Shown in pieces: positions 1-64,000 of a stretch of DNA of 64,000 nt. The position numbers were made by a program, and so were the translations under genes. This DNA is from an uncultured Aquimarina sp. (GTDB lineage Bacteria; Bacteroidota; Bacteroidia; Flavobacteriales; Flavobacteriaceae), in the NCBI GenBank assembly GCA_947500845.1, contig CANMTP010000006.1:186001-250000 (forward strand). Direction: 5' to 3'. The notes beneath the pieces were generated by a model. That model was not told where the DNA came from, did no database searches, and saw only the letters and a program-made list of their open reading frames with translations. How positions within the stretch are numbered: the stretch's first letter is position 1; each line of letters starts with the position of its first letter.

Positions 1-3000
1 CTTTGGTAATTCTATCTTGGTGTCTTGTAGATATGGTATCTGTTTTTAGGTTATTAATATTGTATAGATATATGTTATCCTTGGCAGCCACAGCCAATTT
101 ATCCTTAGGTTTACTGTAGGTGACCACATCGATGCTATCGCTAGGTGGTAAAAGCACAGTTTTATTTTTTTTATTTATGAGTCTTTTTCTTGGTTCGATG
201 ATATTTCCAAGTACAATGCGCCCTTTTTTATCGGTTTCTCTTAAAACTTTTCGTCCAGTAAGGTTAATTTCTTCAAAGTTGGTGGTTAAAAATTTTATAC
301 TATCTCTGTTATTCTTAAAAGTAACCTTAATCGTAGTATCATTATAGTAACTGATTTTTGAAATCTCTTTTTGGTAGTCTCTATGGTTAATAGAAATAGG
401 TTTAATATTCCATATTTTTATGGTTTGATCCTCACTACTGGTAATAATATAATCCTCGTCTTTATTTACAAACGAAACATTTTGTATAGGCTTACTATGT
501 CCTATAAATTGCTTTAGTAAAATATTATCTGCACTCCATAGATTTGCACCATTATCACTACTCCCAATCAACATTTGTCCTTTCTTATTAATGTCAATAG
601 TATTAATGTGTTCATCATGAATAAAGTTATCATGCGCCAGTATAGAATCAGGATTAAACACTTTGATTCTCCCTTTTAATCCTAATAAAATAGAATCTTT
701 GCTTTTAATTTTAAATGTATGAATACTGTCTGTAGGTGAAAGTTTTAGTACATCTTTAAAATAATAGTGTTTTAATCGTGAACTATTGCTAAAAAAAAGA
801 CGATTACTACCGTAAAGAACCAAATAATTACTTTTGTTATCATCAAAAGTTTTTATTTTTCTGATTTTTCCATCAAGTTTTTGAATGGTTGTTATAGTGT
901 AATCTTTGTTATCCATATTGATATTGAGCTTTTTAATTAGATTATTGACTCCTATTATGAACGAATAATTTTTTTGATGTTCGATATCTAAAGATGATCC
1001 TTGGGGAATATGAATTTCTTTAAAACCTGGTTTAATATTGCCATCACTATTAAGTAGTACAAGCGTCACACTGTCTTTTTGAAAAACCTTTTTTGCAACC
1101 ATGATGGTCAATTCACCCTCATCATTTTGAAAAGGTTCAAATGCAATTACATTTTTTTGGGTAAATATGGCATTACTTGTAGCATTTTTCTTCTTATATT
1201 CTAATGAATTTACTATTAAAGTATTTGATTTTGTTAAGGCAAATACATAAAGCAAAGAGTCGTTGGTAACAGATCTACGGGTTTTTGTTGCTCTAATTGG
1301 ATTATCTCCGGGTAATTGTATACTGCTATGATAAAAAGGAGTTTTTTTGTAATCTTTATAAAGATCGTTCTTAAACTCAAAAAGTAAATTAAAAGTAGAA
1401 TCTGTCTCTAGGGATTTCTCGTTTTGCTCCAGAATTCTCTCGCAAGCCAAAATATAATTAAAGGAACTGGTCTTATCTACATTATAATCTCGTAAGGCAT
1501 AACCAATTCCTTTATGAATTTTAATCGACAGTTCATTCAGATTGAGCTCATCTGATAATTGTTTGTTAAGTAGATTTGATTCTTTATTTTGAAAATACAA
1601 GGCCACAGAAAGTCCAAGTAAACAGGTAATAATAAAAGGATAGTAGAAAAATAGTTTTAACCTTCGTTTCAGTCTTTTTTTCTCACGTTCTTCTTTTTGA
1701 CTTTCTTCAAGACTTGCCTCAAAAAATTGTTGTTTTTTTTGAAGCCGCTCGATATGATCATCATCCAGGATATAATTGAGACACTGTTTCATACGCTCGA
1801 CCTGTTGAGTCGTAAGTAAATCTGCCTTTTGTTTTGTATCTTGATAAATATCAAAGGAAGAGATAAAATCCTTTTTGATTAGGGATCTAAAATCATCTTC
1901 GGTTCTAATATTATTGATAATTTTTGCAATAATATCATGACTTAACTCTGTATAGTCTGCCCCAATTTTTTTATCACTACTTAAGTGAAGAATTCCTTTT
2001 TGTTTTAGTTCGTAAATGATCTCAGAGATGGTCTCATTATATTCTTGATCGTTAATCTCTCCCCAAATATCGGTTTGTATTTTATCTAATAGTTTTCGAT
2101 CGTTAATCACATAAAAATCTTCCTTTTCTAAATGTATAGGTATTCTTTTTTTAAGATCATCGTTGGTTTTAAAATGCCTTAGAAATTTGATTACACTATC
2201 TTTATGTTCTGTCCTATTGTTAAGTTTGTTAGTGGCATTTCTTATGATCTTATTATTAACTTCACGAATGTAGTTTTCTAAAACTTGTTCTATAGAACCA
2301 AATTCCTGTATTTCATTTTCTTTAAACTCAAGAGGTAGATATCTATCATTATCTTGTTGGGGATTCTCTCCATAAGTCCTTTGGTAATCTACTTTATAAA
2401 TACTATCCAGATAGACTTGGAGAAAAGGAAGGTGGTAACTGGTGCTTTCATTATTTTTTATTTTGATTTGATCAAGAATGAGAGCTATCCTTTTTTGTTT
2501 TTCTTTATCTGGTAGTTCTTCTTTGGCATAATCACCTACTTGATTAATGTTGAATTCTTTGAAAGACTTTTCAATAATACTTTTTACAACATCTTCATTT
2601 GGATGAGCCAATCGTATTTTTTTGTAAAAAATATAGGGGATATAAGATTGCAATTGATCTAGATATCCAAAGTATTCTTCCCGTAGTGATATGATGATAT
2701 TAAAAGGAATCTTATAATCAAAAATAAGTTTTAAGAAAAGTCCGAATTTATTGATTTCTTCTTTATTTCCGTAGACAAAAAGCTCTTCAAACTGATCAAA
2801 AATGACAAGGGGATTATATGCAGAGCTCGAATTTGTATTCTTTTTGTACATGAAATAATCATGTATTTTATCAGAAATCTTGTTAACTTCTTTGTTTTTA
2901 ACCCTTAATTCTTCCAAAAGATTTTTTCTTTCATCAATAAATTCAGCTAGGCGCTCTTTATTTTTTTGAATAATGAGCTGTGAATCTTCAAATTCTGTAG

Positions 3001-3475
3001 AAGATTGATTGTCTTGTGATGATTCTGAAGATAATTTGGATCTGCTTTTTCTTTTAAGTCGAATTATTTCCTCTTCAATATCCAGCATCATTCCTTCGGT
3101 ATGGTCTAGTGAGCCAAGTATGCGATGAAGCTCTGAATGATGAGAAAAAAACTCATCAATTAGTTCTAGCGGTTGATCGATAACATCACAATTGGTGTCA
3201 TCTGAAAAAAGTTTTCTTTTAATAGAATCAATAAGGTTACTATCTCTTCTGATGCTAATTACTTCTTTGTCTTTTCTGATTTTGTTTAATAACCCACAGT
3301 AGATGAGACTGGTCTTACCAGAACCAGATGGACCATGCAGAATCATTATTGTTGAATCTTTATATAATTCAAACAACTCTAAACTTTCTTTATCTCTTCC
3401 AAAGTAGCTATCTATATCTTTTTTCCTGTATGAATCAAGAAATTTGAAAGGAGATTTTATTTTTGTGTCTAACAT
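1..3475 (-). CDS. nSTAND NTPase with membrane helix and WD40-like sensor domain (3' end beyond window)
   Basis: The frame is open from an ATG at 3475 to the window edge (about 1158 codons), so the C-terminus is missing. Residues 8-16 carry SPFKFLDSY, the usual entry into novel-STAND NTPases, followed by Walker A GPSGSGKTS at 48-56 and Walker B NPLVIFDQFEELF near 225-235. A charged, coiled-coil-like segment lies at about 110-190. A hydrophobic helix near 605-625 (YYPFIITCLLGLSVALYF) follows a very basic stretch, so the protein is probably membrane anchored. The rest is beta-rich, with a clear WD40-like repeat near 410-515 (GHSKPIQNVSF, then SSEDQTIKIW). STAND NTPases with propellers act as ligand-triggered oligomerising switches. 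The gene starts 2 bases after the CHAT gene and is the last visible gene of the operon, so it is the likely sensor. Its trigger cannot be told from sequence. Confidence 0.85.
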   Translation of the reverse strand, partial: MLDTKIKSPFKFLDSYRKKDIDSYFGRDKESLELFELYKDSTIMILHGPSGSGKTSLIYCGLLNKIRKDKEVISIRRDSNLIDSIKRKLFSDDTNCDVIDQPLELIDEFFSHHSELHRILGSLDHTEGMMLDIEEEIIRLKRKSRSKLSSESSQDNQSSTEFEDSQLIIQKNKERLAEFIDERKNLLEELRVKNKEVNKISDKIHDYFMYKKNTNSSSAYNPLVIFDQFEELFVYGNKEEINKFGLFLKLIFDYKIPFNIIISLREEYFGYLDQLQSYIPYIFYKKIRLAHPNEDVVKSIIEKSFKEFNINQVGDYAKEELPDKEKQKRIALILDQIKIKNNESTSYHLPFLQVYLDSIYKVDYQRTYGENPQQDNDRYLPLEFKENEIQEFGSIEQVLENYIREVNNKIIRNATNKLNNRTEHKDSVIKFLRHFKTNDDLKKRIPIHLEKEDFYVINDRKLLDKIQTDIWGEINDQEYNETISEIIYELKQKGILHLSSDKKIGADYTELSHDIIAKIINNIRTEDDFRSLIKKDFISSFDIYQDTKQKADLLTTQQVERMKQCLNYILDDDHIERLQKKQQFFEASLEESQKEEREKKRLKRRLKLFFYYPFIITCLLGLSVALYFQNKESNLLNKQLSDELNLNELSIKIHKGIGYALRDYNVDKTSSFNYILACERILEQNEKSLETDSTFNLLFEFKNDLYKDYKKTPFYHSSIQLPGDNPIRATKTRRSVTNDSLLYVFALTKSNTLIVNSLEYKKKNATSNAIFTQKNVIAFEPFQNDEGELTIMVAKKVFQKDSVTLVLLNSDGNIKPGFKEIHIPQGSSLDIEHQKNYSFIIGVNNLIKKLNINMDNKDYTITTIQKLDGKIRKIKTFDDNKSNYLVLYGSNRLFFSNSSRLKHYYFKDVLKLSPTDSIHTFKIKSKDSILLGLKGRIKVFNPDSILAHDNFIHDEHINTIDINKKGQMLIGSSDNGANLWSADNILLKQFIGHSKPIQNVSFVNKDEDYIITSSEDQTIKIWNIKPISINHRDYQKEISKISYYNDTTIKVTFKNNRDSIKFLTTNFEEINLTGRKVLRETDKKGRIVLGNIIEPRKRLINKKNKTVLLPPSDSIDVVTYSKPKDKLAVAAKDNIYLYNINNLKTDTISTRHQDRITK

Positions 3476-3477
3476 GA

Positions 3478-5244
3478 TTACGAATGCGAGATTAAATTTT
3501 TAATGTATTCGAAATGATCCCGTATTTTTTTCTTTTCTTCGATTTCGATGATATCTTTTTTCCCTTCTTTGTAAAGTGCTAAAATCATATCTTCATCTAG
3601 TGGCACTTCAATTTCTTCGCCCAATTTTCTCCCATCTATATAATTATCCTTGTCTATTCGGGCATTAATAACTTCTTTATAAATTAATTTATCGGTAGCT
3701 TCAGAATATCGATCCAGATAATAAAGTTTTATTTTATCTTTTGCTATTGAAGTAGAATTTACATCAAGATAAAACGGAGATAAGTTTAATTCTCTTTTGG
3801 GTAAACCATCTTTAGCATTAACAGTACAGATGTAAACAGAATGAACATCGATATCAAGAGCAGATTGGTTATCTTTTACTTCAAAAATAATGTTCTTTTT
3901 ATCATCTATTGCGGTTGGTCTTTTATTGATAGGATAGTAAGATCTGTTGATAATATAAGAGCGCTGATTATCATATTTAAACTGATTATAAAAAACATCG
4001 TAGATGGATTCGATTCCCAATGTTCTTAAAAACGTAAAATTTCTAATGAATTTCTCTAGATAGAACTCGGTTTTAATATATTCATGTTTGCTATCTTCAT
4101 TGTGCTCAAGATGCGCAGAAAAGAAATCAGAAACCTCCTTAAACAAATTTCGACTTTGTATAACACAATTCTTTAACTCTTTCCAAAGGGCATTTTTGTT
4201 AAGATAATCATCTGGAATACTGTTATATATGAAAAATAAATCTTCCGAAATTTTATCCTGTACATGAGATTCCCATCCTATCTCGAGATTTTCTCTAAGT
4301 ATTTCTTTTAGTTCCCCACTTAACTTTTCTTTAAAATCTGAATTTTCTTTAGATATTGACCAAATGATAGAGTATGCAGAAAATTTCAGAAAGTTCAAAA
4401 ACTCTTTGAACATACTTCGTATTACCCAATATCGTTCTTTCGTTAATTCCTGGTAAACACTATTGTTGATATCATTAAAGTCTGACAGTATTTCTAAATG
4501 AATACATAGAAAATATGGATAGTACTTGTAAAGGTCTTCTTTTAAGTTTTCTTTGAGTTTAATTTCATCGATAAGTTCACGAAAGTTCTTTTTTACAGGA
4601 AAAGTGTCTGGATTGGTGTGCCACTGCTCAATTTCCCTGTTTATCTTAAATAGATAATTATTTATTTTTATATCAAAATCATCTGCAGCGCCAGCACCTC
4701 TTTCCTCATCTTTGGGTCCTTTATAATGACCCTGTAAAAAACCTTTTGCCTGTTTAAAAACATCGTCTATTTTTTTTGAGTCATTAATATTATCCTGTGA
4801 ATTGAGCAACAATTCATAAAAACGGGTAGACAATGAATAAGCAAAGTGATCATAAACCGGAGTAGTTGTTCCAATGACAATAGGCACATTATGAAGAGCA
4901 TCAACTATTTTTTGAGTAGAGCATCCGTTAATAAAGACCATTTTTAGTTTCGGAGAATTGTTAAGGATCTCAATAAGTCCTTTGTCCTTAAATATTTCAT
5001 CACTTAATTTAATAGCCTGATCACCATCATCATGATGTCCACTAAAATGAAATATTGTCATATCATTCGTAAGTAATTGCACCTTACTGATAAACCCATC
5101 GATACCTTCATTAGGAATAATTTCTTTTCTAAATAATTCTTTATGTTTGAGTAGCAAAACATCAATGGCTTTGCGTTCATCATCCAAGCTATTCAATGGA
5201 GCCTGTATATCATTTTCAAATATGCCTACAAAATATTCTTTCAT
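3478..5244 (-). CDS. CHAT-domain (caspase-like) protease with C-terminal helical region
   Basis: The 588-aa protein begins with a caspase-fold CHAT domain (about residues 1-200). The sequence shows the family's catalytic pair: His70 in FHFSGHH and Cys108 in VFINGCST, after a strand-rich N-terminus, and then the conserved VIGTTTPVYD turn near 124-133. Residues 200-400 are mostly helical. Residues 450-588 are mixed and unrecognised, ending in a charged tail; they may bind the partner NTPase. CHAT enzymes are cysteine endopeptidases; in bacterial gasdermin and type III-E CRISPR systems they cleave a partner protein after activation. The gene lies between the gasdermin-like gene (18-base gap) and the nSTAND gene (2-base gap), so it is probably co-translated with them. 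It could cleave either the gasdermin tail or another target. The CHAT assignment is firm, the substrate is inferred. Confidence 0.85.
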   Translation of the reverse strand: MKEYFVGIFENDIQAPLNSLDDERKAIDVLLLKHKELFRKEIIPNEGIDGFISKVQLLTNDMTIFHFSGHHDDGDQAIKLSDEIFKDKGLIEILNNSPKLKMVFINGCSTQKIVDALHNVPIVIGTTTPVYDHFAYSLSTRFYELLLNSQDNINDSKKIDDVFKQAKGFLQGHYKGPKDEERGAGAADDFDIKINNYLFKINREIEQWHTNPDTFPVKKNFRELIDEIKLKENLKEDLYKYYPYFLCIHLEILSDFNDINNSVYQELTKERYWVIRSMFKEFLNFLKFSAYSIIWSISKENSDFKEKLSGELKEILRENLEIGWESHVQDKISEDLFFIYNSIPDDYLNKNALWKELKNCVIQSRNLFKEVSDFFSAHLEHNEDSKHEYIKTEFYLEKFIRNFTFLRTLGIESIYDVFYNQFKYDNQRSYIINRSYYPINKRPTAIDDKKNIIFEVKDNQSALDIDVHSVYICTVNAKDGLPKRELNLSPFYLDVNSTSIAKDKIKLYYLDRYSEATDKLIYKEVINARIDKDNYIDGRKLGEEIEVPLDEDMILALYKEGKKDIIEIEEKKKIRDHFEYIKNLISHS

Positions 5245-5262
5245 TGTGTGGGGTTTTTGGTT

Positions 5263-6096
5263 CTAAAAGTCAATCAATAGTGGATTAGCCTGGTTATCAT
5301 CCAGCATTAATTTAGGTATTTCAATCTTCTCTGTTTTTGGTGCTGCAACTCCTTTTTTAACAGATCGTATATTATCGAGCCATTTGCCTCTCGAAAATTT
5401 TCCGGTTTCTGGATCAATATTGATCTCAACACATGAGAAAGCATAGGTTAGGGGAGTTTCCCCTTTAAATTTCACTTCATTCTCAGATACCTTCTCTACA
5501 GTTAACTTTGTATCTACATTTGATATATATTCTTGAATCAATGGAATATTAATTTCTGCTTCGGTAGTGTTATCTTTATAGGTCGAAAGTGAAAAATCTG
5601 TACTGGTAAGAATATCTGTAATTAGCGCTAATTTCACTTCTTTATTATTTGTAATGTCTGCAATAAAAATATTATCGGGGTCTCCTTTGATATCATTAGC
5701 CACCAGGATATGTCCAAGCTCCAAAGTGTCTACATATTTTCTAACTACGTTTCCAAAGGAAAAAGACATTTTCTTAGAGCCTTTAACTGATGCTCCAATG
5801 GCGGCAGGATCAAGTCCAAAAGCCTTAATAAAATTACCTAAGATGTCGAATCCCATTTTGAAATCGATTTTTTTGGTTTTTACATTGGATACTTGAGATA
5901 CCGGTGCTGTTTGTATTTCTATCGAATGTTTAAAGCCGTCTTTAACCAAAAATCTGAATTCTCCTAAGTATTTGGGCTTCTGGTTTTGTACCTCTAACAT
6001 GCACATGGGTTGTATTCTGGCCTCAGGCACTCTAAGCGGGTTGGCGTCAAACAAATCTCTAATTTGATCTGTAATGTCATTTTTACATATTCTCAT
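5263..6096 (-). CDS. Probable bacterial gasdermin (pore-forming death effector)
   Basis: This 277-aa protein has the length and layout of bacterial gasdermins. A cysteine stands at position 4 (MRICKND), matching the N-terminal cysteine that is palmitoylated in characterised bacterial gasdermins. It is followed by a PLRVPEARIQPMCMLEV segment, the amphipathic KIDFKMGFDILGNFIKAFGL region near 76-95, and MSFSFGNVVRKYVDTLELG near 109-127, which resembles the family's conserved pattern before its core strands. Residues 235-277 form a basic, flexible linker and a short hydrophobic tail (IPKLMLDDNQANPLLIDF), the place where the autoinhibitory peptide sits in this family. There is no signal peptide or membrane helix. 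The start overlaps the caspase gene end by 14 bases and a CHAT protease gene follows, the context expected for a protease-activated pore former. The call rests on recalled family patterns plus context; a profile or structure search would settle it. Confidence 0.75.
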   Translation of the reverse strand: MRICKNDITDQIRDLFDANPLRVPEARIQPMCMLEVQNQKPKYLGEFRFLVKDGFKHSIEIQTAPVSQVSNVKTKKIDFKMGFDILGNFIKAFGLDPAAIGASVKGSKKMSFSFGNVVRKYVDTLELGHILVANDIKGDPDNIFIADITNNKEVKLALITDILTSTDFSLSTYKDNTTEAEINIPLIQEYISNVDTKLTVEKVSENEVKFKGETPLTYAFSCVEINIDPETGKFSRGKWLDNIRSVKKGVAAPKTEKIEIPKLMLDDNQANPLLIDF

Positions 6097-8977
6097 AATG
6101 TATATATTCTAATTGGTTAATTGCTTCTAAAAATTTTTGTCCTATTTTGGCAAAGCCTTTATCATTAGGATGAATTTCATCGTACCATTCGTTCTTTTTT
6201 ACCAAAGTTCGCATATCAATGTATGTAGCGTTTTTATGCTTATCTGTTATTTCTTTAAGTAATTGATTAAACCTATCGATTAGGTATTGTATTACATTAG
6301 ATCGGTCTTCTATTGTTATAATTCCTTTTTCGATCAGATATTTATTGACCCAACCATTTTTGATCGTTTTATGATGATGATCTGCACGAACATAATCATA
6401 CCCGTGTACGAAAACTTGCTCTACAAAATCAAACTCGTGAATTCGATTAAAAAAGTAATTATAGGTACCTTCTATATCTTTCGTTTTTTGAGTATAGGTG
6501 CTATTTAAGTATTCTGAAGGTTGAAGACCAGAGGGCATTCCGCTTTTGAGAATATTCACAATTTCAGGCCCAATAATATCGTTTCCGCCTCCACTGATTA
6601 AGACATATTTTGGTCGCTCTTTTTCTATTTCTTTAAGAAGTTGTCTACTCTCTCTATAATTTTGTATTTCATCTCCTGCCGCAGCGATACTGCGTAAAGG
6701 ATATTTTTCCATAACATAATCCAGTGTATCCTTGACCAAAAACGGAAATAAGAACCAGGAATCTCCTTCGGCAACAATAACCGGTAATTCGGGAAATAGT
6801 CTTTTGGATTTTTTAAACCTGCGATATCGCCGTTTATCATCCAAATGATTTCCTAATTTAATCAGTAATCCAGATACATCTTTGGTTTTTACTTCTTTTA
6901 AGGTGGTAGAAGATTTTATTTTGGTATCTATCGCAAAGCCTTTCTGTTCAGGTTTAGTATATAAAGAATTAATAAACGGCGCTACAATCTCATGATTTGA
7001 ATACCATTCCCAATTATCAATAATTTTACTACCTGTAGTATTATAATTTGGATTAATAAGCTGTAAGGAAGATGTAAATATCGCCCATTTTGTTTTATCG
7101 GGTAAGAAATCAGAGATTGCTCCATGGGCCATTAAATTTCCGTAATGTGTCATTGGCGGTGTTAGCCCTACCTGGTTCATATCAGGGATAGAAGGAGTAA
7201 TATCTTCTTTATCATTTACAATAAACTTATAGATAAGCCAGTCATGCTTCCAATTATAAATCTCTTTATAAGAGTCTAGAGACCAACCGGCATAAGGAGC
7301 ACTACTATGTTCATAGAACATGATAGATTCTCCTGGTTTTAATTGTTTGGTTTGATGATCCAGAGGATCCGAAGAAATTGCCAGATCAGAACCTAATAAC
7401 AAAGCAGTAACAAAAATCTCTTGCTTTGAAATATTTGAAACTTTGATCTGATACTTTTGATAATATTCATTATTTCTTGTTAAGCTATTTTCAATCGTAA
7501 CAAGTTCATGATTTGTATTCGTTATATCCGACCAGTTTGAGTTATCGTTTACACAAATTTCAACCTTAATAGGTATTTTAGAAAAACCTCCTTCCGGGTT
7601 CTCCAACGTATTATAGTAATTCCATTTTAAAAGAGACTCTAGTTGATTTGATAATCTTTGGTCTAGTTCTTCTTTGGAAGTTGCCAAAAGGTCAATCTGA
7701 ACGTTAAGGGGGCGATATACATCATCTGGCAGGGTTATGTATGCTGTTTGATTGAAAATTGTGATAAAGAAAGAAGCTTCACTAGCTGTGGATAGTAATA
7801 TTCTTGGAGTACCTTGTATAACTTTTGTGATTTGTTGTTTGGCATTTTGATCTTTGTCCAAATCACAAATATGAATACGTAAAGAGTCAAAGATGGTTTC
7901 GGTTTCTACAGCATACGATTGGGTGAAATCTAATAAAATACCGTTCTCGATTGGATCCTGTATCAGCGAATCTTCAAGATTTACTTCTGTAATCTTAGTA
8001 GGTATAGATTTGTTTTGATCTATTTTTATCGTTATTTCAGACCCTTTTTTAATCCCGGATAATTGTCCTTTATTATAATACCATCCATTTTTATTATTGA
8101 AAAGAATCTTACCTTGATCAATGTATGATTGTTTAGGTGTAAGATTAAGCCAGGAACAATAGTGATCTATCTTGCCTTTACCCTGAACACTTAGCGTTGG
8201 AGTTTGTTTTTTGTGGGTTATATCTTTTAAGCTGATTTTTGCCCATTTCGTGATATCAAGATAGCTTATCTTACTGTTTTTTGCTTGTAAGAGCTGTAAC
8301 AGGTATCGAGTAAACACACCTCCTTTTGCATCTTCCCAGGATGATTCTGAAGACAGACAAGCAGAAAGATGTATTGAGTTTTTATAAGAGATCAAAGAAG
8401 TTACTTTTTTTGATTTAAGATCTTCCTCCCTAATCTCATTGGAAAATATGAAATCTTCATAGGCTCTTGGTGGAAATACACTACTCAGTTTTCGTTGTCT
8501 CGAATCATTATTTTTTACAGCGCTAAGTGACCTTACAATATCGCCAGAGTGGCAACAATCAAACACAGTTACTAAGTGTGGGTCATTTTTAAATTTTGAA
8601 AATATATATCGCAGTTCTTTATCCGCTAATAGAAACGACGTTTTATTTTCGTCTTCCTGATCGTAACATACAAGACATTCCATTAAGCCCGAATGAACAT
8701 CGCTAAACCTACCTAAACTCTCCTCTAAGGTGCCATGCCCACTATAATAAAACAAGACAACATCATTATCAGTTGCTTTAGTAAGGAAGTTATTTATTAT
8801 ATTCAGAATGCCTGATTTGGTGGCTTTTTTATCAATAAGCTTTTTGATAAAAATAGCATCATATGAGGTATTTAGTGTATTTAAGTACGTTTCAACCTTA
8901 TGTACATCACTAACACATTGTTGTAAAGGATATAGCTCATATTCATTTATTCCGACAAGTAATGTGTAAAGGTTCAT
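6083..8977 (-). CDS. Caspase-like (peptidase C14) protease fused to a C-terminal SGNH hydrolase
   Basis: The start chosen is the ATG at 8977 because MNLYTLLVGINEYE is the usual first strand of C14 proteases. An upstream in-frame ATG at 9028 would add 17 residues (964 versus 981 aa). Residues 1-260 form the caspase domain, with His81 in FYYSGHG and Cys142 in FDCCHSGD. Residues about 300-660 are beta-rich and unrecognised; caspase-linked sandwich domains are common there. Residues about 725-955 are an SGNH/GDSL hydrolase: Ser740 in EGDSW, Asn799 in SGGGND, and Asp933/His936 in YDEIHPND. No signal peptide is visible, so it is probably cytoplasmic. It heads the four-gene operon and overlaps the gasdermin-like gene by 14 bases, so it is a good candidate for the activating protease. 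Joining a caspase to a possible lipid or ester hydrolase on one chain is unusual. Confidence 0.88.
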   Translation of the reverse strand: MNLYTLLVGINEYELYPLQQCVSDVHKVETYLNTLNTSYDAIFIKKLIDKKATKSGILNIINNFLTKATDNDVVLFYYSGHGTLEESLGRFSDVHSGLMECLVCYDQEDENKTSFLLADKELRYIFSKFKNDPHLVTVFDCCHSGDIVRSLSAVKNNDSRQRKLSSVFPPRAYEDFIFSNEIREEDLKSKKVTSLISYKNSIHLSACLSSESSWEDAKGGVFTRYLLQLLQAKNSKISYLDITKWAKISLKDITHKKQTPTLSVQGKGKIDHYCSWLNLTPKQSYIDQGKILFNNKNGWYYNKGQLSGIKKGSEITIKIDQNKSIPTKITEVNLEDSLIQDPIENGILLDFTQSYAVETETIFDSLRIHICDLDKDQNAKQQITKVIQGTPRILLSTASEASFFITIFNQTAYITLPDDVYRPLNVQIDLLATSKEELDQRLSNQLESLLKWNYYNTLENPEGGFSKIPIKVEICVNDNSNWSDITNTNHELVTIENSLTRNNEYYQKYQIKVSNISKQEIFVTALLLGSDLAISSDPLDHQTKQLKPGESIMFYEHSSAPYAGWSLDSYKEIYNWKHDWLIYKFIVNDKEDITPSIPDMNQVGLTPPMTHYGNLMAHGAISDFLPDKTKWAIFTSSLQLINPNYNTTGSKIIDNWEWYSNHEIVAPFINSLYTKPEQKGFAIDTKIKSSTTLKEVKTKDVSGLLIKLGNHLDDKRRYRRFKKSKRLFPELPVIVAEGDSWFLFPFLVKDTLDYVMEKYPLRSIAAAGDEIQNYRESRQLLKEIEKERPKYVLISGGGNDIIGPEIVNILKSGMPSGLQPSEYLNSTYTQKTKDIEGTYNYFFNRIHEFDFVEQVFVHGYDYVRADHHHKTIKNGWVNKYLIEKGIITIEDRSNVIQYLIDRFNQLLKEITDKHKNATYIDMRTLVKKNEWYDEIHPNDKGFAKIGQKFLEAINQLEYIHYENM

Positions 8978-9080
8978 AATCGTATACTCTTTTATTAATA
9001 AATATGGACGATGCAATTGATAAACCAATAACTGCGAATACGGTAGATAACGCTATATGTTAAGAAAAAATAGGGGTACT

Positions 9081-9111
9081 TAAATATAACTTTTTATTAC
9101 TTTAAAAACAA
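9081..9111 (-). promoter_or_regulatory. Candidate promoter of the caspase-gasdermin operon
   Basis: Read on the minus strand, TTG (9109-9111) is followed after 20 bases by TATATTTA (9081-9088), close to the Bacteroidota -33/-7 pattern (TTG and TAnnTTTG). It lies about 100 bases upstream of the caspase start. The rest of the 9029-9401 gap separates this operon from the divergent M48 gene; no further gene was seen in it. Confidence 0.4.
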
Positions 9112-9401
9112 GTGACTACTATGTTGATTTTCAATAAAATAACTTATTGCTTTTAATCAAAATGAAATTAATGAAATATATAATATCTTTTAAAAGAAAT
9201 TACCCCTAAAGTCCCAGGGCAAAACCCCCTTTTTACTACTACTACTGTTAATGCATCCCTATAGAAAATAGATATTCCTTCTACAATAAGTGTGGTTCTT
9301 GCCAATTATGGATTGAGTCAAATTAAAAGTCAATATTATTAAAATAGATTCATGATTTTCGTAATTTTAAGCCTCAATAAATTCATTTATTCATTCATAT
9401 C

Positions 9402-10223
9402 ATGAAATATAAAAATATAATAGTATTAGTTTTTGGGATTGTATTATTCGTATCCTGTAAAACTAATCCCTTTACAGGAAAGAAAACTTTGGCATTAGTA
9501 TCTAATTCGCAGATATTACCAATGGCATTTCAGCAATATAATCAGTTTTTAAGTGAAAACAAAGTGGTCAAAGGCACCTCTGAAGCAGAGATGATTACTA
9601 GAGTAGGGCAAAAAATAGCAAAAGCCTCTGAACGTTGGCTTAATGCAAATGGTTATCAAGGGTACCTTGATGACTACAGATGGGAGTATAACTTAGTAAA
9701 AGATGAAACGGTAAACGCATGGTGTATGCCAGGAGGTAAAATAGTATTTTATACGGGCATAATGCCTATTGCCAAAAATGAGACAGGAGTAGCAGCTATT
9801 ATGGGGCATGAGGTAGCGCATGCATTGGCCAATCACGGACAACAACGAATGAGCGCTGCGCAGTTACAGCAAGTTGCGGGTGTTGCGACCTCTGTGGCTG
9901 TTCAAAATAAAAGTGAGGAAACCCAGCAAATAATTGGTACCGCATTTGGTTTAGGAAGCCAATTGGGAGTAATGTTGCCTTTTAGTAGAAGTCATGAAAC
10001 AGAAGCAGATCGCATTGGATTACAATTGATGGCCATTGCAGGATACAATCCAGACGAAGCCGCGAATCTTTGGAGACGTATGAAAGCAAATAGTGGAGGG
10101 CAAGCACCACCAGAATTTTTGAGTACACACCCATCTAGTGACACACGTATAGCCAATCTTACTGCCTGGGCTCCGGCGGCAAGGGCTGAAGCCAAAAAAT
10201 TTGGAGTTACAACTTTTAAATAA
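9402..10223 (+). CDS. M48-family metallopeptidase lipoprotein
   Basis: The 273-aa protein has a short signal peptide ending in the lipobox FVSC (Cys19), so it should be an exported lipoprotein. The zinc site is plain: HEVAH at 136-140, and a downstream glutamate in SRSHETEADRIG supplies the third ligand. Layout and length match the single-domain LoiP/YcaL-like and Oma1-like M48 peptidases that remove misfolded or misassembled outer-membrane proteins. It is monocistronic: divergent from the caspase operon and closed by a strong hairpin before the transporter gene. A housekeeping envelope role is inferred from the family. There is no sign that it belongs to the defence operon. Confidence 0.9.
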   Translation: MKYKNIIVLVFGIVLFVSCKTNPFTGKKTLALVSNSQILPMAFQQYNQFLSENKVVKGTSEAEMITRVGQKIAKASERWLNANGYQGYLDDYRWEYNLVKDETVNAWCMPGGKIVFYTGIMPIAKNETGVAAIMGHEVAHALANHGQQRMSAAQLQQVAGVATSVAVQNKSEETQQIIGTAFGLGSQLGVMLPFSRSHETEADRIGLQLMAIAGYNPDEAANLWRRMKANSGGQAPPEFLSTHPSSDTRIANLTAWAPAARAEAKKFGVTTFK

Positions 10224-10264
10224 TTGTAAAGTTTATATCCGTTAAAAAGATTATACCTATTTTA

Positions 10265-10305
10265 GAAGCTATTCTGAAAAAATCAGAACAGCTTTTTTAA
10301 TTTTT
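10265..10305 (+). terminator. Rho-independent terminator after the M48 gene
   Basis: AAGCTATTCTGA pairs with TCAGAACAGCTT (one mismatch) around an A-rich loop, and a T-rich run follows. It ends just before the start of the MFS gene at 10311. Confidence 0.8.
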
Positions 10306-10310
10306 GTTTT

Positions 10311-11636
10311 ATGAGTAAAGTATTACCCAAAGGCCATAAAAAATTGTTAAATGCCTGGGCTTTCTATGATTGGGCAAATTCGGTATATAACTTAACTATT
10401 TCTTCGGCTGTTTTTCCAATTTTTTGGGGAGCCTTGACTATTTTAAGGGATGATCAAGACAATATTATAAACGATACCGTAAGGTTTTTAGGATATGATT
10501 TCAATAACGATTCTTTAATCAGCTATGTCACTGCATTGGCATTTCTGGTAGTATCAATAATAAGTCCGTTGCTTTCTGGTATTGCCGATTATGTGGGGAA
10601 TAAGAAAAATTTCTTAAAATTCTTTTGTTATCTGGGGGCGATATCATGTATCGGTTTGTATTGGTTTTCTTTAGAATTCCTTTGGTTTGGCCTACTGTGT
10701 TATTTTTTAGCTTTAATTGGCTTCTGGGCCAGCTTAGTGTTTTACAACTCATATTTACCCGATATTGCTTTTCCCGAACAGCAAGATGCTATTAGTGCCA
10801 AAGGATTTTCTATGGGCTATATCGGGAGTGTGTTGCTTTTGATCGTAAATCTTGTCATGATCTTGAAGTTTGATTGGTTTGGTTTCGAAGATGAAGGTAC
10901 TCCTACACGGTTGTCTTTTGTAATGGTTGGTATTTGGTGGATTGGTTTTAGTCAGTATACATATTACTATTTACCCAAAGGGAACAAGAAAGATGTATTA
11001 ACCAAAGCAGTGGTTTTTAATGGTTTTAAAGAGCTTAAAATGATTTGGAAAGCACTAAAAAATAATATTAAACTGCGAAGATATCTCAGTGCTTTTTTTG
11101 TGTATAGCATGGCCGTACAGACTATAATGCTAATTGCTACGTATTTTGGTATTGAAGAATTAGATTGGGGAGAACAAAACCCTACTACAGGACTAATTAT
11201 CAGCATTCTTTTGATTCAGCTTGTGGCGGTTGCAGGAGCTATTTTAACCTCCAGAGCGTCTTCAAAATTTGGCAATATAAAAACGCTCATTGCCATTAAT
11301 GTAATATGGATCGGAATATGCATTTATGCATATACTATAACAACTCCATTTCAATTTTATATAGCAGCAGCTATTGTTGGGCTAGTCATGGGAGGGATAC
11401 AAGCACTCTCTAGATCCACATATTCAAAGTTGTTGCCAAAAGATGCAATTGATACAGCTTCTTACTTTAGTTTTTATGATGTTTCAGAAAAAATTGGAAT
11501 CGTTATTGGTATGTTTTCATATGGTATCGTTGCTCAACTGACAGGAAGTGTAAGATATTCTATATTGTTCCTTATTTTGTTCTTCATCATTGGTCTTATG
11601 TTACTTTTTAGAGTTCCAAAAAATAACAGTTTTTGA
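10311..11636 (+). CDS. MFS transporter, UMF1 family
   Basis: This 441-aa integral membrane protein has about 12 hydrophobic segments. It begins with the signature of the UMF1 (Atg22-like) branch of the major facilitator superfamily, LLNAWAFYDWANSVYNL at about residues 12-28. The loop GIADYVGNKKNFLKF near 92-106 corresponds to the conserved MFS loop 2-3 motif. Yeast Atg22 exports amino acids from the vacuole; the substrate of bacterial members is not established. The gene stands alone between a terminator and a 220-base AT-rich gap. The family call is firm and the substrate is unknown. Confidence 0.88.
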   Translation: MSKVLPKGHKKLLNAWAFYDWANSVYNLTISSAVFPIFWGALTILRDDQDNIINDTVRFLGYDFNNDSLISYVTALAFLVVSIISPLLSGIADYVGNKKNFLKFFCYLGAISCIGLYWFSLEFLWFGLLCYFLALIGFWASLVFYNSYLPDIAFPEQQDAISAKGFSMGYIGSVLLLIVNLVMILKFDWFGFEDEGTPTRLSFVMVGIWWIGFSQYTYYYLPKGNKKDVLTKAVVFNGFKELKMIWKALKNNIKLRRYLSAFFVYSMAVQTIMLIATYFGIEELDWGEQNPTTGLIISILLIQLVAVAGAILTSRASSKFGNIKTLIAINVIWIGICIYAYTITTPFQFYIAAAIVGLVMGGIQALSRSTYSKLLPKDAIDTASYFSFYDVSEKIGIVIGMFSYGIVAQLTGSVRYSILFLILFFIIGLMLLFRVPKNNSF

Positions 11637-11859
11637 TAAGAGATAAATATTATTCTGAATGAGGTAAGTAATGCTCTAACTTTTCTTTACTATTGAATCT
11701 TATTAGCACTGAAGGATTTAAATTTAGTTTAACTATAAAAAAAGCCGTTTATCTAATTCTTTATATTAATTTTCTTTTTAAGATTGAGTTCTAATAGAAA
11801 TATAATAATATTTGAAGCGTTATTAATATTAATTATTTTTACAAATAAAACCAACAACA

Positions 11860-12339
11860 ATGAAAAATCTTACGTTACTGCTGGCGGTTATTCTACTGGC
11901 ATCATGCAATACTACCCAACAAACGGTTATTGCTGCAAAAAAAACATTAAAAGGAGAGTGGTCCTTGGATAATATCACTTACGATCGTAGTGGTATATTT
12001 GATGTAAATCTATACGACGACGCTTCTGCAGAATGTTTTACAGGAAGTACTTGGAAATTTATTCCTAACAATAATACAGGAATGTATATGATCGATAGAA
12101 GCGATTGTGTTTCCACAGGAGCGCGTAATTTTAGATTTACGATTCCCAAACCAGAATCAGACGGTGAATATTACTTTTTGTTCAAGCCTATTAATGAGAA
12201 GAAAAAAAGTACAAATAACAATGCCGGTTATAGAATGGCTTTAAAACATCTGGATGACACTACAATGACTTGGGCCATGACGGTGAGTTTAGAGGGAAAA
12301 CCTTTTGTTATTACTATGAATTTCAATAAATTACAATAA
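11860..12339 (+). CDS. Lipocalin-like lipoprotein
   Basis: The 159-aa protein has a signal peptide with lipobox LLASC (Cys16), followed by a compact beta-rich domain beginning LKGEWSLDNITYDRSG. The pattern GEW...L, then GSTWKFIPNNNTG with an internal cysteine pair (AECF, SDCV), fits the small lipocalin-like lipoproteins common in Flavobacteriaceae. It sits 17 bases upstream of the OmpA-family gene on the same strand, so the two are probably co-transcribed and both reach the outer membrane. The ligand is unknown. An overlapping frame starting at 11784 has no protein-like character. Confidence 0.75.
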   Translation: MKNLTLLLAVILLASCNTTQQTVIAAKKTLKGEWSLDNITYDRSGIFDVNLYDDASAECFTGSTWKFIPNNNTGMYMIDRSDCVSTGARNFRFTIPKPESDGEYYFLFKPINEKKKSTNNNAGYRMALKHLDDTTMTWAMTVSLEGKPFVITMNFNKLQ

Positions 12340-12356
12340 ACAAAAATATATCCAAA

Positions 12357-13049
12357 ATGACACAAATTTTTAAAAATATAGGAGTGATGATTATAGCTGT
12401 GGCTATTTTATCAAGTTGTGAGGCTACAAAAAATGCCAACAACACACAAAAAGGAGCCGTAATTGGTACTGCTGGTGGTGCAATACTTGGTGGTATCATA
12501 GGAAACAATGTTGGAAAAAGAAATTCTGCACTTGGTGCCGTAATCGGTGGAGTAGTAGGAGGAGTTGCCGGAGGTGTGATCGGTAAACAAATGGATAAAC
12601 AAGCACAAAAAATTGAATCAGAAATACCTGGAGCAGAAGTAACAAGAGTAGGTGAGGGTATTGATGTTGTTTTTGATGAGAATAGTGGGGTGTATTTTGC
12701 TACAAATAAATCAGACATTAATGCAAAGTCACAGGCCAATCTTAATAAACTGGCGGGTATATTTAAAGAATATCCCGATACTAATATCATTGTAGAAGGA
12801 CATACCGATAGTACTGGTGATGATAGTTATAATATGACATTATCACAAAAAAGAGCAAATGCAGTGACTGAATATTTGGTGTCGCAGGGGATTAGCAGAA
12901 GTAGACTTACTACTTATGCTCATGGTGAAACGCTTCCAAAATATGATAATTCTACCGCAGAAGGAAGAGCTAAAAACAGAAGAGTTGAAATAGGTATCGT
13001 TGCGAACGAGAAAATGAAACGGGAGGCTCAAAATCAAGTGAAGCAATAG
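12357..13049 (+). CDS. OmpA-family lipoprotein with glycine-zipper segment
   Basis: The 230-aa protein has a lipoprotein signal (ILSSC, Cys21). A glycine-zipper membrane segment at about 31-80 (GAVIGTAGGAILGGIIG and a second GGVVGGVAGGVIG stretch) is followed by an OmpA C-terminal peptidoglycan-binding domain at about 110-220. The domain is recognised by GHTDSTGDDSYN, the SQKRANAV helix and GRAKNRRVEI. Such proteins link the outer membrane to peptidoglycan through diaminopimelate. It follows the lipocalin-like gene closely and is followed by a terminator, forming a two-gene unit. The family assignment is firm. Confidence 0.92.
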   Translation: MTQIFKNIGVMIIAVAILSSCEATKNANNTQKGAVIGTAGGAILGGIIGNNVGKRNSALGAVIGGVVGGVAGGVIGKQMDKQAQKIESEIPGAEVTRVGEGIDVVFDENSGVYFATNKSDINAKSQANLNKLAGIFKEYPDTNIIVEGHTDSTGDDSYNMTLSQKRANAVTEYLVSQGISRSRLTTYAHGETLPKYDNSTAEGRAKNRRVEIGIVANEKMKREAQNQVKQ

Positions 13050-13070
13050 TTTTATTTTAATATACATAAA

Positions 13071-13098
13071 AATCCCGAAACTAAATCGGGATTTTTTT
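13071..13098 (+). terminator. Rho-independent terminator after the OmpA-family gene
   Basis: AATCCCGA (13071-13078) and TCGGGATT (13086-13093) form a perfect stem followed by a T run. It separates the envelope genes from the polyketide cluster. Confidence 0.9.
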
Positions 13099-13123
13099 AT
13101 GCTTTAATTTTACGTATCTTCAT

Positions 13124-14257
13124 ATGATGAATTCTCATTCACACATAGTTATCATCGGCGGGGGCTTGGCTGGATTAACTTCTGCAATTCATCTTGCAAA
13201 AGCAAATATTCCTGTTACACTTATTGAAAAAGACACATATCCAAAACATAAAGTATGCGGTGAGTATATTTCTAATGAGGTGTTGCCTTATTTCAATTAT
13301 TTAGGAATTGATCTTGAAAGCTTACAACCAGTTGAAATTTCAGAATTCACGATAAGCACTCAGAACGGAAACACTATTCATAGTAAATTACCATTAGGCG
13401 GTTTTGGGATGAGTAGATATACCTTGGACTACTATCTATGGCAAAAGGCTGAAGCGATGGGGGTACACCTTATAAATGATCAAGCCCTTGATGTGCAGTT
13501 TAATGATAATCAATTTCAGATTAAAACCAACGGCAATAAATGGTTAACCAGTGAATATGTCATTGGCGCTTTTGGAAAGCGTTCTGTCCTGGATAAAGCC
13601 TTGAAGAGAGTTTTCAGTTTTAAAAAGTCACCATGGTTAGCGGTAAAAGCACACTATAAAGCGAGTTTTGAAACAAATATGGTCGCACTGCACAATTTTA
13701 AAGGTGGTTATTGCGGGCTTTCAAAAGTCGAAAATAATTTGGTGAATGTATGTTATTTGGTCAATTATGACAGCTTCAAAAAATATAGAGATATCAATAC
13801 TTTTCAGGAAAAAGTAATGTATAAGAACCCATATTTGCTTGATTTTTTTAAGGAAGCTGAATTAATTTTTGATAAACCCATTACGATAAGTCAGGTAAAT
13901 TTTGATAAGAAAAAACCAGTTGAAGATCACATATTCATGTTAGGCGATGCTGCAGGATTAATTCATCCGCTTTGCGGTAATGGTATGGCAATGGCCATAA
14001 AAAGTTCAAAAATATTATGTGAACTAATAATAGCTAATGCTAATAATAATGCAAAACTCTCTAGAAAAGAGATTGAAAATCAATATATAAAACAATGGAA
14101 CTCTTCTTTTTCCAAAAGATTATATACAGGTAGGATACTACAAAAAGTACTGTTAAACAAAAATTTGCAAAAAGCATCATACGCAATTGCTCACGCATTA
14201 CCTGCCATTATCCCTAAAATTATTAAACAAACACACGGAGAACCTATTGTATGCTAA
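13124..14257 (+). CDS. FAD-dependent oxidoreductase (geranylgeranyl-reductase-like) of the type III PKS cluster
   Basis: The 377-aa flavoprotein shows the dinucleotide-binding motif IIGGGLAGLTSAIHLAK at about 9-25, the CGEYIS motif near 45-50 seen in FixC/GGR-like oxidoreductases, and the second FAD motif LGDAAGLIHPLCGNGMA near 272-288. This fold covers aromatic hydroxylases, halogenases and polyprenyl reductases. Next to a type III polyketide synthase, hydroxylation or oxidation of the phenolic product is the likeliest role. It is the first gene of the cluster and overlaps the methyltransferase start by 7 bases. Two ATG codons stand together at the start; either may be used. The exact reaction is inferred. 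Confidence 0.82.
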   Translation: MMNSHSHIVIIGGGLAGLTSAIHLAKANIPVTLIEKDTYPKHKVCGEYISNEVLPYFNYLGIDLESLQPVEISEFTISTQNGNTIHSKLPLGGFGMSRYTLDYYLWQKAEAMGVHLINDQALDVQFNDNQFQIKTNGNKWLTSEYVIGAFGKRSVLDKALKRVFSFKKSPWLAVKAHYKASFETNMVALHNFKGGYCGLSKVENNLVNVCYLVNYDSFKKYRDINTFQEKVMYKNPYLLDFFKEAELIFDKPITISQVNFDKKKPVEDHIFMLGDAAGLIHPLCGNGMAMAIKSSKILCELIIANANNNAKLSRKEIENQYIKQWNSSFSKRLYTGRILQKVLLNKNLQKASYAIAHALPAIIPKIIKQTHGEPIVC

Positions 14258-14970
14258 TCAACTTAGAACATAGAAGCAATGAACCAGAACTTATGGATGA
14301 CCCAAAGATAGCAGATGCTTCTTTAAAAATTGCCTTGTCTGATCTCTCCAGGGTAAATCGAATGCTGGGAGGAAATAGTATTACTATAAACGCAGTTCAT
14401 AAGCTGATAGAAGGGCAACATCAAAAAGTAGAATTCACCATACTTGATTTGGGGTGTGGTGATGGAGAAATGTTAAGAGCACTTGCAAAATCGTTTAGAA
14501 GAAAAAAAATAAAAGTAAAACTTATAGGTGTTGATTTGAATGAGAAAAGCTTATCTTATGCAAAAAAATTAAGTAAATCATATCCAGAAATTACATATTC
14601 TAAATTGAACCTTTTAGACATTGAAACCTCAGAGTTTTTTTGTGATGTGATCATCTGTACATTGACCTTACATCACCTTACTTGTCAGGAAATTAAAAGC
14701 GTTATGCAAAAGTCTGTAGAGCTGGCAAAAATAGGGGTCGTAATCAACGATCTTCATAGAAGCCAGTTAGCCTACTATCTTTTTAAAATATTCAGTTTCT
14801 TTTTTATTAAAGGAAAGGTTGCAAAAAATGATGGTTTAATCTCTATCAAGAGAGGGTTCAAAAAAAAAGAGTTAATAGACTATACCGAAGCACTCGGTTT
14901 AAAAAAATATCGAATCGACTGGAAATGGGCTTTCCGATATCGATGGATTGTCGAAACCAGTCATTTTTAA
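14251..14970 (+). CDS. Class I SAM-dependent methyltransferase of the type III PKS cluster
   Basis: The 239-aa protein carries SAM motif I, TILDLGCGDGEMLRAL, at about 63-78, an acidic residue at the end of the next strand (LIGVDLNEKS), and the CTLTLHHL motif IV region near 136-143. A hydrophobic stretch near 175-188 may form the acceptor pocket. It overlaps the FAD oxidoreductase and precedes the polyketide synthase by 18 bases, so the three are very probably translated from one message. O- or C-methylation of the polyketide product is the natural guess; the class of fold is clear, the substrate is not. Confidence 0.82.
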   Translation: MLINLEHRSNEPELMDDPKIADASLKIALSDLSRVNRMLGGNSITINAVHKLIEGQHQKVEFTILDLGCGDGEMLRALAKSFRRKKIKVKLIGVDLNEKSLSYAKKLSKSYPEITYSKLNLLDIETSEFFCDVIICTLTLHHLTCQEIKSVMQKSVELAKIGVVINDLHRSQLAYYLFKIFSFFFIKGKVAKNDGLISIKRGFKKKELIDYTEALGLKKYRIDWKWAFRYRWIVETSHF

Positions 14971-14988
14971 ATAAAAAAGTAGAAAAAT

Positions 14989-16041
14989 TTGGAGGTAAAA
15001 ATTACCACGGTGGCCAAGGAACTGCCACAATATGTACGGGAGACTAAAGAAATATTACCCTTCGTTTCTCAATGGTTATCAGGTCAGGAAGATCGTTTTA
15101 GACGTAAAGTCCTTAAAATATTTGAAAATGCTGCCGTAGATAAACGCTACGGGATTATGAGTATAGAGGAAGTGTTTACAGCAACCTCTTTCGAAGAAAA
15201 AAATGACATTTATATACGAGAGGTCAAGAAATTAGGTACTGCTGTTTTAAAAAAGGCATTGCACCAATCGGAATGGGATGCAAAATCCTTAGATTATATC
15301 ATTACAGTAAGTTGTACAGGTATTATGATACCCTCTCTGGATGCTTATTTAATCAATGATCTTAATCTAAGACAGGATATCATAAGACTTCCTGTTACAG
15401 AAATGGGTTGCGCAGCTGGAGTTTCCGGAATTATTTATGCAAGAAATTTTCTGCAATCAAATCCCGGCAAGAGAGCTGCTGTTATTGCTATCGAATCACC
15501 AACCGCTACGTTTCAATTAGATGATTACAGCATGACCAATATGGTGAGTGCAGCTATTTTTGGGGATGGAGCCGCTTGCACACTTCTGTCTTCTGAAGAA
15601 GATGCCGTAGGACCAAGAATTATAGGAGATGAAATGTATCATTTCTATGATGCAACTACGATGATGGGCTTCAACCTAACAAATGGAGGGCTGCAAATGG
15701 TACTGGATCAAGAAGTTCCCGCAAAAATAGCAGCGCATTTTCCAAAAGTGATCCATCCATTTTTAAAAAAATATGATAAAACAATTGAAGACGTAGACCA
15801 TCTTATTTTTCATCCTGGAGGAAAAAAAATCGTGCAAACTGTTGAAGAGCTTTTTACTCATTTGGGTAAAAATATTGAGGATACCAAGGCCGTTTTGTTA
15901 GAGTATGGAAATATGAGCAGCGCTACTGTATTATACGTTCTAGAACGTTTTATGAATAGAAATCCGGCACCGGGAGAAACCGGATTGATGCTTAGTTTTG
16001 GACCCGGATTCTCTGCACAGCGAATATTGCTGGAGTGGTAA
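14989..16041 (+). CDS. Type III polyketide synthase
   Basis: The 350-aa protein is a chalcone-synthase-fold enzyme with the complete triad: Cys141 in TEMGCAAG, His275 in LIFHPGGKK and Asn308 in YGNMSSATV, plus the C-terminal GFGPG-like loop SFGPGFS. These enzymes extend an acyl starter with malonyl-CoA and cyclise it to pyrones, resorcinols or resorcylic acids. The start is a TTG at 14989, since no ATG occurs until residue 57, well inside the fold. It lies between the methyltransferase and the enoyl reductase. Clustering with an ACP, ketosynthase and dehydratase suggests a starter delivered from a dedicated type II fatty-acid-like line rather than a free CoA ester; that link is inference. Confidence 0.93.
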   Translation: MEVKITTVAKELPQYVRETKEILPFVSQWLSGQEDRFRRKVLKIFENAAVDKRYGIMSIEEVFTATSFEEKNDIYIREVKKLGTAVLKKALHQSEWDAKSLDYIITVSCTGIMIPSLDAYLINDLNLRQDIIRLPVTEMGCAAGVSGIIYARNFLQSNPGKRAAVIAIESPTATFQLDDYSMTNMVSAAIFGDGAACTLLSSEEDAVGPRIIGDEMYHFYDATTMMGFNLTNGGLQMVLDQEVPAKIAAHFPKVIHPFLKKYDKTIEDVDHLIFHPGGKKIVQTVEELFTHLGKNIEDTKAVLLEYGNMSSATVLYVLERFMNRNPAPGETGLMLSFGPGFSAQRILLEW

Positions 16042-16072
16042 AATCAAATAAAAGAAACTACTTAATGAGTTT

Positions 16073-16864
16073 ATGAGTAAAGATTTTGATAATAAAAATG
16101 AGTGGGTGCTTGTACTCGGGGGGAGCACCGGTTTGGGATTAGCTTCTGTAAAAAAATTAGCAGAACACGGTATGAACATCATAGTAATCCATCGGGATCG
16201 CAAAAGTGATTTACATCAAATCGAGAAGGATTTTCTTGAAATTAAAAATATGGGGGTCAAATTTCTATCGTATAACACTGATTTGCTGAAATCAGAAAAA
16301 CGAGAAGAGATTGTATCACATATTGATCAAGGTATTGAGAAAGGAAAAATTAAGGCTCTAATCCATAGTGTAGCCAAAGGTAATTTGAAACCCATGACTG
16401 GTGCAGAGCAAGTGTTAAGAAATGATGATTTTCATTTAACTATAGATGCTATGGCTATTAGCCTTTATGATTGGGTGAAATCTGTTTTTGAAGCTAATTT
16501 GTTTGCTGAAGATGCCAGAGTGATTTCCTTTACCAGTGAGGGTAATACCAAAGCCTGGAAAAATTATGCGGCAGTATCGGCTGCCAAAGTGGCTCTGGAA
16601 GCCATAACAAGAAGTATCGCTTTAGAATTTGCTCCTTACGGAATCAAAGCCAATTGCTTACAACCGGGGGCGGTAGATACAAAATCCTTACGAATGATAC
16701 CCGGACATGAAAAAATTATTGCACATAGCGTAGAACGTAACCCTTTTAATCGTATTACAACCCCAAAAGATGTAGCGAATGTAGTATATTTATTATGTAA
16801 AGATGAAGCATCCTGGATTAATGGCTGTATACTACCTGTAAATGGAGGTGAACATTTAAATTAG
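16073..16864 (+). CDS. SDR-family enoyl-reductase-like protein (FabL type)
   Basis: The 263-aa protein has a Rossmann start LVLGGSTGLGLASVKKL (about 13-29) and a catalytic tyrosine and lysine spaced Y-X6-K (NYAAVSAAK). That spacing marks enoyl-ACP reductases FabI/FabL; ketoreductases have Y-X3-K. The following ALEAITRSIALEFAPYGIK, QPGAVDT and the final ILPVNGG also match FabL. It would reduce trans-2-enoyl-ACP to acyl-ACP with NAD(P)H. Its place between the type III PKS and the FabZ-like dehydratase supports a dedicated chain-building set. A ketoreductase is not otherwise present in the cluster, so either the housekeeping FabG serves or this enzyme has another role. Confidence 0.8.
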   Translation: MSKDFDNKNEWVLVLGGSTGLGLASVKKLAEHGMNIIVIHRDRKSDLHQIEKDFLEIKNMGVKFLSYNTDLLKSEKREEIVSHIDQGIEKGKIKALIHSVAKGNLKPMTGAEQVLRNDDFHLTIDAMAISLYDWVKSVFEANLFAEDARVISFTSEGNTKAWKNYAAVSAAKVALEAITRSIALEFAPYGIKANCLQPGAVDTKSLRMIPGHEKIIAHSVERNPFNRITTPKDVANVVYLLCKDEASWINGCILPVNGGEHLN

Positions 16865-16904
16865 AAAGTGTACAGTAATAGTAATGACATGATAAAATAA
16901 AAAT

Positions 16905-17390
16905 ATGAAAACGATACTCATTTTTTATCTACCTGTTATACTGAATGTAATATCTTGTAAAGAAGATAATAATAGTGCCGAAATCACCCCTTCTGTTATA
17001 AATACAAATGCTACTGCAGAAATTGTAAGTGTATCGGTTACAGGAGAGGAGAATAGGTATTCTTTTAGTGTAGGTATCAAAAGTCCGGATACAGGTTGTG
17101 ATCAGTATGCCAATTGGTGGGAAGTAATTTCTGAAGATGGAAATCTTATTTACAGAAGGATTTTAGCACACAGTCATGTTAGCGAACAACCTTTTGTGAG
17201 ATCTGGAGGTCCGGTTGCCATAAAAAAAGATCGAATAGTCTATGTTCGGGCTCATATGAACACAAGTGGTTATGGAGAAAAAGTCTTTAAAGGTAATGTA
17301 GCCGAAGGTTTTAAAGAAAGCACCTTGGATAAGACTTTTGCTATGCAATTAGAGACAACACCTCCTTTACCAAGTGGATGTGCATTTTAA
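16905..17390 (+). CDS. Lipoprotein of unknown function within the polyketide cluster
   Basis: The 161-aa protein has a signal peptide ending at the lipobox NVISC (Cys18), then an acidic, Thr/Asn-rich linker and one compact beta-rich domain of about 110 residues. The domain has two cysteines (DTGCDQYANWWEV and PSGCAF at the C-terminus) that could pair across its ends. I do not recognise the family. It lies 40 bases after the enoyl reductase and 12 bases before the dehydratase, on the same strand, so it is likely co-transcribed. It could help place a lipid product at the envelope, but its location is the only hint. Confidence 0.65.
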   Translation: MKTILIFYLPVILNVISCKEDNNSAEITPSVINTNATAEIVSVSVTGEENRYSFSVGIKSPDTGCDQYANWWEVISEDGNLIYRRILAHSHVSEQPFVRSGGPVAIKKDRIVYVRAHMNTSGYGEKVFKGNVAEGFKESTLDKTFAMQLETTPPLPSGCAF

Positions 17391-17402
17391 ATTATAAGTA
17401 CA

Positions 17403-17852
17403 TTGATTAGAAAAGATATCATAGAAAAGTTACCGTATGCAAAACCTTTTTTGTTTGTCGATGAGATTTTAGAACTTAATGACAATCATATCGTTGGAAG
17501 TTATACTTTTTTAAAAGATGAATATTTCTATGAAGGACACTTTAAGGATAATCCTATCACTCCCGGGGTAATCCTAACAGAATGTATGGCGCAAATCGGA
17601 ATGGCTTGTTTTGGGATACACCTTCTTAGAGATGCCTGGGATCAGGAACAATGGAGCGTAGCTATGACCAGTAGCGAAGTAAATTTTTACAAACCCGTTT
17701 TTCCTGGTGAAAAAGTTATTGTGAAAGCAGAAAAGGTTTATTTTAGATTTAATAAACTCAAATGCAATGTAGTGATGTATAATACTAAAGAGATCATCGT
17801 GGCAAAAGGGGTGGTTGCCGGAATTGCATTTCAAAACAAAAACGAATCATGA
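17403..17852 (+). CDS. FabZ-like 3-hydroxyacyl-ACP dehydratase
   Basis: The 149-aa hotdog-fold protein shows the FabZ signatures PFLFVDEI (15-22) and GHFKDNPITPGVILTE (45-60), with the catalytic pair His46 and Glu60. The length matches FabZ. The start is a TTG at 17403; no ATG precedes the conserved core. The stop overlaps the next gene by 4 bases, indicating coupled translation. It should dehydrate 3-hydroxyacyl chains on the cluster's own ACP, upstream of the FabL-like reductase. The housekeeping FabZ is normally placed with lpx genes in this phylum, so this copy is most likely pathway-specific. Confidence 0.88.
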   Translation: MIRKDIIEKLPYAKPFLFVDEILELNDNHIVGSYTFLKDEYFYEGHFKDNPITPGVILTECMAQIGMACFGIHLLRDAWDQEQWSVAMTSSEVNFYKPVFPGEKVIVKAEKVYFRFNKLKCNVVMYNTKEIIVAKGVVAGIAFQNKNES

Positions 17853-18748
17853 GTTTTGCATATTCTTTGGTCAAATTGGTACTGAAACTGAAAAAAGAAA
17901 AGCAATCCTGGTCAGAGGATCCAATCGATTATATAAAAAAAAGAAAGCAAGATTTAAAAATTCCGAATAAATCTAATCTATTTGGTAATGAAGTTGAAAC
18001 CAGAGAGATTAATGAATGTAATATCACTACAATCATCCCAAAAGAAATAAGAACAGAGTATCTTATATTATTTTGTCATGGTGGCGCATTTATTTATGGT
18101 CCTACCAAACATCATTGGAATGCCGTATCAAAGATGGTACGAGAAACACATACAAAAGCATGGTTAATTGACTATCCTAAAGCTCCAGAAAACAACATTC
18201 AAAAAATTACTAAAAATATATGTGAGGTTTATAATCATGCGGTCAAAGAGTATGACCCTTCAAAGATTATTATGATTGGGGATTCTGTAGGTGGTAATCT
18301 TTTGACCTCTTTAACTCAGGGCTTGGTAAGAGATAATGCTGAGACTCCTAATCTATTAATTCTTATTACACCTTTGATGGACGCGAGTCTTACCAATACT
18401 GCAATAAAAGATATCGATCCCTTAGATCCAATACTGAGTTTTAAAGGGGTTCATTCTGCAAAAAAAATGTGTGCAGGGGATTTTTCTTTAAAAGATCCTT
18501 TGATCTCTCCACTCTATGGTTCTTTTGCCAACTTTCCGAAGATCTATCTATTCATGGCCACAAATGATATTCTTATGCCAGATCAAAAATTATTTATCGA
18601 TAAAGTTAAAGATAATGGCGGAAAAATTGAAGTGATTTTGGGAGAAGACATGCCTCATATTTGGCCATTTTTACCATTCATGCCCGAGGCGAAGAAAGCA
18701 ATGCACAAAATAATTTCTATTATCAATGAAGCTGTAAATGAGGAATAG
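17849..18748 (+). CDS. Alpha/beta hydrolase (HSL-type esterase) of the polyketide cluster
   Basis: The 299-aa protein belongs to the hormone-sensitive-lipase-like esterases. It shows the oxyanion motif HGG at 77-79 (LFCHGGAFIYG), the nucleophile Ser146 in GDSVGG, Asp240 in ATNDILMPDQ and His270 in MPHIWPF. It overlaps the dehydratase by 4 bases and the ketosynthase by 11 bases, so it is embedded in the biosynthetic operon. Possible roles are release of a chain from the ACP, editing, or hydrolysis of a product ester. No signal peptide is present, so it acts in the cytoplasm. Confidence 0.85.
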   Translation: MSFAYSLVKLVLKLKKEKQSWSEDPIDYIKKRKQDLKIPNKSNLFGNEVETREINECNITTIIPKEIRTEYLILFCHGGAFIYGPTKHHWNAVSKMVRETHTKAWLIDYPKAPENNIQKITKNICEVYNHAVKEYDPSKIIMIGDSVGGNLLTSLTQGLVRDNAETPNLLILITPLMDASLTNTAIKDIDPLDPILSFKGVHSAKKMCAGDFSLKDPLISPLYGSFANFPKIYLFMATNDILMPDQKLFIDKVKDNGGKIEVILGEDMPHIWPFLPFMPEAKKAMHKIISIINEAVNEE

Positions 18749-20018
18749 ACGAGTAGTAATTACAGGTTTGGGAGTAATGGCTCCTAATGGAACGAACGTT
18801 TCAGAATTTAAAGAATCTATCATCAACGGGACTAGCGGAATACGAGGTGTTGAAGAATTAAAGAATCTAAAATTTTCTTGTCACATTGCTGGTTTACCGA
18901 ATTATAACGAAAATTACTTAAACCATTACTTCAATAAAATTCAGTTACGGGGTTTAAAGGCATCCGGAATGGAATACGGCGTCATTGCCGGTATGGATGC
19001 ATGGAAAGATGCAGGATTAGTAATTAATGATTCACAAGTACCTCGATGGGATGCAGGGGTAATTTTTGGTACCGGAATTTTGGGTGTAGATAAGTTTCGT
19101 GAGGCCATTTATAAAGTAGACGAAGGTAACGTAAGAAAATTGGGTAGCACTACCGTTATTCAAACTATGGCCAGTGGTATTAGTGCTTTTTTGGGGGGAA
19201 TGCTAGGATGCGGAAACGTGGTCACCACAAACTCTTCGGCTTGTAGTACAGGTACAGAGGCTATTTTAATGGCCTATGATAGAATTGCCGCTGGTAACGC
19301 AGAGATTATTCTCGCTGGCAGTACTAGTGATAGTGGGCCTTATGTATGGGGCGGATTTGATGCAATGCGTATTCTACCCTATAAATATAATGACAACCCC
19401 ACGAAGGCCTCACGGCCAATGAGTGCAACTGCAAGTGGTTTTGTACCGGGAAGTGGAGCAGGGGCCCTGGTCGTCGAAAGTCTGGATAGTGCTCAAAAAC
19501 GTGGTGCGAAGATTTATGCTGAAATCTTGGGCGGACATGTAAATAGTGGCGGACAACGTAATGGAGGTAGTATGACAGCCCCAAACAGTGAAGCCGTTCA
19601 ACAATGTATTAAAAACGCGATCAATACTTCTGGAATACAAGCCAACGACATTGATGCTATTAATGGTCACTTAACCGCAACTACCAAAGATCCGACCGAA
19701 ATTAAAAATTGGTGTGAAGCCCTCGATCGAAAAGAAACTGATTTTCCATACATTAATTCACTTAAAAGCTTAGTTGGACATTGTTTGGCGGCTTCCGGAA
19801 GTATAGAAAGTGTTGCTACCATTTTACAACTTAATGAAGGCTTTATTTTTGGAAATATCAACTGTGAAGATTTGCATCCCGAAATCCAATCTCAGATAAA
19901 TAGGGATCAAGTACCGACAAAAACATTTGATTTTTCTGCAAATATCATAGCAAAAGCAAGTTTTGGATTTGGAGATGTAAATGCTTGTGTTATCTTTAAA
20001 AAATATAATTCGATTTAA
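18738..20018 (+). CDS. FabF-like beta-ketoacyl-ACP synthase of the polyketide cluster
   Basis: The 426-aa thiolase-fold protein has the full elongating-ketosynthase triad: Cys169 in NSSACSTGTEA, His311 in INGHLTATTKDPTE and His348 in LVGHCLAASGS. The residues after His311 (HLTATTKDPTE) differ from the HGTSTPLGD pattern of housekeeping FabF and resemble specialised ketosynthases of secondary pathways. No chain-length-factor partner is seen. It starts inside the hydrolase gene and is followed after 5 bases by the ACP gene. It should extend acyl chains on that ACP to make the type III PKS starter; the chain length cannot be read from the sequence. Confidence 0.9.
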   Translation: MRNRRVVITGLGVMAPNGTNVSEFKESIINGTSGIRGVEELKNLKFSCHIAGLPNYNENYLNHYFNKIQLRGLKASGMEYGVIAGMDAWKDAGLVINDSQVPRWDAGVIFGTGILGVDKFREAIYKVDEGNVRKLGSTTVIQTMASGISAFLGGMLGCGNVVTTNSSACSTGTEAILMAYDRIAAGNAEIILAGSTSDSGPYVWGGFDAMRILPYKYNDNPTKASRPMSATASGFVPGSGAGALVVESLDSAQKRGAKIYAEILGGHVNSGGQRNGGSMTAPNSEAVQQCIKNAINTSGIQANDIDAINGHLTATTKDPTEIKNWCEALDRKETDFPYINSLKSLVGHCLAASGSIESVATILQLNEGFIFGNINCEDLHPEIQSQINRDQVPTKTFDFSANIIAKASFGFGDVNACVIFKKYNSI

Positions 20019-20023
20019 AAATA

Positions 20024-20281
20024 ATGACGACAAAAGAAGATTTACTTTTAAAATTAAAAACTATAATTACTCCGTATGTTCAAAATCAAGAAGGTTTAGA
20101 GAACCTGAATGAGGGTACTGATTTTATTAAAGATCTTGAGATTAACTCGGCCAATTTGGTAGATGTTGTACTGGATGTTGAAGATGAATTTGATATTGAA
20201 ATTGATAATGAAGCTATGGAAAAAATGCTTACTGTAAAGGCTTCAATCGAAGTGATAGAAGGTAAATTGGCAGCAAAATGA
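20024..20281 (+). CDS. Acyl carrier protein
   Basis: The 85-aa acidic helical protein shows the carrier-domain pattern DFIKDLEINSANLVDVVLDV with the likely phosphopantetheine-bearing serine at Ser42, in INSAN instead of the usual DSL. The second half, EDEFDIEIDNEAMEKM, matches ACP helix III. It sits between the ketosynthase and a phosphopantetheinyl transferase and overlaps the latter by 4 bases (ATGA), so carrier and activating enzyme are produced together. It should carry the growing chain for the cluster. The family call is firm. Confidence 0.92.
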   Translation: MTTKEDLLLKLKTIITPYVQNQEGLENLNEGTDFIKDLEINSANLVDVVLDVEDEFDIEIDNEAMEKMLTVKASIEVIEGKLAAK

Positions 20282-20817
20282 TTGGTAATGATATTGTAGA
20301 TCTACAACTCGCCAGTATACAGAGTAATTGGCAGAGAAGGGGATGGTTACAAAAAATATTTACACAACTCGAACAAAAAGAAATTTATAACTCCTCAAGT
20401 CCGGACTTACAAGTATGGAAATTTTGGAGTATGAAAGAGGCCGCTTACAAAGCACATCAACGATGTTTTTATCATGCTCCGACATTTAATCCAAACAAAA
20501 TTGAATGTGTATCGGCGACAAGTGTATGCATAGAAAAATACGTATATGAGCTTACAACAGAGTTTACAAAGCAATATGTATACAGTATTGCCAGAAGTAC
20601 GGGTGCTTATTATTATTCTAAAATATTTCAAGCAGAAATAAATCCAAGGGAAGAACTTAAAAAACTGATACTTAGCAGTATTAGAAAAAAAGATAGACTT
20701 TATTTTAAAAAGGACTCCAATGGTATTCCAAATTTGTACATCGATGGAAGATGCTCAAAAATTCCTTTCTCCTTAACGCATCATGGAGATTATTCTGCTT
20801 ATGTGATGTTGTCGTAG
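20278..20817 (+). CDS. 4'-phosphopantetheinyl transferase
   Basis: The 179-aa protein has the two metal and CoA signatures of the AcpS/Sfp superfamily: MIGNDIVDL at the N-terminus and FWSMKEAAYKAHQR at about 49-62 (the WxxKEAxxK motif). The ending (IPFSLTHHGDYSAYVMLS) also fits. It moves the phosphopantetheine arm from CoA to the ACP serine. Its start overlaps the ACP gene and it is the last gene of the cluster, 6 bases from the convergent YceI-like gene. It is probably dedicated to the neighbouring ACP. Confidence 0.9.
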   Translation: MIGNDIVDLQLASIQSNWQRRGWLQKIFTQLEQKEIYNSSSPDLQVWKFWSMKEAAYKAHQRCFYHAPTFNPNKIECVSATSVCIEKYVYELTTEFTKQYVYSIARSTGAYYYSKIFQAEINPREELKKLILSSIRKKDRLYFKKDSNGIPNLYIDGRCSKIPFSLTHHGDYSAYVMLS

Positions 20818-20823
20818 ACTGTT

Positions 20824-21405
20824 TTATTTCAGAATTGGGAAATAGAATTGAATATTCAATTTGTTCCTTTCACGTTCATCATAAATAGAAACCCCAAAAT
20901 CACTGGTATAGATGGTAGCTTTACCGAGCAGCTTTTTATCATCCAGCGAAAAAGTTAGAATAACCTCTTTTTGTGTTCCTTTTATAGTAAGATTGCCTAT
21001 CACTTTATACGTATTGGTTTCAAAAGGAACAACTTGTTTACTTTTGAAGATAATTTTTGGATATTTTCTTTTATAAAAATACTTTTCCCACATCAGATGT
21101 CCGTCTCGTAGAAAATTATCCGTATCTAATGTTTTGACCAAGGCAGTTCCACTAAAAGAAGCATTATCTGGATCTGCAGGATTAAAATCTATTCTAAAAT
21201 CCAAACCACTAATAGTTCCCGAGGTCTCATCTTCTATAAAATCAAAAGTGACCTTGGACTTTTCATTATCAAACTCTAAGCTTTTAAAATCATTGATCAA
21301 CGCATAATCACCAGAATAGGAAACATATCCATCATTAGGTAACGTTGTCTGACCAAATCCTTGCAAAGTGCATAGACCAATAATAATATTGAGAAATATT
21401 CTCAT
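20824..21405 (-). CDS. YceI-family exported protein
   Basis: The 193-aa protein has a signal peptide (ILNIIIGLCTLQGFGQ) and a YceI-like lipocalin-type beta barrel: VTFDFIEDETSGTISGLDFRIDF, then SFSGTALVKTLDTDNFLRDGHL, FKSKQV and a C-terminal GVSIYDERERNKL. YceI proteins bind isoprenoid or other lipophilic molecules in the periplasm. It is convergent with the polyketide operon, 6 bases from its last gene, so it need not be co-regulated. A lipid carrier next to a lipid-making cluster is suggestive but may be chance. Confidence 0.8.
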   Translation of the reverse strand: MRIFLNIIIGLCTLQGFGQTTLPNDGYVSYSGDYALINDFKSLEFDNEKSKVTFDFIEDETSGTISGLDFRIDFNPADPDNASFSGTALVKTLDTDNFLRDGHLMWEKYFYKRKYPKIIFKSKQVVPFETNTYKVIGNLTIKGTQKEVILTFSLDDKKLLGKATIYTSDFGVSIYDERERNKLNIQFYFPILK

Positions 21406-21740
21406 AAAATCCCTTTATTGCTTTTAAAGGTAAACATAAACAATAATCATTCCAAGGTTAAACTTCTTTTAAGAGTATTCTTAAGGGAATTTAACTTGAT
21501 AAATAAGGGGTGTTTAACGCTTTTAGAATTTTATTGCTTAATCTATTTTTAGAGTCGTTTCTAAAAAAGTTTTTAGAATATTTAGGAATAGTCTGTTATA
21601 TGATTCTTGTAGGATTTTGGATTACAGAGATCATAAAATAAATATAAAGTCATAAAAACGAGTAGATTAAAATTAAAAAAAGTAATAAATTCGAAAGAGA
21701 GTAGATCGTTAGCCAGATATTTAATTTAAAAAATATAGTT
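21406..21740. other. Gene-free gap between divergent genes
   Basis: This AT-rich 335-base stretch lies between the YceI-like start (minus) and the 57-aa gene (plus). It must hold both promoters. I saw no hairpin, repeat or further reading frame worth naming. Confidence 0.5.
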
Positions 21741-21914
21741 ATGAGCAGTAAAGAAAAACCCACCAAGAAAAAACGTTTTGCAGATTTCCAGACTAAATAT
21801 CGTCGTTCATCAAATTTTGGTTACGGATCAAAAAGAGATCGATTTGCAATTGCCGGTGATGGCGAATTATTTGCTTCAGAAAATACTGAAGTAGATAAAA
21901 ATGATAATAAATAA
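21741..21914 (+). CDS. Small basic hypothetical protein (57 aa)
   Basis: An ATG at 21741 opens a 57-codon frame ending at TAA 21914. The peptide begins MSSKEKPTKKKRFADFQ, has a middle YRRSSNFGYGSKRDRFA segment and an acidic end, so it is basic at the front and acidic at the back. There is no signal peptide or membrane helix. The sequence is not low-complexity and its composition looks like coding DNA. I do not recognise the family. It stands alone, convergent with the Bcr/CflA pump. A nucleic-acid-binding role is possible from charge alone and nothing more can be said. Confidence 0.5.
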   Translation: MSSKEKPTKKKRFADFQTKYRRSSNFGYGSKRDRFAIAGDGELFASENTEVDKNDNK

Positions 21915-21964
21915 ACGCAGCGTTCATTTTGTTAATCACTAATGAGTTATAGTATCTTCAATAC

Positions 21965-23164
21965 TTAAAGTTTTCTTGCCGATATCTTTAGATAAGCGAG
22001 AATAACCAGAGAGAATAGTGCACAAACTAAAAATCCAATAAATAGAGGTAAGGTAGTATCTAAAACAAACCTTCCTATGTAAGTGCTAATAGGAACGGCC
22101 ATAATTGTAGAAATAAACCCTGTAATTGCTGCACCAATTCCCGCAATATGTCCAATAGGTTCCATAGCCATAGCGCGTAAGTTTCCGAACATAAATCCGA
22201 TCGCAAAAAATTGCATTCCGAAGAAAATCAATAAAACTTCAATACTGGGATTAGGGCTATCATAAAACAATACAATATACAGCAAAGAAATGCCAAAATA
22301 GGCTAGTAGGGAAGTGGTGATTAATCTCTTCATACCAAATTTCAACACCAGTGTTCCATTTAAAAAAATAGCACTCCCAATTGAAATGGCTAGAAGTCCG
22401 AATATATAAGGAAACTCTTCTTTTAATTGATATTGCTGTTCAAATATCTGCTGAGATGTGCTTAAGTATACCATAAAAGATCCCACGATAAATCCTGAAA
22501 TTAGTGTATACCCAACTGTAGTTTTATGTTGGATCATTTCTTTAAGACCATTAATAAAAATGTTTGGTGTAAATTTTACTCGTTTGGATACCTCCAAGGT
22601 TTCAGCTTGTCGTTTCCAAAACCAAAACGCAACAATGACACTAATAATTAGCTGGATATAAAAAATTGCCTGCCAGTCGTAGTGATCTAAAACTGATTTC
22701 CCCAAGGCAGGAGCAATGATGGGTACCAGAATAAAAACTACGGTTACAAAAGACATGATTCGTGCCATATAATCACCGCTATACATATCTCGTATCATGG
22801 CAATGGCAATAGTCCTGGGTGCCGAGAGTCCTATTCCCTGTAAAATCCTTCCCAAGACCATGATTAAGATACTTTCGGCAAAAATGCAGATAAAACTGGC
22901 GATAGCAAAAACCAAAAAGCCCATATATACTACAGGTTTTCTGCCCGTACTATCTGATACCGGTCCAAAAATTAGCGGACCTATTCCCAGTCCCAGAAAA
23001 ATCATGGTAATTAGCAATTGATTGTCTGCCACTTGTTTTGTGCCAATCGTTATTCCTATGGTATTAAGTGCGGGTAACAGCGCATCGATTGCCAAGGCCA
23101 CAATCGACATCAAGGAAGCCATAAGCGCAATAAATTCAAACTGAGCAAATTTCTTTTTTTGCAT
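21965..23164 (-). CDS. Multidrug efflux MFS transporter, Bcr/CflA type
   Basis: The 399-aa protein has 12 predicted membrane helices and the markers of the 12-TM drug/proton antiporter group: ALNTIG and the loop LIFGPVSDSTGRKPVVYMG at about 62-80 (motif A), followed by RILQGIGLSAPRTIAIAMIRD at about 109-129, which is typical of Bcr/CflA exporters. It would expel small toxic compounds using the proton gradient. The gene is monocistronic with its own upstream gap. A link to export of the neighbouring polyketide product is conceivable but not shown. Confidence 0.88.
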   Translation of the reverse strand: MQKKKFAQFEFIALMASLMSIVALAIDALLPALNTIGITIGTKQVADNQLLITMIFLGLGIGPLIFGPVSDSTGRKPVVYMGFLVFAIASFICIFAESILIMVLGRILQGIGLSAPRTIAIAMIRDMYSGDYMARIMSFVTVVFILVPIIAPALGKSVLDHYDWQAIFYIQLIISVIVAFWFWKRQAETLEVSKRVKFTPNIFINGLKEMIQHKTTVGYTLISGFIVGSFMVYLSTSQQIFEQQYQLKEEFPYIFGLLAISIGSAIFLNGTLVLKFGMKRLITTSLLAYFGISLLYIVLFYDSPNPSIEVLLIFFGMQFFAIGFMFGNLRAMAMEPIGHIAGIGAAITGFISTIMAVPISTYIGRFVLDTTLPLFIGFLVCALFSLVILAYLKISARKL

Positions 23165-23319
23165 CTGGTAAAAGTACGGTATTTGTGCAGTACAATTTTA
23201 GGGTTTACACAGGTTTTAGTTAAAAATAAGTAATAGTACGTCAAAATTTTGTATTTTTTGTAATATCAAACTTGGAGTCTATAACTCTGCGTAAAAAGAC
23301 ATCAGCATAATCAAACACA

Positions 23320-23883
23320 ATGAAGAAGATTTTAATTTTGATCCTGGGGAGTATTTGTATAGGATGTAGTAGCACAAAAGATATTACTGCGACACCAGCT
23401 CAAATAGAGGCTTTAAACGAAATGATAAGAATAAAAGAATTTCAGATAGAGTCAAGATGGGCATACCCTTTAGTTACGAATAGCCTTTCTAGCGTTGCCA
23501 ATAGCGGATTACTTCCTCCGGGTAGCAGTGTTAACAATATTGATTTAATAGGTAACGCTAATTATTTTAAAATGATAAAGGATAGCATCTCGATGTATTT
23601 ACCATATTATGGAGAAAGAAGAATCTCTGGGAATTATAATAGTACGGATACAGCAATAAAATATAATGGTAAACCAGGAGACATTGAAATTGAAGAGAAT
23701 AAAACTTATCAAATACGTTTTTCAGCTAAAAGTGATGGGGATGGATATGATGTAGAAATCACTATATTTCCAAATTTATCAAGTAGAATTGTGGTAAGCA
23801 GTATGTATCGAACTACGATAAGTTACAAAGGAGAAGTTTCAAAGTTATCATTAGAAACAAAAGATGCTATCACCGATAATTGA
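23320..23883 (+). CDS. DUF4251-family lipoprotein
   Basis: The 187-aa protein starts with a lipoprotein signal (ILGSICIGCSS, Cys16) and a short linker. It continues with the DUF4251 layout: a helix containing the FQIESRWAYPLVTNSL segment, NIDLIGNANYFKMIKDS, LPYYGERR and several beta strands ending TTISYKGEVS. The function of this Bacteroidota family is unknown. It stands alone on the plus strand at the left border of the repeat-rich accessory island. Confidence 0.8.
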   Translation: MKKILILILGSICIGCSSTKDITATPAQIEALNEMIRIKEFQIESRWAYPLVTNSLSSVANSGLLPPGSSVNNIDLIGNANYFKMIKDSISMYLPYYGERRISGNYNSTDTAIKYNGKPGDIEIEENKTYQIRFSAKSDGDGYDVEITIFPNLSSRIVVSSMYRTTISYKGEVSKLSLETKDAITDN

Positions 23884-23940
23884 ATAAGATGATTTTAAGA
23901 ATAAATTTTAGGTTCGAGTTAATGAATGGGGAAGGTTTTA

Positions 23941-23972
<32 letters not shown>

Positions 23973-23990
23973 TACAAATATAATATATGA

Positions 23991-24090
23991 GTAAAACGGC
24001 GAATAGAACTTTTTCTGTTCTATTTTACATAGATGCAGATATAGCGCCTTTAGGTCTATATCGTCAGCATTTATGTAACAGCCGTTTTAC
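23991..24090. repeat. 100-base cruciform-like inverted repeat
   Basis: GTAAAACGGC (23991-24000) is the exact reverse complement of GCCGTTTTAC (24081-24090). Inside are a second hairpin (AATAGAAC with GTTCTATT) and a nested one (TTACATAGATGC with GCATTTATGTAA, enclosing GATATAG with CTATATC). The whole folds into a branched structure. No gene lies in it. It begins the structured spacer between the DUF4251 gene and the Gabija-type genes. Confidence 0.75.
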
Positions 24091-24268
24091 GACACGCTAG
24101 TTTATTATTAGTAACTATAATGTAGTATTATGTAAAATATCCCACCGTGATTCTATTTCATAGTAATGTTAGCTACTGGGGTCATTAAAATTCTTTTAAA
24201 GCGTTTATGATTAAAACTCACGTTGTTTGGAGTTCATGATGTGCTTCGCAGTTGCCGTGAAGTTTATG

Positions 24269-24695
24269 CTGAGCTTGTCGAAGTATAAAATTGCCGCTGC
24301 CTTTGCGCTCGATTGTTTTATAAAAATGTAAATGCCTGATATGGCATTTATTTTTAAACACAATATCCAACCGCATAGCCCACACTTGCCCTGAGCTTGT
24401 CGAAGGGCCAAAAAAGGCAAAACTTTTAGTTGCTTTATAAATCGCGTACCTGCCTGCCGTTGCCGTATGGCAGGCAGGTTTGATAAAATATACGTGCAAA
24501 AAGTTTTTATGAGGTTCTCGTGAAAGTTCCCGCATAAGTATAAAATTACTCTAACGAGATAATTTCTATGCACATGCTAACTACAGAACACAGATTAAAC
24601 ATTCTAAAGATTTGCATATCTTTTTGTCTTGACCCTTCGATAAACTCAGGGTGAATGACAAAAGAACAAAAAAACTTGTGCTGAGCTTGTCGAAG
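24269..24695. repeat. Cluster of short dispersed repeats with core CTGAGCTTGTCGAAG
   Basis: The core occurs exactly at 24269-24283, 24391-24405 and 24681-24695; an inverted, one-base-different copy lies at 24635-24649. A further inverted copy occurs at 36610-36624. An inverted repeat (ACCTGCCTGCC with GGCAGGCAGGT) lies at 24448-24479. Such extragenic palindromes are common in bacterial chromosomes. Open frames seen on the minus strand across this stretch are made of these repeats and are not genes. Confidence 0.75.
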
Positions 24696-24724
24696 TATCA
24701 AGGCTGCACAAACCTTTGGAAACA

Positions 24725-24880
24725 ATGTACGGCTCAATCGCTATATTTTAGACGGCATAAAATTGAAAGTCTAGTAGACTTTTGATTTAGTGAGCGAGCT
24801 GGCGTGTTGGCGATTGACAACTTTTTGTTTAATCTTAGTAACAACTATCATTATCCAGCCGCATCTTCTCGCAGCTATAA
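24725..24880. repeat. Structured spacer 3' of the GajB-like gene, shared with other spacers
   Basis: It contains ATGTACGG (24725-24732), also at 28816 and 34646; a hairpin AAAGTCTAGTAGACTTT (24766-24782) resembling one at 34826-34844; and CATTATCCAGCCGCATCTTC (from 24849) followed by TCGCAGCT, matched at 31478 with one change. These blocks lie 3' of minus-strand genes. Confidence 0.6.
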
Positions 24881-24976
24881 TAATTCCTCCACTGGAGCAA
24901 TCATTATATCTCGTGTTTTCTCCAAAGTTTTCTGAGGCCGTTTTCGAGCTTTTAGGTTCTATTTTACATAATGTTA

Positions 24977-26725
24977 TCAACTTAATACTAACGGATTTAA
25001 ATTTTCTTCCCCAAACCAATTAGAAAGTGTTTCTAAAGAGTTTCGAGATAGTTCTTGCGTAAAAAGAACTGCTAATCTCTTTTTGGGACGCGAACAACAA
25101 ACGTAGAATAAATTTCTATTTCTTTCATAAGCATTCTCTCTTCCTGAAGGAATTGCTGTATTGTGCCATGTTAAAAACTGATCCCAATTATAGTGATTCC
25201 ATCCTCTACCCGCTATTACAAGAACATTGTTGAATTCTTTTCCTTTAATTCCGTGTTTAGTAGAAAAAGGTGTATTGTTATTTATGTATTCAAATAAATT
25301 TATAACATCTTTATAGCTTATCGCCTTTAAATTTTCAATTTTAGAAATAAACGATTTCTCTTCCTCTGGAACCTCTTCTAGAAGCTTAATTCTATCGAAT
25401 TTCAACTCTTTTTCTTCAACTTTTGGTGATAATCTTGGTCGTAATGTAGTTTTTAGTAGCGTAAGTACTTCTCCAATTGTTCCAGTCTTCCTAACCTCTA
25501 TCAGTTGATTTAAGTTTGAATTCCAACTTGATTTATCATTTTGATTAGTCAATTTAGGTGTGTTAGAGCTTAATGCAGAAAACATTTCTCCATATTTCTT
25601 ATTTTCAAAGGCTCTACATACTGGCTCTAAAACATCTATGAAAAACTTAATGTAATGATCGTTCATTTTTAAATAATCATCCGAATCGCTGAAAACTGAA
25701 GCTAGATTTATATACCCTTGCTCTTCGGCTAAAACGTTATTCGTTAGCATTAATATTTTCGTGTTTTCAAAATCAAATTCCCAATCATTTTGGGTTAGTA
25801 ATTGTTTTACCTGTTCAATACTTGTTTTTGATGCTTCAATAGGTAAATCACCATTCCAATGATTTTCAGTTCTCCTAGCACCTGCAAAATTATTAGTATG
25901 AAATACATTTATTTCTCCTTCCGAATTTGTGTCTTTCTCATTTTGAGGAAGATCTGGTCTCATTCTATTTAATGCGTGAACTATATTTTTTTCAGACCTA
26001 AAATTAGCATTTTTACCAATTTCACTAATGTTTTCATTTTCGATTAAACCGCAAGCATTAGAACCATATATCTTTTGCCAATGGTCTCCAAATAATCCGA
26101 TCATAATGCTGTATTCAGAATCAATTAATTGGCTTACAATGGTATCCGCTAGTTCCGTGTTAGTATCCTGATATTCATCAATTAAGATTATAGGAAATCG
26201 GTCGATTAATAAACTTTTAAATTTTTCTTTTGATAAAAGATGAACCATAATTTTTATTACATCATCGTGATGTAATAAAATTTCACTGTTTGTAGCTTTG
26301 GGATAACCCAAATCATATTTGACAACTTGATTGTTTAATCCACCAGCTTCTTCAATTCGATTTTCCCATCTATCATTGATAGAAGGGATAAATTCTCTAA
26401 TACTTTTTTGAAATCCACTTAAAAAGCTCCAACTAAATGCGTGTATCGTATCTGCATAGATAATAGGATTATTATCAACTCTATCTTCTATTTCTTCCTT
26501 TGCTGTGTTTGTATATGTTATGCAGGCTATCTTTTGATTCTTTCTAAGAAAAGTAGCTTCTTTTTTATCAATTAAGTATTGTAACGCTTTAATTAATGAG
26601 TAGGTTTTTCCTGCTCCTGCTCCTGCTTCTAACCTAAAAGATTGATTATCATCAATTGCTTTGTAGAGTTTGGCTAATGCTTCTTCCGATGCTATTTCAG
26701 CGGGACTTTTACTATTAGTTGCCAT
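24977..26725 (-). CDS. gajB: UvrD/Rep-type helicase, GajB-like (Gabija defence)
   Basis: The 582-aa protein is a superfamily 1 helicase: Walker A AGAGAGKT at 34-41, motif II ILIDEYQDTN near 180, motif III GDHWQKIYG, and the C-terminal VCCSRPKKRLAVLF. The ATG at 26725 is preferred because a GAAGAAA ribosome-site-like stretch precedes it; an upstream ATG at 26755 is also in frame. It overlaps the end of the OLD-family nuclease frame. This pairing of an OLD-type ATPase-TOPRIM protein with a UvrD-like helicase defines Gabija, in which GajB senses DNA ends or nucleotide depletion and supports GajA nicking. This copy looks intact while its partner is not. Confidence 0.82.
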   Translation of the reverse strand: MATNSKSPAEIASEEALAKLYKAIDDNQSFRLEAGAGAGKTYSLIKALQYLIDKKEATFLRKNQKIACITYTNTAKEEIEDRVDNNPIIYADTIHAFSWSFLSGFQKSIREFIPSINDRWENRIEEAGGLNNQVVKYDLGYPKATNSEILLHHDDVIKIMVHLLSKEKFKSLLIDRFPIILIDEYQDTNTELADTIVSQLIDSEYSIMIGLFGDHWQKIYGSNACGLIENENISEIGKNANFRSEKNIVHALNRMRPDLPQNEKDTNSEGEINVFHTNNFAGARRTENHWNGDLPIEASKTSIEQVKQLLTQNDWEFDFENTKILMLTNNVLAEEQGYINLASVFSDSDDYLKMNDHYIKFFIDVLEPVCRAFENKKYGEMFSALSSNTPKLTNQNDKSSWNSNLNQLIEVRKTGTIGEVLTLLKTTLRPRLSPKVEEKELKFDRIKLLEEVPEEEKSFISKIENLKAISYKDVINLFEYINNNTPFSTKHGIKGKEFNNVLVIAGRGWNHYNWDQFLTWHNTAIPSGRENAYERNRNLFYVCCSRPKKRLAVLFTQELSRNSLETLSNWFGEENLNPLVLS

Positions 26726-28759
26726 TTTCTTCAGTTGTTTGATTAGTAAGAACATTTTCTGACAGCCAAGTGAGACCTTCTTTTATATATAAAGGGATAT
26801 TCCATTCCGTTTTTTCTAAAGCATATTCCAAAGCAAAATTTGCCTTTTTATTTTTCAATTTTTCTGCTTGCTCGTAAGCTTCGTTTTCAATAGCATTTCT
26901 ATCATTTTGAGTAATTCCAAAAAGTGTTTTATTTGCTATCATAAATGCATCTTCAAAACTTCTTCCACAAAGATTATGTTCTCCCTCGGGTATTTGATAG
27001 GAAATTCTCCTAGATCCTAATTCTTTTTCTGCAAAAGTTTTTTGTTGAATTTGATTCAAAATTGATGGCTCAGTATCTGAAGTTGGTTCTGATAAATTAT
27101 CAAACCATTTCTTTAATCCTGTGTTACTTGTGCCTTTACCAATAGAAGTTATACAAGCTTTATGTCGTATTCCATTATCTGTATTCACGGGTTCTGTTGC
27201 ATCTAAGTCAGTAATAATTAATGTTTTTAAATTCAAAAAATCTAAAAACTTATAAAAATGGTGTGCATAAGCACCTCCAACTTCTAAAACAGTCAAATAC
27301 TGACTACTTAGTTTATTTTCTAATTCATTATCTATTTTTTTTATAAAGCTTGGCATTAAAATTCTTTCTGTTGCTCCTTCAATCAAAACTGCTTTATCCG
27401 AGAAAAATAGATCAGATTTTGTAAGTGTTAAATACTTATAAATAAAATCTTTGTCCTCGTTATCTTCTTCTGTCTTAAAAGCTTCTTTTAAATCTTTGAC
27501 TTCAGTTTCCGTTAAAAATTACCATCATTTTTTGTCAAGAAGTAACGAATAGTATCAAAATCAGCTTCGTTAGCAATATGAGTAGAATGAGTACTAACAA
27601 CAAACTGTACGGGCCATTTGACGCCATTGTTCAAATCGTTAGAAAATGTATCTGCAATACTATAAAGTTTAGAAATAAAAACCTCTTGCATTTGAGGGTG
27701 CAAATGAGCTTCAGGTTCTTCAATAAAAACAAGATGACTCTTTATTAATATTGGATTGGATTGGTATTTTCTGAAGTATTCAAATAATTTAAAAAGAATG
27801 AATATCAAATTTCTTGAGCCAAGACCGTTATAGGTTTCAGGCAAAGTTATACCATCTGCCTTATCATACAAGATTTTAGTGTTACTCTCTACTATTGTTT
27901 CAGCATTGAATGTTGTATTAGTTGTTAGATTTGGATCTGATAAACCTGGATATCCAAATATTTCTAAAGTAGGCAAGAGTGCATCAATTTTTTCTTTTAA
28001 ATCTTTATTAACTACATCTTGGATTTTATCAACTTCGTCTTTCAGTGCTTTGGATTTTTGCTTCATATCTTCTGAAGCATTTTCTAGCGAAGCACTTTTA
28101 AAAATACTACTCAAGATTTTTCCAAGCACATCTTTTTCACTTTGAGTAATATCATCTAGTCCTCTTTGGGCGTTAATGAATTCTACTCCAATAAGTTCTA
28201 ACAATTTACTTTGGTTTACTTTGGTAATATTAGTATTATCGATTGGATCAATAGTAGTAATTTCTGTTGTAAAAAACTTTAAGATTCTTTCCCTAATAGC
28301 ACTCAAAAAATCTACATGATTTGGATCATCTAAGTCATAAAAAAACGCTTTTATTTTACCCTCTTTTAGTTGGTAACTAATATTAATAATAGCTTCTGTA
28401 TTACTTTCTTCAAGATCAATAATAAATTCACTCAACACTCCATAATCAGATTTATTATCATCATAATCAATAACTAATTCTAATTCAATTTTAGGAAATA
28501 AATCTCTAATAGTATTATCTTCTTCACCAGCTAATTTACTTGAAAGTGCTTGACGAAATTCACTAATAGCCGAAATACTAAAATCCTCTAATTTGAATTT
28601 TTGAGAATTTGATTCTGAAAAAAACCGTCTAAATATTTCTGTAAGCGAAGTTTTACCTGAGTTATTTCGTCCAACTATTACTGTTGATTTGTTGTTAAAT
28701 GATAACTCTATATTTTTTAGTAATCTAAAGTTATTTATTCTCGCATTTTTTATTTTCAT
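26715..28759 (-). pseudogene. gajA: OLD-family ATPase-TOPRIM nuclease, GajA-like, interrupted by one frameshift
   Basis: The first part (28759 to 27512, 415 aa) has an ABC-type ATPase: Walker A GRNNSGKTS at 30-38, and LVFIEEPEAHLHPQMQ near 350. It stops at TAA just after a run of five T on the coding strand (27514-27518). One extra T there would continue in frame through NFLTETEVKDLKEAF into the second part (to 26715), which has the TOPRIM acid motif VLIEGATERILMPSF and IITDLDAT. The repaired protein would be 681 aa, a complete OLD class 2 nuclease. It may be a true loss, a slippage-decoded gene or a sequencing error in a homopolymer. An internal TTG at 27386 could restart the TOPRIM half. 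Confidence 0.8.
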
Positions 28760-28815
28760 ACATATTAAATTGTGTCTTATAGAGGTTTCTATAAGATTTT
28801 TGTTTTTTTGATATA

Positions 28816-29067
28816 ATGTACGGGGTAATTTTTAACTCAAAAAATGGAGTCTCTCAAATATAGAAATTAAATTCAGCAATCATTTACGGGAAACCCTCAC
28901 TTCTTAACAAAAATTAGGGGAAATATCCTATTCCACACACATCCCCTACCCTTTTCATATATGCTCATACCTAGGCAAAGAGTGTGTCATTATTCCTTAA
29001 AATAAACTTTTAGGAAGAAAAAAGTCTAAAGTAACTCTCGTTAGCAATTTGCGTATAGTTATGCTAA
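28816..29067. repeat. Spacer upstream of the Gabija-type genes: repeat family 2, copy 1
   Basis: The 28760-29084 gap has no gene. It holds ATGTACGG (28816-28823), then a stretch from about 28906 containing ATTCCACACACAT and CCCCTACCCT that matches 30956-30980, and a TTAGCA...TGCTAA inverted repeat (29041-29067). The promoter of the Gabija-type pair must also lie here. Confidence 0.6.
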
Positions 29068-29084
29068 TAGAGCATTAAATAAAA

Positions 29085-30140
29085 TCAATTTTTATTGGCA
29101 ATTTGTAAAGTCCACTGGGCGAAGGGTCCAAAAGTAACTTCATCATTGACTCCTTCAAACTTTTGAATTGGAACGCCTATTCTGAATTGAGTTTTTGGGT
29201 TTATCTTGAAATCAAAAAAAGGGGTGAAAACTGTTCTTTTTGTTATATTATCCTTTGCAAATTCCTTATTATTTGTAGCCTCTTGATACTCTATAGAAAA
29301 CCCAAATAGTATGGCAGGTTTAAAAAGAGAAGACCTAAATTCTTCCGTATGAATATATTCTTTATTAATTGATACTATCTCAATAGCATAAGATAGAGAC
29401 CCTCCCGCATAAAGAACCCTTTCTTGACCATCTCCTATAGGACTCGAGAGTTTATCAGAAATATGGCCAGATATACTTAAGGCCGATTTTGTGGAGAATA
29501 CATACGTGAAACTTGCACTATAATTATAACTTTCAACAGTGTTTTCATTATCGGTTATACCATCTTCATCTAAATCAACTTTATCTCCACCAATTACTTC
29601 AAATAATGAAATATTAAACCCTAGGTTAAACTTAATCGTATTATCTAATAAATCTTCATAATAATTGCTATAAACTTCATTTTGGTCTTTATAATATTGT
29701 TCTCTATATTTTTGATAATCCACTTCTGTCTCATTTTTACCTTTATCCCTAAGTGGTTTTCCAAAATCCATATTAAGGAATAAATCACCTGCACGTTTTC
29801 TGTAAATTGAAGCACCGTCATAACCAATTCCTAATCCAAAAGTTGTAATTCCGTTTTTTTTAACAATATTTATTTTTGTCTCTCTAAGAAAGCCTAAGTC
29901 TTCAGATCCATTAAAAAATTTGATTGGCGCCACTACAACTTTTTGAATGTTATTCTTTTCTGAAAACTGAATATTTGTTGATAGCAAATCATACGTATTC
30001 ATATTGAGTTCAGTATAAATCACTGGCTCGCTATTAGCTCCAATAACAGACGTATATGCAGCCGTTGGAGACGATTGTGATAAACTGTTATAACAAAAGA
30101 AAATAACTAGTGCTAAACAAAAACTTTGCTTCAGTTTCAT
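29085..30140 (-). CDS. Putative outer-membrane beta-barrel protein
   Basis: The 351-aa protein has a signal peptide ending near NSLSQSS and many alternating-hydrophobicity strands, with a final strand ending ...FAQWTLQIANKN. A Ca-binding-like DLDEDGITDNENT loop lies near 191-203, and a charged, tyrosine-rich insert (about 136-160) could be an extracellular loop. I do not recognise the family. The start overlaps the upstream 145-aa gene by 4 bases (ATGA), so they form a two-gene unit. It sits between repeat-containing spacers, in a cassette-like position. Role unknown. Confidence 0.6.
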   Translation of the reverse strand: MKLKQSFCLALVIFFCYNSLSQSSPTAAYTSVIGANSEPVIYTELNMNTYDLLSTNIQFSEKNNIQKVVVAPIKFFNGSEDLGFLRETKINIVKKNGITTFGLGIGYDGASIYRKRAGDLFLNMDFGKPLRDKGKNETEVDYQKYREQYYKDQNEVYSNYYEDLLDNTIKFNLGFNISLFEVIGGDKVDLDEDGITDNENTVESYNYSASFTYVFSTKSALSISGHISDKLSSPIGDGQERVLYAGGSLSYAIEIVSINKEYIHTEEFRSSLFKPAILFGFSIEYQEATNNKEFAKDNITKRTVFTPFFDFKINPKTQFRIGVPIQKFEGVNDEVTFGPFAQWTLQIANKN

Positions 30141-30574
30141 AATACTTCGTATTTAAATGTTCCTTTCCATCTGGCTCCTGCCTTAATTTCATGGTAAGTA
30201 CCGATATCTTTCGGCAAGACTTGGAGTGTACTCACTGGGGTATCTTGAGAAACAACAGCTATTATTCTGGGCACAGGAGTAATAACAGCTAGAATTTCAA
30301 AACTTATTTCGATTTTATCATCTTTTTTAAATTGTCCTAAGTCAAAAGTATGATTCCCATTATTTGCTTTAATAACTTTTCCATCACTCAACATATTTTT
30401 ATTTTTCCCATCATTTAATTTTAAAAAAAGCTTATATATTAAAATATTTCTTCTTTTAATAAAGTTAAAAGATAGGTAAACAGTCGAGGTGGAATTCCAA
30501 TCCTCTATTAACCATTTATTGAGTTTTTCTTGATTTAAATCCTCTAAATCTAAATTTTTGAAAATATTTTTCAT
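30137..30574 (-). CDS. Hypothetical protein paired with the outer-membrane protein gene
   Basis: The 145-aa protein has no signal peptide or membrane helix. It begins with an acidic helical part (NLDLEDLNQEKLNKWLIED) and then becomes beta-rich, with a proline-valine stretch (ILAVITPVPRIIAVVSQDTP) near 94-113 and a glycine-lysine ending. It is translationally coupled to the barrel-like gene after it by an ATGA overlap. I do not recognise it. The strict pairing suggests joint function, and nothing in the sequence says what. Confidence 0.55.
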   Translation of the reverse strand: MKNIFKNLDLEDLNQEKLNKWLIEDWNSTSTVYLSFNFIKRRNILIYKLFLKLNDGKNKNMLSDGKVIKANNGNHTFDLGQFKKDDKIEISFEILAVITPVPRIIAVVSQDTPVSTLQVLPKDIGTYHEIKAGARWKGTFKYEVL

Positions 30575-30941
30575 TTATAGTTTCATTTTAATTGTGTTCT
30601 ATATATAGTAGTTATTTATTAAAAGATATTCGCAAAACTGAGAATTTAAAGATTTGATTTGTAATCAGTTCTTTTAACCATAAAGCATATTTTTTTGATC
30701 TCAATAATTAGTTAGTCTAATTATTAAACAAACAATTTTAAGGTTTATACTAAAATCAAAACATACCCAATAATGGGTAAAGATTAAATAAGGGGAAAAA
30801 ATAAAATGACGATTGGAGTTCTAAACTTAACAATAGATTCATAACCAAAAAACAAGTAAAAACACCTGTTTTTAAATTACTTATAAAAATAAAAATTTTT
30901 ACAATAAACTTTTTATGGGAATCCGTATTCAAGGAAAAAAT

Positions 30942-31097
30942 TAGAGAAAAATTCCCATTCCACACACATTCCCCTACTCTCCTACCGTCGTTTCGGCAAA
31001 TAAGTGTTCCATTACCTTTTTTAAATAAACATTTCGTTAGAAAACTTTTAAAATAAACCGTAGAGATAAAAACTTTGCTTTTCACCAAAGCAAAGTT
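30942..31097. repeat. Repeat family 2, copy 2, ending in a terminator-like hairpin
   Basis: ATTCCACACACATTCCCCTA (from 30957) matches copy 1, and TAGAAAACTTTTAAA (31039-31053) matches copy 3 at 36448-36525. AACTTTGCTTT (31071-31081) and AAAGCAAAGTT (31087-31097) form a perfect stem; on the minus strand it is followed by TTTTT, a likely terminator for minus-strand transcripts. The rest of 30575-30941 shows no gene; the 110-aa frame here is the complement of the repeat. Confidence 0.6.
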
Positions 31098-31140
31098 ACA
31101 TAACGCAGAACATTATAGTACATTTATTAAGTAATTGCGC

Positions 31141-31216
31141 ATAGCGGCTCATGCCGCTATTTTGCATAATATCAGATATAATATCGCCTTAGCGAATTAT
31201 ATCGCCCGATATTATG
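31141..31216. repeat. Two adjacent strong hairpins in spacer
   Basis: ATAGCGGC TCAT GCCGCTAT (31141-31160) is a perfect hairpin. Next, CATAATATC (31165) pairs with GATATTATG (31208), enclosing GATATAAT with ATTATATC and TCGC with GCGA, giving a stem of over 20 pairs. No promoter or coding sequence is associated. They lie within the 3' flank of the minus-strand serine hydrolase gene. Confidence 0.7.
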
Positions 31217-31360
31217 TAAAAGCAGAATTACGGAACTTGCTAACAGAATTTATCTATTATATCAATTCCCAGTTTCATAGCTTCATCGTTTAAATCCACT
31301 ATCTTGTACAATGATTCATAAATTTCGAAATATTAGAATTATAAGCTACGATATATATTC

Positions 31361-31477
31361 AGGATTTTAAATCTAGTTAGAAGATTTTTTATTACTGTAT
31401 TATAATACTATAGCCATATGATCATGTCGTAGCATTCCTCTAGACCATCCTAGAACGGTTTTGATACTCAAAACTAC
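31361..31477 (-). repeat. Repeat family 1, copy A (3' of the serine hydrolase gene)
   Basis: About 115 bases shared with 36690-36804 and 45393-45504. All contain TACTGTATTATA (here 31393-31404), a CATAT-ATCA block, a GTTAGCAT/GTAGCAT-like block and an ending GTTTTGA-TCAAAAC hairpin. It lies about 150 bases 3' of a minus-strand gene. AACGGTTTTGA at its end also pairs exactly with TCAAAACCGTT at 31546, closing an 80-base loop that holds the CATTATCCAGC repeat. Confidence 0.7.
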
Positions 31478-31628
31478 CATTATCCAGCTGCATCTTCTCG
31501 CAGCTTTATAAAATTGATTCACAGGATTAATTTCGTAAACTCTTGTCAAAACCGTTTTTACGACGCGCAAAACTTTATTAGAACCTATATAATCTATTCA
31601 CAATCTTGATACTATTTTATTGATTTTA

Positions 31629-33266
31629 TTACTTTTCTATAATTGCAGGTAATATATAATCAGTCATCATTTTATCAACATTGGCATGAGCCCCAGGTTT
31701 GTTATATGCTGAAGCCGTAATTACAATAACAAAAGGAATATCTTTAAAAATTAAAATCTTATTGCCTCCATTTCCAGTACAAAAAGACACTTCATAATCT
31801 TTATCATCTACTATATATGTTTTATTCCAAAAAAGGTAACCATAATATCCATCTTCTATTCCTGCATAAGATTGTGATACTTGTTTGGCTAAACTTTTTT
31901 CTACCCATTCTTCAGTTAAGATTTGTTTACCATTCCAAAGCCCTTTGTTTTTATATAATTGTCCATATTTAGCAAAATCCACAGCACGTAATGCTATACC
32001 ACCACCTGTATATGCAACATTTTGAGGGGTATAAAACCATTTATAATTGGTAATATCTAATGGCTTAAATAATTTTTCATCGGCATAGGAAACGAGTCCA
32101 TCTGGAACAGATTGATGAATGATATCTCCTAGCAAACCAGAACCAGCAGTAAAGTAATTATAATCCCGACCTATTACCTTGTCTTCATGCATAGGTAAAT
32201 CTAAGGTAAACTTTACCCAGTTATCAGTAGATTGCATCTTATCTTCAGTACCTGGACTTTCATCATCCCAATCATCACCTAGAAATCCAGAACTCATGGT
32301 TAAAAGCGATTTTAATGTTACAGAATCTTTTTTAGCACTATAATTCTTATATGACTTTAAATCATAAAAGTCTTTTAATAAGGCATTTTCATTTTTTATG
32401 AATTTATCTTTAATGGCAATCCCTAGTATTGTAGAAGCAAATGATTTTCCTACTGATCTAGTGTTGTGCAAACTATCTCTTGTTACATTGTTAAAATATT
32501 CCTCTATTAAGAGTTTACCATCTTTTATCACTACAATTCCGTTAATATCTTCAAACCTACCTTCTGCTATTTTTCTATTGAGAGCTTCAATTTTGTCGTT
32601 GTCAAAATTATCTATAGAAATTTCCCATCCACTATTAGGTTCTATTTTCTGAACAGGAACTAAATTTTCATCAATAACTATTTTAGGCACTTCTACAGCA
32701 ATAGTTCCTTTTGCCAAAAGAGGACCAATTTTTAATACATCTCCCTTTAAATAAGGTCTTACTTCGATACTTAATGTATGGTTCCCTTCTGTAAATGCAT
32801 CTAGCCCACCATCAATTTTCATAAATCTTTGCCACATAAACCAGCCCCAAAAATTTATTTGTTCTGGCGCTACTAATGGTATTACTTGTCTAAGTTTCTC
32901 TGTTTTTCGGGTTTTTGGTCCTGCTCCAGTGTTTAAGTTCTCTACATAAATCATTTTTCCATCTACCAAATATGAAAATTGAAAATTTCCTTTACGTAAC
33001 AATTCTTCTTCAGATAGGCTTGGTGCTAATTCTTGAAGATTTTGTATCAATGGTTTATCTAAGTTGAAAACAATACTTAGGTAAGCATCGTTATGTAAAT
33101 TAAATTTTTTTGAATATTCTTCTGAGGAAATTTTAGTTTTTGTAAAATCTACTGTTGAAAAAGATAAATTCTCTAGTTCGTTTGAAAGTGTATTCTTTGA
33201 TTGACTATTATTCTTACATGATACTAATAGACAGGTAATAAGGATAAATAAATAATTAGGTTTCAT
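31629..33266 (-). CDS. Beta-lactamase-family serine hydrolase lipoprotein
   Basis: The 545-aa protein has a lipoprotein signal (LLVSCKNN, Cys17), an N-terminal beta-rich region of about 190 residues, and a class C beta-lactamase/DD-peptidase-like domain from about 230 to 540. The domain shows the SxxK nucleophile in NTRSVGKSFAS, the second motif in YNYFTAGSGLLGDII and CTGNGGNKI as third motif. Enzymes of this group act on small esters, amides or peptidoglycan-related peptides in the periplasm. The AraC-type regulator gene 220 bases away is divergent and may control it. The long 3' spacer with repeats suggests recent insertion. Substrate unknown. Confidence 0.85.
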   Translation of the reverse strand: MKPNYLFILITCLLVSCKNNSQSKNTLSNELENLSFSTVDFTKTKISSEEYSKKFNLHNDAYLSIVFNLDKPLIQNLQELAPSLSEEELLRKGNFQFSYLVDGKMIYVENLNTGAGPKTRKTEKLRQVIPLVAPEQINFWGWFMWQRFMKIDGGLDAFTEGNHTLSIEVRPYLKGDVLKIGPLLAKGTIAVEVPKIVIDENLVPVQKIEPNSGWEISIDNFDNDKIEALNRKIAEGRFEDINGIVVIKDGKLLIEEYFNNVTRDSLHNTRSVGKSFASTILGIAIKDKFIKNENALLKDFYDLKSYKNYSAKKDSVTLKSLLTMSSGFLGDDWDDESPGTEDKMQSTDNWVKFTLDLPMHEDKVIGRDYNYFTAGSGLLGDIIHQSVPDGLVSYADEKLFKPLDITNYKWFYTPQNVAYTGGGIALRAVDFAKYGQLYKNKGLWNGKQILTEEWVEKSLAKQVSQSYAGIEDGYYGYLFWNKTYIVDDKDYEVSFCTGNGGNKILIFKDIPFVIVITASAYNKPGAHANVDKMMTDYILPAIIEK

Positions 33267-33487
33267 AATTGTAAATTGATTTCCTGTAAAGAAAACTTTT
33301 TTTTGTCATCAGATGTAACAATTGTCGTTATTAGATGTCCTAAACTATAGTATCAGACTATTTTGTTAATCCATAAATAAAAAATTAAATTCTGACTACA
33401 TGAAATGTTAATCTTTTGAAATGATAAAAAATATTAAACTTATTATTATGTTGGATTAAAACATGACAATATTGAAATTTTGAGTGG

Positions 33488-34615
33488 ATGAGTATATCGC
33501 TATATGAGCTTTTTCTGGTATTGATTATTGGTCAGTGTATTTTTTTGATTTTTGCCATTCAGTATATTCCTAAAAAGAATACAGGAGCAAACAGGGTTAT
33601 ACAGTACTTATTAGCTATCTATAGCCTTTTTTTATTTGAAAGAGCTATGGGCCATCAATTTGAAAGAGATTTTTTGAGGCTATATGGTAATATCATTAAT
33701 ACTTTTTATCTTTTTATCGGGCCTTTAGTTTACACGTATATTAGGCGGTTACTTTTTTATAAAAATGGAAATTATCAGTTAGCATACTATCACTATTTGC
33801 CAGCACTATTATATGTAGGATACTGTTTTTTTCATATTTATTATTATGATTCAATAATAGATTTTAAGAGCTATTTTACTACACTTTTGTTTTGGAATGA
33901 TGTCATTTTTTTTATTTCTATTTCAGCTTATTTATTCAAATCCAGTAGACTACTACATTACTATAAGCAGAATGAAGGACAAGAACTATCCTTTAATCAA
34001 ACCATTATAAAATATATAGAGATTATGCTGATTGGTATGTTGGTTTATATGATTTTTTGGTGGTTAGGCATTGTTGAACGCTTTGTTGTTAAATTACCAA
34101 TTGATATTAGAATGATTTGGGATATATCATGTTTAATCTTTGGTATACAGATTTATATAGTAGGTTTTTATAATTTAAAACATCCAGAAATATTCAAAAT
34201 TCGTTTTCCTTCTAAGAATGAAAATATACCTAAAAGAAAGAATATACTTGACGAAAAAGAAATTAGTAAGATTCAAAATCTAGTGGATTCCTTCTTTGAG
34301 GAAAAGAAAGGACACCGCAGACCAGAATTAAGTTTGTCTATTTTAGCTAATGAAATTAATACTACCACTAATAAATTATCATGGATTCTCAATAATATTT
34401 ATAAAAAAACTTTTTACGAACTGGTTAATGAATATCGAGTTGAGGATTTTTCAAAAAAAATCTGTCAAAATAAGCATAAAGAATTTACACTAATTTCTAT
34501 AGCGTTTGAGGTTGGATTTAATTCTAAATCTACTTTTTATAAGGCATTTAAAGAGATTACAAACGTCACTCCTTCAGAATATATTAGAAAGGTTGAGAAC
34601 TCGCAAAGACAATGA
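33488..34615 (+). CDS. AraC-family regulator with N-terminal membrane domain
   Basis: The 375-aa protein has seven or eight hydrophobic helices over residues 1-235, then a linker and a C-terminal AraC-type double helix-turn-helix at about 265-370, with ISIAFEVGFNSKSTFYKAFK and ITNVTPSEYIRK as hallmark. Membrane-bound AraC proteins of this build are common in Flavobacteriaceae, where they appear to couple an envelope signal to transcription. It is divergent from the serine hydrolase gene across a 221-base gap, so regulation of that gene is a reasonable guess. No obvious direct-repeat operator was identified. Confidence 0.88.
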   Translation: MSISLYELFLVLIIGQCIFLIFAIQYIPKKNTGANRVIQYLLAIYSLFLFERAMGHQFERDFLRLYGNIINTFYLFIGPLVYTYIRRLLFYKNGNYQLAYYHYLPALLYVGYCFFHIYYYDSIIDFKSYFTTLLFWNDVIFFISISAYLFKSSRLLHYYKQNEGQELSFNQTIIKYIEIMLIGMLVYMIFWWLGIVERFVVKLPIDIRMIWDISCLIFGIQIYIVGFYNLKHPEIFKIRFPSKNENIPKRKNILDEKEISKIQNLVDSFFEEKKGHRRPELSLSILANEINTTTNKLSWILNNIYKKTFYELVNEYRVEDFSKKICQNKHKEFTLISIAFEVGFNSKSTFYKAFKEITNVTPSEYIRKVENSQRQ

Positions 34616-34645
34616 GTATTAATAAATAGGTAGGTTGTCGAAACG

Positions 34646-34852
34646 ATGTACGGCGCAGTTCATTTTGTTATTTTTTTATAAAAAAACGAAATAAATCTCA
34701 TTTAAAACTTATACATGGAGCTGAAGAAATTATTAACAAATTAGAGTTGAATGCGTTTATAATTGCATATGTAAGCATGCAAAATATATAATGCAAATGC
34801 GTTATGATACACGTGACAATATCCAGAAAGTCTGGTGGACTTTCGATATTGT
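34646..34852. repeat. Spacer with ATGTACGG and a long perfect hairpin
   Basis: ATGTACGG at 34646-34653 matches two other spacers. CAATATC (34818) and GATATTG (34846-34852) flank GAAAGTC and GACTTTC, forming a long near-perfect hairpin that resembles the one at 24766-24782. It lies just 3' of the minus-strand 386-aa gene. The whole 34616-34918 gap has no gene. Confidence 0.65.
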
Positions 34853-34918
34853 TGGCGAGATGGTTAAAGTAAAATGACATATGCATGCATTTTACATAAT
34901 TACAGATTGGACAGCAGA

Positions 34919-36079
34919 TTATTGATTAATAGCTTTTAAATGGGCATATACCGGTTGTCCTTTTACTTTCATCTCTACTTCTCTGTCAAAAATCTTAATA
35001 CCTTTTACTTGATTAAGTTTTCCATCTGGAGCGAAAGCTTTAACAGCATAGAATTCCCCATTTTCATTTATAGCTTTAACATTAACAATATTACCTGAAC
35101 GACTAATCCCTTTTATATCTAGTTTTACATTATCTTCAGTTACTGCTTTAATTTCGTAAACAGTACCGTTTTTCCCAATGGCACTTACAGGTGAATATTC
35201 GTCTGAACTTTGCATTATTTTAACAGGTAGTTCGAACCCCTCTACAAATGCCTTAATATTCATAAAACTATGTTGTTCTGAGTCTTGTGTTGCTTTTACA
35301 TCAAATGTATTGCCTTCAGCATCAAAAGCTTTTACATCTAGATTTTTACCATCAGCAGTTACCGCCTTAATATTCCAGATAATTCTTTCAAAATCAGTTT
35401 TATATGTTCTTTTCTTATTAATTTCCGATTTTTTAAACATTTTAAACTCAGCTTCATTAGCAGCCGGGTGCATTGCTTTAACATGAGCATGGACACCAAC
35501 ACCTTTTAATGTCATCTCTCTTTCTCCTCTGTTAACTTTTATGCCTTTAATATCATTCTGTTTTCCGTCTGGAGAAATAGCTTGCAATCCAATATATTTC
35601 CCCTCTTTAGTAATGGCTTTCATAATGACAATATTTCCAAATCTTCTAATGCCTTTTATATCCAGTTTTTCACCTTCTTCTGTTATTGCTTTAATGTCAT
35701 ACGTATTTCCTTCATTACTTATAGCTGCAACAGGTGCAAATTGATCATCATTCAATAACAACTTAACTGGTAATTCCTCACCATCATCTGCAATAGCTTT
35801 CACATCTAAAAAGCTATCTTGATCAGAGTTTTGAATTGCCTTAATGTCGAAGGATTTCCCTTCTTTATCAAAGGCTTTAACATCTACGCTTTTTCCATCC
35901 GGAAGAATGGATTTAACATTCCAATAGATATTGTTAACTTTTACAATTTCCTCTGTTTCAGTTTTACCGGTTTTATCTTTTGAAGGGCTATTATTACAGC
36001 TCGTCACTAAAAATAAAAATCCAAGAATAAATACATTATAATTAATAGACCTAATGAATGAATGGTTTGAGTTTTTCAT
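34919..36079 (-). CDS. Lipoprotein built from two tandem KA-rich repeat units
   Basis: The 386-aa protein has a lipoprotein signal (LVTSCNNS, Cys28) and two copies of a roughly 155-residue unit (about 51-205 and 229-385). Both copies share the run NIxWNxKxxxxDGKxxDVKAFDxEG, SF(L/M)xxKA, ELPVK and LDIKGIxRxGNIVxxKAI. Inside each unit, DIKAI/VKAF strand motifs repeat every 20-25 residues, suggesting a beta-solenoid or stacked-strand fold. I do not recognise a named function. It is a single gene between hairpin-rich spacers. Being surface-anchored and repetitive, it could be adhesive or bind a ligand, but this is a guess from shape alone. Confidence 0.7.
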   Translation of the reverse strand: MKNSNHSFIRSINYNVFILGFLFLVTSCNNSPSKDKTGKTETEEIVKVNNIYWNVKSILPDGKSVDVKAFDKEGKSFDIKAIQNSDQDSFLDVKAIADDGEELPVKLLLNDDQFAPVAAISNEGNTYDIKAITEEGEKLDIKGIRRFGNIVIMKAITKEGKYIGLQAISPDGKQNDIKGIKVNRGEREMTLKGVGVHAHVKAMHPAANEAEFKMFKKSEINKKRTYKTDFERIIWNIKAVTADGKNLDVKAFDAEGNTFDVKATQDSEQHSFMNIKAFVEGFELPVKIMQSSDEYSPVSAIGKNGTVYEIKAVTEDNVKLDIKGISRSGNIVNVKAINENGEFYAVKAFAPDGKLNQVKGIKIFDREVEMKVKGQPVYAHLKAINQ

Positions 36080-36125
36080 AATTAAAAATTATGATTATCC
36101 GTAATATGCAATAATGTAATTCTTT

Positions 36126-36624
36126 AGCGTCATTCCGAACCTACCTGCATTACCGCAGGTAGGCAGGTTTATTTCGGAATCTCATTTCGTTCATAAACAA
36201 TCAGTCATAATGAGAGCCTGAAACGAGTTCAGGTTGACGATTATGGCATATGATATATTACAGATATTCAATTAAAACTTAACTTTCGAATTATCTAAAA
36301 GTAAAAAAAGATGACACTATTTTTTATGATATTAATCATGAAAAGTAGATGTATATTGATTCCACATCTGTCTGCCGACAGGTAGGCATTATGCTTCCCT
36401 CCTATACTTCAATTTCGATTAGCATAGGTTCGTTACATAAAAATTGTTTCAGTACTCTTTTTTAAAGAAATATTCGGGTAGAAAACTTTTAAAGAATATT
36501 TAGAAGTAAAAAGTCAGTGCACTTACTCGCACGTATTTTCGAAGATTCTCAATCTTTAAAATTACGTCCTACAAAAGCAAAGTGACTCTTCGGTAGCCCT
36601 TTGACAACACTTCGACAAGCTCAG
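36126..36624. repeat. Spacer with several repeat types, including repeat family 2 copy 3
   Basis: CCTACCTGC and GCAGGTAGG (36140-36163) form a hairpin flanked by inverted CATTCCGAA and TTCGGAATC. CTGTCTGCCGACAGG-type repeat lies at 36368-36388. TAGAAAACTTTTAAA within 36448-36525 matches the copy at 31039. CTTCGACAAGCTCAG is at 36610-36624. No gene was seen between 36080 and 36862. Confidence 0.6.
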
Positions 36625-36689
36625 TGTGACAGCTTAGGGTAACACATAGCGCAAATATATAATGATATATTTACGTTGTAAATAGTCTC

Positions 36690-36804
36690 AAGATTTTAGA
36701 TCTGGTACCGAGATTTTTAAATACTGTATTATACTACTACAGTCATATCATCAAGCCGTAGCATTAATCTTTTGAGCCCTGAAAGGTTTTGAACCCGAAA
36801 ACTA
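36690..36804 (-). repeat. Repeat family 1, copy B (3' of the DUF427 gene)
   Basis: It shares TACTGTATTATA (36722-36733), AGATTTTAGATCTGGTACC-like flank, CATATCATCA, CGTAGCAT and the terminal GTTTTGA-AAAAC hairpin with copies at 31361 and 45393. ACTGTA (36724) and TACAGT make an internal palindrome. It ends 59 bases from the 3' end of a minus-strand gene, in the same orientation as the other copies. Confidence 0.7.
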
Positions 36805-36862
36805 TCCACGTTATCTATCATTCTATTAAACTATAGATCATATACGCTGTAACAAATCTATC

Positions 36863-37432
36863 CTACCAATGTTCGGTTCCCGGTGCTCCTTTAAAAGGTC
36901 CAACCAGGTCTGGAGTGATCCATCCTGCATAAAATTGGCTGGATTGCGCCTCTACTTGTTTTCCATCAATATAACATTCAAGATGCTGCGGATAGAACGC
37001 TAAATAATCTTTTAATGCTGAAAATTCTGGAAAAGGATTTGGATATGACCAGGCCACAGGCAGATTGTTAAAGGATTTCAAAGTAAAGTACACCGCATTC
37101 CCCTTCCATTCACACATCGAAGTTTTGTTGGGTATACTAACGAACATATTCATGTTGATATCACGCATAGGGATATAATATGTTGGTGGACTAGCGGTCT
37201 CAAGGACTGCAAGCGCATCACGAGAATGTGCGATCCCTGTACCCTTATGACTGACCATTACCGGTTTGCTCACTTTTTCGATAATTGGAGGGCGCGGAAA
37301 ATCCCAAACAGATCGTTGTCCTTCCCTTGGTGCTATTGCAAATGGCGGTCTTTTATTACCGGTGTTACTCCAACTTTCACGAGCCTTTTGCAACCAATTG
37401 CTGGTCGTTTTTCTTTTTTTGTTTGAGTCCAT
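36863..37432 (-). CDS. DUF427-domain protein
   Basis: The 189-aa protein has a basic, unstructured N-terminus (MDSNKKRKTTSNWLQKARE), then a DUF427 domain over about 75-189 with SMCEWKGNAVYFTL, AWSYPNPFPEF, LKDYLAFYP, YIDGKQVEA and FYAGWITPDLVGPFKG. The family is small, beta-rich and widespread, without an assigned biochemical role. The start is an ATG at 37432. A different frame upstream (from 37566) encodes a signal-peptide-like sequence and runs into this gene across an A7 run, so a frameshifted longer protein is possible but not favoured. It ends the repeat-rich island. Confidence 0.8.
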   Translation of the reverse strand: MDSNKKRKTTSNWLQKARESWSNTGNKRPPFAIAPREGQRSVWDFPRPPIIEKVSKPVMVSHKGTGIAHSRDALAVLETASPPTYYIPMRDINMNMFVSIPNKTSMCEWKGNAVYFTLKSFNNLPVAWSYPNPFPEFSALKDYLAFYPQHLECYIDGKQVEAQSSQFYAGWITPDLVGPFKGAPGTEHW

Positions 37433-37671
37433 TTAGTATTATTTTCAGAGGTTAGCTCGCTTGTCGTAATTGCTTCGGTATAATTTTCAATTTCATTAGT
37501 TAAATTTTGACAAGCTGAATATGCATTAAAGATAAGGAATACTATACAGACATCTTTCAAAGGCATTTAAATGAATTTTGGTTGCACATAGAATTTATAT
37601 ATATGAAACAATAGCGATTTGAATTACAGTTAATTTACTTTTTTTTACACTTTTTAATTACTTGTAATCTA

Positions 37672-40215
37672 CTACCCTACTTTCCGCAATATTTCCAAAG
37701 GTGGGCTTTGTAGCACACTTTTAATATTACTTAAGCCAATAGCCAATACCAAAATCACGATACCTGGCAAAAACAGTACGAATGGAATGCCTGAAGGCAC
37801 AAACGGTTCTTCGAACAGCAATGTGGCCAACAATTGACTACTAATTAATGACAATAGGATCCCTGCCAGGCTCCCCAATATTCCCAAAAACAAATATTCA
37901 AGTGCTGTGATGCGAAGGATCTGTTTACTCCTTGCCCCTAGTGTACGTAATAATACACTCTCTTTAATACGTTGGTATTTACTGGTGCGTACCGAACCTA
38001 TCAATACGATAAGACCAGTAAGAATGCTAAAGAAAGCCATAAAATTGATAACCCAGGAGATCTTTTCTAAGATGTCTTTGATGACCGTATATATCTGCCG
38101 AAGATCGAAGACTGTGACATTTGGGAATTTATGAACCAGCTCGCGTTGTAAGGCTGCCGACCTGGCATTATCGGATACATGAGTCGTGAGCACATGAAAT
38201 TGCGGCGCTTGTTCTAGTACCCCTTTAGGAAAAACGATCATAAAATTCAATTGTAGCCTTGTCCAGTCTACTTTTCTAATACTTCCTACGGTGGTTGGCA
38301 TCAATACCCCTTGTACATTAAAGACAATAGGATCCCCTACTCCAATTTTGGCATCTTCAGCAAGACTTTCTGAGATAGAGATCTCAACTGCTTCCCCTGG
38401 TTTGACCTCCTCCACCCAACTTCCTTCTTTAACAGATTCTGAAGCGATGAGCGAATCACGAAAGGTTGTTCTAAATTCATGATTCAACACCCATTCATTG
38501 ATCGTTGAACTTGTATCTTTTCGAATTTCGTTAACCAATTTTCCTTTGATGCTGTGCATGCGCATGGTAACAATCGACAGGTTATCGATGACTTCCGAGT
38601 CTGTAAGCTTAATGCTCGCAACTACGTCCTCCCGTTGCTCAGGCTGCACATCTACCAGGATAATATTGGCATTGTCCGGACCGTTGTCCAGCGCAGTTTT
38701 TGCCAACAGTATGTCTTTTGTAAAATATAAGGTGCTGATCAAAAAGGTGCCCAGGCCTATGGCAAAGATGAGTACCGTAGTCTGATTATTGGGCCGAAAG
38801 AGATTTAATAGACTTGTTCGAGCGGTAAATCCCCAAGCTGTAGGGAAATAGCTCTTGATTGCCCTGATAAATAAAGCAGAGATACCAGCAAGGATAGCGA
38901 AGGTGACAAAAATACCCACGACAAAGACTAAGGCAAATAGCCATTCCTTAAAAATCCAAAGAGAAAACAAAAGGATAAAAAGTAAGATCGCTCCAAAGGT
39001 AAATATTCGTGCTTTTTTGGACTGTACCGGTTGCTCTTCGGATACCCGCAATACTTCTAATGGTGAAACATACCAGGTACCGAGCAAGGGCAGCAATGCA
39101 AACAGTACCGGCATAAAAACACCGAGCAATAACCCCATAAAAATTGGCGGTAGACTAATCGACATTTGAACATCGAAGGGTAAAAATTCCTCTAAAAGAA
39201 ATGGAAGTGCCTGTTGGAGTCCTACACCTAATACCGTACCTGCAACGCCTCCAATGAAGCCCATTGCCGCAATCTGTATCAGGAAGATTAAGAAGGTCTG
39301 TTTTCTACTGGCTCCCAAACATTTTAAAATGGCAACATCGGTTAATTTCTCCTTGATATAAATATGAACAGAACTGGCAATACCGATGCAACCCAATAGC
39401 AAGGCAATAAACGCTGCCAAATTGAGAAATTTATCCAGATTTCCATAACTACGTCCTATTTGCCGACTGGTACTGGTATGGGTATCGAGGTCTGCATTTT
39501 CGGCATCCAGGACGGGATCTAAGGTCTCCTCTAATTGGTCTAAGTCTATATCTGGCGCAACAAAAAAATATTGATATTCCTTTCTACTGCCTAATTGTAG
39601 CAGTTCCGTCTGTTCTACAAATCGAAAAGGAATAAGCACAGTTGGAGCAACAGCCGTCGAGATCCCCGAACGGCCAGGCATTGAATGAATAGCACCTGTT
39701 ATAGGCAGCGTAATTACCCCTAACTTGATCGAATCACCAGGCTTTATGTCGTATTGCAACATTAAGGTAGCATCTACTAACGCTCCTCCTTTTTGTTGAT
39801 ACTCAGCAGCTGCAACCGCAGGTTTAGTCTCCAAGGTTCCGTAGAACGGGAAGTTGCCTTGCATACCGCGTACTTGTACCAGTTTGGCAGCTCCATTTTT
39901 TGGAAATGCCGCCATAGACGGAAAGTTGACTTCATGGGCATCTGCTCCTAAAGAGTCGATGATGGCCTGAACTCTATCGTTAGGAAGTTGCCGGCTATCA
40001 ATAATAAAATCAGCTCCTATTAACACTTTGGATTGACGCGCGATATTCTGTTGCACATTTTCGCTGAATAATTGTATTGAAACTACAGCAGCAATACCAA
40101 GAATGATCGACGCCATGAATAGCAATAGCCTTGAAATACTGGCTCTTCCATCACGCCATGCCATCTTTAGTAGCCAGGAGATACCAACTTTTGAATATGA
40201 ATGCTTCTTCATCAC
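37672..40215 (-). CDS. ABC transporter permease, YbbP/FtsX type
   Basis: The 847-aa protein has an N-terminal membrane helix, a large periplasmic domain (about 50-250), three helices at 260-385 with an FtsX-type core, a further pair of helices at about 405-460, a second periplasmic domain and a final FtsX-like helix set (about 710-845). This duplicated 10-TM layout is that of YbbP-like permeases. It overlaps the ATP-binding gene by 4 bases. With the TesA-like esterase across the divergent gap, the set mirrors the E. coli ybbA-ybbP-tesA locus. It probably exports or extracts a lipophilic compound. The substrate is not established. Confidence 0.88.
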   Translation of the reverse strand: MMKKHSYSKVGISWLLKMAWRDGRASISRLLLFMASIILGIAAVVSIQLFSENVQQNIARQSKVLIGADFIIDSRQLPNDRVQAIIDSLGADAHEVNFPSMAAFPKNGAAKLVQVRGMQGNFPFYGTLETKPAVAAAEYQQKGGALVDATLMLQYDIKPGDSIKLGVITLPITGAIHSMPGRSGISTAVAPTVLIPFRFVEQTELLQLGSRKEYQYFFVAPDIDLDQLEETLDPVLDAENADLDTHTSTSRQIGRSYGNLDKFLNLAAFIALLLGCIGIASSVHIYIKEKLTDVAILKCLGASRKQTFLIFLIQIAAMGFIGGVAGTVLGVGLQQALPFLLEEFLPFDVQMSISLPPIFMGLLLGVFMPVLFALLPLLGTWYVSPLEVLRVSEEQPVQSKKARIFTFGAILLFILLFSLWIFKEWLFALVFVVGIFVTFAILAGISALFIRAIKSYFPTAWGFTARTSLLNLFRPNNQTTVLIFAIGLGTFLISTLYFTKDILLAKTALDNGPDNANIILVDVQPEQREDVVASIKLTDSEVIDNLSIVTMRMHSIKGKLVNEIRKDTSSTINEWVLNHEFRTTFRDSLIASESVKEGSWVEEVKPGEAVEISISESLAEDAKIGVGDPIVFNVQGVLMPTTVGSIRKVDWTRLQLNFMIVFPKGVLEQAPQFHVLTTHVSDNARSAALQRELVHKFPNVTVFDLRQIYTVIKDILEKISWVINFMAFFSILTGLIVLIGSVRTSKYQRIKESVLLRTLGARSKQILRITALEYLFLGILGSLAGILLSLISSQLLATLLFEEPFVPSGIPFVLFLPGIVILVLAIGLSNIKSVLQSPPLEILRKVG

Positions 40216-40913
40216 TGTGATAGGGTTCTCTCGTTAGCAATTATTTTTCCACCTTTTAATCGAAGGATCTGTTGTGTTCTGTTTGCAAGGTCGAGATCGT
40301 GAGAGATAATTACTAACGTAGTTCCGGCTTCCTTATTCAACTCAAGAAGGAGCTGTATTACCTTTTCGCCGGTCTCCTCATCTAAATTCCCAGTAGGCTC
40401 ATCGGCAAATAAGATAGAAGGTGAATTTGAAAAGGCCCTGGCCAGAGCCACGCGTTGCTGCTCTCCACCTGATAATTGCGAAGGATAGTGATGAAAGCGA
40501 TCCGCGAGTCCTACCTTTTTGAGTAATTCCATACCCTTTTTAGTGGCATTCTTAACTCCTTGTAACTCCAGGGGTACTATTACATTCTCTAGTGCAGTCA
40601 ATGTAGGTAACAATTGAAAATCCTGAAATATAAATCCCACCTCTTTATTTCTTAATTGTGCACGTTCATCTTCATCCAGTTCTTGCAGATTATGGCCGCA
40701 TAGTTCAACAGTGCCCGAATCTTGGTGATCCAATCCGGCACAAAGTCCAAGTAAAGTGGTTTTACCACTCCCAGAGGGCCCTACAATAGAAAATGTAGCT
40801 CCTTTTTCAACCTCAAACGAGATATCGTGTAAAACCTTAAGTTTTTTTGAACCACTGCTATAAGTTTTCTCTAGCTCACGAATCTTTAATATCTTTGGCA
40901 TATTGATTTTCAA
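40212..40913 (-). CDS. ABC transporter ATP-binding protein, YbbA/LolD type
   Basis: The 233-aa protein has all ABC ATPase motifs: Walker A GPSGSGKTT, Q-loop GFIFQDFQLLPTLTA, signature LSGGEQQRVALARAF, Walker B ILFADEPTGNLD and the switch histidine in VIISHD. The QDFQLLPTLTA pattern places it in the LolD/MacB/YbbA group that works with FtsX-fold permeases. It overlaps the permease start by 4 bases (ATGA) and is 15 bases from the divergent esterase gene, so the promoters of both must overlap within a very short gap. Confidence 0.93.
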   Translation of the reverse strand: MKINMPKILKIRELEKTYSSGSKKLKVLHDISFEVEKGATFSIVGPSGSGKTTLLGLCAGLDHQDSGTVELCGHNLQELDEDERAQLRNKEVGFIFQDFQLLPTLTALENVIVPLELQGVKNATKKGMELLKKVGLADRFHHYPSQLSGGEQQRVALARAFSNSPSILFADEPTGNLDEETGEKVIQLLLELNKEAGTTLVIISHDLDLANRTQQILRLKGGKIIANERTLSQ

Positions 40914-40928
40914 TTAATTCTATAGGAA

Positions 40929-41675
40929 ATGCTAAGCATGAAAAGTAAGCAAATGGTTTCAAATTTAAATAGTGGTAATAGGCAGATTTCCTTAAAGTTT
41001 TGTTATTTTTTAGTCTTTAGTTTGCTACTATCTTGCGGAGAGAATAACGTTAAAAAAGTAACAAGTATCCAGAAAAAGACCGTTGAAAATAGTAACGATA
41101 CCATTCAAGAATCTGGCACAACAAAGATCATTCTTTGTTTTGGGGATAGTTTGACTGCCGGCTACGGACTAGATGATATTGATGATGCATATCCCGCCAT
41201 ACTTCAGTCAAGGCTAGACTCATTAGGTTTACAGTACACAGTCATCAATTCGGGACTAAGCGGAGAAACTACAGCCGGAGGAAGAAGCCGCATAGGTTGG
41301 GTACTCAATCAGAAAGTCGATATCTTTATATTAGAGTTAGGCGCCAATGACGGATTACGTGGGGTTCCTTTAACTGAAACTCGAGAGAACCTTCAGGCTA
41401 TTATCGATGCGGTACGAAGCAAAAATTCTGAAACTAAGATTATTTTAGCCGGTATGCAGTTACCCCCTAATATGGGACCTGAGTATATTACAGAATTCAG
41501 AGCTATTTTTCCTGAGTTGGCCCAGAAGAACAATCTAGAACTCATACCCTTTCTTTTAGAAGATGTTGGTGGCATCGCAGCACTGAATCAGGCCGATGGC
41601 ATCCACCCTACTGCCGAGGGACAAAAGATCCTTGCCAATAATGTGTGGGCCGTTTTAGAAAAGGTCGTAAAATAA
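40929..41675 (+). CDS. Arylesterase / TesA-like SGNH lipoprotein
   Basis: The 248-aa protein has a lipoprotein signal (VFSLLLSCGEN). The SGNH blocks follow: FGDSLTAGYGLDD with the nucleophilic serine, GLSGETTAGG, LELGANDGLRG, and the catalytic Asp/His in DGIHPTAEG. It belongs to the TesA/arylesterase group of thioesterase-lysophospholipases of the periplasm. Start codons at 40929 and two downstream ATGs are possible; the signal peptide fits any of them. It is divergent from the YbbA/YbbP-like genes, matching the classic tesA-ybbA arrangement. Activity on lipid or aryl esters is likely. Confidence 0.9.
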   Translation: MLSMKSKQMVSNLNSGNRQISLKFCYFLVFSLLLSCGENNVKKVTSIQKKTVENSNDTIQESGTTKIILCFGDSLTAGYGLDDIDDAYPAILQSRLDSLGLQYTVINSGLSGETTAGGRSRIGWVLNQKVDIFILELGANDGLRGVPLTETRENLQAIIDAVRSKNSETKIILAGMQLPPNMGPEYITEFRAIFPELAQKNNLELIPFLLEDVGGIAALNQADGIHPTAEGQKILANNVWAVLEKVVK

Positions 41676-41852
41676 AAAGGTCAGGTTTAATATTGTCATT
41701 TGCTTATCGCTTCTGAAGGTATAAGCTAAGTATTAGATAAAACTTTGTTTGATATATTATGGAGAGGTTTTCCAAATATTGAATTCTCAAAGATTACCTA
41801 TACATTTGATTGCCTTACAAAAATTTTAGTGGCTTGATTAATAGAATAAAAA

Positions 41853-41880
41853 AGCGACCCTTGCAGAGTCGCTAAAGACT
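41853..41880 (-). terminator. Terminator downstream of the disabled GG-leader gene
   Basis: AGCGAC (41853-41858) and GTCGCT (41868-41873) form a stem; on the minus strand a T run follows. This supports that the small gene just before it (41880-42101, minus) was once transcribed. Confidence 0.6.
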
Positions 41881-42101
41881 TATTGTTCTTCTAAACTGCC
41901 GCTGCATCCACTCAACCGCATACAGTAATCAAAATAGTCCCAGTTACCACTACACTTATCCCAAGCATAATAACAATCCAATCCCCCGCTAATGGTACTC
42001 TGTTCTGATCTGTTCAGAATTTTGGCCTCTTTAAAAATAGTTTTCTATTCCGTTTTACTAAGTAACTTAGTTCCTTTTAAATTTAAAATAGATTTTTTCA
42101 T
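41880..42101 (-). pseudogene. GG-leader peptide precursor with in-frame stop
   Basis: An ATG at 42101 opens MKKSILNLKGTKLLSKTE, the N-terminus typical of Bacteroidota double-glycine-leader peptides. A TAG (42045-42047) then interrupts the frame; in relatives a glutamine (CAG) stands there. Reading on, the same frame continues through NRSEQSTISGG and a cysteine-rich core (LDCYYAWDKCSGNWDYFDYC, then SGCSG) to a TAA at 41880, 73 positions in all. The leader seems duplicated (KTE-KTIF and RSEQSTIS). A terminator follows. It looks like a recently inactivated secreted peptide gene; no peptidase-type exporter is near. The rest of 41676-42587 shows no other gene. Confidence 0.6.
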
Positions 42102-42535
42102 GCTAAGTGAATTAAAAATTAGTAGATGTATGCTTACTTTCTTGACATTTCGGCATTCGTCTTTAACTTATGTACATAAATTTTTAAATTGTTACTATAT
42201 TAATTTACGCTTTTTGGAAATTATTTCTAAAAATCATTTATTAAACTCGTGTATGAAATAGAGCTTCCTGTTAAATCGAATATTTTGTACTATGGAATTA
42301 GATTTGAAGATTGCGTTATAGAAAAAGGCTGACGCGGCATTTAAACCACCTGAATTTTGTCATCTTGAAAATTAATATTCCAAACAAGCATGATATATGT
42401 GTAGCTATCTTATTATCTCAAATCTAAACGCATGATGAGTTCGAGCAATGTTGGACTACAACAGTTATATCAACATGTATCAGAAATCATTTGCGCTATT
42501 CTAAGGTAATTTCAAACTTACAAAAAGAACAATAA

Positions 42536-42567
42536 AAAAGCCCATAACTGGTAGTTATGAGCTTTTT
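42536..42567 (-). terminator. Terminator of the cold-shock gene
   Basis: AGCCCATAACT and AGTTATGAGCT pair (one mismatch); on the minus strand a T6 run follows. It lies about 20 bases after the cold-shock stop codon. Confidence 0.8.
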
Positions 42568-42587
42568 AATAACTTGAAAATATATGC

Positions 42588-42779
42588 TTAGATAACTTTT
42601 ACGTTAACTGCGTTTAATCCCTTGTTGCCTTCTTGTAGATCAAATTCTACCTCGTCGCCTTCACGAACTTCGTCTACCAATCCAGAAATGTGCACAAAAT
42701 GATCTTTGTCGGCACCTTCTTCGGTGATAAATCCAAAACCTTTAGCTTCATTGAAGAATTTTACTGTTCCTTTATTCAT
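42588..42779 (-). CDS. Cold-shock protein, CspA family
   Basis: The start at 42779 gives a 63-aa protein, MNKGTVKFFNEAKGFGFITE, the standard CspA beginning; a longer frame to 42848 only adds unrelated residues. RNP1 (KGFGFI) and RNP2 (HFVHIS) are present. It binds single-stranded RNA or DNA and prevents secondary structure. The stretch before the start is AT-rich and unusually long without coding sequence (42849-43124), consistent with a regulatory 5' leader as in other csp genes. A strong terminator follows. Confidence 0.95.
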   Translation of the reverse strand: MNKGTVKFFNEAKGFGFITEEGADKDHFVHISGLVDEVREGDEVEFDLQEGNKGLNAVNVKVI

Positions 42780-43124
42780 TGTAATATAATTAAATTTATT
42801 TAAATATTTGAATGGCAAAGGTGACTCTATTTTTTGGATATACAACAAATTAAATGACTTATTTTCAATTTATTACTAAATTAAGCTTCGTTACATGCTT
42901 ATCTCATCAAATGTGACTGTTGTGCAATACTGTATGTGTGAGGTACAAGAAATTTATCATGGTGTCATTAGCATGCTATAGTTGTATCAATTGAACACAA
43001 TCGAAGTTTTTAATACACTTACTATTAACTGTAAAAGTAATACTGTTAAATATTTTATAATTGTAGTAGAATGCAGAAATACAATTCTATTTTTGTTTAA
43101 AAATTATTAAAAACTATTAAACAA

Positions 43125-43865
43125 ATGAAAAGAATAATTTATCTTTTAGTTCTTACAGTATCAACGTCTACCTTTGGTCAGTCTACTATTAACGGTCTTT
43201 TAAAGGTAAAAAACGATGTGTATTTTGCGGATAGAGACAGCGCTTATGCCGATCCGTACTATGGTTTGAAAAAACTTATTTATGGCAATAAACGTTTTGC
43301 CGAAAACAAGAGTATCAATCCTCGACAAACCGATGCAGACCTAAAAAATAATGAATTAGGACAAAAACCTTTTGCAACGATTATTGGATGTGCTGATAGT
43401 CGGGTTCCAAACGAAATTATCTTTGATCAAGGAGTAGGAGATTTATTTATTACCAGAACCGCTGGACAAGTAATGGCAGAAGCATCATATGGTACCATAG
43501 AATATGCTACTGTAGCCTTGAATACTAAATTAATTGTGGTACTGGGTCATGAGAGTTGTGGTGCGGTAGATGCGGCCATGAAATTACCAGAAAATCCTCC
43601 CGGACATGTAGTAAGCTTAATTAATGCGATAAAGCCATCGGCTCTAAAGGCGAAAGCAGCAAATTTAGATGACACTAAAGAACTTGATTTTGCTGTACGA
43701 TCGAATGTGTTAGAACAAGTCAAATTATTGCGTAGTTTAGAGCCCATATTAAGTCGTGAATTTGATAAAGGTGAAGTTCTAATTGTGGGTGCAGTATATA
43801 ATCTTAGTTCGGGGAAGGTCGAATTTATAGAAGAAACCATTACCAGTCTCCCAAAATTCAAATAA
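43125..43865 (+). CDS. Exported beta-carbonic anhydrase
   Basis: The 246-aa protein has a signal peptide (LLVLTVSTSTFGQS) and a beta-class carbonic anhydrase domain. The zinc ligands are Cys89, His142 and Cys145 (CADSRVP and GHESCGAV), with the Asp91-Arg93 dyad. It interconverts CO2 and bicarbonate, here in the periplasm. Cytoplasmic forms lack the leader, so the periplasmic site is notable. The gene is 18 bases upstream of a DUF2490 gene on the same strand, making a probable two-gene unit. Confidence 0.93.
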   Translation: MKRIIYLLVLTVSTSTFGQSTINGLLKVKNDVYFADRDSAYADPYYGLKKLIYGNKRFAENKSINPRQTDADLKNNELGQKPFATIIGCADSRVPNEIIFDQGVGDLFITRTAGQVMAEASYGTIEYATVALNTKLIVVLGHESCGAVDAAMKLPENPPGHVVSLINAIKPSALKAKAANLDDTKELDFAVRSNVLEQVKLLRSLEPILSREFDKGEVLIVGAVYNLSSGKVEFIEETITSLPKFK

Positions 43866-43883
43866 AAATACAACATAAGATAT

Positions 43884-44582
43884 ATGAAAAAACGAATTGT
43901 ATTATTAATGCTATGCTTATTTTCTTTTACACTAAGCAAAGCACAATCTCCCGATGAAAATCAATTAGGTGCCTGGTATATGTATTTTTACAACATAAAC
44001 TTCAAAGAGTCTAATTGGGGAATACAGGGTGATTTTCAGTATCGGGACTGGCGGGGTCTTGGTGATCGCGAGCAATTACTTTTACGATCCGGTATCACCT
44101 ACTCTCCCGAGGATTCTGGTGTAAAATTTACTTTAGGTTTTGCGAATATAACTACGGGAAGATTTGGGGAAGATATCGATGCTCCTGTTTCTGAAAACCG
44201 TATCTACCAGGAAGCTCTCTTCTCAAATACGATTTTGAAACGCTTACTTCTTACGCATCGTTTTAGATATGAGCAGCGTTGGGTTGAAGATCAGGATTTC
44301 AGGACACGGTATCGCTATAATTTATTTTTGAACGTGCCTATAAATAATTCAACATTAGTAAAAAACACTTATTATGTAGCACTCTACAACGAAATTTTCA
44401 TTAATGGTGAACGCAAAATCGGTAATGATCGTGAAGTACAATTTTTCGATAGAAACAGAACGTACCTTGGCTTAGGATATGCTTTAAACAATACGTTGAG
44501 AATACAATTGGGTTGGATGGAGCAAACTACAGCAAACTGGCAAAAGGGACAGTTACAGTTTAGTCTACATCATACTTTTTGA
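43884..44582 (+). CDS. DUF2490 outer-membrane-type protein
   Basis: The 232-aa protein has a signal peptide (LMLCLFSFTLSKAQS) and a run of amphipathic strands: QLGAWYMYFYNINF, WGIQGDFQYRDW, LLLRSGITYSP, LLLTHRFRYEQRWV and a final QLQFSLHHTF ending in the aromatic residue typical of outer-membrane barrels. This is the DUF2490 pattern, of unknown function. It follows the carbonic anhydrase by 18 bases, so the two are likely co-expressed. A role as a porin for bicarbonate is only a guess from the pairing. Confidence 0.8.
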   Translation: MKKRIVLLMLCLFSFTLSKAQSPDENQLGAWYMYFYNINFKESNWGIQGDFQYRDWRGLGDREQLLLRSGITYSPEDSGVKFTLGFANITTGRFGEDIDAPVSENRIYQEALFSNTILKRLLLTHRFRYEQRWVEDQDFRTRYRYNLFLNVPINNSTLVKNTYYVALYNEIFINGERKIGNDREVQFFDRNRTYLGLGYALNNTLRIQLGWMEQTTANWQKGQLQFSLHHTF

Positions 44583-44662
44583 TTTGGCGTCTATCAAAGC
44601 AAATTTTGGCTCAGCTACAACACCGTAATTTTTAATTCAGTACACTCGTAATTAATGGAGTA

Positions 44663-44712
44663 CCCCCTGATATTCTAACAAGTTCAGAATACAGGGGGAA
44701 TTTGGTTTTTCA
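44663..44712 (+). terminator. Strong hairpin downstream of the DUF2490 gene
   Basis: CCCCCTGATATTCT (44663-44676) pairs with AGAATACAGGGGG (44686-44698) with one bulge, and a T-rich stretch (TTTGGTTTTT) follows. The remainder of 44583-44930 shows no gene. Confidence 0.6.
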
Positions 44713-44930
44713 ACAATTCTCCACTTAGAACAAAAAAATATCTCTAAGAATAGTAACTTCTTTTTATACTGTCTATCTATCTTTTCTCTATTTTTTTTCA
44801 AAAAATCGCTCCATATTTTCTACATCTTACATTGCTTGATAAGCCTGTCGCAAATGAATATCCTAATAAAAATTGGTGTTAATTATGATTAGTTTAAGAA
44901 AGAATATTGTATCTTTTATAAGCTGTAGAA

Positions 44931-45365
44931 ATGTTTAATTATACCAAAATAGTATTCATCGTTTTTGCACTTGTTGTGTTTTCAGCACGCACTTGTGTAC
45001 AGGATACTAGTACCTCTAGCTTAGAAGAGGAAAAGATTACAACCACAATAGAGACAAAAGCTGATAAAGCAAATACAGAAGCTTTCACCCCTATCAAAAG
45101 CTCATTTGAGGAGTGTTCAAAAATTACCCGGGGAGTCCTCATCACTCATTGTGGTAGTTGCCACCAAAGTTCTTTAAATTCGCATAAAGCGGGTGCTATC
45201 AAGTTTTTTGATCTGGATATGGGAACCCATTGGCACACTTCTTTATCGCAGGAAAACCTGCCGGGAATTGCCAGGCGTACCCAAAATAAAAGTACTATTA
45301 CCAAACACCAGAAAGAAGCAATTGCTACTTTCTTAAAGTTAAAGGACTTACAGTTGCAGAAATAG
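44931..45365 (+). CDS. Mono-haem c-type cytochrome-like exported protein
   Basis: The 144-aa protein has a signal sequence (FIVFALVVFSARTC) with a possible lipobox cysteine at 22, an acidic-Thr linker, and one haem-attachment motif CGSCHQS (CxxCH) near 76-82. The rest of the domain, FDLDMGTHWHTSLSQENLPG with KHQKEAIATFLKL at the end, has a methionine and histidines that could be the distal ligand. It resembles haem-binding domains found singly in Bacteroidota. Its redox partner is unknown. It stands alone, followed by repeat family 1 copy C. Confidence 0.65.
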   Translation: MFNYTKIVFIVFALVVFSARTCVQDTSTSSLEEEKITTTIETKADKANTEAFTPIKSSFEECSKITRGVLITHCGSCHQSSLNSHKAGAIKFFDLDMGTHWHTSLSQENLPGIARRTQNKSTITKHQKEAIATFLKLKDLQLQK

Positions 45366-45392
45366 ACTGCCGGAAATCAAATCTACATATAC

Positions 45393-45504
45393 ATTCTAAA
45401 ATCTAACACATAGATTTTTGGTTACTGTATTATAATACCACATTCATATGATCATGTGTTAGCATCAATCTTTAGAGCCTTAGAAGGCTTGTGAGCCAAA
45501 ACAC
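45393..45504 (-). repeat. Repeat family 1, copy C
   Basis: It contains TACTGTATTATA (45423-45434), CATATGATCATGT, GTTAGCAT and AGCCTTAGAAGGCTTGTGAG hairpin-like end, matching the copies at 31361 and 36690. It lies 26 bases 3' of the minus-strand channel remnant. Confidence 0.65.
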
Positions 45505-45529
45505 TGATGTAATTCATTCATTACATTTA

Positions 45530-45736
45530 TTATTTAGAGTTGTTGTAATTGATATATTTACGCACTACGATGGCCGTAAGAATCACCAAATAAAACTGCC
45601 CCAGCATCCCTATCAAGATTGCCGCTTTCTGAGCTAGCGAGCTTATCGGAACAATGTCACCATAGCCAATAGTCATCAGAGTGATGTAGCTATACAGAAA
45701 CAATTCAAATCGAGATGGATATGTCTTATTGAGCAT
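45530..45736 (-). pseudogene. Potassium-channel C-terminal remnant
   Basis: The 68-aa frame begins at an ATG close after a stop (TAA). It holds only a pore region with the selectivity filter TIGYGD (LMTIGYGDIVPISSLA) and the final membrane helix (AAILIGMLGQFYLVILTAIVV). A two-helix K+ channel needs an outer helix before the pore, which is missing; no matching sequence was recognised upstream. It looks like a truncated gene. Function as a single-helix pore is unlikely. Confidence 0.6.
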
Positions 45737-46033
45737 TTGTATGATTTCAAAAGCTTATAATAAAATTAATAATTTAAACAATCTATTTATGATAGACCCG
45801 ATAATTGACAAGAATTGTTTTCATTTTCATTTAAAAGTGTCTTGAACGTAATTTTTCATAAGTTTTACATACAAACAAGGATTGTTTTTATTTCAATATC
45901 TCATTAAATAGTTAGGGTTAATTTTATACACTTGCAATCACATACTACCTATTATATGAATATGAAGCAATTACAAAAGCGATCTTTTTATGTATTTAAC
46001 AATCTGAATATTAAATAATTAAAATAATTTATG

Positions 46034-46067
46034 ACTATAAATATAGTTTTATTACTATAAATATAGT
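46034..46067 (+). promoter_or_regulatory. Tandem palindromic operator, probably for the BlaI-type repressor
   Basis: The palindrome ACTATAAATATAGT occurs exactly twice (46034-46047 and 46054-46067), with centres 20 bases (two helical turns) apart. They lie 33-66 bases before the repressor gene. A TATATTTG box (46088-46095) only 5 bases before the ATG may be the -7 element of a promoter giving a leaderless message. Two dyads upstream of a MecI/BlaI gene fit autoregulation. The 45737-46033 stretch has nothing else. Confidence 0.7.
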
Positions 46068-46099
46068 TATTAATTCAAAATAAGTTCTATATTTGCCTT

Positions 46100-46483
46100 A
46101 TGAAAGAACTTACAAAGGCAGAAGAACAAGTAATGCAATATATATGGAAACTAAAAAAAGCCTTTCTTAAGGATATTGTAGAACAATTTCCCGAACCGAA
46201 ACCTGCCTATACAACAATCTCTACTGTGGTAAGAGTTTTAGTAAAAAAAGGATTTTTACAGTATGAGTCGTTTGGCAAAATTCGCCGCTACTTCCCTACC
46301 ATATCTAAAGAAGGTTATTTTAAAAAACACATTAATTCGGTTATTGCTAACTTTTTTAGTGGTTCCAAAAGTAAGTTTGCTCTCTTCTTTACTCAGGATG
46401 AGGATTTGAATTTAACAGAATTGGAAGAGATGAAACAAATGATCGAACAGAAAATAGAAAAACTAAGAGAAAACAATGACTAA
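46100..46483 (+). CDS. BlaI/MecI/CopY-family transcriptional repressor
   Basis: The 127-aa protein has the BlaI/MecI winged helix: LTKAEEQVMQYIWKLKKAFLKDIV, then PKPAYTTISTVVRVLVKKGFLQ as the recognition region, and a C-terminal helical dimerisation part with the linker YFKKHINSVIANFF. In this family the repressor is removed after its membrane partner senses a signal. It overlaps the start of the BlaR1-like gene by 8 bases and is preceded by two palindromes that are probably its own operators. Confidence 0.92.
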   Translation: MKELTKAEEQVMQYIWKLKKAFLKDIVEQFPEPKPAYTTISTVVRVLVKKGFLQYESFGKIRRYFPTISKEGYFKKHINSVIANFFSGSKSKFALFFTQDEDLNLTELEEMKQMIEQKIEKLRENND

Positions 46484-47819
46484 TTTTTTTCAATATCTAT
46501 TTGAGGTAAGTATAATATTCGCAATACTCTATGTCATATACAGCCTATTTCTGAGTGGTTTGACCTTCCATCAATTAAATAGATGGACATTGCTACTACT
46601 ACTGCCTGTTTCTTTGGGTGTACCTTTTCTGGACCTCTATACTTTGCTTTCTCTACCCGATACAGAATTACTAACTACAACGATTAAAACACCTTTGTTT
46701 CATTTAGATAAAATCAGCGAGGTTTCGGAAATAAATAATACCGCTATTGATCTTACCAACAATTATGGTTACTCGCTATGGATTATCCTCTTAGTTTATT
46801 GCATTGGAACCTGCTTATTTTCTACAAGACTTCTTATTTCTATATTTAAGATTTATCAACTTAAGAAGAATTCACAAAAAATAAACATTGACGGTATATT
46901 AGTATTTGTCAGTACTATTTCAAATCCATTCTCTTATTTCAACTGGATCTTTATACCAAAAACGCAGATAGAAAACATCAGTACACTTATAGTGAAACAT
47001 GAATCAACGCATGTAAAACTAAGGCATTCTATCGATCTACTTATTACGGAGTTGTTTGTTATTATGTTTTGGTTCAATCCGCTGGTGTATTTTTATAGAA
47101 AAAGTCTTAAGTCCATTCATGAGTTTCAGGCAGATCAAGGCGTACTCGATACTACTATTAAAACTTCTGACTATTTAGAATTAATTCTTGATAGCATACA
47201 AAAAACCTATCAAGATCATTCCTATAGTTATTTCAATAATCCTATTATCAAAAAACGAATCAAAATGATCACAAAAGCTAAATCAAAAAAATTATTAACA
47301 GCAAAGTATTTATTGGTAGTATTAGGCGCGGTATTGTTATCTGTAGCTTTTGCTAAGCCTCCACTTAATTCTGTATCCCCAGAAAATTTGAATACAAAAG
47401 TTTTACCTATAGCAGAACCACCTTCTATTTTTCCAATTAAAGAATGGTCTCAAGATAACGTTACCAGCACATTTCAGCAAAAAATAAAACAACCTATAAC
47501 TGGTGAGATTGTAATTCATCAGGGAATAGATATTAGAGCTTCAAAAGGAACACCTATAGTTGCTACAGCAGACGGTATTATTGTAAAAGCAGATGCAGAA
47601 GGAGATTGGGGTAACCTTATCGTAATTTATCATACAGATGGTTATCAAACTAGATATGCTCATCTAGATGGATTTAATGTAATAAAAGATCAATCTGTTA
47701 AGAAAGGTGAAGTCATCGGATATGTTGGTAATACAGGACTCTCAAAGGGATCGCATTTACACTATGAAATACTTAAAGAGAATAAAAGACTTAATCCTCT
47801 AGATTTTATTAAGGAATAA
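46476..47819 (+). CDS. BlaR1-like M56 peptidase with C-terminal M23 (LytM) domain
   Basis: The 447-aa protein has three N-terminal helices, an M56 metallopeptidase loop with HESTH (VKHESTHVKL) near 170, a final helix near 270-290 (YLLVVLGAVLLSVAFA), and an extracytoplasmic C-terminus (about 320-445). The C-terminus is not a penicillin-binding sensor but an M23 endopeptidase: HQGIDIRASKGTPI, GNLIVIYHTDG, YAHL and SHLHYEI supply the zinc ligands (H-x3-D and HxH). Thus the sensing part could read or cut peptidoglycan. It is coupled to the BlaI repressor gene and followed by a terminator. Response to cell-wall damage is inferred. Confidence 0.88.
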   Translation: MTNFFQYLFEVSIIFAILYVIYSLFLSGLTFHQLNRWTLLLLLPVSLGVPFLDLYTLLSLPDTELLTTTIKTPLFHLDKISEVSEINNTAIDLTNNYGYSLWIILLVYCIGTCLFSTRLLISIFKIYQLKKNSQKINIDGILVFVSTISNPFSYFNWIFIPKTQIENISTLIVKHESTHVKLRHSIDLLITELFVIMFWFNPLVYFYRKSLKSIHEFQADQGVLDTTIKTSDYLELILDSIQKTYQDHSYSYFNNPIIKKRIKMITKAKSKKLLTAKYLLVVLGAVLLSVAFAKPPLNSVSPENLNTKVLPIAEPPSIFPIKEWSQDNVTSTFQQKIKQPITGEIVIHQGIDIRASKGTPIVATADGIIVKADAEGDWGNLIVIYHTDGYQTRYAHLDGFNVIKDQSVKKGEVIGYVGNTGLSKGSHLHYEILKENKRLNPLDFIKE

Positions 47820-47880
47820 GTACTTTGTTACTCTTTTTTTAAATATAGGCAGTTTTCCCTATAATTGTTGGAAATAAAAA

Positions 47881-47915
47881 AATCAGCTTGAAAATTATGT
47901 CAAGCTGATTTTTTG
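47881..47915. terminator. Bidirectional terminator between the BlaR-like gene and the second GG-leader gene
   Basis: AATCAGCTTG (47881-47890) and CAAGCTGATT (47901-47910) form a perfect stem, with A5 before and T6 after, so it works on both strands. Confidence 0.85.
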
Positions 47916-47949
47916 TTCTTGGTCCAATATAATTTTAGTTCGAGACATG

Positions 47950-48120
47950 TTAGCAGATATATAACCCGCTAAAATAATCAAAACAGCAAACTTTAGCTCC
48001 ATCTACAAATATTAATGATCCGTCTCCTGCGCATGGACGATCTATGCCTCCATTAATCGTTCTTTGCTCGTTTTTGGATAACTCCTGAGATCCTTCTAAA
48101 TTTAAAAGTGTTTTTTTTAT
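47950..48120 (-). pseudogene. Second GG-leader peptide gene with ATA in place of the start codon
   Basis: Read from 48120, ATA AAA AAA ACA gives (I)KKTLLNLEGSQELSKNE then QRTINGG, the leader seen in Bacteroidota double-glycine peptides, and a 31-residue core with four cysteines (RPCAGDG, KVCCFDYF, LYIC) ending at TAA 47950. No ATG, GTG or TTG stands in frame between the leader and the upstream stop. The start codon seems lost to a single G-to-A change, unless a rare ATA start is used. It shares the NLxGxxxLSKxEQ leader with the gene at 41880-42101. The rest of 47820-48274 holds no gene. Confidence 0.55.
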
Positions 48121-48274
48121 TAGTGAAAATTTTAGGTTGTAAGAATATTTTAAATAGAATTCTATCTAAATTTAATGCTTTTTTTATGTTCTCCAATCAC
48201 ATTAATTGGATTTAACATCCTATTCTACAAGTATATGAAGTATAGCCACCACCAAGTATCATATTATTTATTTA

Positions 48275-48904
48275 CTATTCAATATTTTGTAGTGCCTCTT
48301 CAACGGGTATTTCACCCTCCAAAATTTCAAAAACAGCATTGTTGGCTACATTGTCATATAATGATCCCACTAATGTTTCTGCAACATCATCCCTACTTAT
48401 CTCTCCCGAAGTTTTTAATTTGTTTTTTAATATTATTTTGCCTGATCCTTTTTGATTATTTAAAGATCCCGGACGTACAATGGTGAAATTTAGATTACTA
48501 TCCTTCAAGTATATATCTGCATTGTGTTTGGCTTTTAGATATTCTTTTAGATCATCTGCTTCGCCAGGATTATCAGCTCCCATAGAGCTTAACATGACAA
48601 ACTTCTTTATTCCTGATTTCTTGGAGACATCTATTAATTTTTTAGCCCCTTCCTGATCAACTTCTACCACTTTTTTACCTCCTGAACCAGCCGCAAAAAC
48701 AACTTTATCAATGTTCTTTGTAACATGGGATATTTCTTCTTCTAAGTCGCCAATTACGGTCGTTACACCTTTGCTCTCGAATTTTGATTTTTGCTCTTCT
48801 TTTCTGATCATTGCTATCGGATTGAAAGACTTTGATTTCTCTAAAAGATCTACTACTTTTTTCCCAGTGGTGCCGTTAGCTCCTGCTACTAATATATTTT
48901 CCAT
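48275..48904 (-). CDS. NAD(P)-binding SDR-type protein (YwnB-like, atypical SDR)
   Basis: The 209-aa protein begins MENILVAGANGTTGKKVVDLL, the NADP-binding motif of atypical short-chain reductases of the SDR_a5 group. KKFVMLSSMGAD and IVRPGSL are the usual second and third signatures. No active-site tyrosine-lysine pair is obvious, as in other atypical members that bind cofactor without a known reaction. It stands alone on the minus strand. A flavin- or NADPH-linked redox or sensing function is possible. Confidence 0.85.
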   Translation of the reverse strand: MENILVAGANGTTGKKVVDLLEKSKSFNPIAMIRKEEQKSKFESKGVTTVIGDLEEEISHVTKNIDKVVFAAGSGGKKVVEVDQEGAKKLIDVSKKSGIKKFVMLSSMGADNPGEADDLKEYLKAKHNADIYLKDSNLNFTIVRPGSLNNQKGSGKIILKNKLKTSGEISRDDVAETLVGSLYDNVANNAVFEILEGEIPVEEALQNIE

Positions 48905-49006
48905 ACTATCATTAATTTTAGTACTAAAAGTAGCTTAAGTCTACTTAAGAGGTTAATGCATACCGATAAAATAATAACCCAAATCCATTACATCTATGTA
49001 AATGAA

Positions 49007-49534
49007 CTAATCGTAATTCTCTTCTTCTTCTGGTGGTAATGTTTTGCCCAATATTTCAATACCTTTTTGAATGACCAGTGAAGTAGGTAGTGTAATATTT
49101 TTACCGCTATCAGTCTTCATGAACAAATAGAAACCCGTGATATCTTTTACCTCACCAGTCCAATCAAAATCTTTATCCATGATCCGAACCCTATCCCCTA
49201 ACCTAATTGGATGACTAAAAAATAATATGACACTAGCGGTAAGATTAGAAAGAATAGACCATTGTGCAAAAAAACCTACTCCCAGTACTGCCAGAATTGA
49301 AGAGATAAAGACTGTGAATTGTTTTAAATCTACTCCCCAGATAATTGCCAGTGAAGAACCTGCAAAACCATAGATTAAAAAATAACTAAGATAAAAAATA
49401 ACCTTTCTTCGATTCACCTCTATGGCTCTAACAAAACTGAATTTTCTAATAGCACGCCTGGTTATAATAATCATAATTAAAACTACCATAGTCAAAATAA
49501 CTGTGTATAACAGTTCCTGCTTAAAAATTACCAT
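49007..49534 (-). CDS. Small MscS-type mechanosensitive channel
   Basis: The 175-aa protein has about three membrane helices (LYTVILTMVVLIMIIITRR; YFLIYGFAGSSLAIIWG; FISSILAVLGVGFFAQWSIL) and the MscS pore-beta junction SNLTASVILFFSHPIRLGDRVRI. It ends after a short beta domain and lacks most of the carboxy-terminal cage, matching the shortest MscS branch. It would open under membrane tension and release solutes. It lies near a UspA gene on the same strand, with an 81-base gap. Confidence 0.9.
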   Translation of the reverse strand: MVIFKQELLYTVILTMVVLIMIIITRRAIRKFSFVRAIEVNRRKVIFYLSYFLIYGFAGSSLAIIWGVDLKQFTVFISSILAVLGVGFFAQWSILSNLTASVILFFSHPIRLGDRVRIMDKDFDWTGEVKDITGFYLFMKTDSGKNITLPTSLVIQKGIEILGKTLPPEEEENYD

Positions 49535-49615
49535 ACCTACAATTTTTATTTTCCTGGCAAATGTATTTTAATTTTCTGTATAAATAATCATAATGTTAAC
49601 TCTTGCAAATTATTC

Positions 49616-50458
49616 TCAGGCTTCAATTTCGGGTAGTATTAAAATAGGTGAAGGACTATCAAAACTTATTTTTTTCACAACATTCTCCTGCATTAACTTT
49701 TGAAAAAAATTATATTTATGATTGATCAAGCAAACCATATCACCTTGCGATTGTAAAATAAAATCCCGTAAAGCATCGGTCTCGTCACTTTCAATATCAA
49801 TTTTACAAAAAATATAGTCCAGGCCAGATAATAACAATTTTAAATTTGCTTTATTGGATTGTTGAGTCTCTGTTAAATATTCTTCTTGCATGACTCTTGC
49901 AATGTTAATCTTACATTGGTGTTGTTTTGCTATTTCGATCAAGGTAGTCAATTCTTGATTAAAGAATTTTCGTTTAAAATTCGTAGAAAATACTATATTT
50001 TGAGGTGCTTTAACAGCATAATTTTTAGGCACCACGAGTACCGGGCAATTACTAACCCGATTGATCACTTTCACCGTATTGCTTCCGAGAAATATTTCTT
50101 GAGCACTCTCAGCCCCTTTTGTACCCATGATAATCATATCAATATTCTTGGAACTTACAACAGATGTTATGGCAGCCTCGAGAGTACTAGAGTCAGAAAC
50201 AGGGATAAATTTATGCAAATCATTCTTACTTGATTCTCGAATTTCATTAATAAAATGATTTAATTCGGTTAGAGATTCTTTAGACATTTCTTCAATCCAT
50301 TCGTCGTTATACTCATCCCCTAACAAACGTGATTGATTACTAATATACACATTCAATAAAAAAAAGGTACATGGCTCTTTTTGAAATATTATTTTTCCGT
50401 ATTCTATGGCCTTCAAGGCATTATTGGAAAAATCTATGGGAACTAAAATATTTTTCAT
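49616..50458 (-). CDS. Universal stress protein, two-domain (UspA family)
   Basis: The 280-aa protein is a tandem of UspA-type domains. The first (about 1-145) opens MKNILVPIDFSNNALKAIEYGK and ends with IIMGTKGAES, then GSNTVKVINRVSNCPVLVVPK, the ATP-binding loop pattern. The second half is more diverged and ends PSPILILPE. Such tandem proteins are frequent in Flavobacteriaceae and are made in starvation and stress. It has its own promoter gap facing the RimK-like gene. Confidence 0.9.
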   Translation of the reverse strand: MKNILVPIDFSNNALKAIEYGKIIFQKEPCTFFLLNVYISNQSRLLGDEYNDEWIEEMSKESLTELNHFINEIRESSKNDLHKFIPVSDSSTLEAAITSVVSSKNIDMIIMGTKGAESAQEIFLGSNTVKVINRVSNCPVLVVPKNYAVKAPQNIVFSTNFKRKFFNQELTTLIEIAKQHQCKINIARVMQEEYLTETQQSNKANLKLLLSGLDYIFCKIDIESDETDALRDFILQSQGDMVCLINHKYNFFQKLMQENVVKKISFDSPSPILILPEIEA

Positions 50459-50672
50459 CCTGAATAATAATGTATTATTAAATATACAAAAAAATTGAGC
50501 CCAAAAACACGTGTTTCAAGCAAAGTGATGTACTACAGTGCTGCTTACAAATTTACGAGACGTTCAAAATTGGATAGAAAAAAAAATTAAAATAAACTTT
50601 GAATAATCAACACATGTTTGAATCTCAAAATGTAACTTGGCCTGAATTAGTAATAAAAACTTAATCAAGATA

Positions 50673-52091
50673 TTGCTATACTATCTTGGAGTTTACATAA
50701 ATACAAAAAAAACCTTGAAAGAAAAAGATATAAAAATAATAGGAAGTGAAGAGTGGTGTGTTTTTGAAGAATTTGGCATACCGGCAATAAAGGCACGAAT
50801 TGATTCGGGTGCAAAAACCTCTTCTATACAAGCAAATAATATCAAAATATTTCTTAAAGGTACTGCCGAATGGGTACGTTTTGAGGTTAATCCTATTCAA
50901 GATAATCGTAGTATTATGATTACGTGTGAATCTAAAATTCATGACAAACGCATCGTAAAAAGCTCGTCAGGTATATCTGAACAACGAATTGTAATTAAGA
51001 CACCTGTCACAATTGGTAATACTACTTTTGAAATTGAACTGACTCTTGCCAATCGGGATGCTATGGAATTTAGAATGCTTTTGGGCAGAGAAGCTTTGCT
51101 GGATCGTTATATGGTAAATCCATCGGCCACTTACCTGGAAAGAGATTTCACAACCAAACAAATAGCTGAAAAATATGCGCCATTTGTCAAAGAGAAATCG
51201 GGATTAAAGATTGCCCTATTGGCCAGTAACCCAGAATTGTATAGCAACAAACGTATTGTTGAAGCTGGGATTGCCAGAGGTCATGAAATGGTTTTTCTTA
51301 ACGTAGAGCAATCCTATATGAAATTGGATGCAATTGAACCTGAGATTCGATACAGAGGAGGCAACATTATTGATGCGTTTGATGCTATTATTCCGAGAAT
51401 AAAACCATCGGTTACCTTTTATGCTTGTGCACTTATTCGCCAGTTTGATTCTATGGGTGCTTATTGTTTAAATTCTGCAGAAGCGATCAGCCAGTCAAGA
51501 GATAAGTTATTCGCAACACAGCTATTTGCCAAGCATGATATCCATATTCCTATTACAGGATTTGCAAAATCTCCTTTGGACACCAAAGACTTAATCAAAT
51601 TAGTGAATGGTGCTCCTTTGATTATTAAGCTTTTAGAAAGTACGCAGGGTAAAGGAGTTGTCCTGGCAGAAACCAACAAAGCAGCAGAAAGTGTAATCAA
51701 TGCTTTTAAAAGCGTACAGACCAACATATTGGTTCAAGAATTTATTAAAGAAGCTAACGGACAGGATATTAGATGTTTTGTGGTTAACGGGAAAGTAGTA
51801 GCTTCGATGCAAAGACAGGCCGCAAAAGGCGAATTTAGGGCGAATATCCATCAAGGAGGATCGGCTTCAAAAATCAAGATTACTTCTCAGGAGCGTAAAC
51901 TTGCCCTAAAAGCTGCAAAAATATTAAACCTACCTGTCGCCGGAGTAGATATTATACGTTCTAATAAAGGACCACTTCTATTAGAGGTTAATTCTTCTCC
52001 CGGGTTAGAAGGTATCGAAAATGCAACAGGACTTGATATTGCTAATATTATGATAGAGGCTATTGAAAAGAGATTAAAGTTTAAAAGATGA
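50673..52091 (+). CDS. RimB-like retropepsin domain fused to RimK-type ATP-grasp ligase
   Basis: The 472-aa protein joins two domains. Residues about 24-165 form an aspartyl-protease-like RimB domain with DSGAKTS (44-50) and [13 protein letters not shown]. Residues about 175-470 are a RimK-type ATP-grasp ligase with [49 protein letters not shown] and [14 protein letters not shown]. RimK adds glutamates to ribosomal protein S6; RimB assists. No ATG precedes the conserved part, so the start is a TTG (50673, or 50715). Both halves on one chain should keep modification and processing together. Its acceptor is inferred. Confidence 0.85.
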
Positions 52092-52236
52092 TGGTTTCCA
52101 TTTACGGATTTCATTTCAAAATTGAGAATACGCAATTGTTTATTATCGCAGGTACCTTTAATTTATATTACAATGGATCTTAAACTCTTGTCAATACATA
52201 CTTTTCTAATTGAAAGAAACCGGGCTGTATTAATGA

Positions 52237-52269
52237 GAAAAAATCTCTGAGAAAGCCAGAGATTTTTTC
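52237..52269. terminator. Bidirectional terminator between convergent genes
   Basis: GAAAAAATCTCTG (52237-52249) and CAGAGATTTTTTC (52257-52269) form a perfect 13-bp stem around a 7-base loop, serving both the RimK-like and the S9 peptidase genes. Confidence 0.9.
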
Positions 52270-52284
52270 TTTAAAAGCATGAAT

Positions 52285-54459
52285 TTATTCTTTGATACCT
52301 TCAAGATCTAGCATAAAGGCATAAGATAATGCTGTTCGCTTATAACGCGCAAAACGACCAGAAGCACCACCATGTCCTGTTTCCATATCACAATCCATGA
52401 TCAACAAGTTATCATCTGTTTTTAAATCCCGAAGTTTTGCAATCCATTTGGCAGGTTCCCAATATTGTACTTGGCTATCCCAGTACCCTGTCGTGATCAG
52501 AATATTAGGATATTCTTTTGCCTCGACATTATCATATGGTGAATATGACTTCATATAATCATAGTATTCTTTATTTTTAGGATTCCCCCATTCATCAAAT
52601 TCAAATGTTGTTAATGGTATGGTTTCATCCATCATTGTAGAAACAACATCCACAAAAGGTACTGCAGCCACAACTCCATTCCATAATTCTGGTTTCATAT
52701 TCAATACAGCTCCCATCAATAAACCGCCTGCACTACCACCCATAGCATACGTATGCTCTGGACTGGTAAAACCGTTATTAACTAAATATTCACCACAATC
52801 AATAAAATCGGTGAACGTGTTTTTCTTTTTTAGTAATTTTCCATCTTCATACCAATATCTCCCCATTTCTTGTCCACCTCTGATGTGCGCAATTGCATAG
52901 ATAAAGCCTCGATCTAATAAACTTAATCTTGTAGAGCTAAAATACGGTTCTGTACTATTACCATATGACCCATAGGAATACAATAATAGTGGGGTATCAG
53001 CTGATTTTTTGGTTCCCTTTTTGTATACTAACGAAATAGGAATCTTTACTCCATCTTTTGCGGTGGCATACAATCTCTCAGAGATATAATTATCTTTAGA
53101 AAAATTGGGATCCAACACTTCTTGTTCTTTTAAAACTGTTTGCTCCTTTGTTTCCATATTATAATCAATGGTGCTAGAAGGAGTTGTTAACGAAGTGTAT
53201 GAATAACGTAAAACATTAGTGTCAAAATCAGGATTAGTTGCAGTATAGGCTAGGTATGCAGGGTCATCAAATTGAATGTAATGATCATTATCACCGTTCC
53301 ATTTCATCACTCTAATAGTACTTAAACCTTCTTTTCTCTCACCTAGAACAAGATGATTTTTAAAAACAGTAAAATCTTCTAATAAAATATCCTCTCTATG
53401 CGGTATAACATCTTCCCAATTTTCTTTGGTAGTAGCACTTATTGGAGTTTTTACTAATTTAAAATTAGTTGCATCCATATTTGTACGTATGTAGAAATGA
53501 TCTCCAAAATGAGCTATTCCATATTCTAGATCACGCTCTCTAGGTTGGATAATCTTCCATTCTCCATTAGGAGTGTCGGCACTTAAAAAACGATATTCTG
53601 TCGATAGGGTTTGATAACTACCAATGATAATAAATTTATCTGATCTAGATCTGTATACAAAAGTGCTAAATGTATCATCTTCTTCGTTAAAAACTAATTC
53701 ATCTTGTGACTGATCTGTTCCCAAAACATGTTTATAAATCTTATTAGCTCTTAATGTAACGGAATCTTTTGATGTATAAAAAACAGTTTTATTATCATTA
53801 GCCCAAGCAGCACTACCGTTTGTGTTTTCAAGCTTATCAGAAAGTAGTTCTCCTGTTTTAAGATCTTTAAAATAAATAGTATAACGACGTCTTGAAACAG
53901 TATCGATACCAAACGAAAGTAATTCATTATTAGGGCTTACAGATCTGTTGCCTATTCTGAAATAAGAAAGACCTTCTGCCATTTTAGGTCCATTAAGCAT
54001 AATTTCTTCTTCTGCATTATCTTCTAGTTTCTTGCGACAATACAATGCATAGTCCATCCCTTTTTCATATCGTGTATAATACGAATACCCATTGTCATTG
54101 TATGGCACCGAAGAATCGTCTTTTTTAATACGACCTACAATTTCATCATATAATTTTTCCTGCAACTGTTCTGTATGTTTCATAGCAGCTTTTTGGTACT
54201 CATTCTCTGCATTAAGATAGTCCAATACATCCTGCGTTTGAGCATCTGGTGCTTCTGCATTTTTTTGTTTATCACTCAAACGCATCCAAAAGTAATTGTC
54301 TATACGTGTGTCGCCATGAGCCTTTAGTTCTTTGGCTACTTTCTTGGCAATGGGAGCTTCAATAGATTGATGTATTCGTTCAACTGTTGTTTTCTCCTTC
54401 TTACATGCCATTAAAAGCATAGTAAAAATGAATAGTGAATTGATGATTTTGGTTTTCAT
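52285..54459 (-). CDS. Prolyl oligopeptidase family S9 (oligopeptidase B-like), lipoprotein
   Basis: The 724-aa protein has a lipoprotein signal (FIFTMLLMACKK, Cys19), a beta-propeller region at about 90-440, and an alpha/beta-hydrolase domain from about 450. The catalytic serine lies in MGGSAGGLLMG, the histidine in ETGHGGASGRFARY, and the aspartate in TTGYWDSQVQ. It matches oligopeptidase B/PtrB-type S9A enzymes, which cut short peptides after basic residues. The lipid anchor suggests a periplasmic or surface site, unlike the cytosolic enterobacterial form. It is a single gene. Confidence 0.93.
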   Translation of the reverse strand: MKTKIINSLFIFTMLLMACKKEKTTVERIHQSIEAPIAKKVAKELKAHGDTRIDNYFWMRLSDKQKNAEAPDAQTQDVLDYLNAENEYQKAAMKHTEQLQEKLYDEIVGRIKKDDSSVPYNDNGYSYYTRYEKGMDYALYCRKKLEDNAEEEIMLNGPKMAEGLSYFRIGNRSVSPNNELLSFGIDTVSRRRYTIYFKDLKTGELLSDKLENTNGSAAWANDNKTVFYTSKDSVTLRANKIYKHVLGTDQSQDELVFNEEDDTFSTFVYRSRSDKFIIIGSYQTLSTEYRFLSADTPNGEWKIIQPRERDLEYGIAHFGDHFYIRTNMDATNFKLVKTPISATTKENWEDVIPHREDILLEDFTVFKNHLVLGERKEGLSTIRVMKWNGDNDHYIQFDDPAYLAYTATNPDFDTNVLRYSYTSLTTPSSTIDYNMETKEQTVLKEQEVLDPNFSKDNYISERLYATAKDGVKIPISLVYKKGTKKSADTPLLLYSYGSYGNSTEPYFSSTRLSLLDRGFIYAIAHIRGGQEMGRYWYEDGKLLKKKNTFTDFIDCGEYLVNNGFTSPEHTYAMGGSAGGLLMGAVLNMKPELWNGVVAAVPFVDVVSTMMDETIPLTTFEFDEWGNPKNKEYYDYMKSYSPYDNVEAKEYPNILITTGYWDSQVQYWEPAKWIAKLRDLKTDDNLLIMDCDMETGHGGASGRFARYKRTALSYAFMLDLEGIKE

Positions 54460-54869
54460 AAAAATTTGGATTAATTTTTAACAAATCTTATTTATAATTA
54501 TAATTTAACTTTTTGAATAAGTAAAAATAGTCGTTATAAATTTTAATGGGTTAATTTTATTTTAATAATTGCTCTTCAAGTTTATCTAATGAACTTTTTG
54601 ATAATATTTTATATCATCACAATAGATCTTCAAAAAAGCTAGTCGATTCTTATAATCGCATTTTTAATATCAGAACAGTGTTTTTACCTAGAATATAACA
54701 TACCAAAAGAGTAATAGTACCAATCACTTATGCAGCTGTAACGAAAATTACAGAGCTTATTTAAAAAGTCAACTTTCGGGCTATCGCATCAAGTTTCAAA
54801 CTGCATTTAATTAACCAAAAGTTTACTACTTCAAAGAATAATAATACATAAAGGAAATACTATTGTGAA
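54460..54869. other. Gene-free gap
   Basis: This AT-rich stretch of 410 bases lies between the S9 peptidase start and the end of a UspA gene, both on the minus strand. It should hold the peptidase promoter. I saw no convincing hairpin, repeat or reading frame. Confidence 0.5.
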
Positions 54870-55706
54870 TTACCGCAAAACCAATACAGGAATATTAAGT
54901 TTTTGTACCACTCGGTCTATCGGAAATCTTACAGTGTTAAGTCGGAAGAATTCACGACTAGTTTTACGCCTTCTTGGAATACATAACAGTTCGATATTAG
55001 TTTTTGAAACATAAGAAGCTAAACCATCAAGAGCATTGGCCCCTTCAGAAAAGACATAGGAAATTGCTTTTTTGCCTTCATGATCTATCGCATTTATTGC
55101 GGTCTTTGGCTGTAATTTTTTACGATTGCGAATACTAAAGAATTTAATGGGATTACTTCCCCGAAGTTTTAAATCGTTAATGAAGGATAATCTTTCATTT
55201 TGTATGGCATCGCCAAAAATACCTAAAGAAATATTACCCCTAGAGTGAAGTATATGATTTTCACCAACAATCAGAACATTGGTGGTGCATTTCGTGAGTA
55301 CGAACTTTGTGATTCCATGACCTGAAAAGTTAAGTAGTTTTGATTTTCGTTTTCCCAACAAAACCAGATCTGGTTGTAATTCATTAATTTTTTCTTTTAT
55401 GGTTTGTTTTATGTTTCCATAAGAAATTTGAAATGGAATGATAATACCCTCCTCTTTCTCTATCTTGCGTATCACGCTTTTTAATTTGGATTGCGCATTA
55501 CGCGAATCTTCTTGAATTGCCCGTATAGCAGAAAATTGATTCTCATAATGCGCTATGTCTGCTGGAGATTTTACGTAGAGAACTTCAACACTACCATTAG
55601 TCAACTTTGCTAATTGTATCGCATTATTTAAAGCTGTTTCTGACGATTTTGATAAATCTGCTAATACTAATAAACGATATTTAGAATCTTGATTTCGGGT
55701 ATGCAT
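54870..55706 (-). CDS. Universal stress protein, two-domain (UspA family), diverged
   Basis: The 278-aa protein has a first UspA-type domain (YRLLVLADLSKSSETALNNA, then LVLLGKRKSK and TKCTTNVLIVGE) and a weaker second half ending NIPVLVLR. The ATP loop is less canonical than in the copy at 49616-50458, so nucleotide binding is uncertain. It is monocistronic. Confidence 0.8.
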   Translation of the reverse strand: MHTRNQDSKYRLLVLADLSKSSETALNNAIQLAKLTNGSVEVLYVKSPADIAHYENQFSAIRAIQEDSRNAQSKLKSVIRKIEKEEGIIIPFQISYGNIKQTIKEKINELQPDLVLLGKRKSKLLNFSGHGITKFVLTKCTTNVLIVGENHILHSRGNISLGIFGDAIQNERLSFINDLKLRGSNPIKFFSIRNRKKLQPKTAINAIDHEGKKAISYVFSEGANALDGLASYVSKTNIELLCIPRRRKTSREFFRLNTVRFPIDRVVQKLNIPVLVLR

Positions 55707-55968
55707 AGTAGCTTAATTTTGCGTGAGATTCGAAGATAAATGAATACAGATTCATATACTTACTTTATAAATATAACACAATTACTATTAATATTCGGTG
55801 GTTTAACTTTTGATTAATAAAATTACAACATTGTAGATGTTATGCTTATTGCATACAATTATAAAGCTCTAAGGAATAATTTTTGACTTTGTCTGATTAC
55901 TTTTTTGGCAGGAGTCATATCTTGGTTAGAAGGAAATTCTTTAATTAAGAAACTTGAAAGTTACTTAA

Positions 55969-56673
55969 TCACTTTTCATTCTTATCTTTTCCTCGCACAA
56001 AGGGCACAAACCTCACTGGTAAAACTTTCTTAGTCTTTATTTTACCCTCTTTCTTAGTTACTAAAACTAAATTTCTTTGATTCGAAGGGCCTATAGGTAT
56101 AATCATACGGCCACCCTCGGCTAGTTGATCTAATAAAGGTTGTGGTATAGTTTTAATTCCTGCGGTAACTATAATAGCATCAAAAGGAGCTTCTTCCTCC
56201 CAACCATTGTATCCATCACCTATTCTCGTTATCACATTATCATAGCCTAATGTTTCAAGTGTTTTTTTAGCTAACGCACCTAGTTCATTTACAATTTCTA
56301 TAGTGTATACAGATTTAACGATCTCCCCCAGTACGGCTGCTTGATATCCAGAACCTGTACCAATTTCTAAAACTTTGTCCTCAGAATTTAACGCTAATAT
56401 TTGAGTCATAAAAGCTACAATATACGGTTGCGAGATCGTTTGTCCATAACCAATAGATAAAGGACTGTCCCTATAAGCATATGGTTTCATTGTTTCAGGA
56501 ATAAATTGTTCTCTAGGAACATTTTGCATCGCTTTTAAAGTAGCTAGGTCTTTAATACCTCTTGGTACGAGTTGGTTACTAACCATAGCTTTGCGCTCAA
56601 TATCATATTTTGTTTGTGTGTATCCGAAAGATATATTGATTAGCAAGCCTGTTATGAAGCATATCTTTAACAT
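55969..56673 (-). CDS. pcm: Protein-L-isoaspartate O-methyltransferase with signal peptide
   Basis: The 234-aa protein shows the Pcm family pattern: MQNVPREQFIP, SIGYGQTISQPYIVAFM, SAM motif LEIGTGSGYQAAVL, GDGYNGWEEEAPFDAIIVTAG and GGRMIIPIG. It starts with a hydrophobic leader (ICFITGLLINISFGYTQ), so it is probably exported, whereas most Pcm enzymes are cytoplasmic. It methylates isoaspartyl residues to begin repair of aged proteins, here perhaps in the periplasm, though a supply of SAM outside the cytoplasm is not obvious. The start could also be internal. Confidence 0.88.
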   Translation of the reverse strand: MLKICFITGLLINISFGYTQTKYDIERKAMVSNQLVPRGIKDLATLKAMQNVPREQFIPETMKPYAYRDSPLSIGYGQTISQPYIVAFMTQILALNSEDKVLEIGTGSGYQAAVLGEIVKSVYTIEIVNELGALAKKTLETLGYDNVITRIGDGYNGWEEEAPFDAIIVTAGIKTIPQPLLDQLAEGGRMIIPIGPSNQRNLVLVTKKEGKIKTKKVLPVRFVPFVRGKDKNEK

Positions 56674-57237
56674 ATTGTATGCTGTTACTCATTAATACTT
56701 CTATTTTTATAAAGATACTTTAAAAGTTTTGAAGAATATTGTTGGTTTAGAGAACTTAAGACTTATGAAAGGCAAAATTAATAACTAACACCTTGGTAAT
56801 CCAATTTTTTGATAGATTTAGATAGTATGGCAAGTATTTCCGAGCACAGAATATGAACCAATATTTATTCGAATTTAAGAACTATCCTTTGGATAATTAT
56901 TTGATTGTTCGTAGTCATCTATGAAGTGAAAAAAAAATCTGGATCGAGGTCAATTTTTAGCTAAAAATTAAGATTTAACCAGTCCATTTTATATAACTTG
57001 AATCAGAAATAGAGGACTAAATAATTTATAATATTACGTAGTTTAATAGATTGTAGTGGCGCAAGACTTAATGATTTTTCTTCTTAAAAAAACCTTGTTT
57101 TACCATCGATTTAAAAATGTTGATTGATTGTCATGTCTTCTGTAGTTTATAGAATATTTTTAAGTAAACTAAATTAATTTAATAAAATGCTTTGTATTTG
57201 ATACAGGCGATAGACTTTAACTATAAAATCCATCCTA
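56674..57237. other. Gene-free gap between pcm and katG
   Basis: This AT-rich 564-base region separates divergent genes and must hold both promoters. No reading frame of note, strong hairpin or repeat was found. A peroxide-responsive site for katG is expected but none was recognised by eye. Confidence 0.5.
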
Positions 57238-59541
57238 ATGAAAGAATTATTAAATATTGAAAATCCTGAAAGTTTAGGTAAATGTCCCTTCAGAGGAACT
57301 AGAATTGGTGGAGCATTGGGTAAGCAACCGCAAATAGACGATTGGTGGCCCAATCGCTTAAAGGTTGAATTGCTTCATCAGGATCCTCCACAAGCAAATC
57401 CATTGTCAGATCTTGATTACAAAGAAGCGTTTGAAAAAATTGATTATGAAGAATTAAAAGAAGATATTAAAAGGCTTTTAATAGATTCTAAGGACTGGTG
57501 GCCTGCAGATTATGGCAATTACGGTCCACAAATGATAAGAATGGCTTGGCACTCTGCAGGAACCTATAGAATTGCTGATGGCAGAGGTGGTGCAGGACAA
57601 GCAATGCAGCGTTTTGCACCCATTAATTCTTGGTGGGACAATGGAAATATTGACAAGTCCCGTAGATTAATATGGCCTATAAAACAGAAATATGGAGAAG
57701 CTATTTCTTGGGCAGATTTAATAGTGCTTACAGGTAATTGTGCTTTAGAAATAATGGGGTTCAAAACTTTTGGTTTTGGTGCAGGTAGAAGAGATGCCTG
57801 GGAACCTGATCGCGGCACCTATTGGGGAACTGAATTCTGGAATGGCAAAACCGTATATGAAACTAGCAAACATGATCACAACGGACATCCCGGAGAAATG
57901 GTTACCAGAAATATAAGATGGATAGGAGAACCAAAAGATCAATATTACGACTTAGAAAATCCACTTGCCGCCACCAACCAAGCTTTAATTTATGTTGATC
58001 CCGAAGGACCAAATGGAAATGGTAATTCTTTGGATTCAGCACGGGACATAAGAGAGACTTTTGCAAGAATGGCGATGAATGATGAAGAAACTGTAGCCTT
58101 AATAGCCGGTGGACATGCCTTCGGAAAAAGTCATGGTATGGTATCAGCAGAAGAAATAGGTCCAGCACCAGAAGGAGCTCCTTTACAGGCTATGGGTATG
58201 GGATGGCAAAATCCAAAAGGTACTGGATTTGGTAAATATACAATGACTAACGGAATAGAAGGATCTTGGACTCCCAACCCGACGCAATGGGATAATAGTT
58301 ATTTGGAGAATCTATTCAAGTATGAATGGGAACAAACAAAGAGTCCTGCGGGAGCGGTTCAATATAAACCGGTGGATCCTAATGCTCCAAAAACTCCCGA
58401 TGCACATGAGGAGGGAAAAATGAATGAATTGATGATGATGACCTCAGATCTGGCGCTCAAAGATGATCCAGCATATAACAAAATATGCAGAAAGTTTCTG
58501 GATGATTTCGACTATTTTAGTGATGCTTTTGCCAGAGCATGGTTTAAATTAACTCATAGAGACATGGGTCCAAAAGATCGATATTTTGGCCCAGAAATTC
58601 CTAAAGAGGATTTAATTTGGCAAGACCCTATTCCTAAAAGAAATCATCCAGTAATAGATTCCTCAGATATAAAACATTTAAAGGATAAAATATTAAATAG
58701 TGGTAATAGCATTTCAGCATTAGTTTCCGCAGCATGGTCCAGTGCTTCAAATTATAGAGATTCTGATAAAAGAGGTGGAGCTAACGGTGCAAGAGTAAGA
58801 TTAAATCCTATGATAGATTGGGAAATTAATCGCCCCGAAGAACTCAAAAAAGTTATGGATAGCCTAGAGTCTATCGCTCATAATTTTAATCATTCTCAAT
58901 CTGATGGCAAGAAAGTATCATTAGCTGATTTAATAGTGTTAGGAGGTTGTGCGGCTATAGAAAAATCGGCATCTGCGGCAGGAATTAGTATAGATGTGCC
59001 ATTTACGACCGGTCGTATGGACACAACTCAAGAATTAACAGATGCAGAAAGTTTTGATTGGTTAAAACCCGTTTCTGATGGATTTAGAAATTATCATAAT
59101 AGTCAAGTAGGATTTCATATTCCGCCAGAACATATATTTCTAGATCGTGCACAACTTTTAACCTTAACAGCTCCAGAGTGGATAGTCCTAGTTGGTGGAT
59201 TGAGAGTTCTGGATCAAAATTATGATCATTCCAAATTAGGTGTTTTTACCGATAGACCCGGAGTGTTGACTAATGATTTTTTCAGAGTGCTTACAAGTAT
59301 GGATTACGAATGGGTGCCTGTCGATGATAAAGAAATGACTTTTAACTTAAACGATAGAAAATCAGGTGAGACTAGATATAAAGCTTCAAGATGTGATCTT
59401 ATTTTTGGCTCTAATGCTCAATTAAGAAATATTGCAGAAGTTTATGCAGCAGATAATGGTTTACCTCGGTTTATAAAGGACTTTGTAAAAGTATGGGATA
59501 AAATCATGATGTTAGATAGATATGATGTAAAGAATGCATAA
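57238..59541 (+). CDS. katG: Catalase-peroxidase
   Basis: The 767-aa protein is a full-length bifunctional catalase-peroxidase. The distal haem residues Arg101, Trp104 and His105 lie in [13 protein letters not shown], and the proximal His293 in [11 protein letters not shown]. The Trp-Tyr-Met crosslink partners are Trp104, Tyr252 ([11 protein letters not shown]) and Met278 ([10 protein letters not shown]). The C-terminal half repeats the fold without haem. No signal peptide is seen. It breaks down hydrogen peroxide. The gene is alone, with a strong terminator. Confidence 0.97.
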
Positions 59542-59543
59542 TT

Positions 59544-59584
59544 AAAAAGGGTGAATAATATTAGTAATATTATTCACCCTTTTT
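59544..59584 (+). terminator. Terminator after katG
   Basis: A perfect 20-bp inverted repeat (59544-59563 with 59565-59584; core AAGGGTGAATAATATT) with A and T runs on its flanks lies just after the katG stop. Confidence 0.9.
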
Positions 59585-59700
59585 AATTGACTTAGTATCT
59601 GTAGTTTAAATTAGCAAGGGATAATTTTATTTATTTTACCAACAAAACTTACATAAAAAATATGCGGTTTTACCACAGTGAAATTATAATATATTAAGCA

Positions 59701-59708
59701 TATATTTG
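59701..59708 (+). promoter_or_regulatory. Candidate -7 promoter box
   Basis: TATATTTG matches the Bacteroidota -7 consensus (TAnnTTTG). About 20 bases on, a 17-codon frame (59730-59783) is followed by a weak hairpin (GGCGTATAAA with TTTTATGCC). The box may serve a short transcript leading to the 60024 gene, over 300 bases away. The rest of 59585-60023 holds nothing evident. Confidence 0.35.
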
Positions 59709-60023
59709 CACAGAATAAAATTTAGAAACATGGTACAATCATTTCTTCATTCTATTTTGTTCTATTCTCATCTAGGCGTATAAATTTTATGCCCTGTGTT
59801 GGGGTAGACAAAATGCCTTCGAATATTATCTTCAATTACCACAGTGTGTTTTGAATATAATTGCGATCAAGAAATTATTGTTTTTAATTCCTTAATTTGA
59901 TATTTGTTCAATTTAATTGTTAAATATTAACATCATTTTATGAAAATAAAGGTTGTGGCATAGGATTTGCAGTTAAATTTTAAGTTTTATTTATGAATCA
60001 ATTGTATTATTAATTTTAAAATC

Positions 60024-60269
60024 ATGTTCAAGCCAAATTTACATTTACGACACAGTACCCTAAAGGGTCAATTGGCGGTAAATCCATCTTTGATTGGACT
60101 TTTTCTAGAAACCGTCTATGATACCCCGTGGAGTACGATATCGTATGACGAAGAGACAAAATTGTCAGCCAAAAAGAGAAAAAGTTTGAGAAGTTTTGGT
60201 AACCAGATGAGTTCGTATTTGCGTTGGTTTGCTTTATGTCGTCTAGCTCAGGACGTAAAACAGGAGTAA
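60024..60269 (+). CDS. Small hypothetical protein (81 aa)
   Basis: The 81-aa frame starts with an ATG at 60024 and encodes a basic protein without signal peptide (MFKPNLHLRHSTLKGQLAVN, ending SYLRWFALCRLAQDVKQE). The middle SAKKRKSLRSFGNQM is strongly positive, and the last third could form a helix. I do not recognise it. It converges with the TIR gene, 27 bases away. Base composition is slightly richer than the surrounding spacer, which favours a real gene. Confidence 0.45.
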   Translation: MFKPNLHLRHSTLKGQLAVNPSLIGLFLETVYDTPWSTISYDEETKLSAKKRKSLRSFGNQMSSYLRWFALCRLAQDVKQE

Positions 60270-60296
60270 TAAAGATAAACCAACCAAGTATTTAAA

Positions 60297-61031
60297 TCAC
60301 AGCTTATTTTTTTCTACAAAGTTATATCCTGATACTGTTAATCTATAGTAAGATAAGTTTTCTATCTTGGTTTTAGACAGCAATTCTAGTGCTTCCAACT
60401 CATGAATAACACGTATCACTTCTTTTCTTTTTTCCGCTTTTGATAATTTGTATACTTCTTTAATAGAAAGACCATCTTTATGATAATTTTCAAAAAAGAT
60501 TGTCATTATAGTAACACGATCAAAGGAAGTCTTTAACTCTTCAAGTGAAGATAAATTGCCAAGTATACTTGTTGCCGGTGTATCTGAAGATAAAACACGT
60601 TTGATTTCTTGGGTCACTTTTAAAAACAGTGCATCTCTTTGTCCTTCATTCATTACAATCAATGGTTCAGAAGGTGGATTTATAGTTTGAAACCTTGATA
60701 TGGCATCGATATCAGAAAACATACAATGGCTTATTATAATAGGAAATATATGAGCTCCCTCTTCTTTTGCAGCAGTGAGTAGTGCAGGTAGCTCTTCATT
60801 ATTAATGAATTCTGAAGAAATAAAATTGGCACTGACCATTAGTATAGCAACTTTGGTAGAACCTATTGCTTTATTTATTTCAGTACGCCAATCTGCTCCA
60901 ACCTCAATTTTTGAATCCTCCCAGATGGTAAATTGATATTCACGCTCTAAATAGCTTAAGTGTACTCGAAGGTAATCCAACCATTTCGCATCTTTTTTAC
61001 TATAACTAATAAAAACTCCGTGTCGCTTCAT
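60297..61031 (-). CDS. TIR-domain protein with C-terminal winged-helix-like region
   Basis: The 244-aa protein opens with a TIR domain (about 1-145): MKRHGVFISYSKKDAKWLDYL (box 1), WEDSKIEVGADWRTEI, and VSANFISSEFINNEELPALL, where Glu79 or Glu80 is the probable NAD-cleaving residue. The last 85 residues look like a small winged helix (IKEVYKLSKAEKRKEVIRV, then LSYYRLTVSGYNFVEK). Bacterial TIR proteins act in anti-phage defence by depleting NAD or making a signal. It is divergent from the SLATT-type gene at 61218 across 186 bases, so they may form one system. Confidence 0.85.
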   Translation of the reverse strand: MKRHGVFISYSKKDAKWLDYLRVHLSYLEREYQFTIWEDSKIEVGADWRTEINKAIGSTKVAILMVSANFISSEFINNEELPALLTAAKEEGAHIFPIIISHCMFSDIDAISRFQTINPPSEPLIVMNEGQRDALFLKVTQEIKRVLSSDTPATSILGNLSSLEELKTSFDRVTIMTIFFENYHKDGLSIKEVYKLSKAEKRKEVIRVIHELEALELLSKTKIENLSYYRLTVSGYNFVEKNKL

Positions 61032-61217
61032 ATTGGTTTTTATGGCCGAAACCTTTTAAGAGTATAAATTTATGAGATAATTAAAAAATGTGCATACTCA
61101 TCGTATACTTTTATGAAAAAAATATGTCGAATTTATACATTGACGCTAGAGATTATTAAATTTAGCTAGAATTTTATTTTGAACTTATGAATTCTGATAA
61201 ACATAAATAACGAACCA

Positions 61218-61643
61218 ATGAATGAAGATCAATACATAAAAGAAAGAGTCGATGACCAAATAGCGTGGTACGGTAGTAAAAGCGCGACCAATAAGACCTT
61301 ACATTTATGGACAAAAGGACTTATCATAACTTTTTCTGCTCTTATACCATTTATTTCTGGTTTTCTTAAGTCTGGGCCAGAATATCTAGATTATGTCATT
61401 GGGGTCCTTGGTATGCTTGTTGCTATTTTAACTGGTATTTCAGAGCTCATGAAATTTCAGGAAAAATGGTCAAAATACCGCACTACAGCTGAGACATTGA
61501 AACATGAAAAATTTCTATACAGCACTCAATCGGGGCATTACAAAGATCAAGAGAGACACTTCAATTTGTTTGTAGGTCGCATTGAAAACCTGATCAGTAC
61601 CGAGAACTCTGATTGGAGCAAGATCATAAATCAGGAAGAGTAA
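61218..61643 (+). CDS. SLATT/DUF4231-type two-helix membrane protein
   Basis: The 141-aa protein has two hydrophobic helices (LIITFSALIPFISGFL near 34-49 and YVIGVLGMLVAILTGISEL near 58-76) followed by a soluble helical tail (QEKWSKYRTTAETLKHEKF, then ERHFNLFVGRIENLI). This arrangement is the SLATT/DUF4231 family, whose members are predicted pore-forming or membrane-permeabilising effectors linked to nucleotide-signal and TIR systems. The divergent TIR gene next door supports a defence role, not proven by sequence alone. Confidence 0.8.
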   Translation: MNEDQYIKERVDDQIAWYGSKSATNKTLHLWTKGLIITFSALIPFISGFLKSGPEYLDYVIGVLGMLVAILTGISELMKFQEKWSKYRTTAETLKHEKFLYSTQSGHYKDQERHFNLFVGRIENLISTENSDWSKIINQEE

Positions 61644-61827
61644 TTTTTATTCTTTATTTATTATGATCAAGTGCTACTTTTTTAGTATTTTTAATAGGTC
61701 ATCGTATTCTAGATGTTTTGTATCCAAACATATATCCCATTTTACACATTGTATTCGTTAAGCCTTATTGAAAGTAATATCAGGCATTGGATTTTTGGTA
61801 AAGTTCAAACATTTAAAATTAAAACTC

Positions 61828-62607
61828 ATGAAAGCATCAGGTACACCATCTCACGAAAGATCTTTTTATAGAACAGGTAGAGATTCTCACGGGAAACAAT
61901 TCGTTCTCTCTCCTCAATCTATTGCCACAGGAGATGGCGAAACAATGAATTATTTGGATTGTGTTCGACAAAACCTCGATGACTCTTTTTATTATAATGA
62001 AGTAGAAAACAAAACAAAGATTGTGTTGCATTTTACCGCTGGTTACCTCAAAGGTGATATTGCCCAGCTTACGATGCCATCAAATCATGTCTCTGTACCG
62101 TTTGTTATTGCAAGAGATGGTACAATACTTAAACTATGGCCATCAAAATATTGGTCCTATCATCTAGGCAGAGGTGCAGTAGGTGGAAATACCACGATGA
62201 GCAAGCAAACTATCGGAATCGAGCTTTCTAATATTGGTTTTCTTAAAAAAAATGGAAGTAATCTTGTTTCGGTATATTCAGATACTGATGTATACTGTAA
62301 CCTAAATGAAACCAATTTTTATACAAAACTTAATACTCCCTTTAGAAAAGAAAACTATTTTGCTACATATACTCAAAAACAATATCATAGCCTCTCTATT
62401 TTACTGAAGTATTTAACAAATATATATAATATTCCTAGAAATTTCTTGCCCGCTAACAAAAGGTATGCTACGCTAAGTAGAAATGATGTAGAAAGTTTTA
62501 ATGGAATCCTATCGCATATCAACTACAGAGAATCCGGTAAATGGGATATTGGAGAAGCTTTTGAATGGGATAACATTATACAAAGTATCAATGGTTCTGT
62601 TGTATAA
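61828..62607 (+). CDS. N-acetylmuramoyl-L-alanine amidase (amidase_2 family)
   Basis: The start at 61828 (MKASGTPSHERSF) gives 259 aa and avoids an unlikely TTG start at 61768. The domain shows TKIVLHFTAGYLKGD with a zinc-ligand histidine, NHVSVPFVIARDGTILKL, YWSYHLGRGAVGGN with a second ligand, and QTIGIELSNIG, the fold of T7-lysozyme-like amidases. No signal peptide is apparent. It cuts the amide link between muramic acid and the peptide, as in phage endolysins. Its closeness to the TIR-SLATT pair may be chance. Confidence 0.85.
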   Translation: MKASGTPSHERSFYRTGRDSHGKQFVLSPQSIATGDGETMNYLDCVRQNLDDSFYYNEVENKTKIVLHFTAGYLKGDIAQLTMPSNHVSVPFVIARDGTILKLWPSKYWSYHLGRGAVGGNTTMSKQTIGIELSNIGFLKKNGSNLVSVYSDTDVYCNLNETNFYTKLNTPFRKENYFATYTQKQYHSLSILLKYLTNIYNIPRNFLPANKRYATLSRNDVESFNGILSHINYRESGKWDIGEAFEWDNIIQSINGSVV

Positions 62608-62734
62608 AGAATAACTTATCTTGTATATTATGTTTTATTGTTAATAACCGATAACTGACAAATTAAAAAAGTAGCAATCCCATTATATTACTTCTCTTCC
62701 CCCCTGCTATTATATGATCATATTTTTTTAAGTA

Positions 62735-64000
62735 CTACAAAGATGCAATCAAGTCTTCCTCCAGATTCTCTTCATCAACCGTATTCAACAGGCCTGTTGT
62801 ATTTAGAAAGTCATTAGAAAATACCTTTGCCATTTCCTTTGATAAAAGTTTATTTCTTTGTTTTTTCCACTCTGAAACTTTGGCCCCATACATATGCTCT
62901 ACCAGGTTTGGAAAACCCCAATCTGAATTTTTACCCCAATGAATGGTAAAAGGAATATCATTCTCCCCTAATACCTGTATCATTCGGCGAGAAAATTCTT
63001 TTAAACTCATTAATTTTCTTGATTTATTCCATAATACACCATCAATTTCTATCATACAGGTAATAGGAAACCTAGTAAATGCGAGGGTGGCTTCAGATTT
63101 TTTAACAAATCGCATTGCATAAATACCAGGAATAGGTCCTTCATCTTTTGTAAGGTCAATTAATATTTTAAGGGCTTTTTCAGAATCGTTAACATCTACT
63201 CCAAACGAACATGCAAATGCGGGTCCTTGATAAGGTGCGTCCCAAAAAGTTTCATACAAAGTTCCAATAGATTCTTCATTTACATCTGGTAAAATCTGTT
63301 TTTCTAATCGTTTAATAAAAAAAGGTATTTTTTTCGGAAAACGTTCGCTGATCTTTATTAACAAATGAATTAAATCTTTGTAAACCGATTTTTCTATCGT
63401 CGCAAAAGGATCGGGATAGTTATCGGTATATCTTTTCTTGTACATTGCTTCTATCACATATTCACTTTCATCGGTATACGGATTAATAAAAACTTTATAG
63501 TGATAAGGCCTTAATCCCTTTCCGTTTGAATCTGTCTCCCCTTGAATACGGAAACTAGAATTAGCAAAATCCATAGTTCGCGCAAGTTCTAGAGCAGTAT
63601 TTTTATCAATTTTCTTCACGTATCGTTTCAATAAAAATTGATCTTCAGCTTCAATGACTACCCCGTGTATAAATCCAAAAGATCCCAGACCAACTAGTGC
63701 TGCATTGAATAAATCATCATCCCTTATTATTCTCGATTTTATTTTTTGAGCAAATGCATCATCAAGAGCCGGATCGCTTTGTCTTTCTATATACACAACA
63801 TCATCAGGATCAGGTCCTATGATAAGATTTAGTCCAACTACGTAGTCCTGTACAGATCCTACATCAAGAGCAGAGCCATGTACCCCGGTAGAAATACAAC
63901 CCGCTATAGTTTGTCCATTACTAGCCCCACTGGTCTTCAATGATTTTTTATGCATTTCTAATGTCTGTGAAATTTCTTTTATAGTATTTCCGCATTGAAA
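62735..64000 (-). CDS. FAD-binding (lactone-oxidase-type) oxidoreductase, 5' end beyond window
   Basis: The frame is open to the right edge: 15 codons upstream of the ATG at 63955 are coding (FQCGNTIKEISQTLE) and fit the VAO-type FAD-binding domain, so the true start lies outside. The visible part has SNGQTIAGCISTGVHGSALD (FAD pyrophosphate site), the AALVGLGSFGFIHGVVIEAE block and a C-terminal substrate domain ending near HWGKNSDWGFPNLVEHMYG. It resembles L-gulono-1,4-lactone or D-arabinono-lactone oxidases and relatives, which oxidise sugars or alcohols with FAD. The substrate is unknown. Confidence 0.85.
   Translation of the reverse strand, partial: FQCGNTIKEISQTLEMHKKSLKTSGASNGQTIAGCISTGVHGSALDVGSVQDYVVGLNLIIGPDPDDVVYIERQSDPALDDAFAQKIKSRIIRDDDLFNAALVGLGSFGFIHGVVIEAEDQFLLKRYVKKIDKNTALELARTMDFANSSFRIQGETDSNGKGLRPYHYKVFINPYTDESEYVIEAMYKKRYTDNYPDPFATIEKSVYKDLIHLLIKISERFPKKIPFFIKRLEKQILPDVNEESIGTLYETFWDAPYQGPAFACSFGVDVNDSEKALKILIDLTKDEGPIPGIYAMRFVKKSEATLAFTRFPITCMIEIDGVLWNKSRKLMSLKEFSRRMIQVLGENDIPFTIHWGKNSDWGFPNLVEHMYGAKVSEWKKQRNKLLSKEMAKVFSNDFLNTTGLLNTVDEENLEEDLIASL

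Follow-up and report, generated by a model that had tools for sequence, protein, structure and literature searches.

A conserved type III polyketide synthase operon of Aquimarina and other Bacteroidota, probably for a phenolic lipid, with its own type II acyl line

How does a type III polyketide synthase (PKS) obtain its acyl starter when an acyl carrier protein (ACP), a ketosynthase (KS) and further enzymes of fatty-acid type are encoded beside it? The question arises at a locus of an uncultured Aquimarina sp., contained in a 64,000-nucleotide stretch of DNA that was analyzed whole and that we call the window. In the available portions of three surveys, type III PKS clusters make up 9% of predicted clusters in Flavobacteriaceae (PMC7440613) and 10.74% in a 2,680-genome study of that family (PMC10734526), and the third found at least one in each of its Aquimarina genomes (PMC9323603). 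The accessible part of the literature examined assigns no product to the Flavobacteriaceae type III PKS clusters. A preliminary description of the present locus had called for a comparison with clusters of solved product; in the open-licence PMC literature, so far as its text was accessible, no product is assigned to this cluster and no identical cluster with a solved product appears. We think it fairly probable that the locus is one biosynthetic operon, srs/hid-like, for a tailored phenolic lipid of the alkylresorcinol type, and that its PKS is fed by a dedicated type II ACP/KS line.

The ten collinear genes with start-stop overlaps of the preliminary description are all present on the plus strand at 13124-20817 (Table 1). 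Four of the nine gene junctions overlap (by 7, 4, 11 and 4 bp), and the remaining five are spaced by 18, 31, 40, 12 and 5 bp. Within 13124-20817, no internal terminator was found at any junction, nor any gap above 40 bp that would set apart an ACP-KS unit. A scan for sigma-70-type promoters was uninformative (31 matches versus 36.7 expected), and no Bacteroidetes-type TTG/TAnnTTTG promoter pair occurs within 13001-20900. Two upstream genes, one OmpA-like and one encoding 159 aa, were considered as further members; this is disfavored in the window because an 11-pair terminator-like site separates them from the cluster. Each of the two adjoins the cluster in 61 of the 89 related loci described below. 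Pfam and NCBIfam agree with the gene families originally proposed for nine genes, except that the reductase is only FabL-like, and the tenth gene (16905-17390), previously unnamed, is lipoprotein-like. The ACP exceeds the PP-binding cut-off narrowly (20.9 versus 20.8 bits).

Table 1. Genes of the cluster and the site preceding it, in window coordinates
Feature	Positions	Strand	Remarks
Intrinsic terminator-like site, 11-pair stem + T-run	13068..13096	+	between upstream OmpA-like gene and cluster
FADox, FAD-dependent oxidoreductase, halogenase/PHBH-fold flavoprotein	13124..14257	+	FAD_binding_3; ring oxidation presumed
MT, SAM methyltransferase, UbiG/UbiE-like	14251..14970	+	Pfam/NCBIfam methyltransferase; tree
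Type III PKS, distinct lineage	14989..16041	+	Chal_sti_synt N and C; triad C141-H275-N308; altered P171, A173, F228, E138, Q344
FabL-like enoyl-ACP reductase (ENR)	16073..16864	+	SDR; Y165-x6-K172, no ketoreductase Tyr at K-4
Lipoprotein-like protein	16905..17390	+	without family match (Pfam/NCBIfam)
FabZ-like 3-hydroxyacyl-ACP dehydratase	17403..17852	+	FabA-like domain/FabZ; H46, E60
HSL-family alpha/beta hydrolase (esterase)	17849..18748	+	Abhydrolase_3; GDSVGG
FabF-type ketosynthase (KS)	18738..20018	+	ketoacyl-synt N and C; C169-H311-H348
Acyl carrier protein (ACP)	20024..20281	+	PP-binding; attachment Ser42 in INSAN
4'-phosphopantetheinyl transferase (PPTase)	20278..20817	+	ACPS

Conservation supports a single unit. 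The 89 loci listed comprise the best 80 of 552 confirmed relatives plus 9 hand-picked, more distant ones, a sample biased to close kin; they were selected on the PKS alone, not on neighboring genes. The order FADox-MT-PKS-(ENR)-FabZ-KS-ACP-(PPT) is kept in 89/89. Because these relatives were chosen only for their PKS, this constancy places the adjacency beyond chance: two operons lying side by side by accident are ruled out, and the unity originally proposed is borne out as co-inheritance. KS is present in all 89 loci, FADox and MT in 88 (the sole exception, L053, lies at a contig end), FabZ in 88 (absent from L174), and ACP in 88 (the miss, L109, is again at a contig end). Reductase and PPTase are optional members of the gene set: the FabL-like reductase, present here as described earlier, is nonetheless dispensable (71 loci with it, 18 without), and PPTase occurs in 53, leaving 36 with none detectable. 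In some genera, a 143-aa protein without a match in a Pfam search replaces the PPTase. The core gene set is not confined to Aquimarina. By contrast, the lipoprotein (18 of the 22 loci titled Aquimarina in their records, L033-L054, versus 0 of the 67 others) and the esterase-fold hydrolase (13/22 versus 0/67) were found only in that genus among the listed loci, and do not belong to the core.

A cluster-owned acyl line, as first suggested, fits the genome, which holds a second ACP, KS, FabZ and PPTase besides the cluster copies. Specifically, two ACPs, two PPTase-family genes, two KSs (36% identical, the second being the sole other KS found) and two FabZs (the second inside a 469-aa frame) were found. 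The KS Cys-His-His set is intact in 90/90 aligned rows; the FabZ His/Glu pair and the ACP Ser (73 rows) are likewise conserved among relatives, in counts that rest on ORF calls and are hence smaller than the locus counts. The reductase keeps its Tyr and Lys in 72/72 rows, always with Tyr at K-7 (Tyr-x6-Lys, not Tyr-x3-Lys) and with V or I at K-4. We term it only FabL-like because its top NCBIfam match, FabL (NF005975), reaches 153 bits, short of the curated cut-off of 328. Five other SDRs of the same genome outscore it on that model, and no PDB chain matched its sequence at 1e-30. Among the ten cluster proteins, Pfam and NCBIfam reveal neither a ketoreductase nor a malonyl transferase nor a KASIII-type starter enzyme; thus, the acyl line is not self-sufficient.

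The PKS scores over the Pfam cut-offs for PF00195 and PF02797, and the latter family is matched once in the genome. The triad C141, H275 and N308 is present in 90/90 rows; the cluster enzyme also has an SFGPG motif. The acyl pocket carries invariant changes, with P171 for Cys, A173 for Leu and F228 for Trp. P171 and E138 set the enzyme apart from all 32 compared enzymes, so acceptance of long chains is not assured. The structural model (pLDDT 90.8) has as its nearest fold PKS11 (Z 49.2, rmsd 1.6, 347 aligned) and as its second CylI (Z 46.5), both long-chain users; THNS scores 44.7. PKS11 of M. tuberculosis (PDB 4jap) is the nearest solved structure by sequence as well, at 163.9 bits versus 152 for the malonyl-only enzyme THNS. 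It is, however, only 29% identical, and where it has Cys and Leu in a Cys-Ser-Leu-Thr stretch, the cluster PKS has Pro and Ala. Cys109 occupies the position of THNS Cys106, and 13 of the 32 other enzymes share this Cys. Via the 9-residue spacing to Met237, we map the F228 column to ArsB Trp281, which, according to the part of PMC6274091 available, favors a resorcinol over a pyrone. Membership in the DpgA family was rejected (170.6 bits versus an NCBIfam cut-off of 425), and a Nonomuraea replicon sequence was discarded as a DpgA anchor, its motifs looking alkylpyrone-type instead.

The tailoring genes have a different history from the PKS. In nine other Bacteroidota loci, hereafter PKS-MT-FADox loci, a type III PKS with hid-type gene content adjoins both an MT and a FADox. 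MT and FADox each fall in one 100/100 clade uniting 17 cluster rows with 7 of these 9 loci; L153 and L167 lie outside it, and the FADox clade additionally holds a Bernardetia plasmid row. The preliminary description's pairing of MT and FADox with the PKS as tailoring partners is thereby upheld. Its presentation of the PKS holds as to family, but the enzyme has a changed pocket and belongs to a lineage other than that of the PKSs beside the same MT and FADox. Specifically, an AU test run after the tree was seen (24 cluster plus 9 PKS-MT-FADox rows versus 21 others) rejects a single PKS clade for the two groups (p 0.000748), and with it a hid-like identity of the cluster PKS. Several PDB rows of the PKS tree sit on long branches, and its grouping of PKS11 with CylI carries a warning that it may be false. 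Because MT and FADox share a clade across the two operon types while the PKS does not, the ring-forming PKS was exchanged. The PKS-MT-FADox rows are nested among cluster rows in the MT tree, and the FADox tree splits the two groups weakly (56/100, bootstrap not settled), so the exchange can be read in either direction. The best reading of the cluster PKS, judged from sequence comparison, is a re-specialized type III PKS of separate lineage. The best FADox match sits at the PKS locus in 8/8 PKS-MT-FADox genomes; together with the common clade, this indicates that the scaffold being tailored is probably of one kind in the two types of operon. Five genomes gave no FADox match, one of them (G299) being the genome of outlying L153, and G317 has a second match elsewhere (241.6 bits). 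The FADox model is nearest to flavin halogenases (best Z 35.9, PltA), with PHBH-type hydroxylases at 31-32; sharing a fold does not reveal function, and hydroxylation is therefore only a presumed activity. A sequence search of FADox against PDB chains gave five weak matches.

Other operons combine a type III PKS with a methyltransferase, as the cluster does. Those with an isoprenylcysteine-carboxyl-methyltransferase-like (ICMT) enzyme, which we take to be the bps operons, include 3/3 tested neighbors of other Bacteroidota type III PKSs. They differ in methyltransferase family and PKS clade and have no FADox and no fatty-acid cassette that we found; conversely, Pfam finds no ICMT match among the ten cluster proteins. 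Further parallels are hidABC (hierridin, picocyanobacteria) and a Planctomycetota operon, where MT, oxidoreductase and type III PKS occur together, and in the latter the PKSs acted as alkylresorcinol synthases; unlike for the cluster, the available part of the source names no KS, ACP, dehydratase, ENR or PPTase (PMC10896814). This srs/hid likeness is drawn from gene content, with MT and FADox adjoining the PKS in 88/89 listed loci, and from comparison with the Bacteroidota operons. For the acyl line, the ars operon of Azotobacter vinelandii offers a parallel, in that the type III PKSs ArsB and ArsC stand beside a dedicated fatty-acid line and receive their chain from the ACP of the ArsA FAS (PMC6274091; PMC3098273, each in part). 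The ars line is a type I multidomain FAS (ArsA/D), whereas the cluster encodes discrete type II proteins and lacks both KR and AT, and no ArsA/ArsD-like type I FAS lies beside its PKS. Gcs is a further precedent of an ACP-fed type III PKS (PMC6274091, same portion). In the cyl cluster (cylindrocyclophanes), as described in the accessible text, a chain on the free-standing ACP CylB is elongated by the type I PKS CylD/H and passed to CylI, giving an alkylresorcinol (PMC8086630). The ACP-held chain going to a type III PKS resembles our proposal; however, cyl uses type I PKS elongation, a halogenase and a dimerizing enzyme in place of type II KS, FabZ and ENR.

What follows is inference as regards the acyl chain, its transfer from ACP to PKS, the sequence of tailoring steps and the kind of ring. 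The notion is that the PPTase would place phosphopantetheine on the cluster ACP, where the FabF-type KS and FabZ, with the FabL-like reductase where present, would build or finish an acyl chain. Malonyl transfer and ketoreduction would be supplied by housekeeping enzymes. The PKS may then accept the chain as acyl- or beta-ketoacyl-ACP, add malonyl-CoA units and close the ring, which MT and the flavoenzyme would afterwards methylate and oxidize; the quinone or methoxy-phenol lipid of the preliminary description stays a conjectural product. A more far-reaching version, which we regard as rather unlikely, posits a widespread Bacteroidota class of phenolic lipids whose PKS lineage is freed from acyl-CoA and primed only by its partner-specific ACP. 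The dedicated KS's beta-ketoacyl-ACP, with no pathway ketoreductase acting on it, would pass to the remodeled pocket, and the operon would derive from a hid-like MT-FADox pair that swapped its PKS for an ACP-coupled one plus a type II cassette. One of the 89 listed loci, L077, favors the main reading and lowers the probability of this ACP-only, beta-ketoacyl version: between reductase and FabZ it carries an extra SDR with the classical Tyr-x3-Lys motif, expected if ketoreduction is part of chain building. Of the 25 NCBIfam rows listed for that SDR, none reaches its cut-off.

There are three rival explanations. The PKS could form its ring from malonyl-CoA or an ordinary acyl-CoA while ACP, KS and FabZ make a separate chain, joined later as an ester or by C-acylation, as in compound lipids. 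The altered pocket, the resemblance to THNS as well as PKS11, and the operon's esterase-fold enzyme would all suit such chemistry. Yet we judge it unlikely: the model is nearer PKS11 and CylI than THNS, the hydrolase is restricted to Aquimarina among the listed loci, and no acyltransferase recurs. Across the 89 listed loci, the FADox-KS interval holds in total six unassigned same-strand ORFs of at least 60 aa, spread over six different loci. Nor does any recurring unassigned ORF serve the rival in which the PKS provides an aromatic starter, in the manner of DpgA or THNS, for attachment to the ACP and elongation by KS, FabZ and ENR into an aryl-bearing fatty acid or polyene. DpgA is indeed the sole type III PKS model among ten NCBIfam matches, Cys109 has its THNS counterpart, and KS plus FabZ in the 18 loci without reductase would leave unsaturation. 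This route is nonetheless distinctly improbable, given how far the score lies from the DpgA cut-off, the absence of any CoA ligase or acyl-transferring enzyme from the ten proteins, and the occurrence of the same MT and FADox in PKS-MT-FADox operons, whose surroundings, as far as they were read, yielded no relative of KS or ACP.

That sharing of the MT and FADox clade speaks for the third rival: an ordinary acyl-CoA-fed alkylresorcinol or alkylpyrone operon of the hid, srs or bps kind, with an unexceptional PKS and a fatty-acid cassette that merely tunes chain length. CoA thioesters are the general substrates of type III PKSs, as stated in the part of PMC6274091 at hand. We give this explanation little credence, since the PKS lineage differs from that of the PKS-MT-FADox operons and carries invariant changes, and the universal presence of KS among the listed loci is too constant for an accessory.

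Our findings suggest that many Flavobacteriaceae type III PKS clusters are instances of a single fixed gene set. If an ACP-fed phenolic-lipid operon is indeed what the locus encodes, it would offer a compact, discrete type II model of how an ACP feeds a type III PKS, and could point the way to an abundant marine lipid. In the window's family, 249 genomes were sampled, and 85 of them, counting the genome of the window itself, carry the PKS subfamily at 57% identity or more.

The ten-gene operon is real and conserved: it is of the methyltransferase (MT)–FAD oxidoreductase (FADox)–type III PKS kind, with what appears to be an exchanged PKS and with its own type II carrier line. In order, its genes specify FADox, MT, the PKS, a FabL-like reductase, a lipoprotein-like product, FabZ, an esterase-fold hydrolase, a ketosynthase (KS), an ACP, and a PPTase. 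Pfam and NCBIfam bore out the gene list of the preliminary description; the lipoprotein-like product had no family match in either. The nine junction distances are, in order, -7, 18, 31, 40, 12, -4, -11, 5, and -4 bp. No plus-strand terminator-like site was found at any internal junction, and two plus-strand matches lie inside the PKS gene; over both strands, seven such sites were found versus 5.6 expected. The genome holding the window measures 4.7 Mb, and the closest named PKS relatives are Aquimarina (top identity 91% among the matches listed).

Features of the window and of relative loci (L-numbers)
Feature	Record	Position	Strand	Remark
Ten-ORF cluster	window	13124-20817	+	ORF calls
Terminator-like site, 11-pair	window	13068-13096		between upstream OmpA-like gene and cluster
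YceI-like gene	window	ends 20824	-	by reading its sequence; downstream, convergent with operon
Lipoprotein-like product	window	16905-17390	+	161 aa; conserved motifs WWE, HSHV, EQPF
Cluster KS	window	18738-20018	+	
Two-part protein	window	6083-9028	-	981 aa; by eye, N-part caspase-like (YYSGHG, DCCHSG), C-part SGNH hydrolase-like (GDSW, GGND)
G+C rise	window	38001-42000		up to 0.39-0.43 vs 0.29-0.38 in remaining 2-kb steps
Second SDR	L077, Salinimicrobium	11979-12761	+	between FabL-like reductase and FabZ
Protein behind ACP	L065	13848-14279	+	~143 aa
Extra gene	L066, Salinimicrobium	14726-15460		244 aa, no Pfam match
Transglutaminase-core protein	L048, Aquimarina	11089-11775		in or behind cluster
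Aspartyl-protease-like protein	L044, Aquimarina	11892-13007		in or behind cluster
FADox relative	L183, Bernardetia plasmid	5944-7161		40.6%

Relatives were chosen by the PKS alone. Specifically, 80 named relatives, the best of 552 confirmed ones, and nine more divergent ones gave 89 loci, in which the cluster genes were sought by tblastn. KS was present in 89/89 loci, FADox and MT each in 88 (L053 is truncated by a contig end), FabZ in 88 (absent from L174), and ACP in 88 (L109 is truncated by a contig end). The FabL-like reductase was found in 71 and the PPTase in 53; the lipoprotein (18 loci) and the hydrolase (13 loci) occurred exclusively within the 22 Aquimarina loci. Gene order was kept throughout, with zero violations, and the FADox-to-KS intervals held just six unassigned same-strand ORFs of at least 60 aa, spread over six different loci (n = 89). 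From these presence counts and this order, therefore, the core is FADox–MT–PKS–FabZ–KS–ACP. Its range extends to Chitinophaga and to one Saprospiraceae MAG.

The cluster PKS subfamily is sharply separate. Sampling of the window's family (249 genomes) gave a PKS match at 1e-30 in 86, counting the window's own. The G072 match (31%) belongs to another kind, and the remaining 85 stand at 57% identity or above (G150 in two pieces). Sampling of the phylum gave a match at 1e-20 in 173 of 395 genomes, and identities among the matches listed drop directly from 65% to 35%. The sole intermediate seen, in genome G191 (57%), comes with the full core (L160).

Individual loci vary. The second SDR of L077 has the classical Tyr-x3-Lys and is a possible ketoreductase; it reached no NCBIfam cut-off among the rows listed. 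The protein behind ACP in L065, and also in L056, L074, and L075, resembles a small membrane protein, gave no Pfam match (one tested), and often occurs in clusters where the search gave no PPTase, those of Maribacter, Zobellia, Eudoraea, and their relatives. The extra genes of L066, L048, and L044 are lineage-specific. Two clusters are possibly decaying: in L174, FADox is broken into two ORFs and the search detected no FabZ, and contig 1 of G150 carries the PKS as two neighbouring pieces.

Type III PKS loci of two additional kinds occur in other Bacteroidota. One kind has an ICMT-family methyltransferase beside the PKS (3/3 neighbours tested). The other has an MT and FADox of the cluster kind, and these PKS–MT–FADox loci hold no KS, ACP, or FabZ relative within the stretch read. 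In eight of eight PKS–MT–FADox genomes, the top FADox match sits at the PKS locus; at 1e-8, none was found in five other genomes (four with ICMT-type or other PKSs, and that of L153). In FADox and MT trees with weak inner nodes, 17 cluster rows and seven of nine PKS–MT–FADox loci form one 100/100 clade, with L153 and L167 outside it. The FADox relative on the Bernardetia plasmid, where no type III PKS is annotated within the 13 kb read, groups among the PKS–MT–FADox rows. The PKS tree, with long branches (several PDB rows), places the cluster rows in their own 100/100 clade (stem 2.0), and a 99/97 branch divides them from the PKS–MT–FADox loci; on the cluster side also stand PKS11, CylI, THNS, and 14 of 15 other Bacteroidota PKSs. 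Constraining the cluster and PKS–MT–FADox PKSs to group together was rejected (p = 0.000748). Across 20 cluster and nine PKS–MT–FADox loci, mean identities among cluster rows are 50.1% (FADox), 45.4% (MT), and 71.2% (PKS), versus 34.8, 30.1, and 28.6% between groups. The PKS is the most conserved of the three within the cluster group, yet the least similar between groups. Judged by these trees and identities, the cluster PKS appears to have been exchanged relative to MT and FADox, and either direction is possible.

The carrier line duplicates functions present elsewhere. Because searches of the window's own genome gave two KSs (the non-cluster KS is 36% identical and adjoins the second ACP on contig 7), two ACPs (the second at 34%), and two FabZ (the second at 42%, inside a 469-aa frame that is probably LpxC–FabZ), the operon supplies a second ACP/KS/DH set, together with its own PPTase. 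Searches of that genome also returned two PPTase-family genes and a single match to the type III PKS family. KS residues C169, H311, and H348 are kept in 90/90 rows, and FabZ H46 and E60 and ACP S42 are conserved. The window KS reads GFGDVN and NGHLTAT versus GFGGTN and NAHGTST in an aligned FabF chain. Both variants are largely conserved across the subfamily, and the changes suggest altered gating or specificity. The reductase shows Tyr-x6-Lys, spaced as in FabL/FabI (Y165, K172), in 72/72 rows and, at the ketoreductase Tyr position, V or I in all 72, never Tyr.

The PKS pocket was compared between 90 subfamily rows and 32 other type III PKSs (24 Bacteroidota loci, two from a plasmid collection, and six PDB chains). 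The triad C141–H275–N308 is unaltered in the subfamily. Five residues are invariant in all 90 rows: P171 (Cys in 29 and Ser in three of the others), A173 (Leu in 26/32), E138 (Gly or Phe in 29/32), F228 (Trp in 26/32), and Q344 (Glu in 31/32). P171 lies 30 residues past the catalytic Cys, the offset of CHS Thr194 and PKS18 Cys205, the latter listed among acyl-tunnel residues (PMC6274091, in excerpt). The F228–M237 spacing matches ArsC Gly284–Met293, where Trp (ArsB) versus Gly (ArsC) directs to resorcinol versus pyrone (PMC6274091, in excerpt). By analogy, the bulky Phe would favour resorcinol. An AlphaFold model of the PKS (pLDDT 90.8) is closest to PKS11 (Z 49.2, rmsd 1.6, 347 aligned), then CylI (46.5) and THNS (44.7). 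That of FADox (pLDDT 90.5) is closest to flavin halogenases, PltA scoring Z 35.9, and PHBH-type hydroxylases reach Z 31-32.

In the most probable scheme, the PPTase arms the cluster ACP, and KS, FabZ, and, optionally, the reductase would build the chain. There is no ketoreductase among the genes of the window's operon, so ketoreduction would have to be borrowed, with malonyl loading, from primary metabolism or, in a bold reading, be left out in the final round. The PKS would then accept the chain, add malonyl-CoA units, and close a phenolic ring, and MT and FADox would tailor the ring product. Because MT and FADox are common to operons with PKSs of different lineage, the two PKSs may deliver a similar scaffold. 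The product probably belongs to the phenolic lipids. The operon's enzymology is unusual and open to test.

Published excerpts provide precedents for type III PKSs fed by a carrier protein, namely ArsB/C and Gcs (PMC6274091) and CylI (PMC8086630); a search of open-licence PMC literature found no discrete type II set coupled to a type III PKS. Planctomycete PKSs from MT–oxidoreductase–PKS operons yield alkylresorcinols, and when the Gimesia MT and oxidoreductase genes were added, a single methylation resulted, probably at a carbon atom (PMC10896814, in excerpt). Excerpted surveys put the type III PKS share of Flavobacteriaceae clusters at 9% (PMC7440613) and 10.74% (PMC10734526), and report at least one such cluster in all Aquimarina genomes of PMC9323603. 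Excerpts of PMC9860996 describe a type III PKS family common to three Aquimarina strains as unlike any known-compound MIBiG cluster. These published clusters are likely the present one. Strain RHTr2 holds a type III PKS cluster (PMC9860996, in excerpt), and L055, the record bearing that name, carries the cluster described here.
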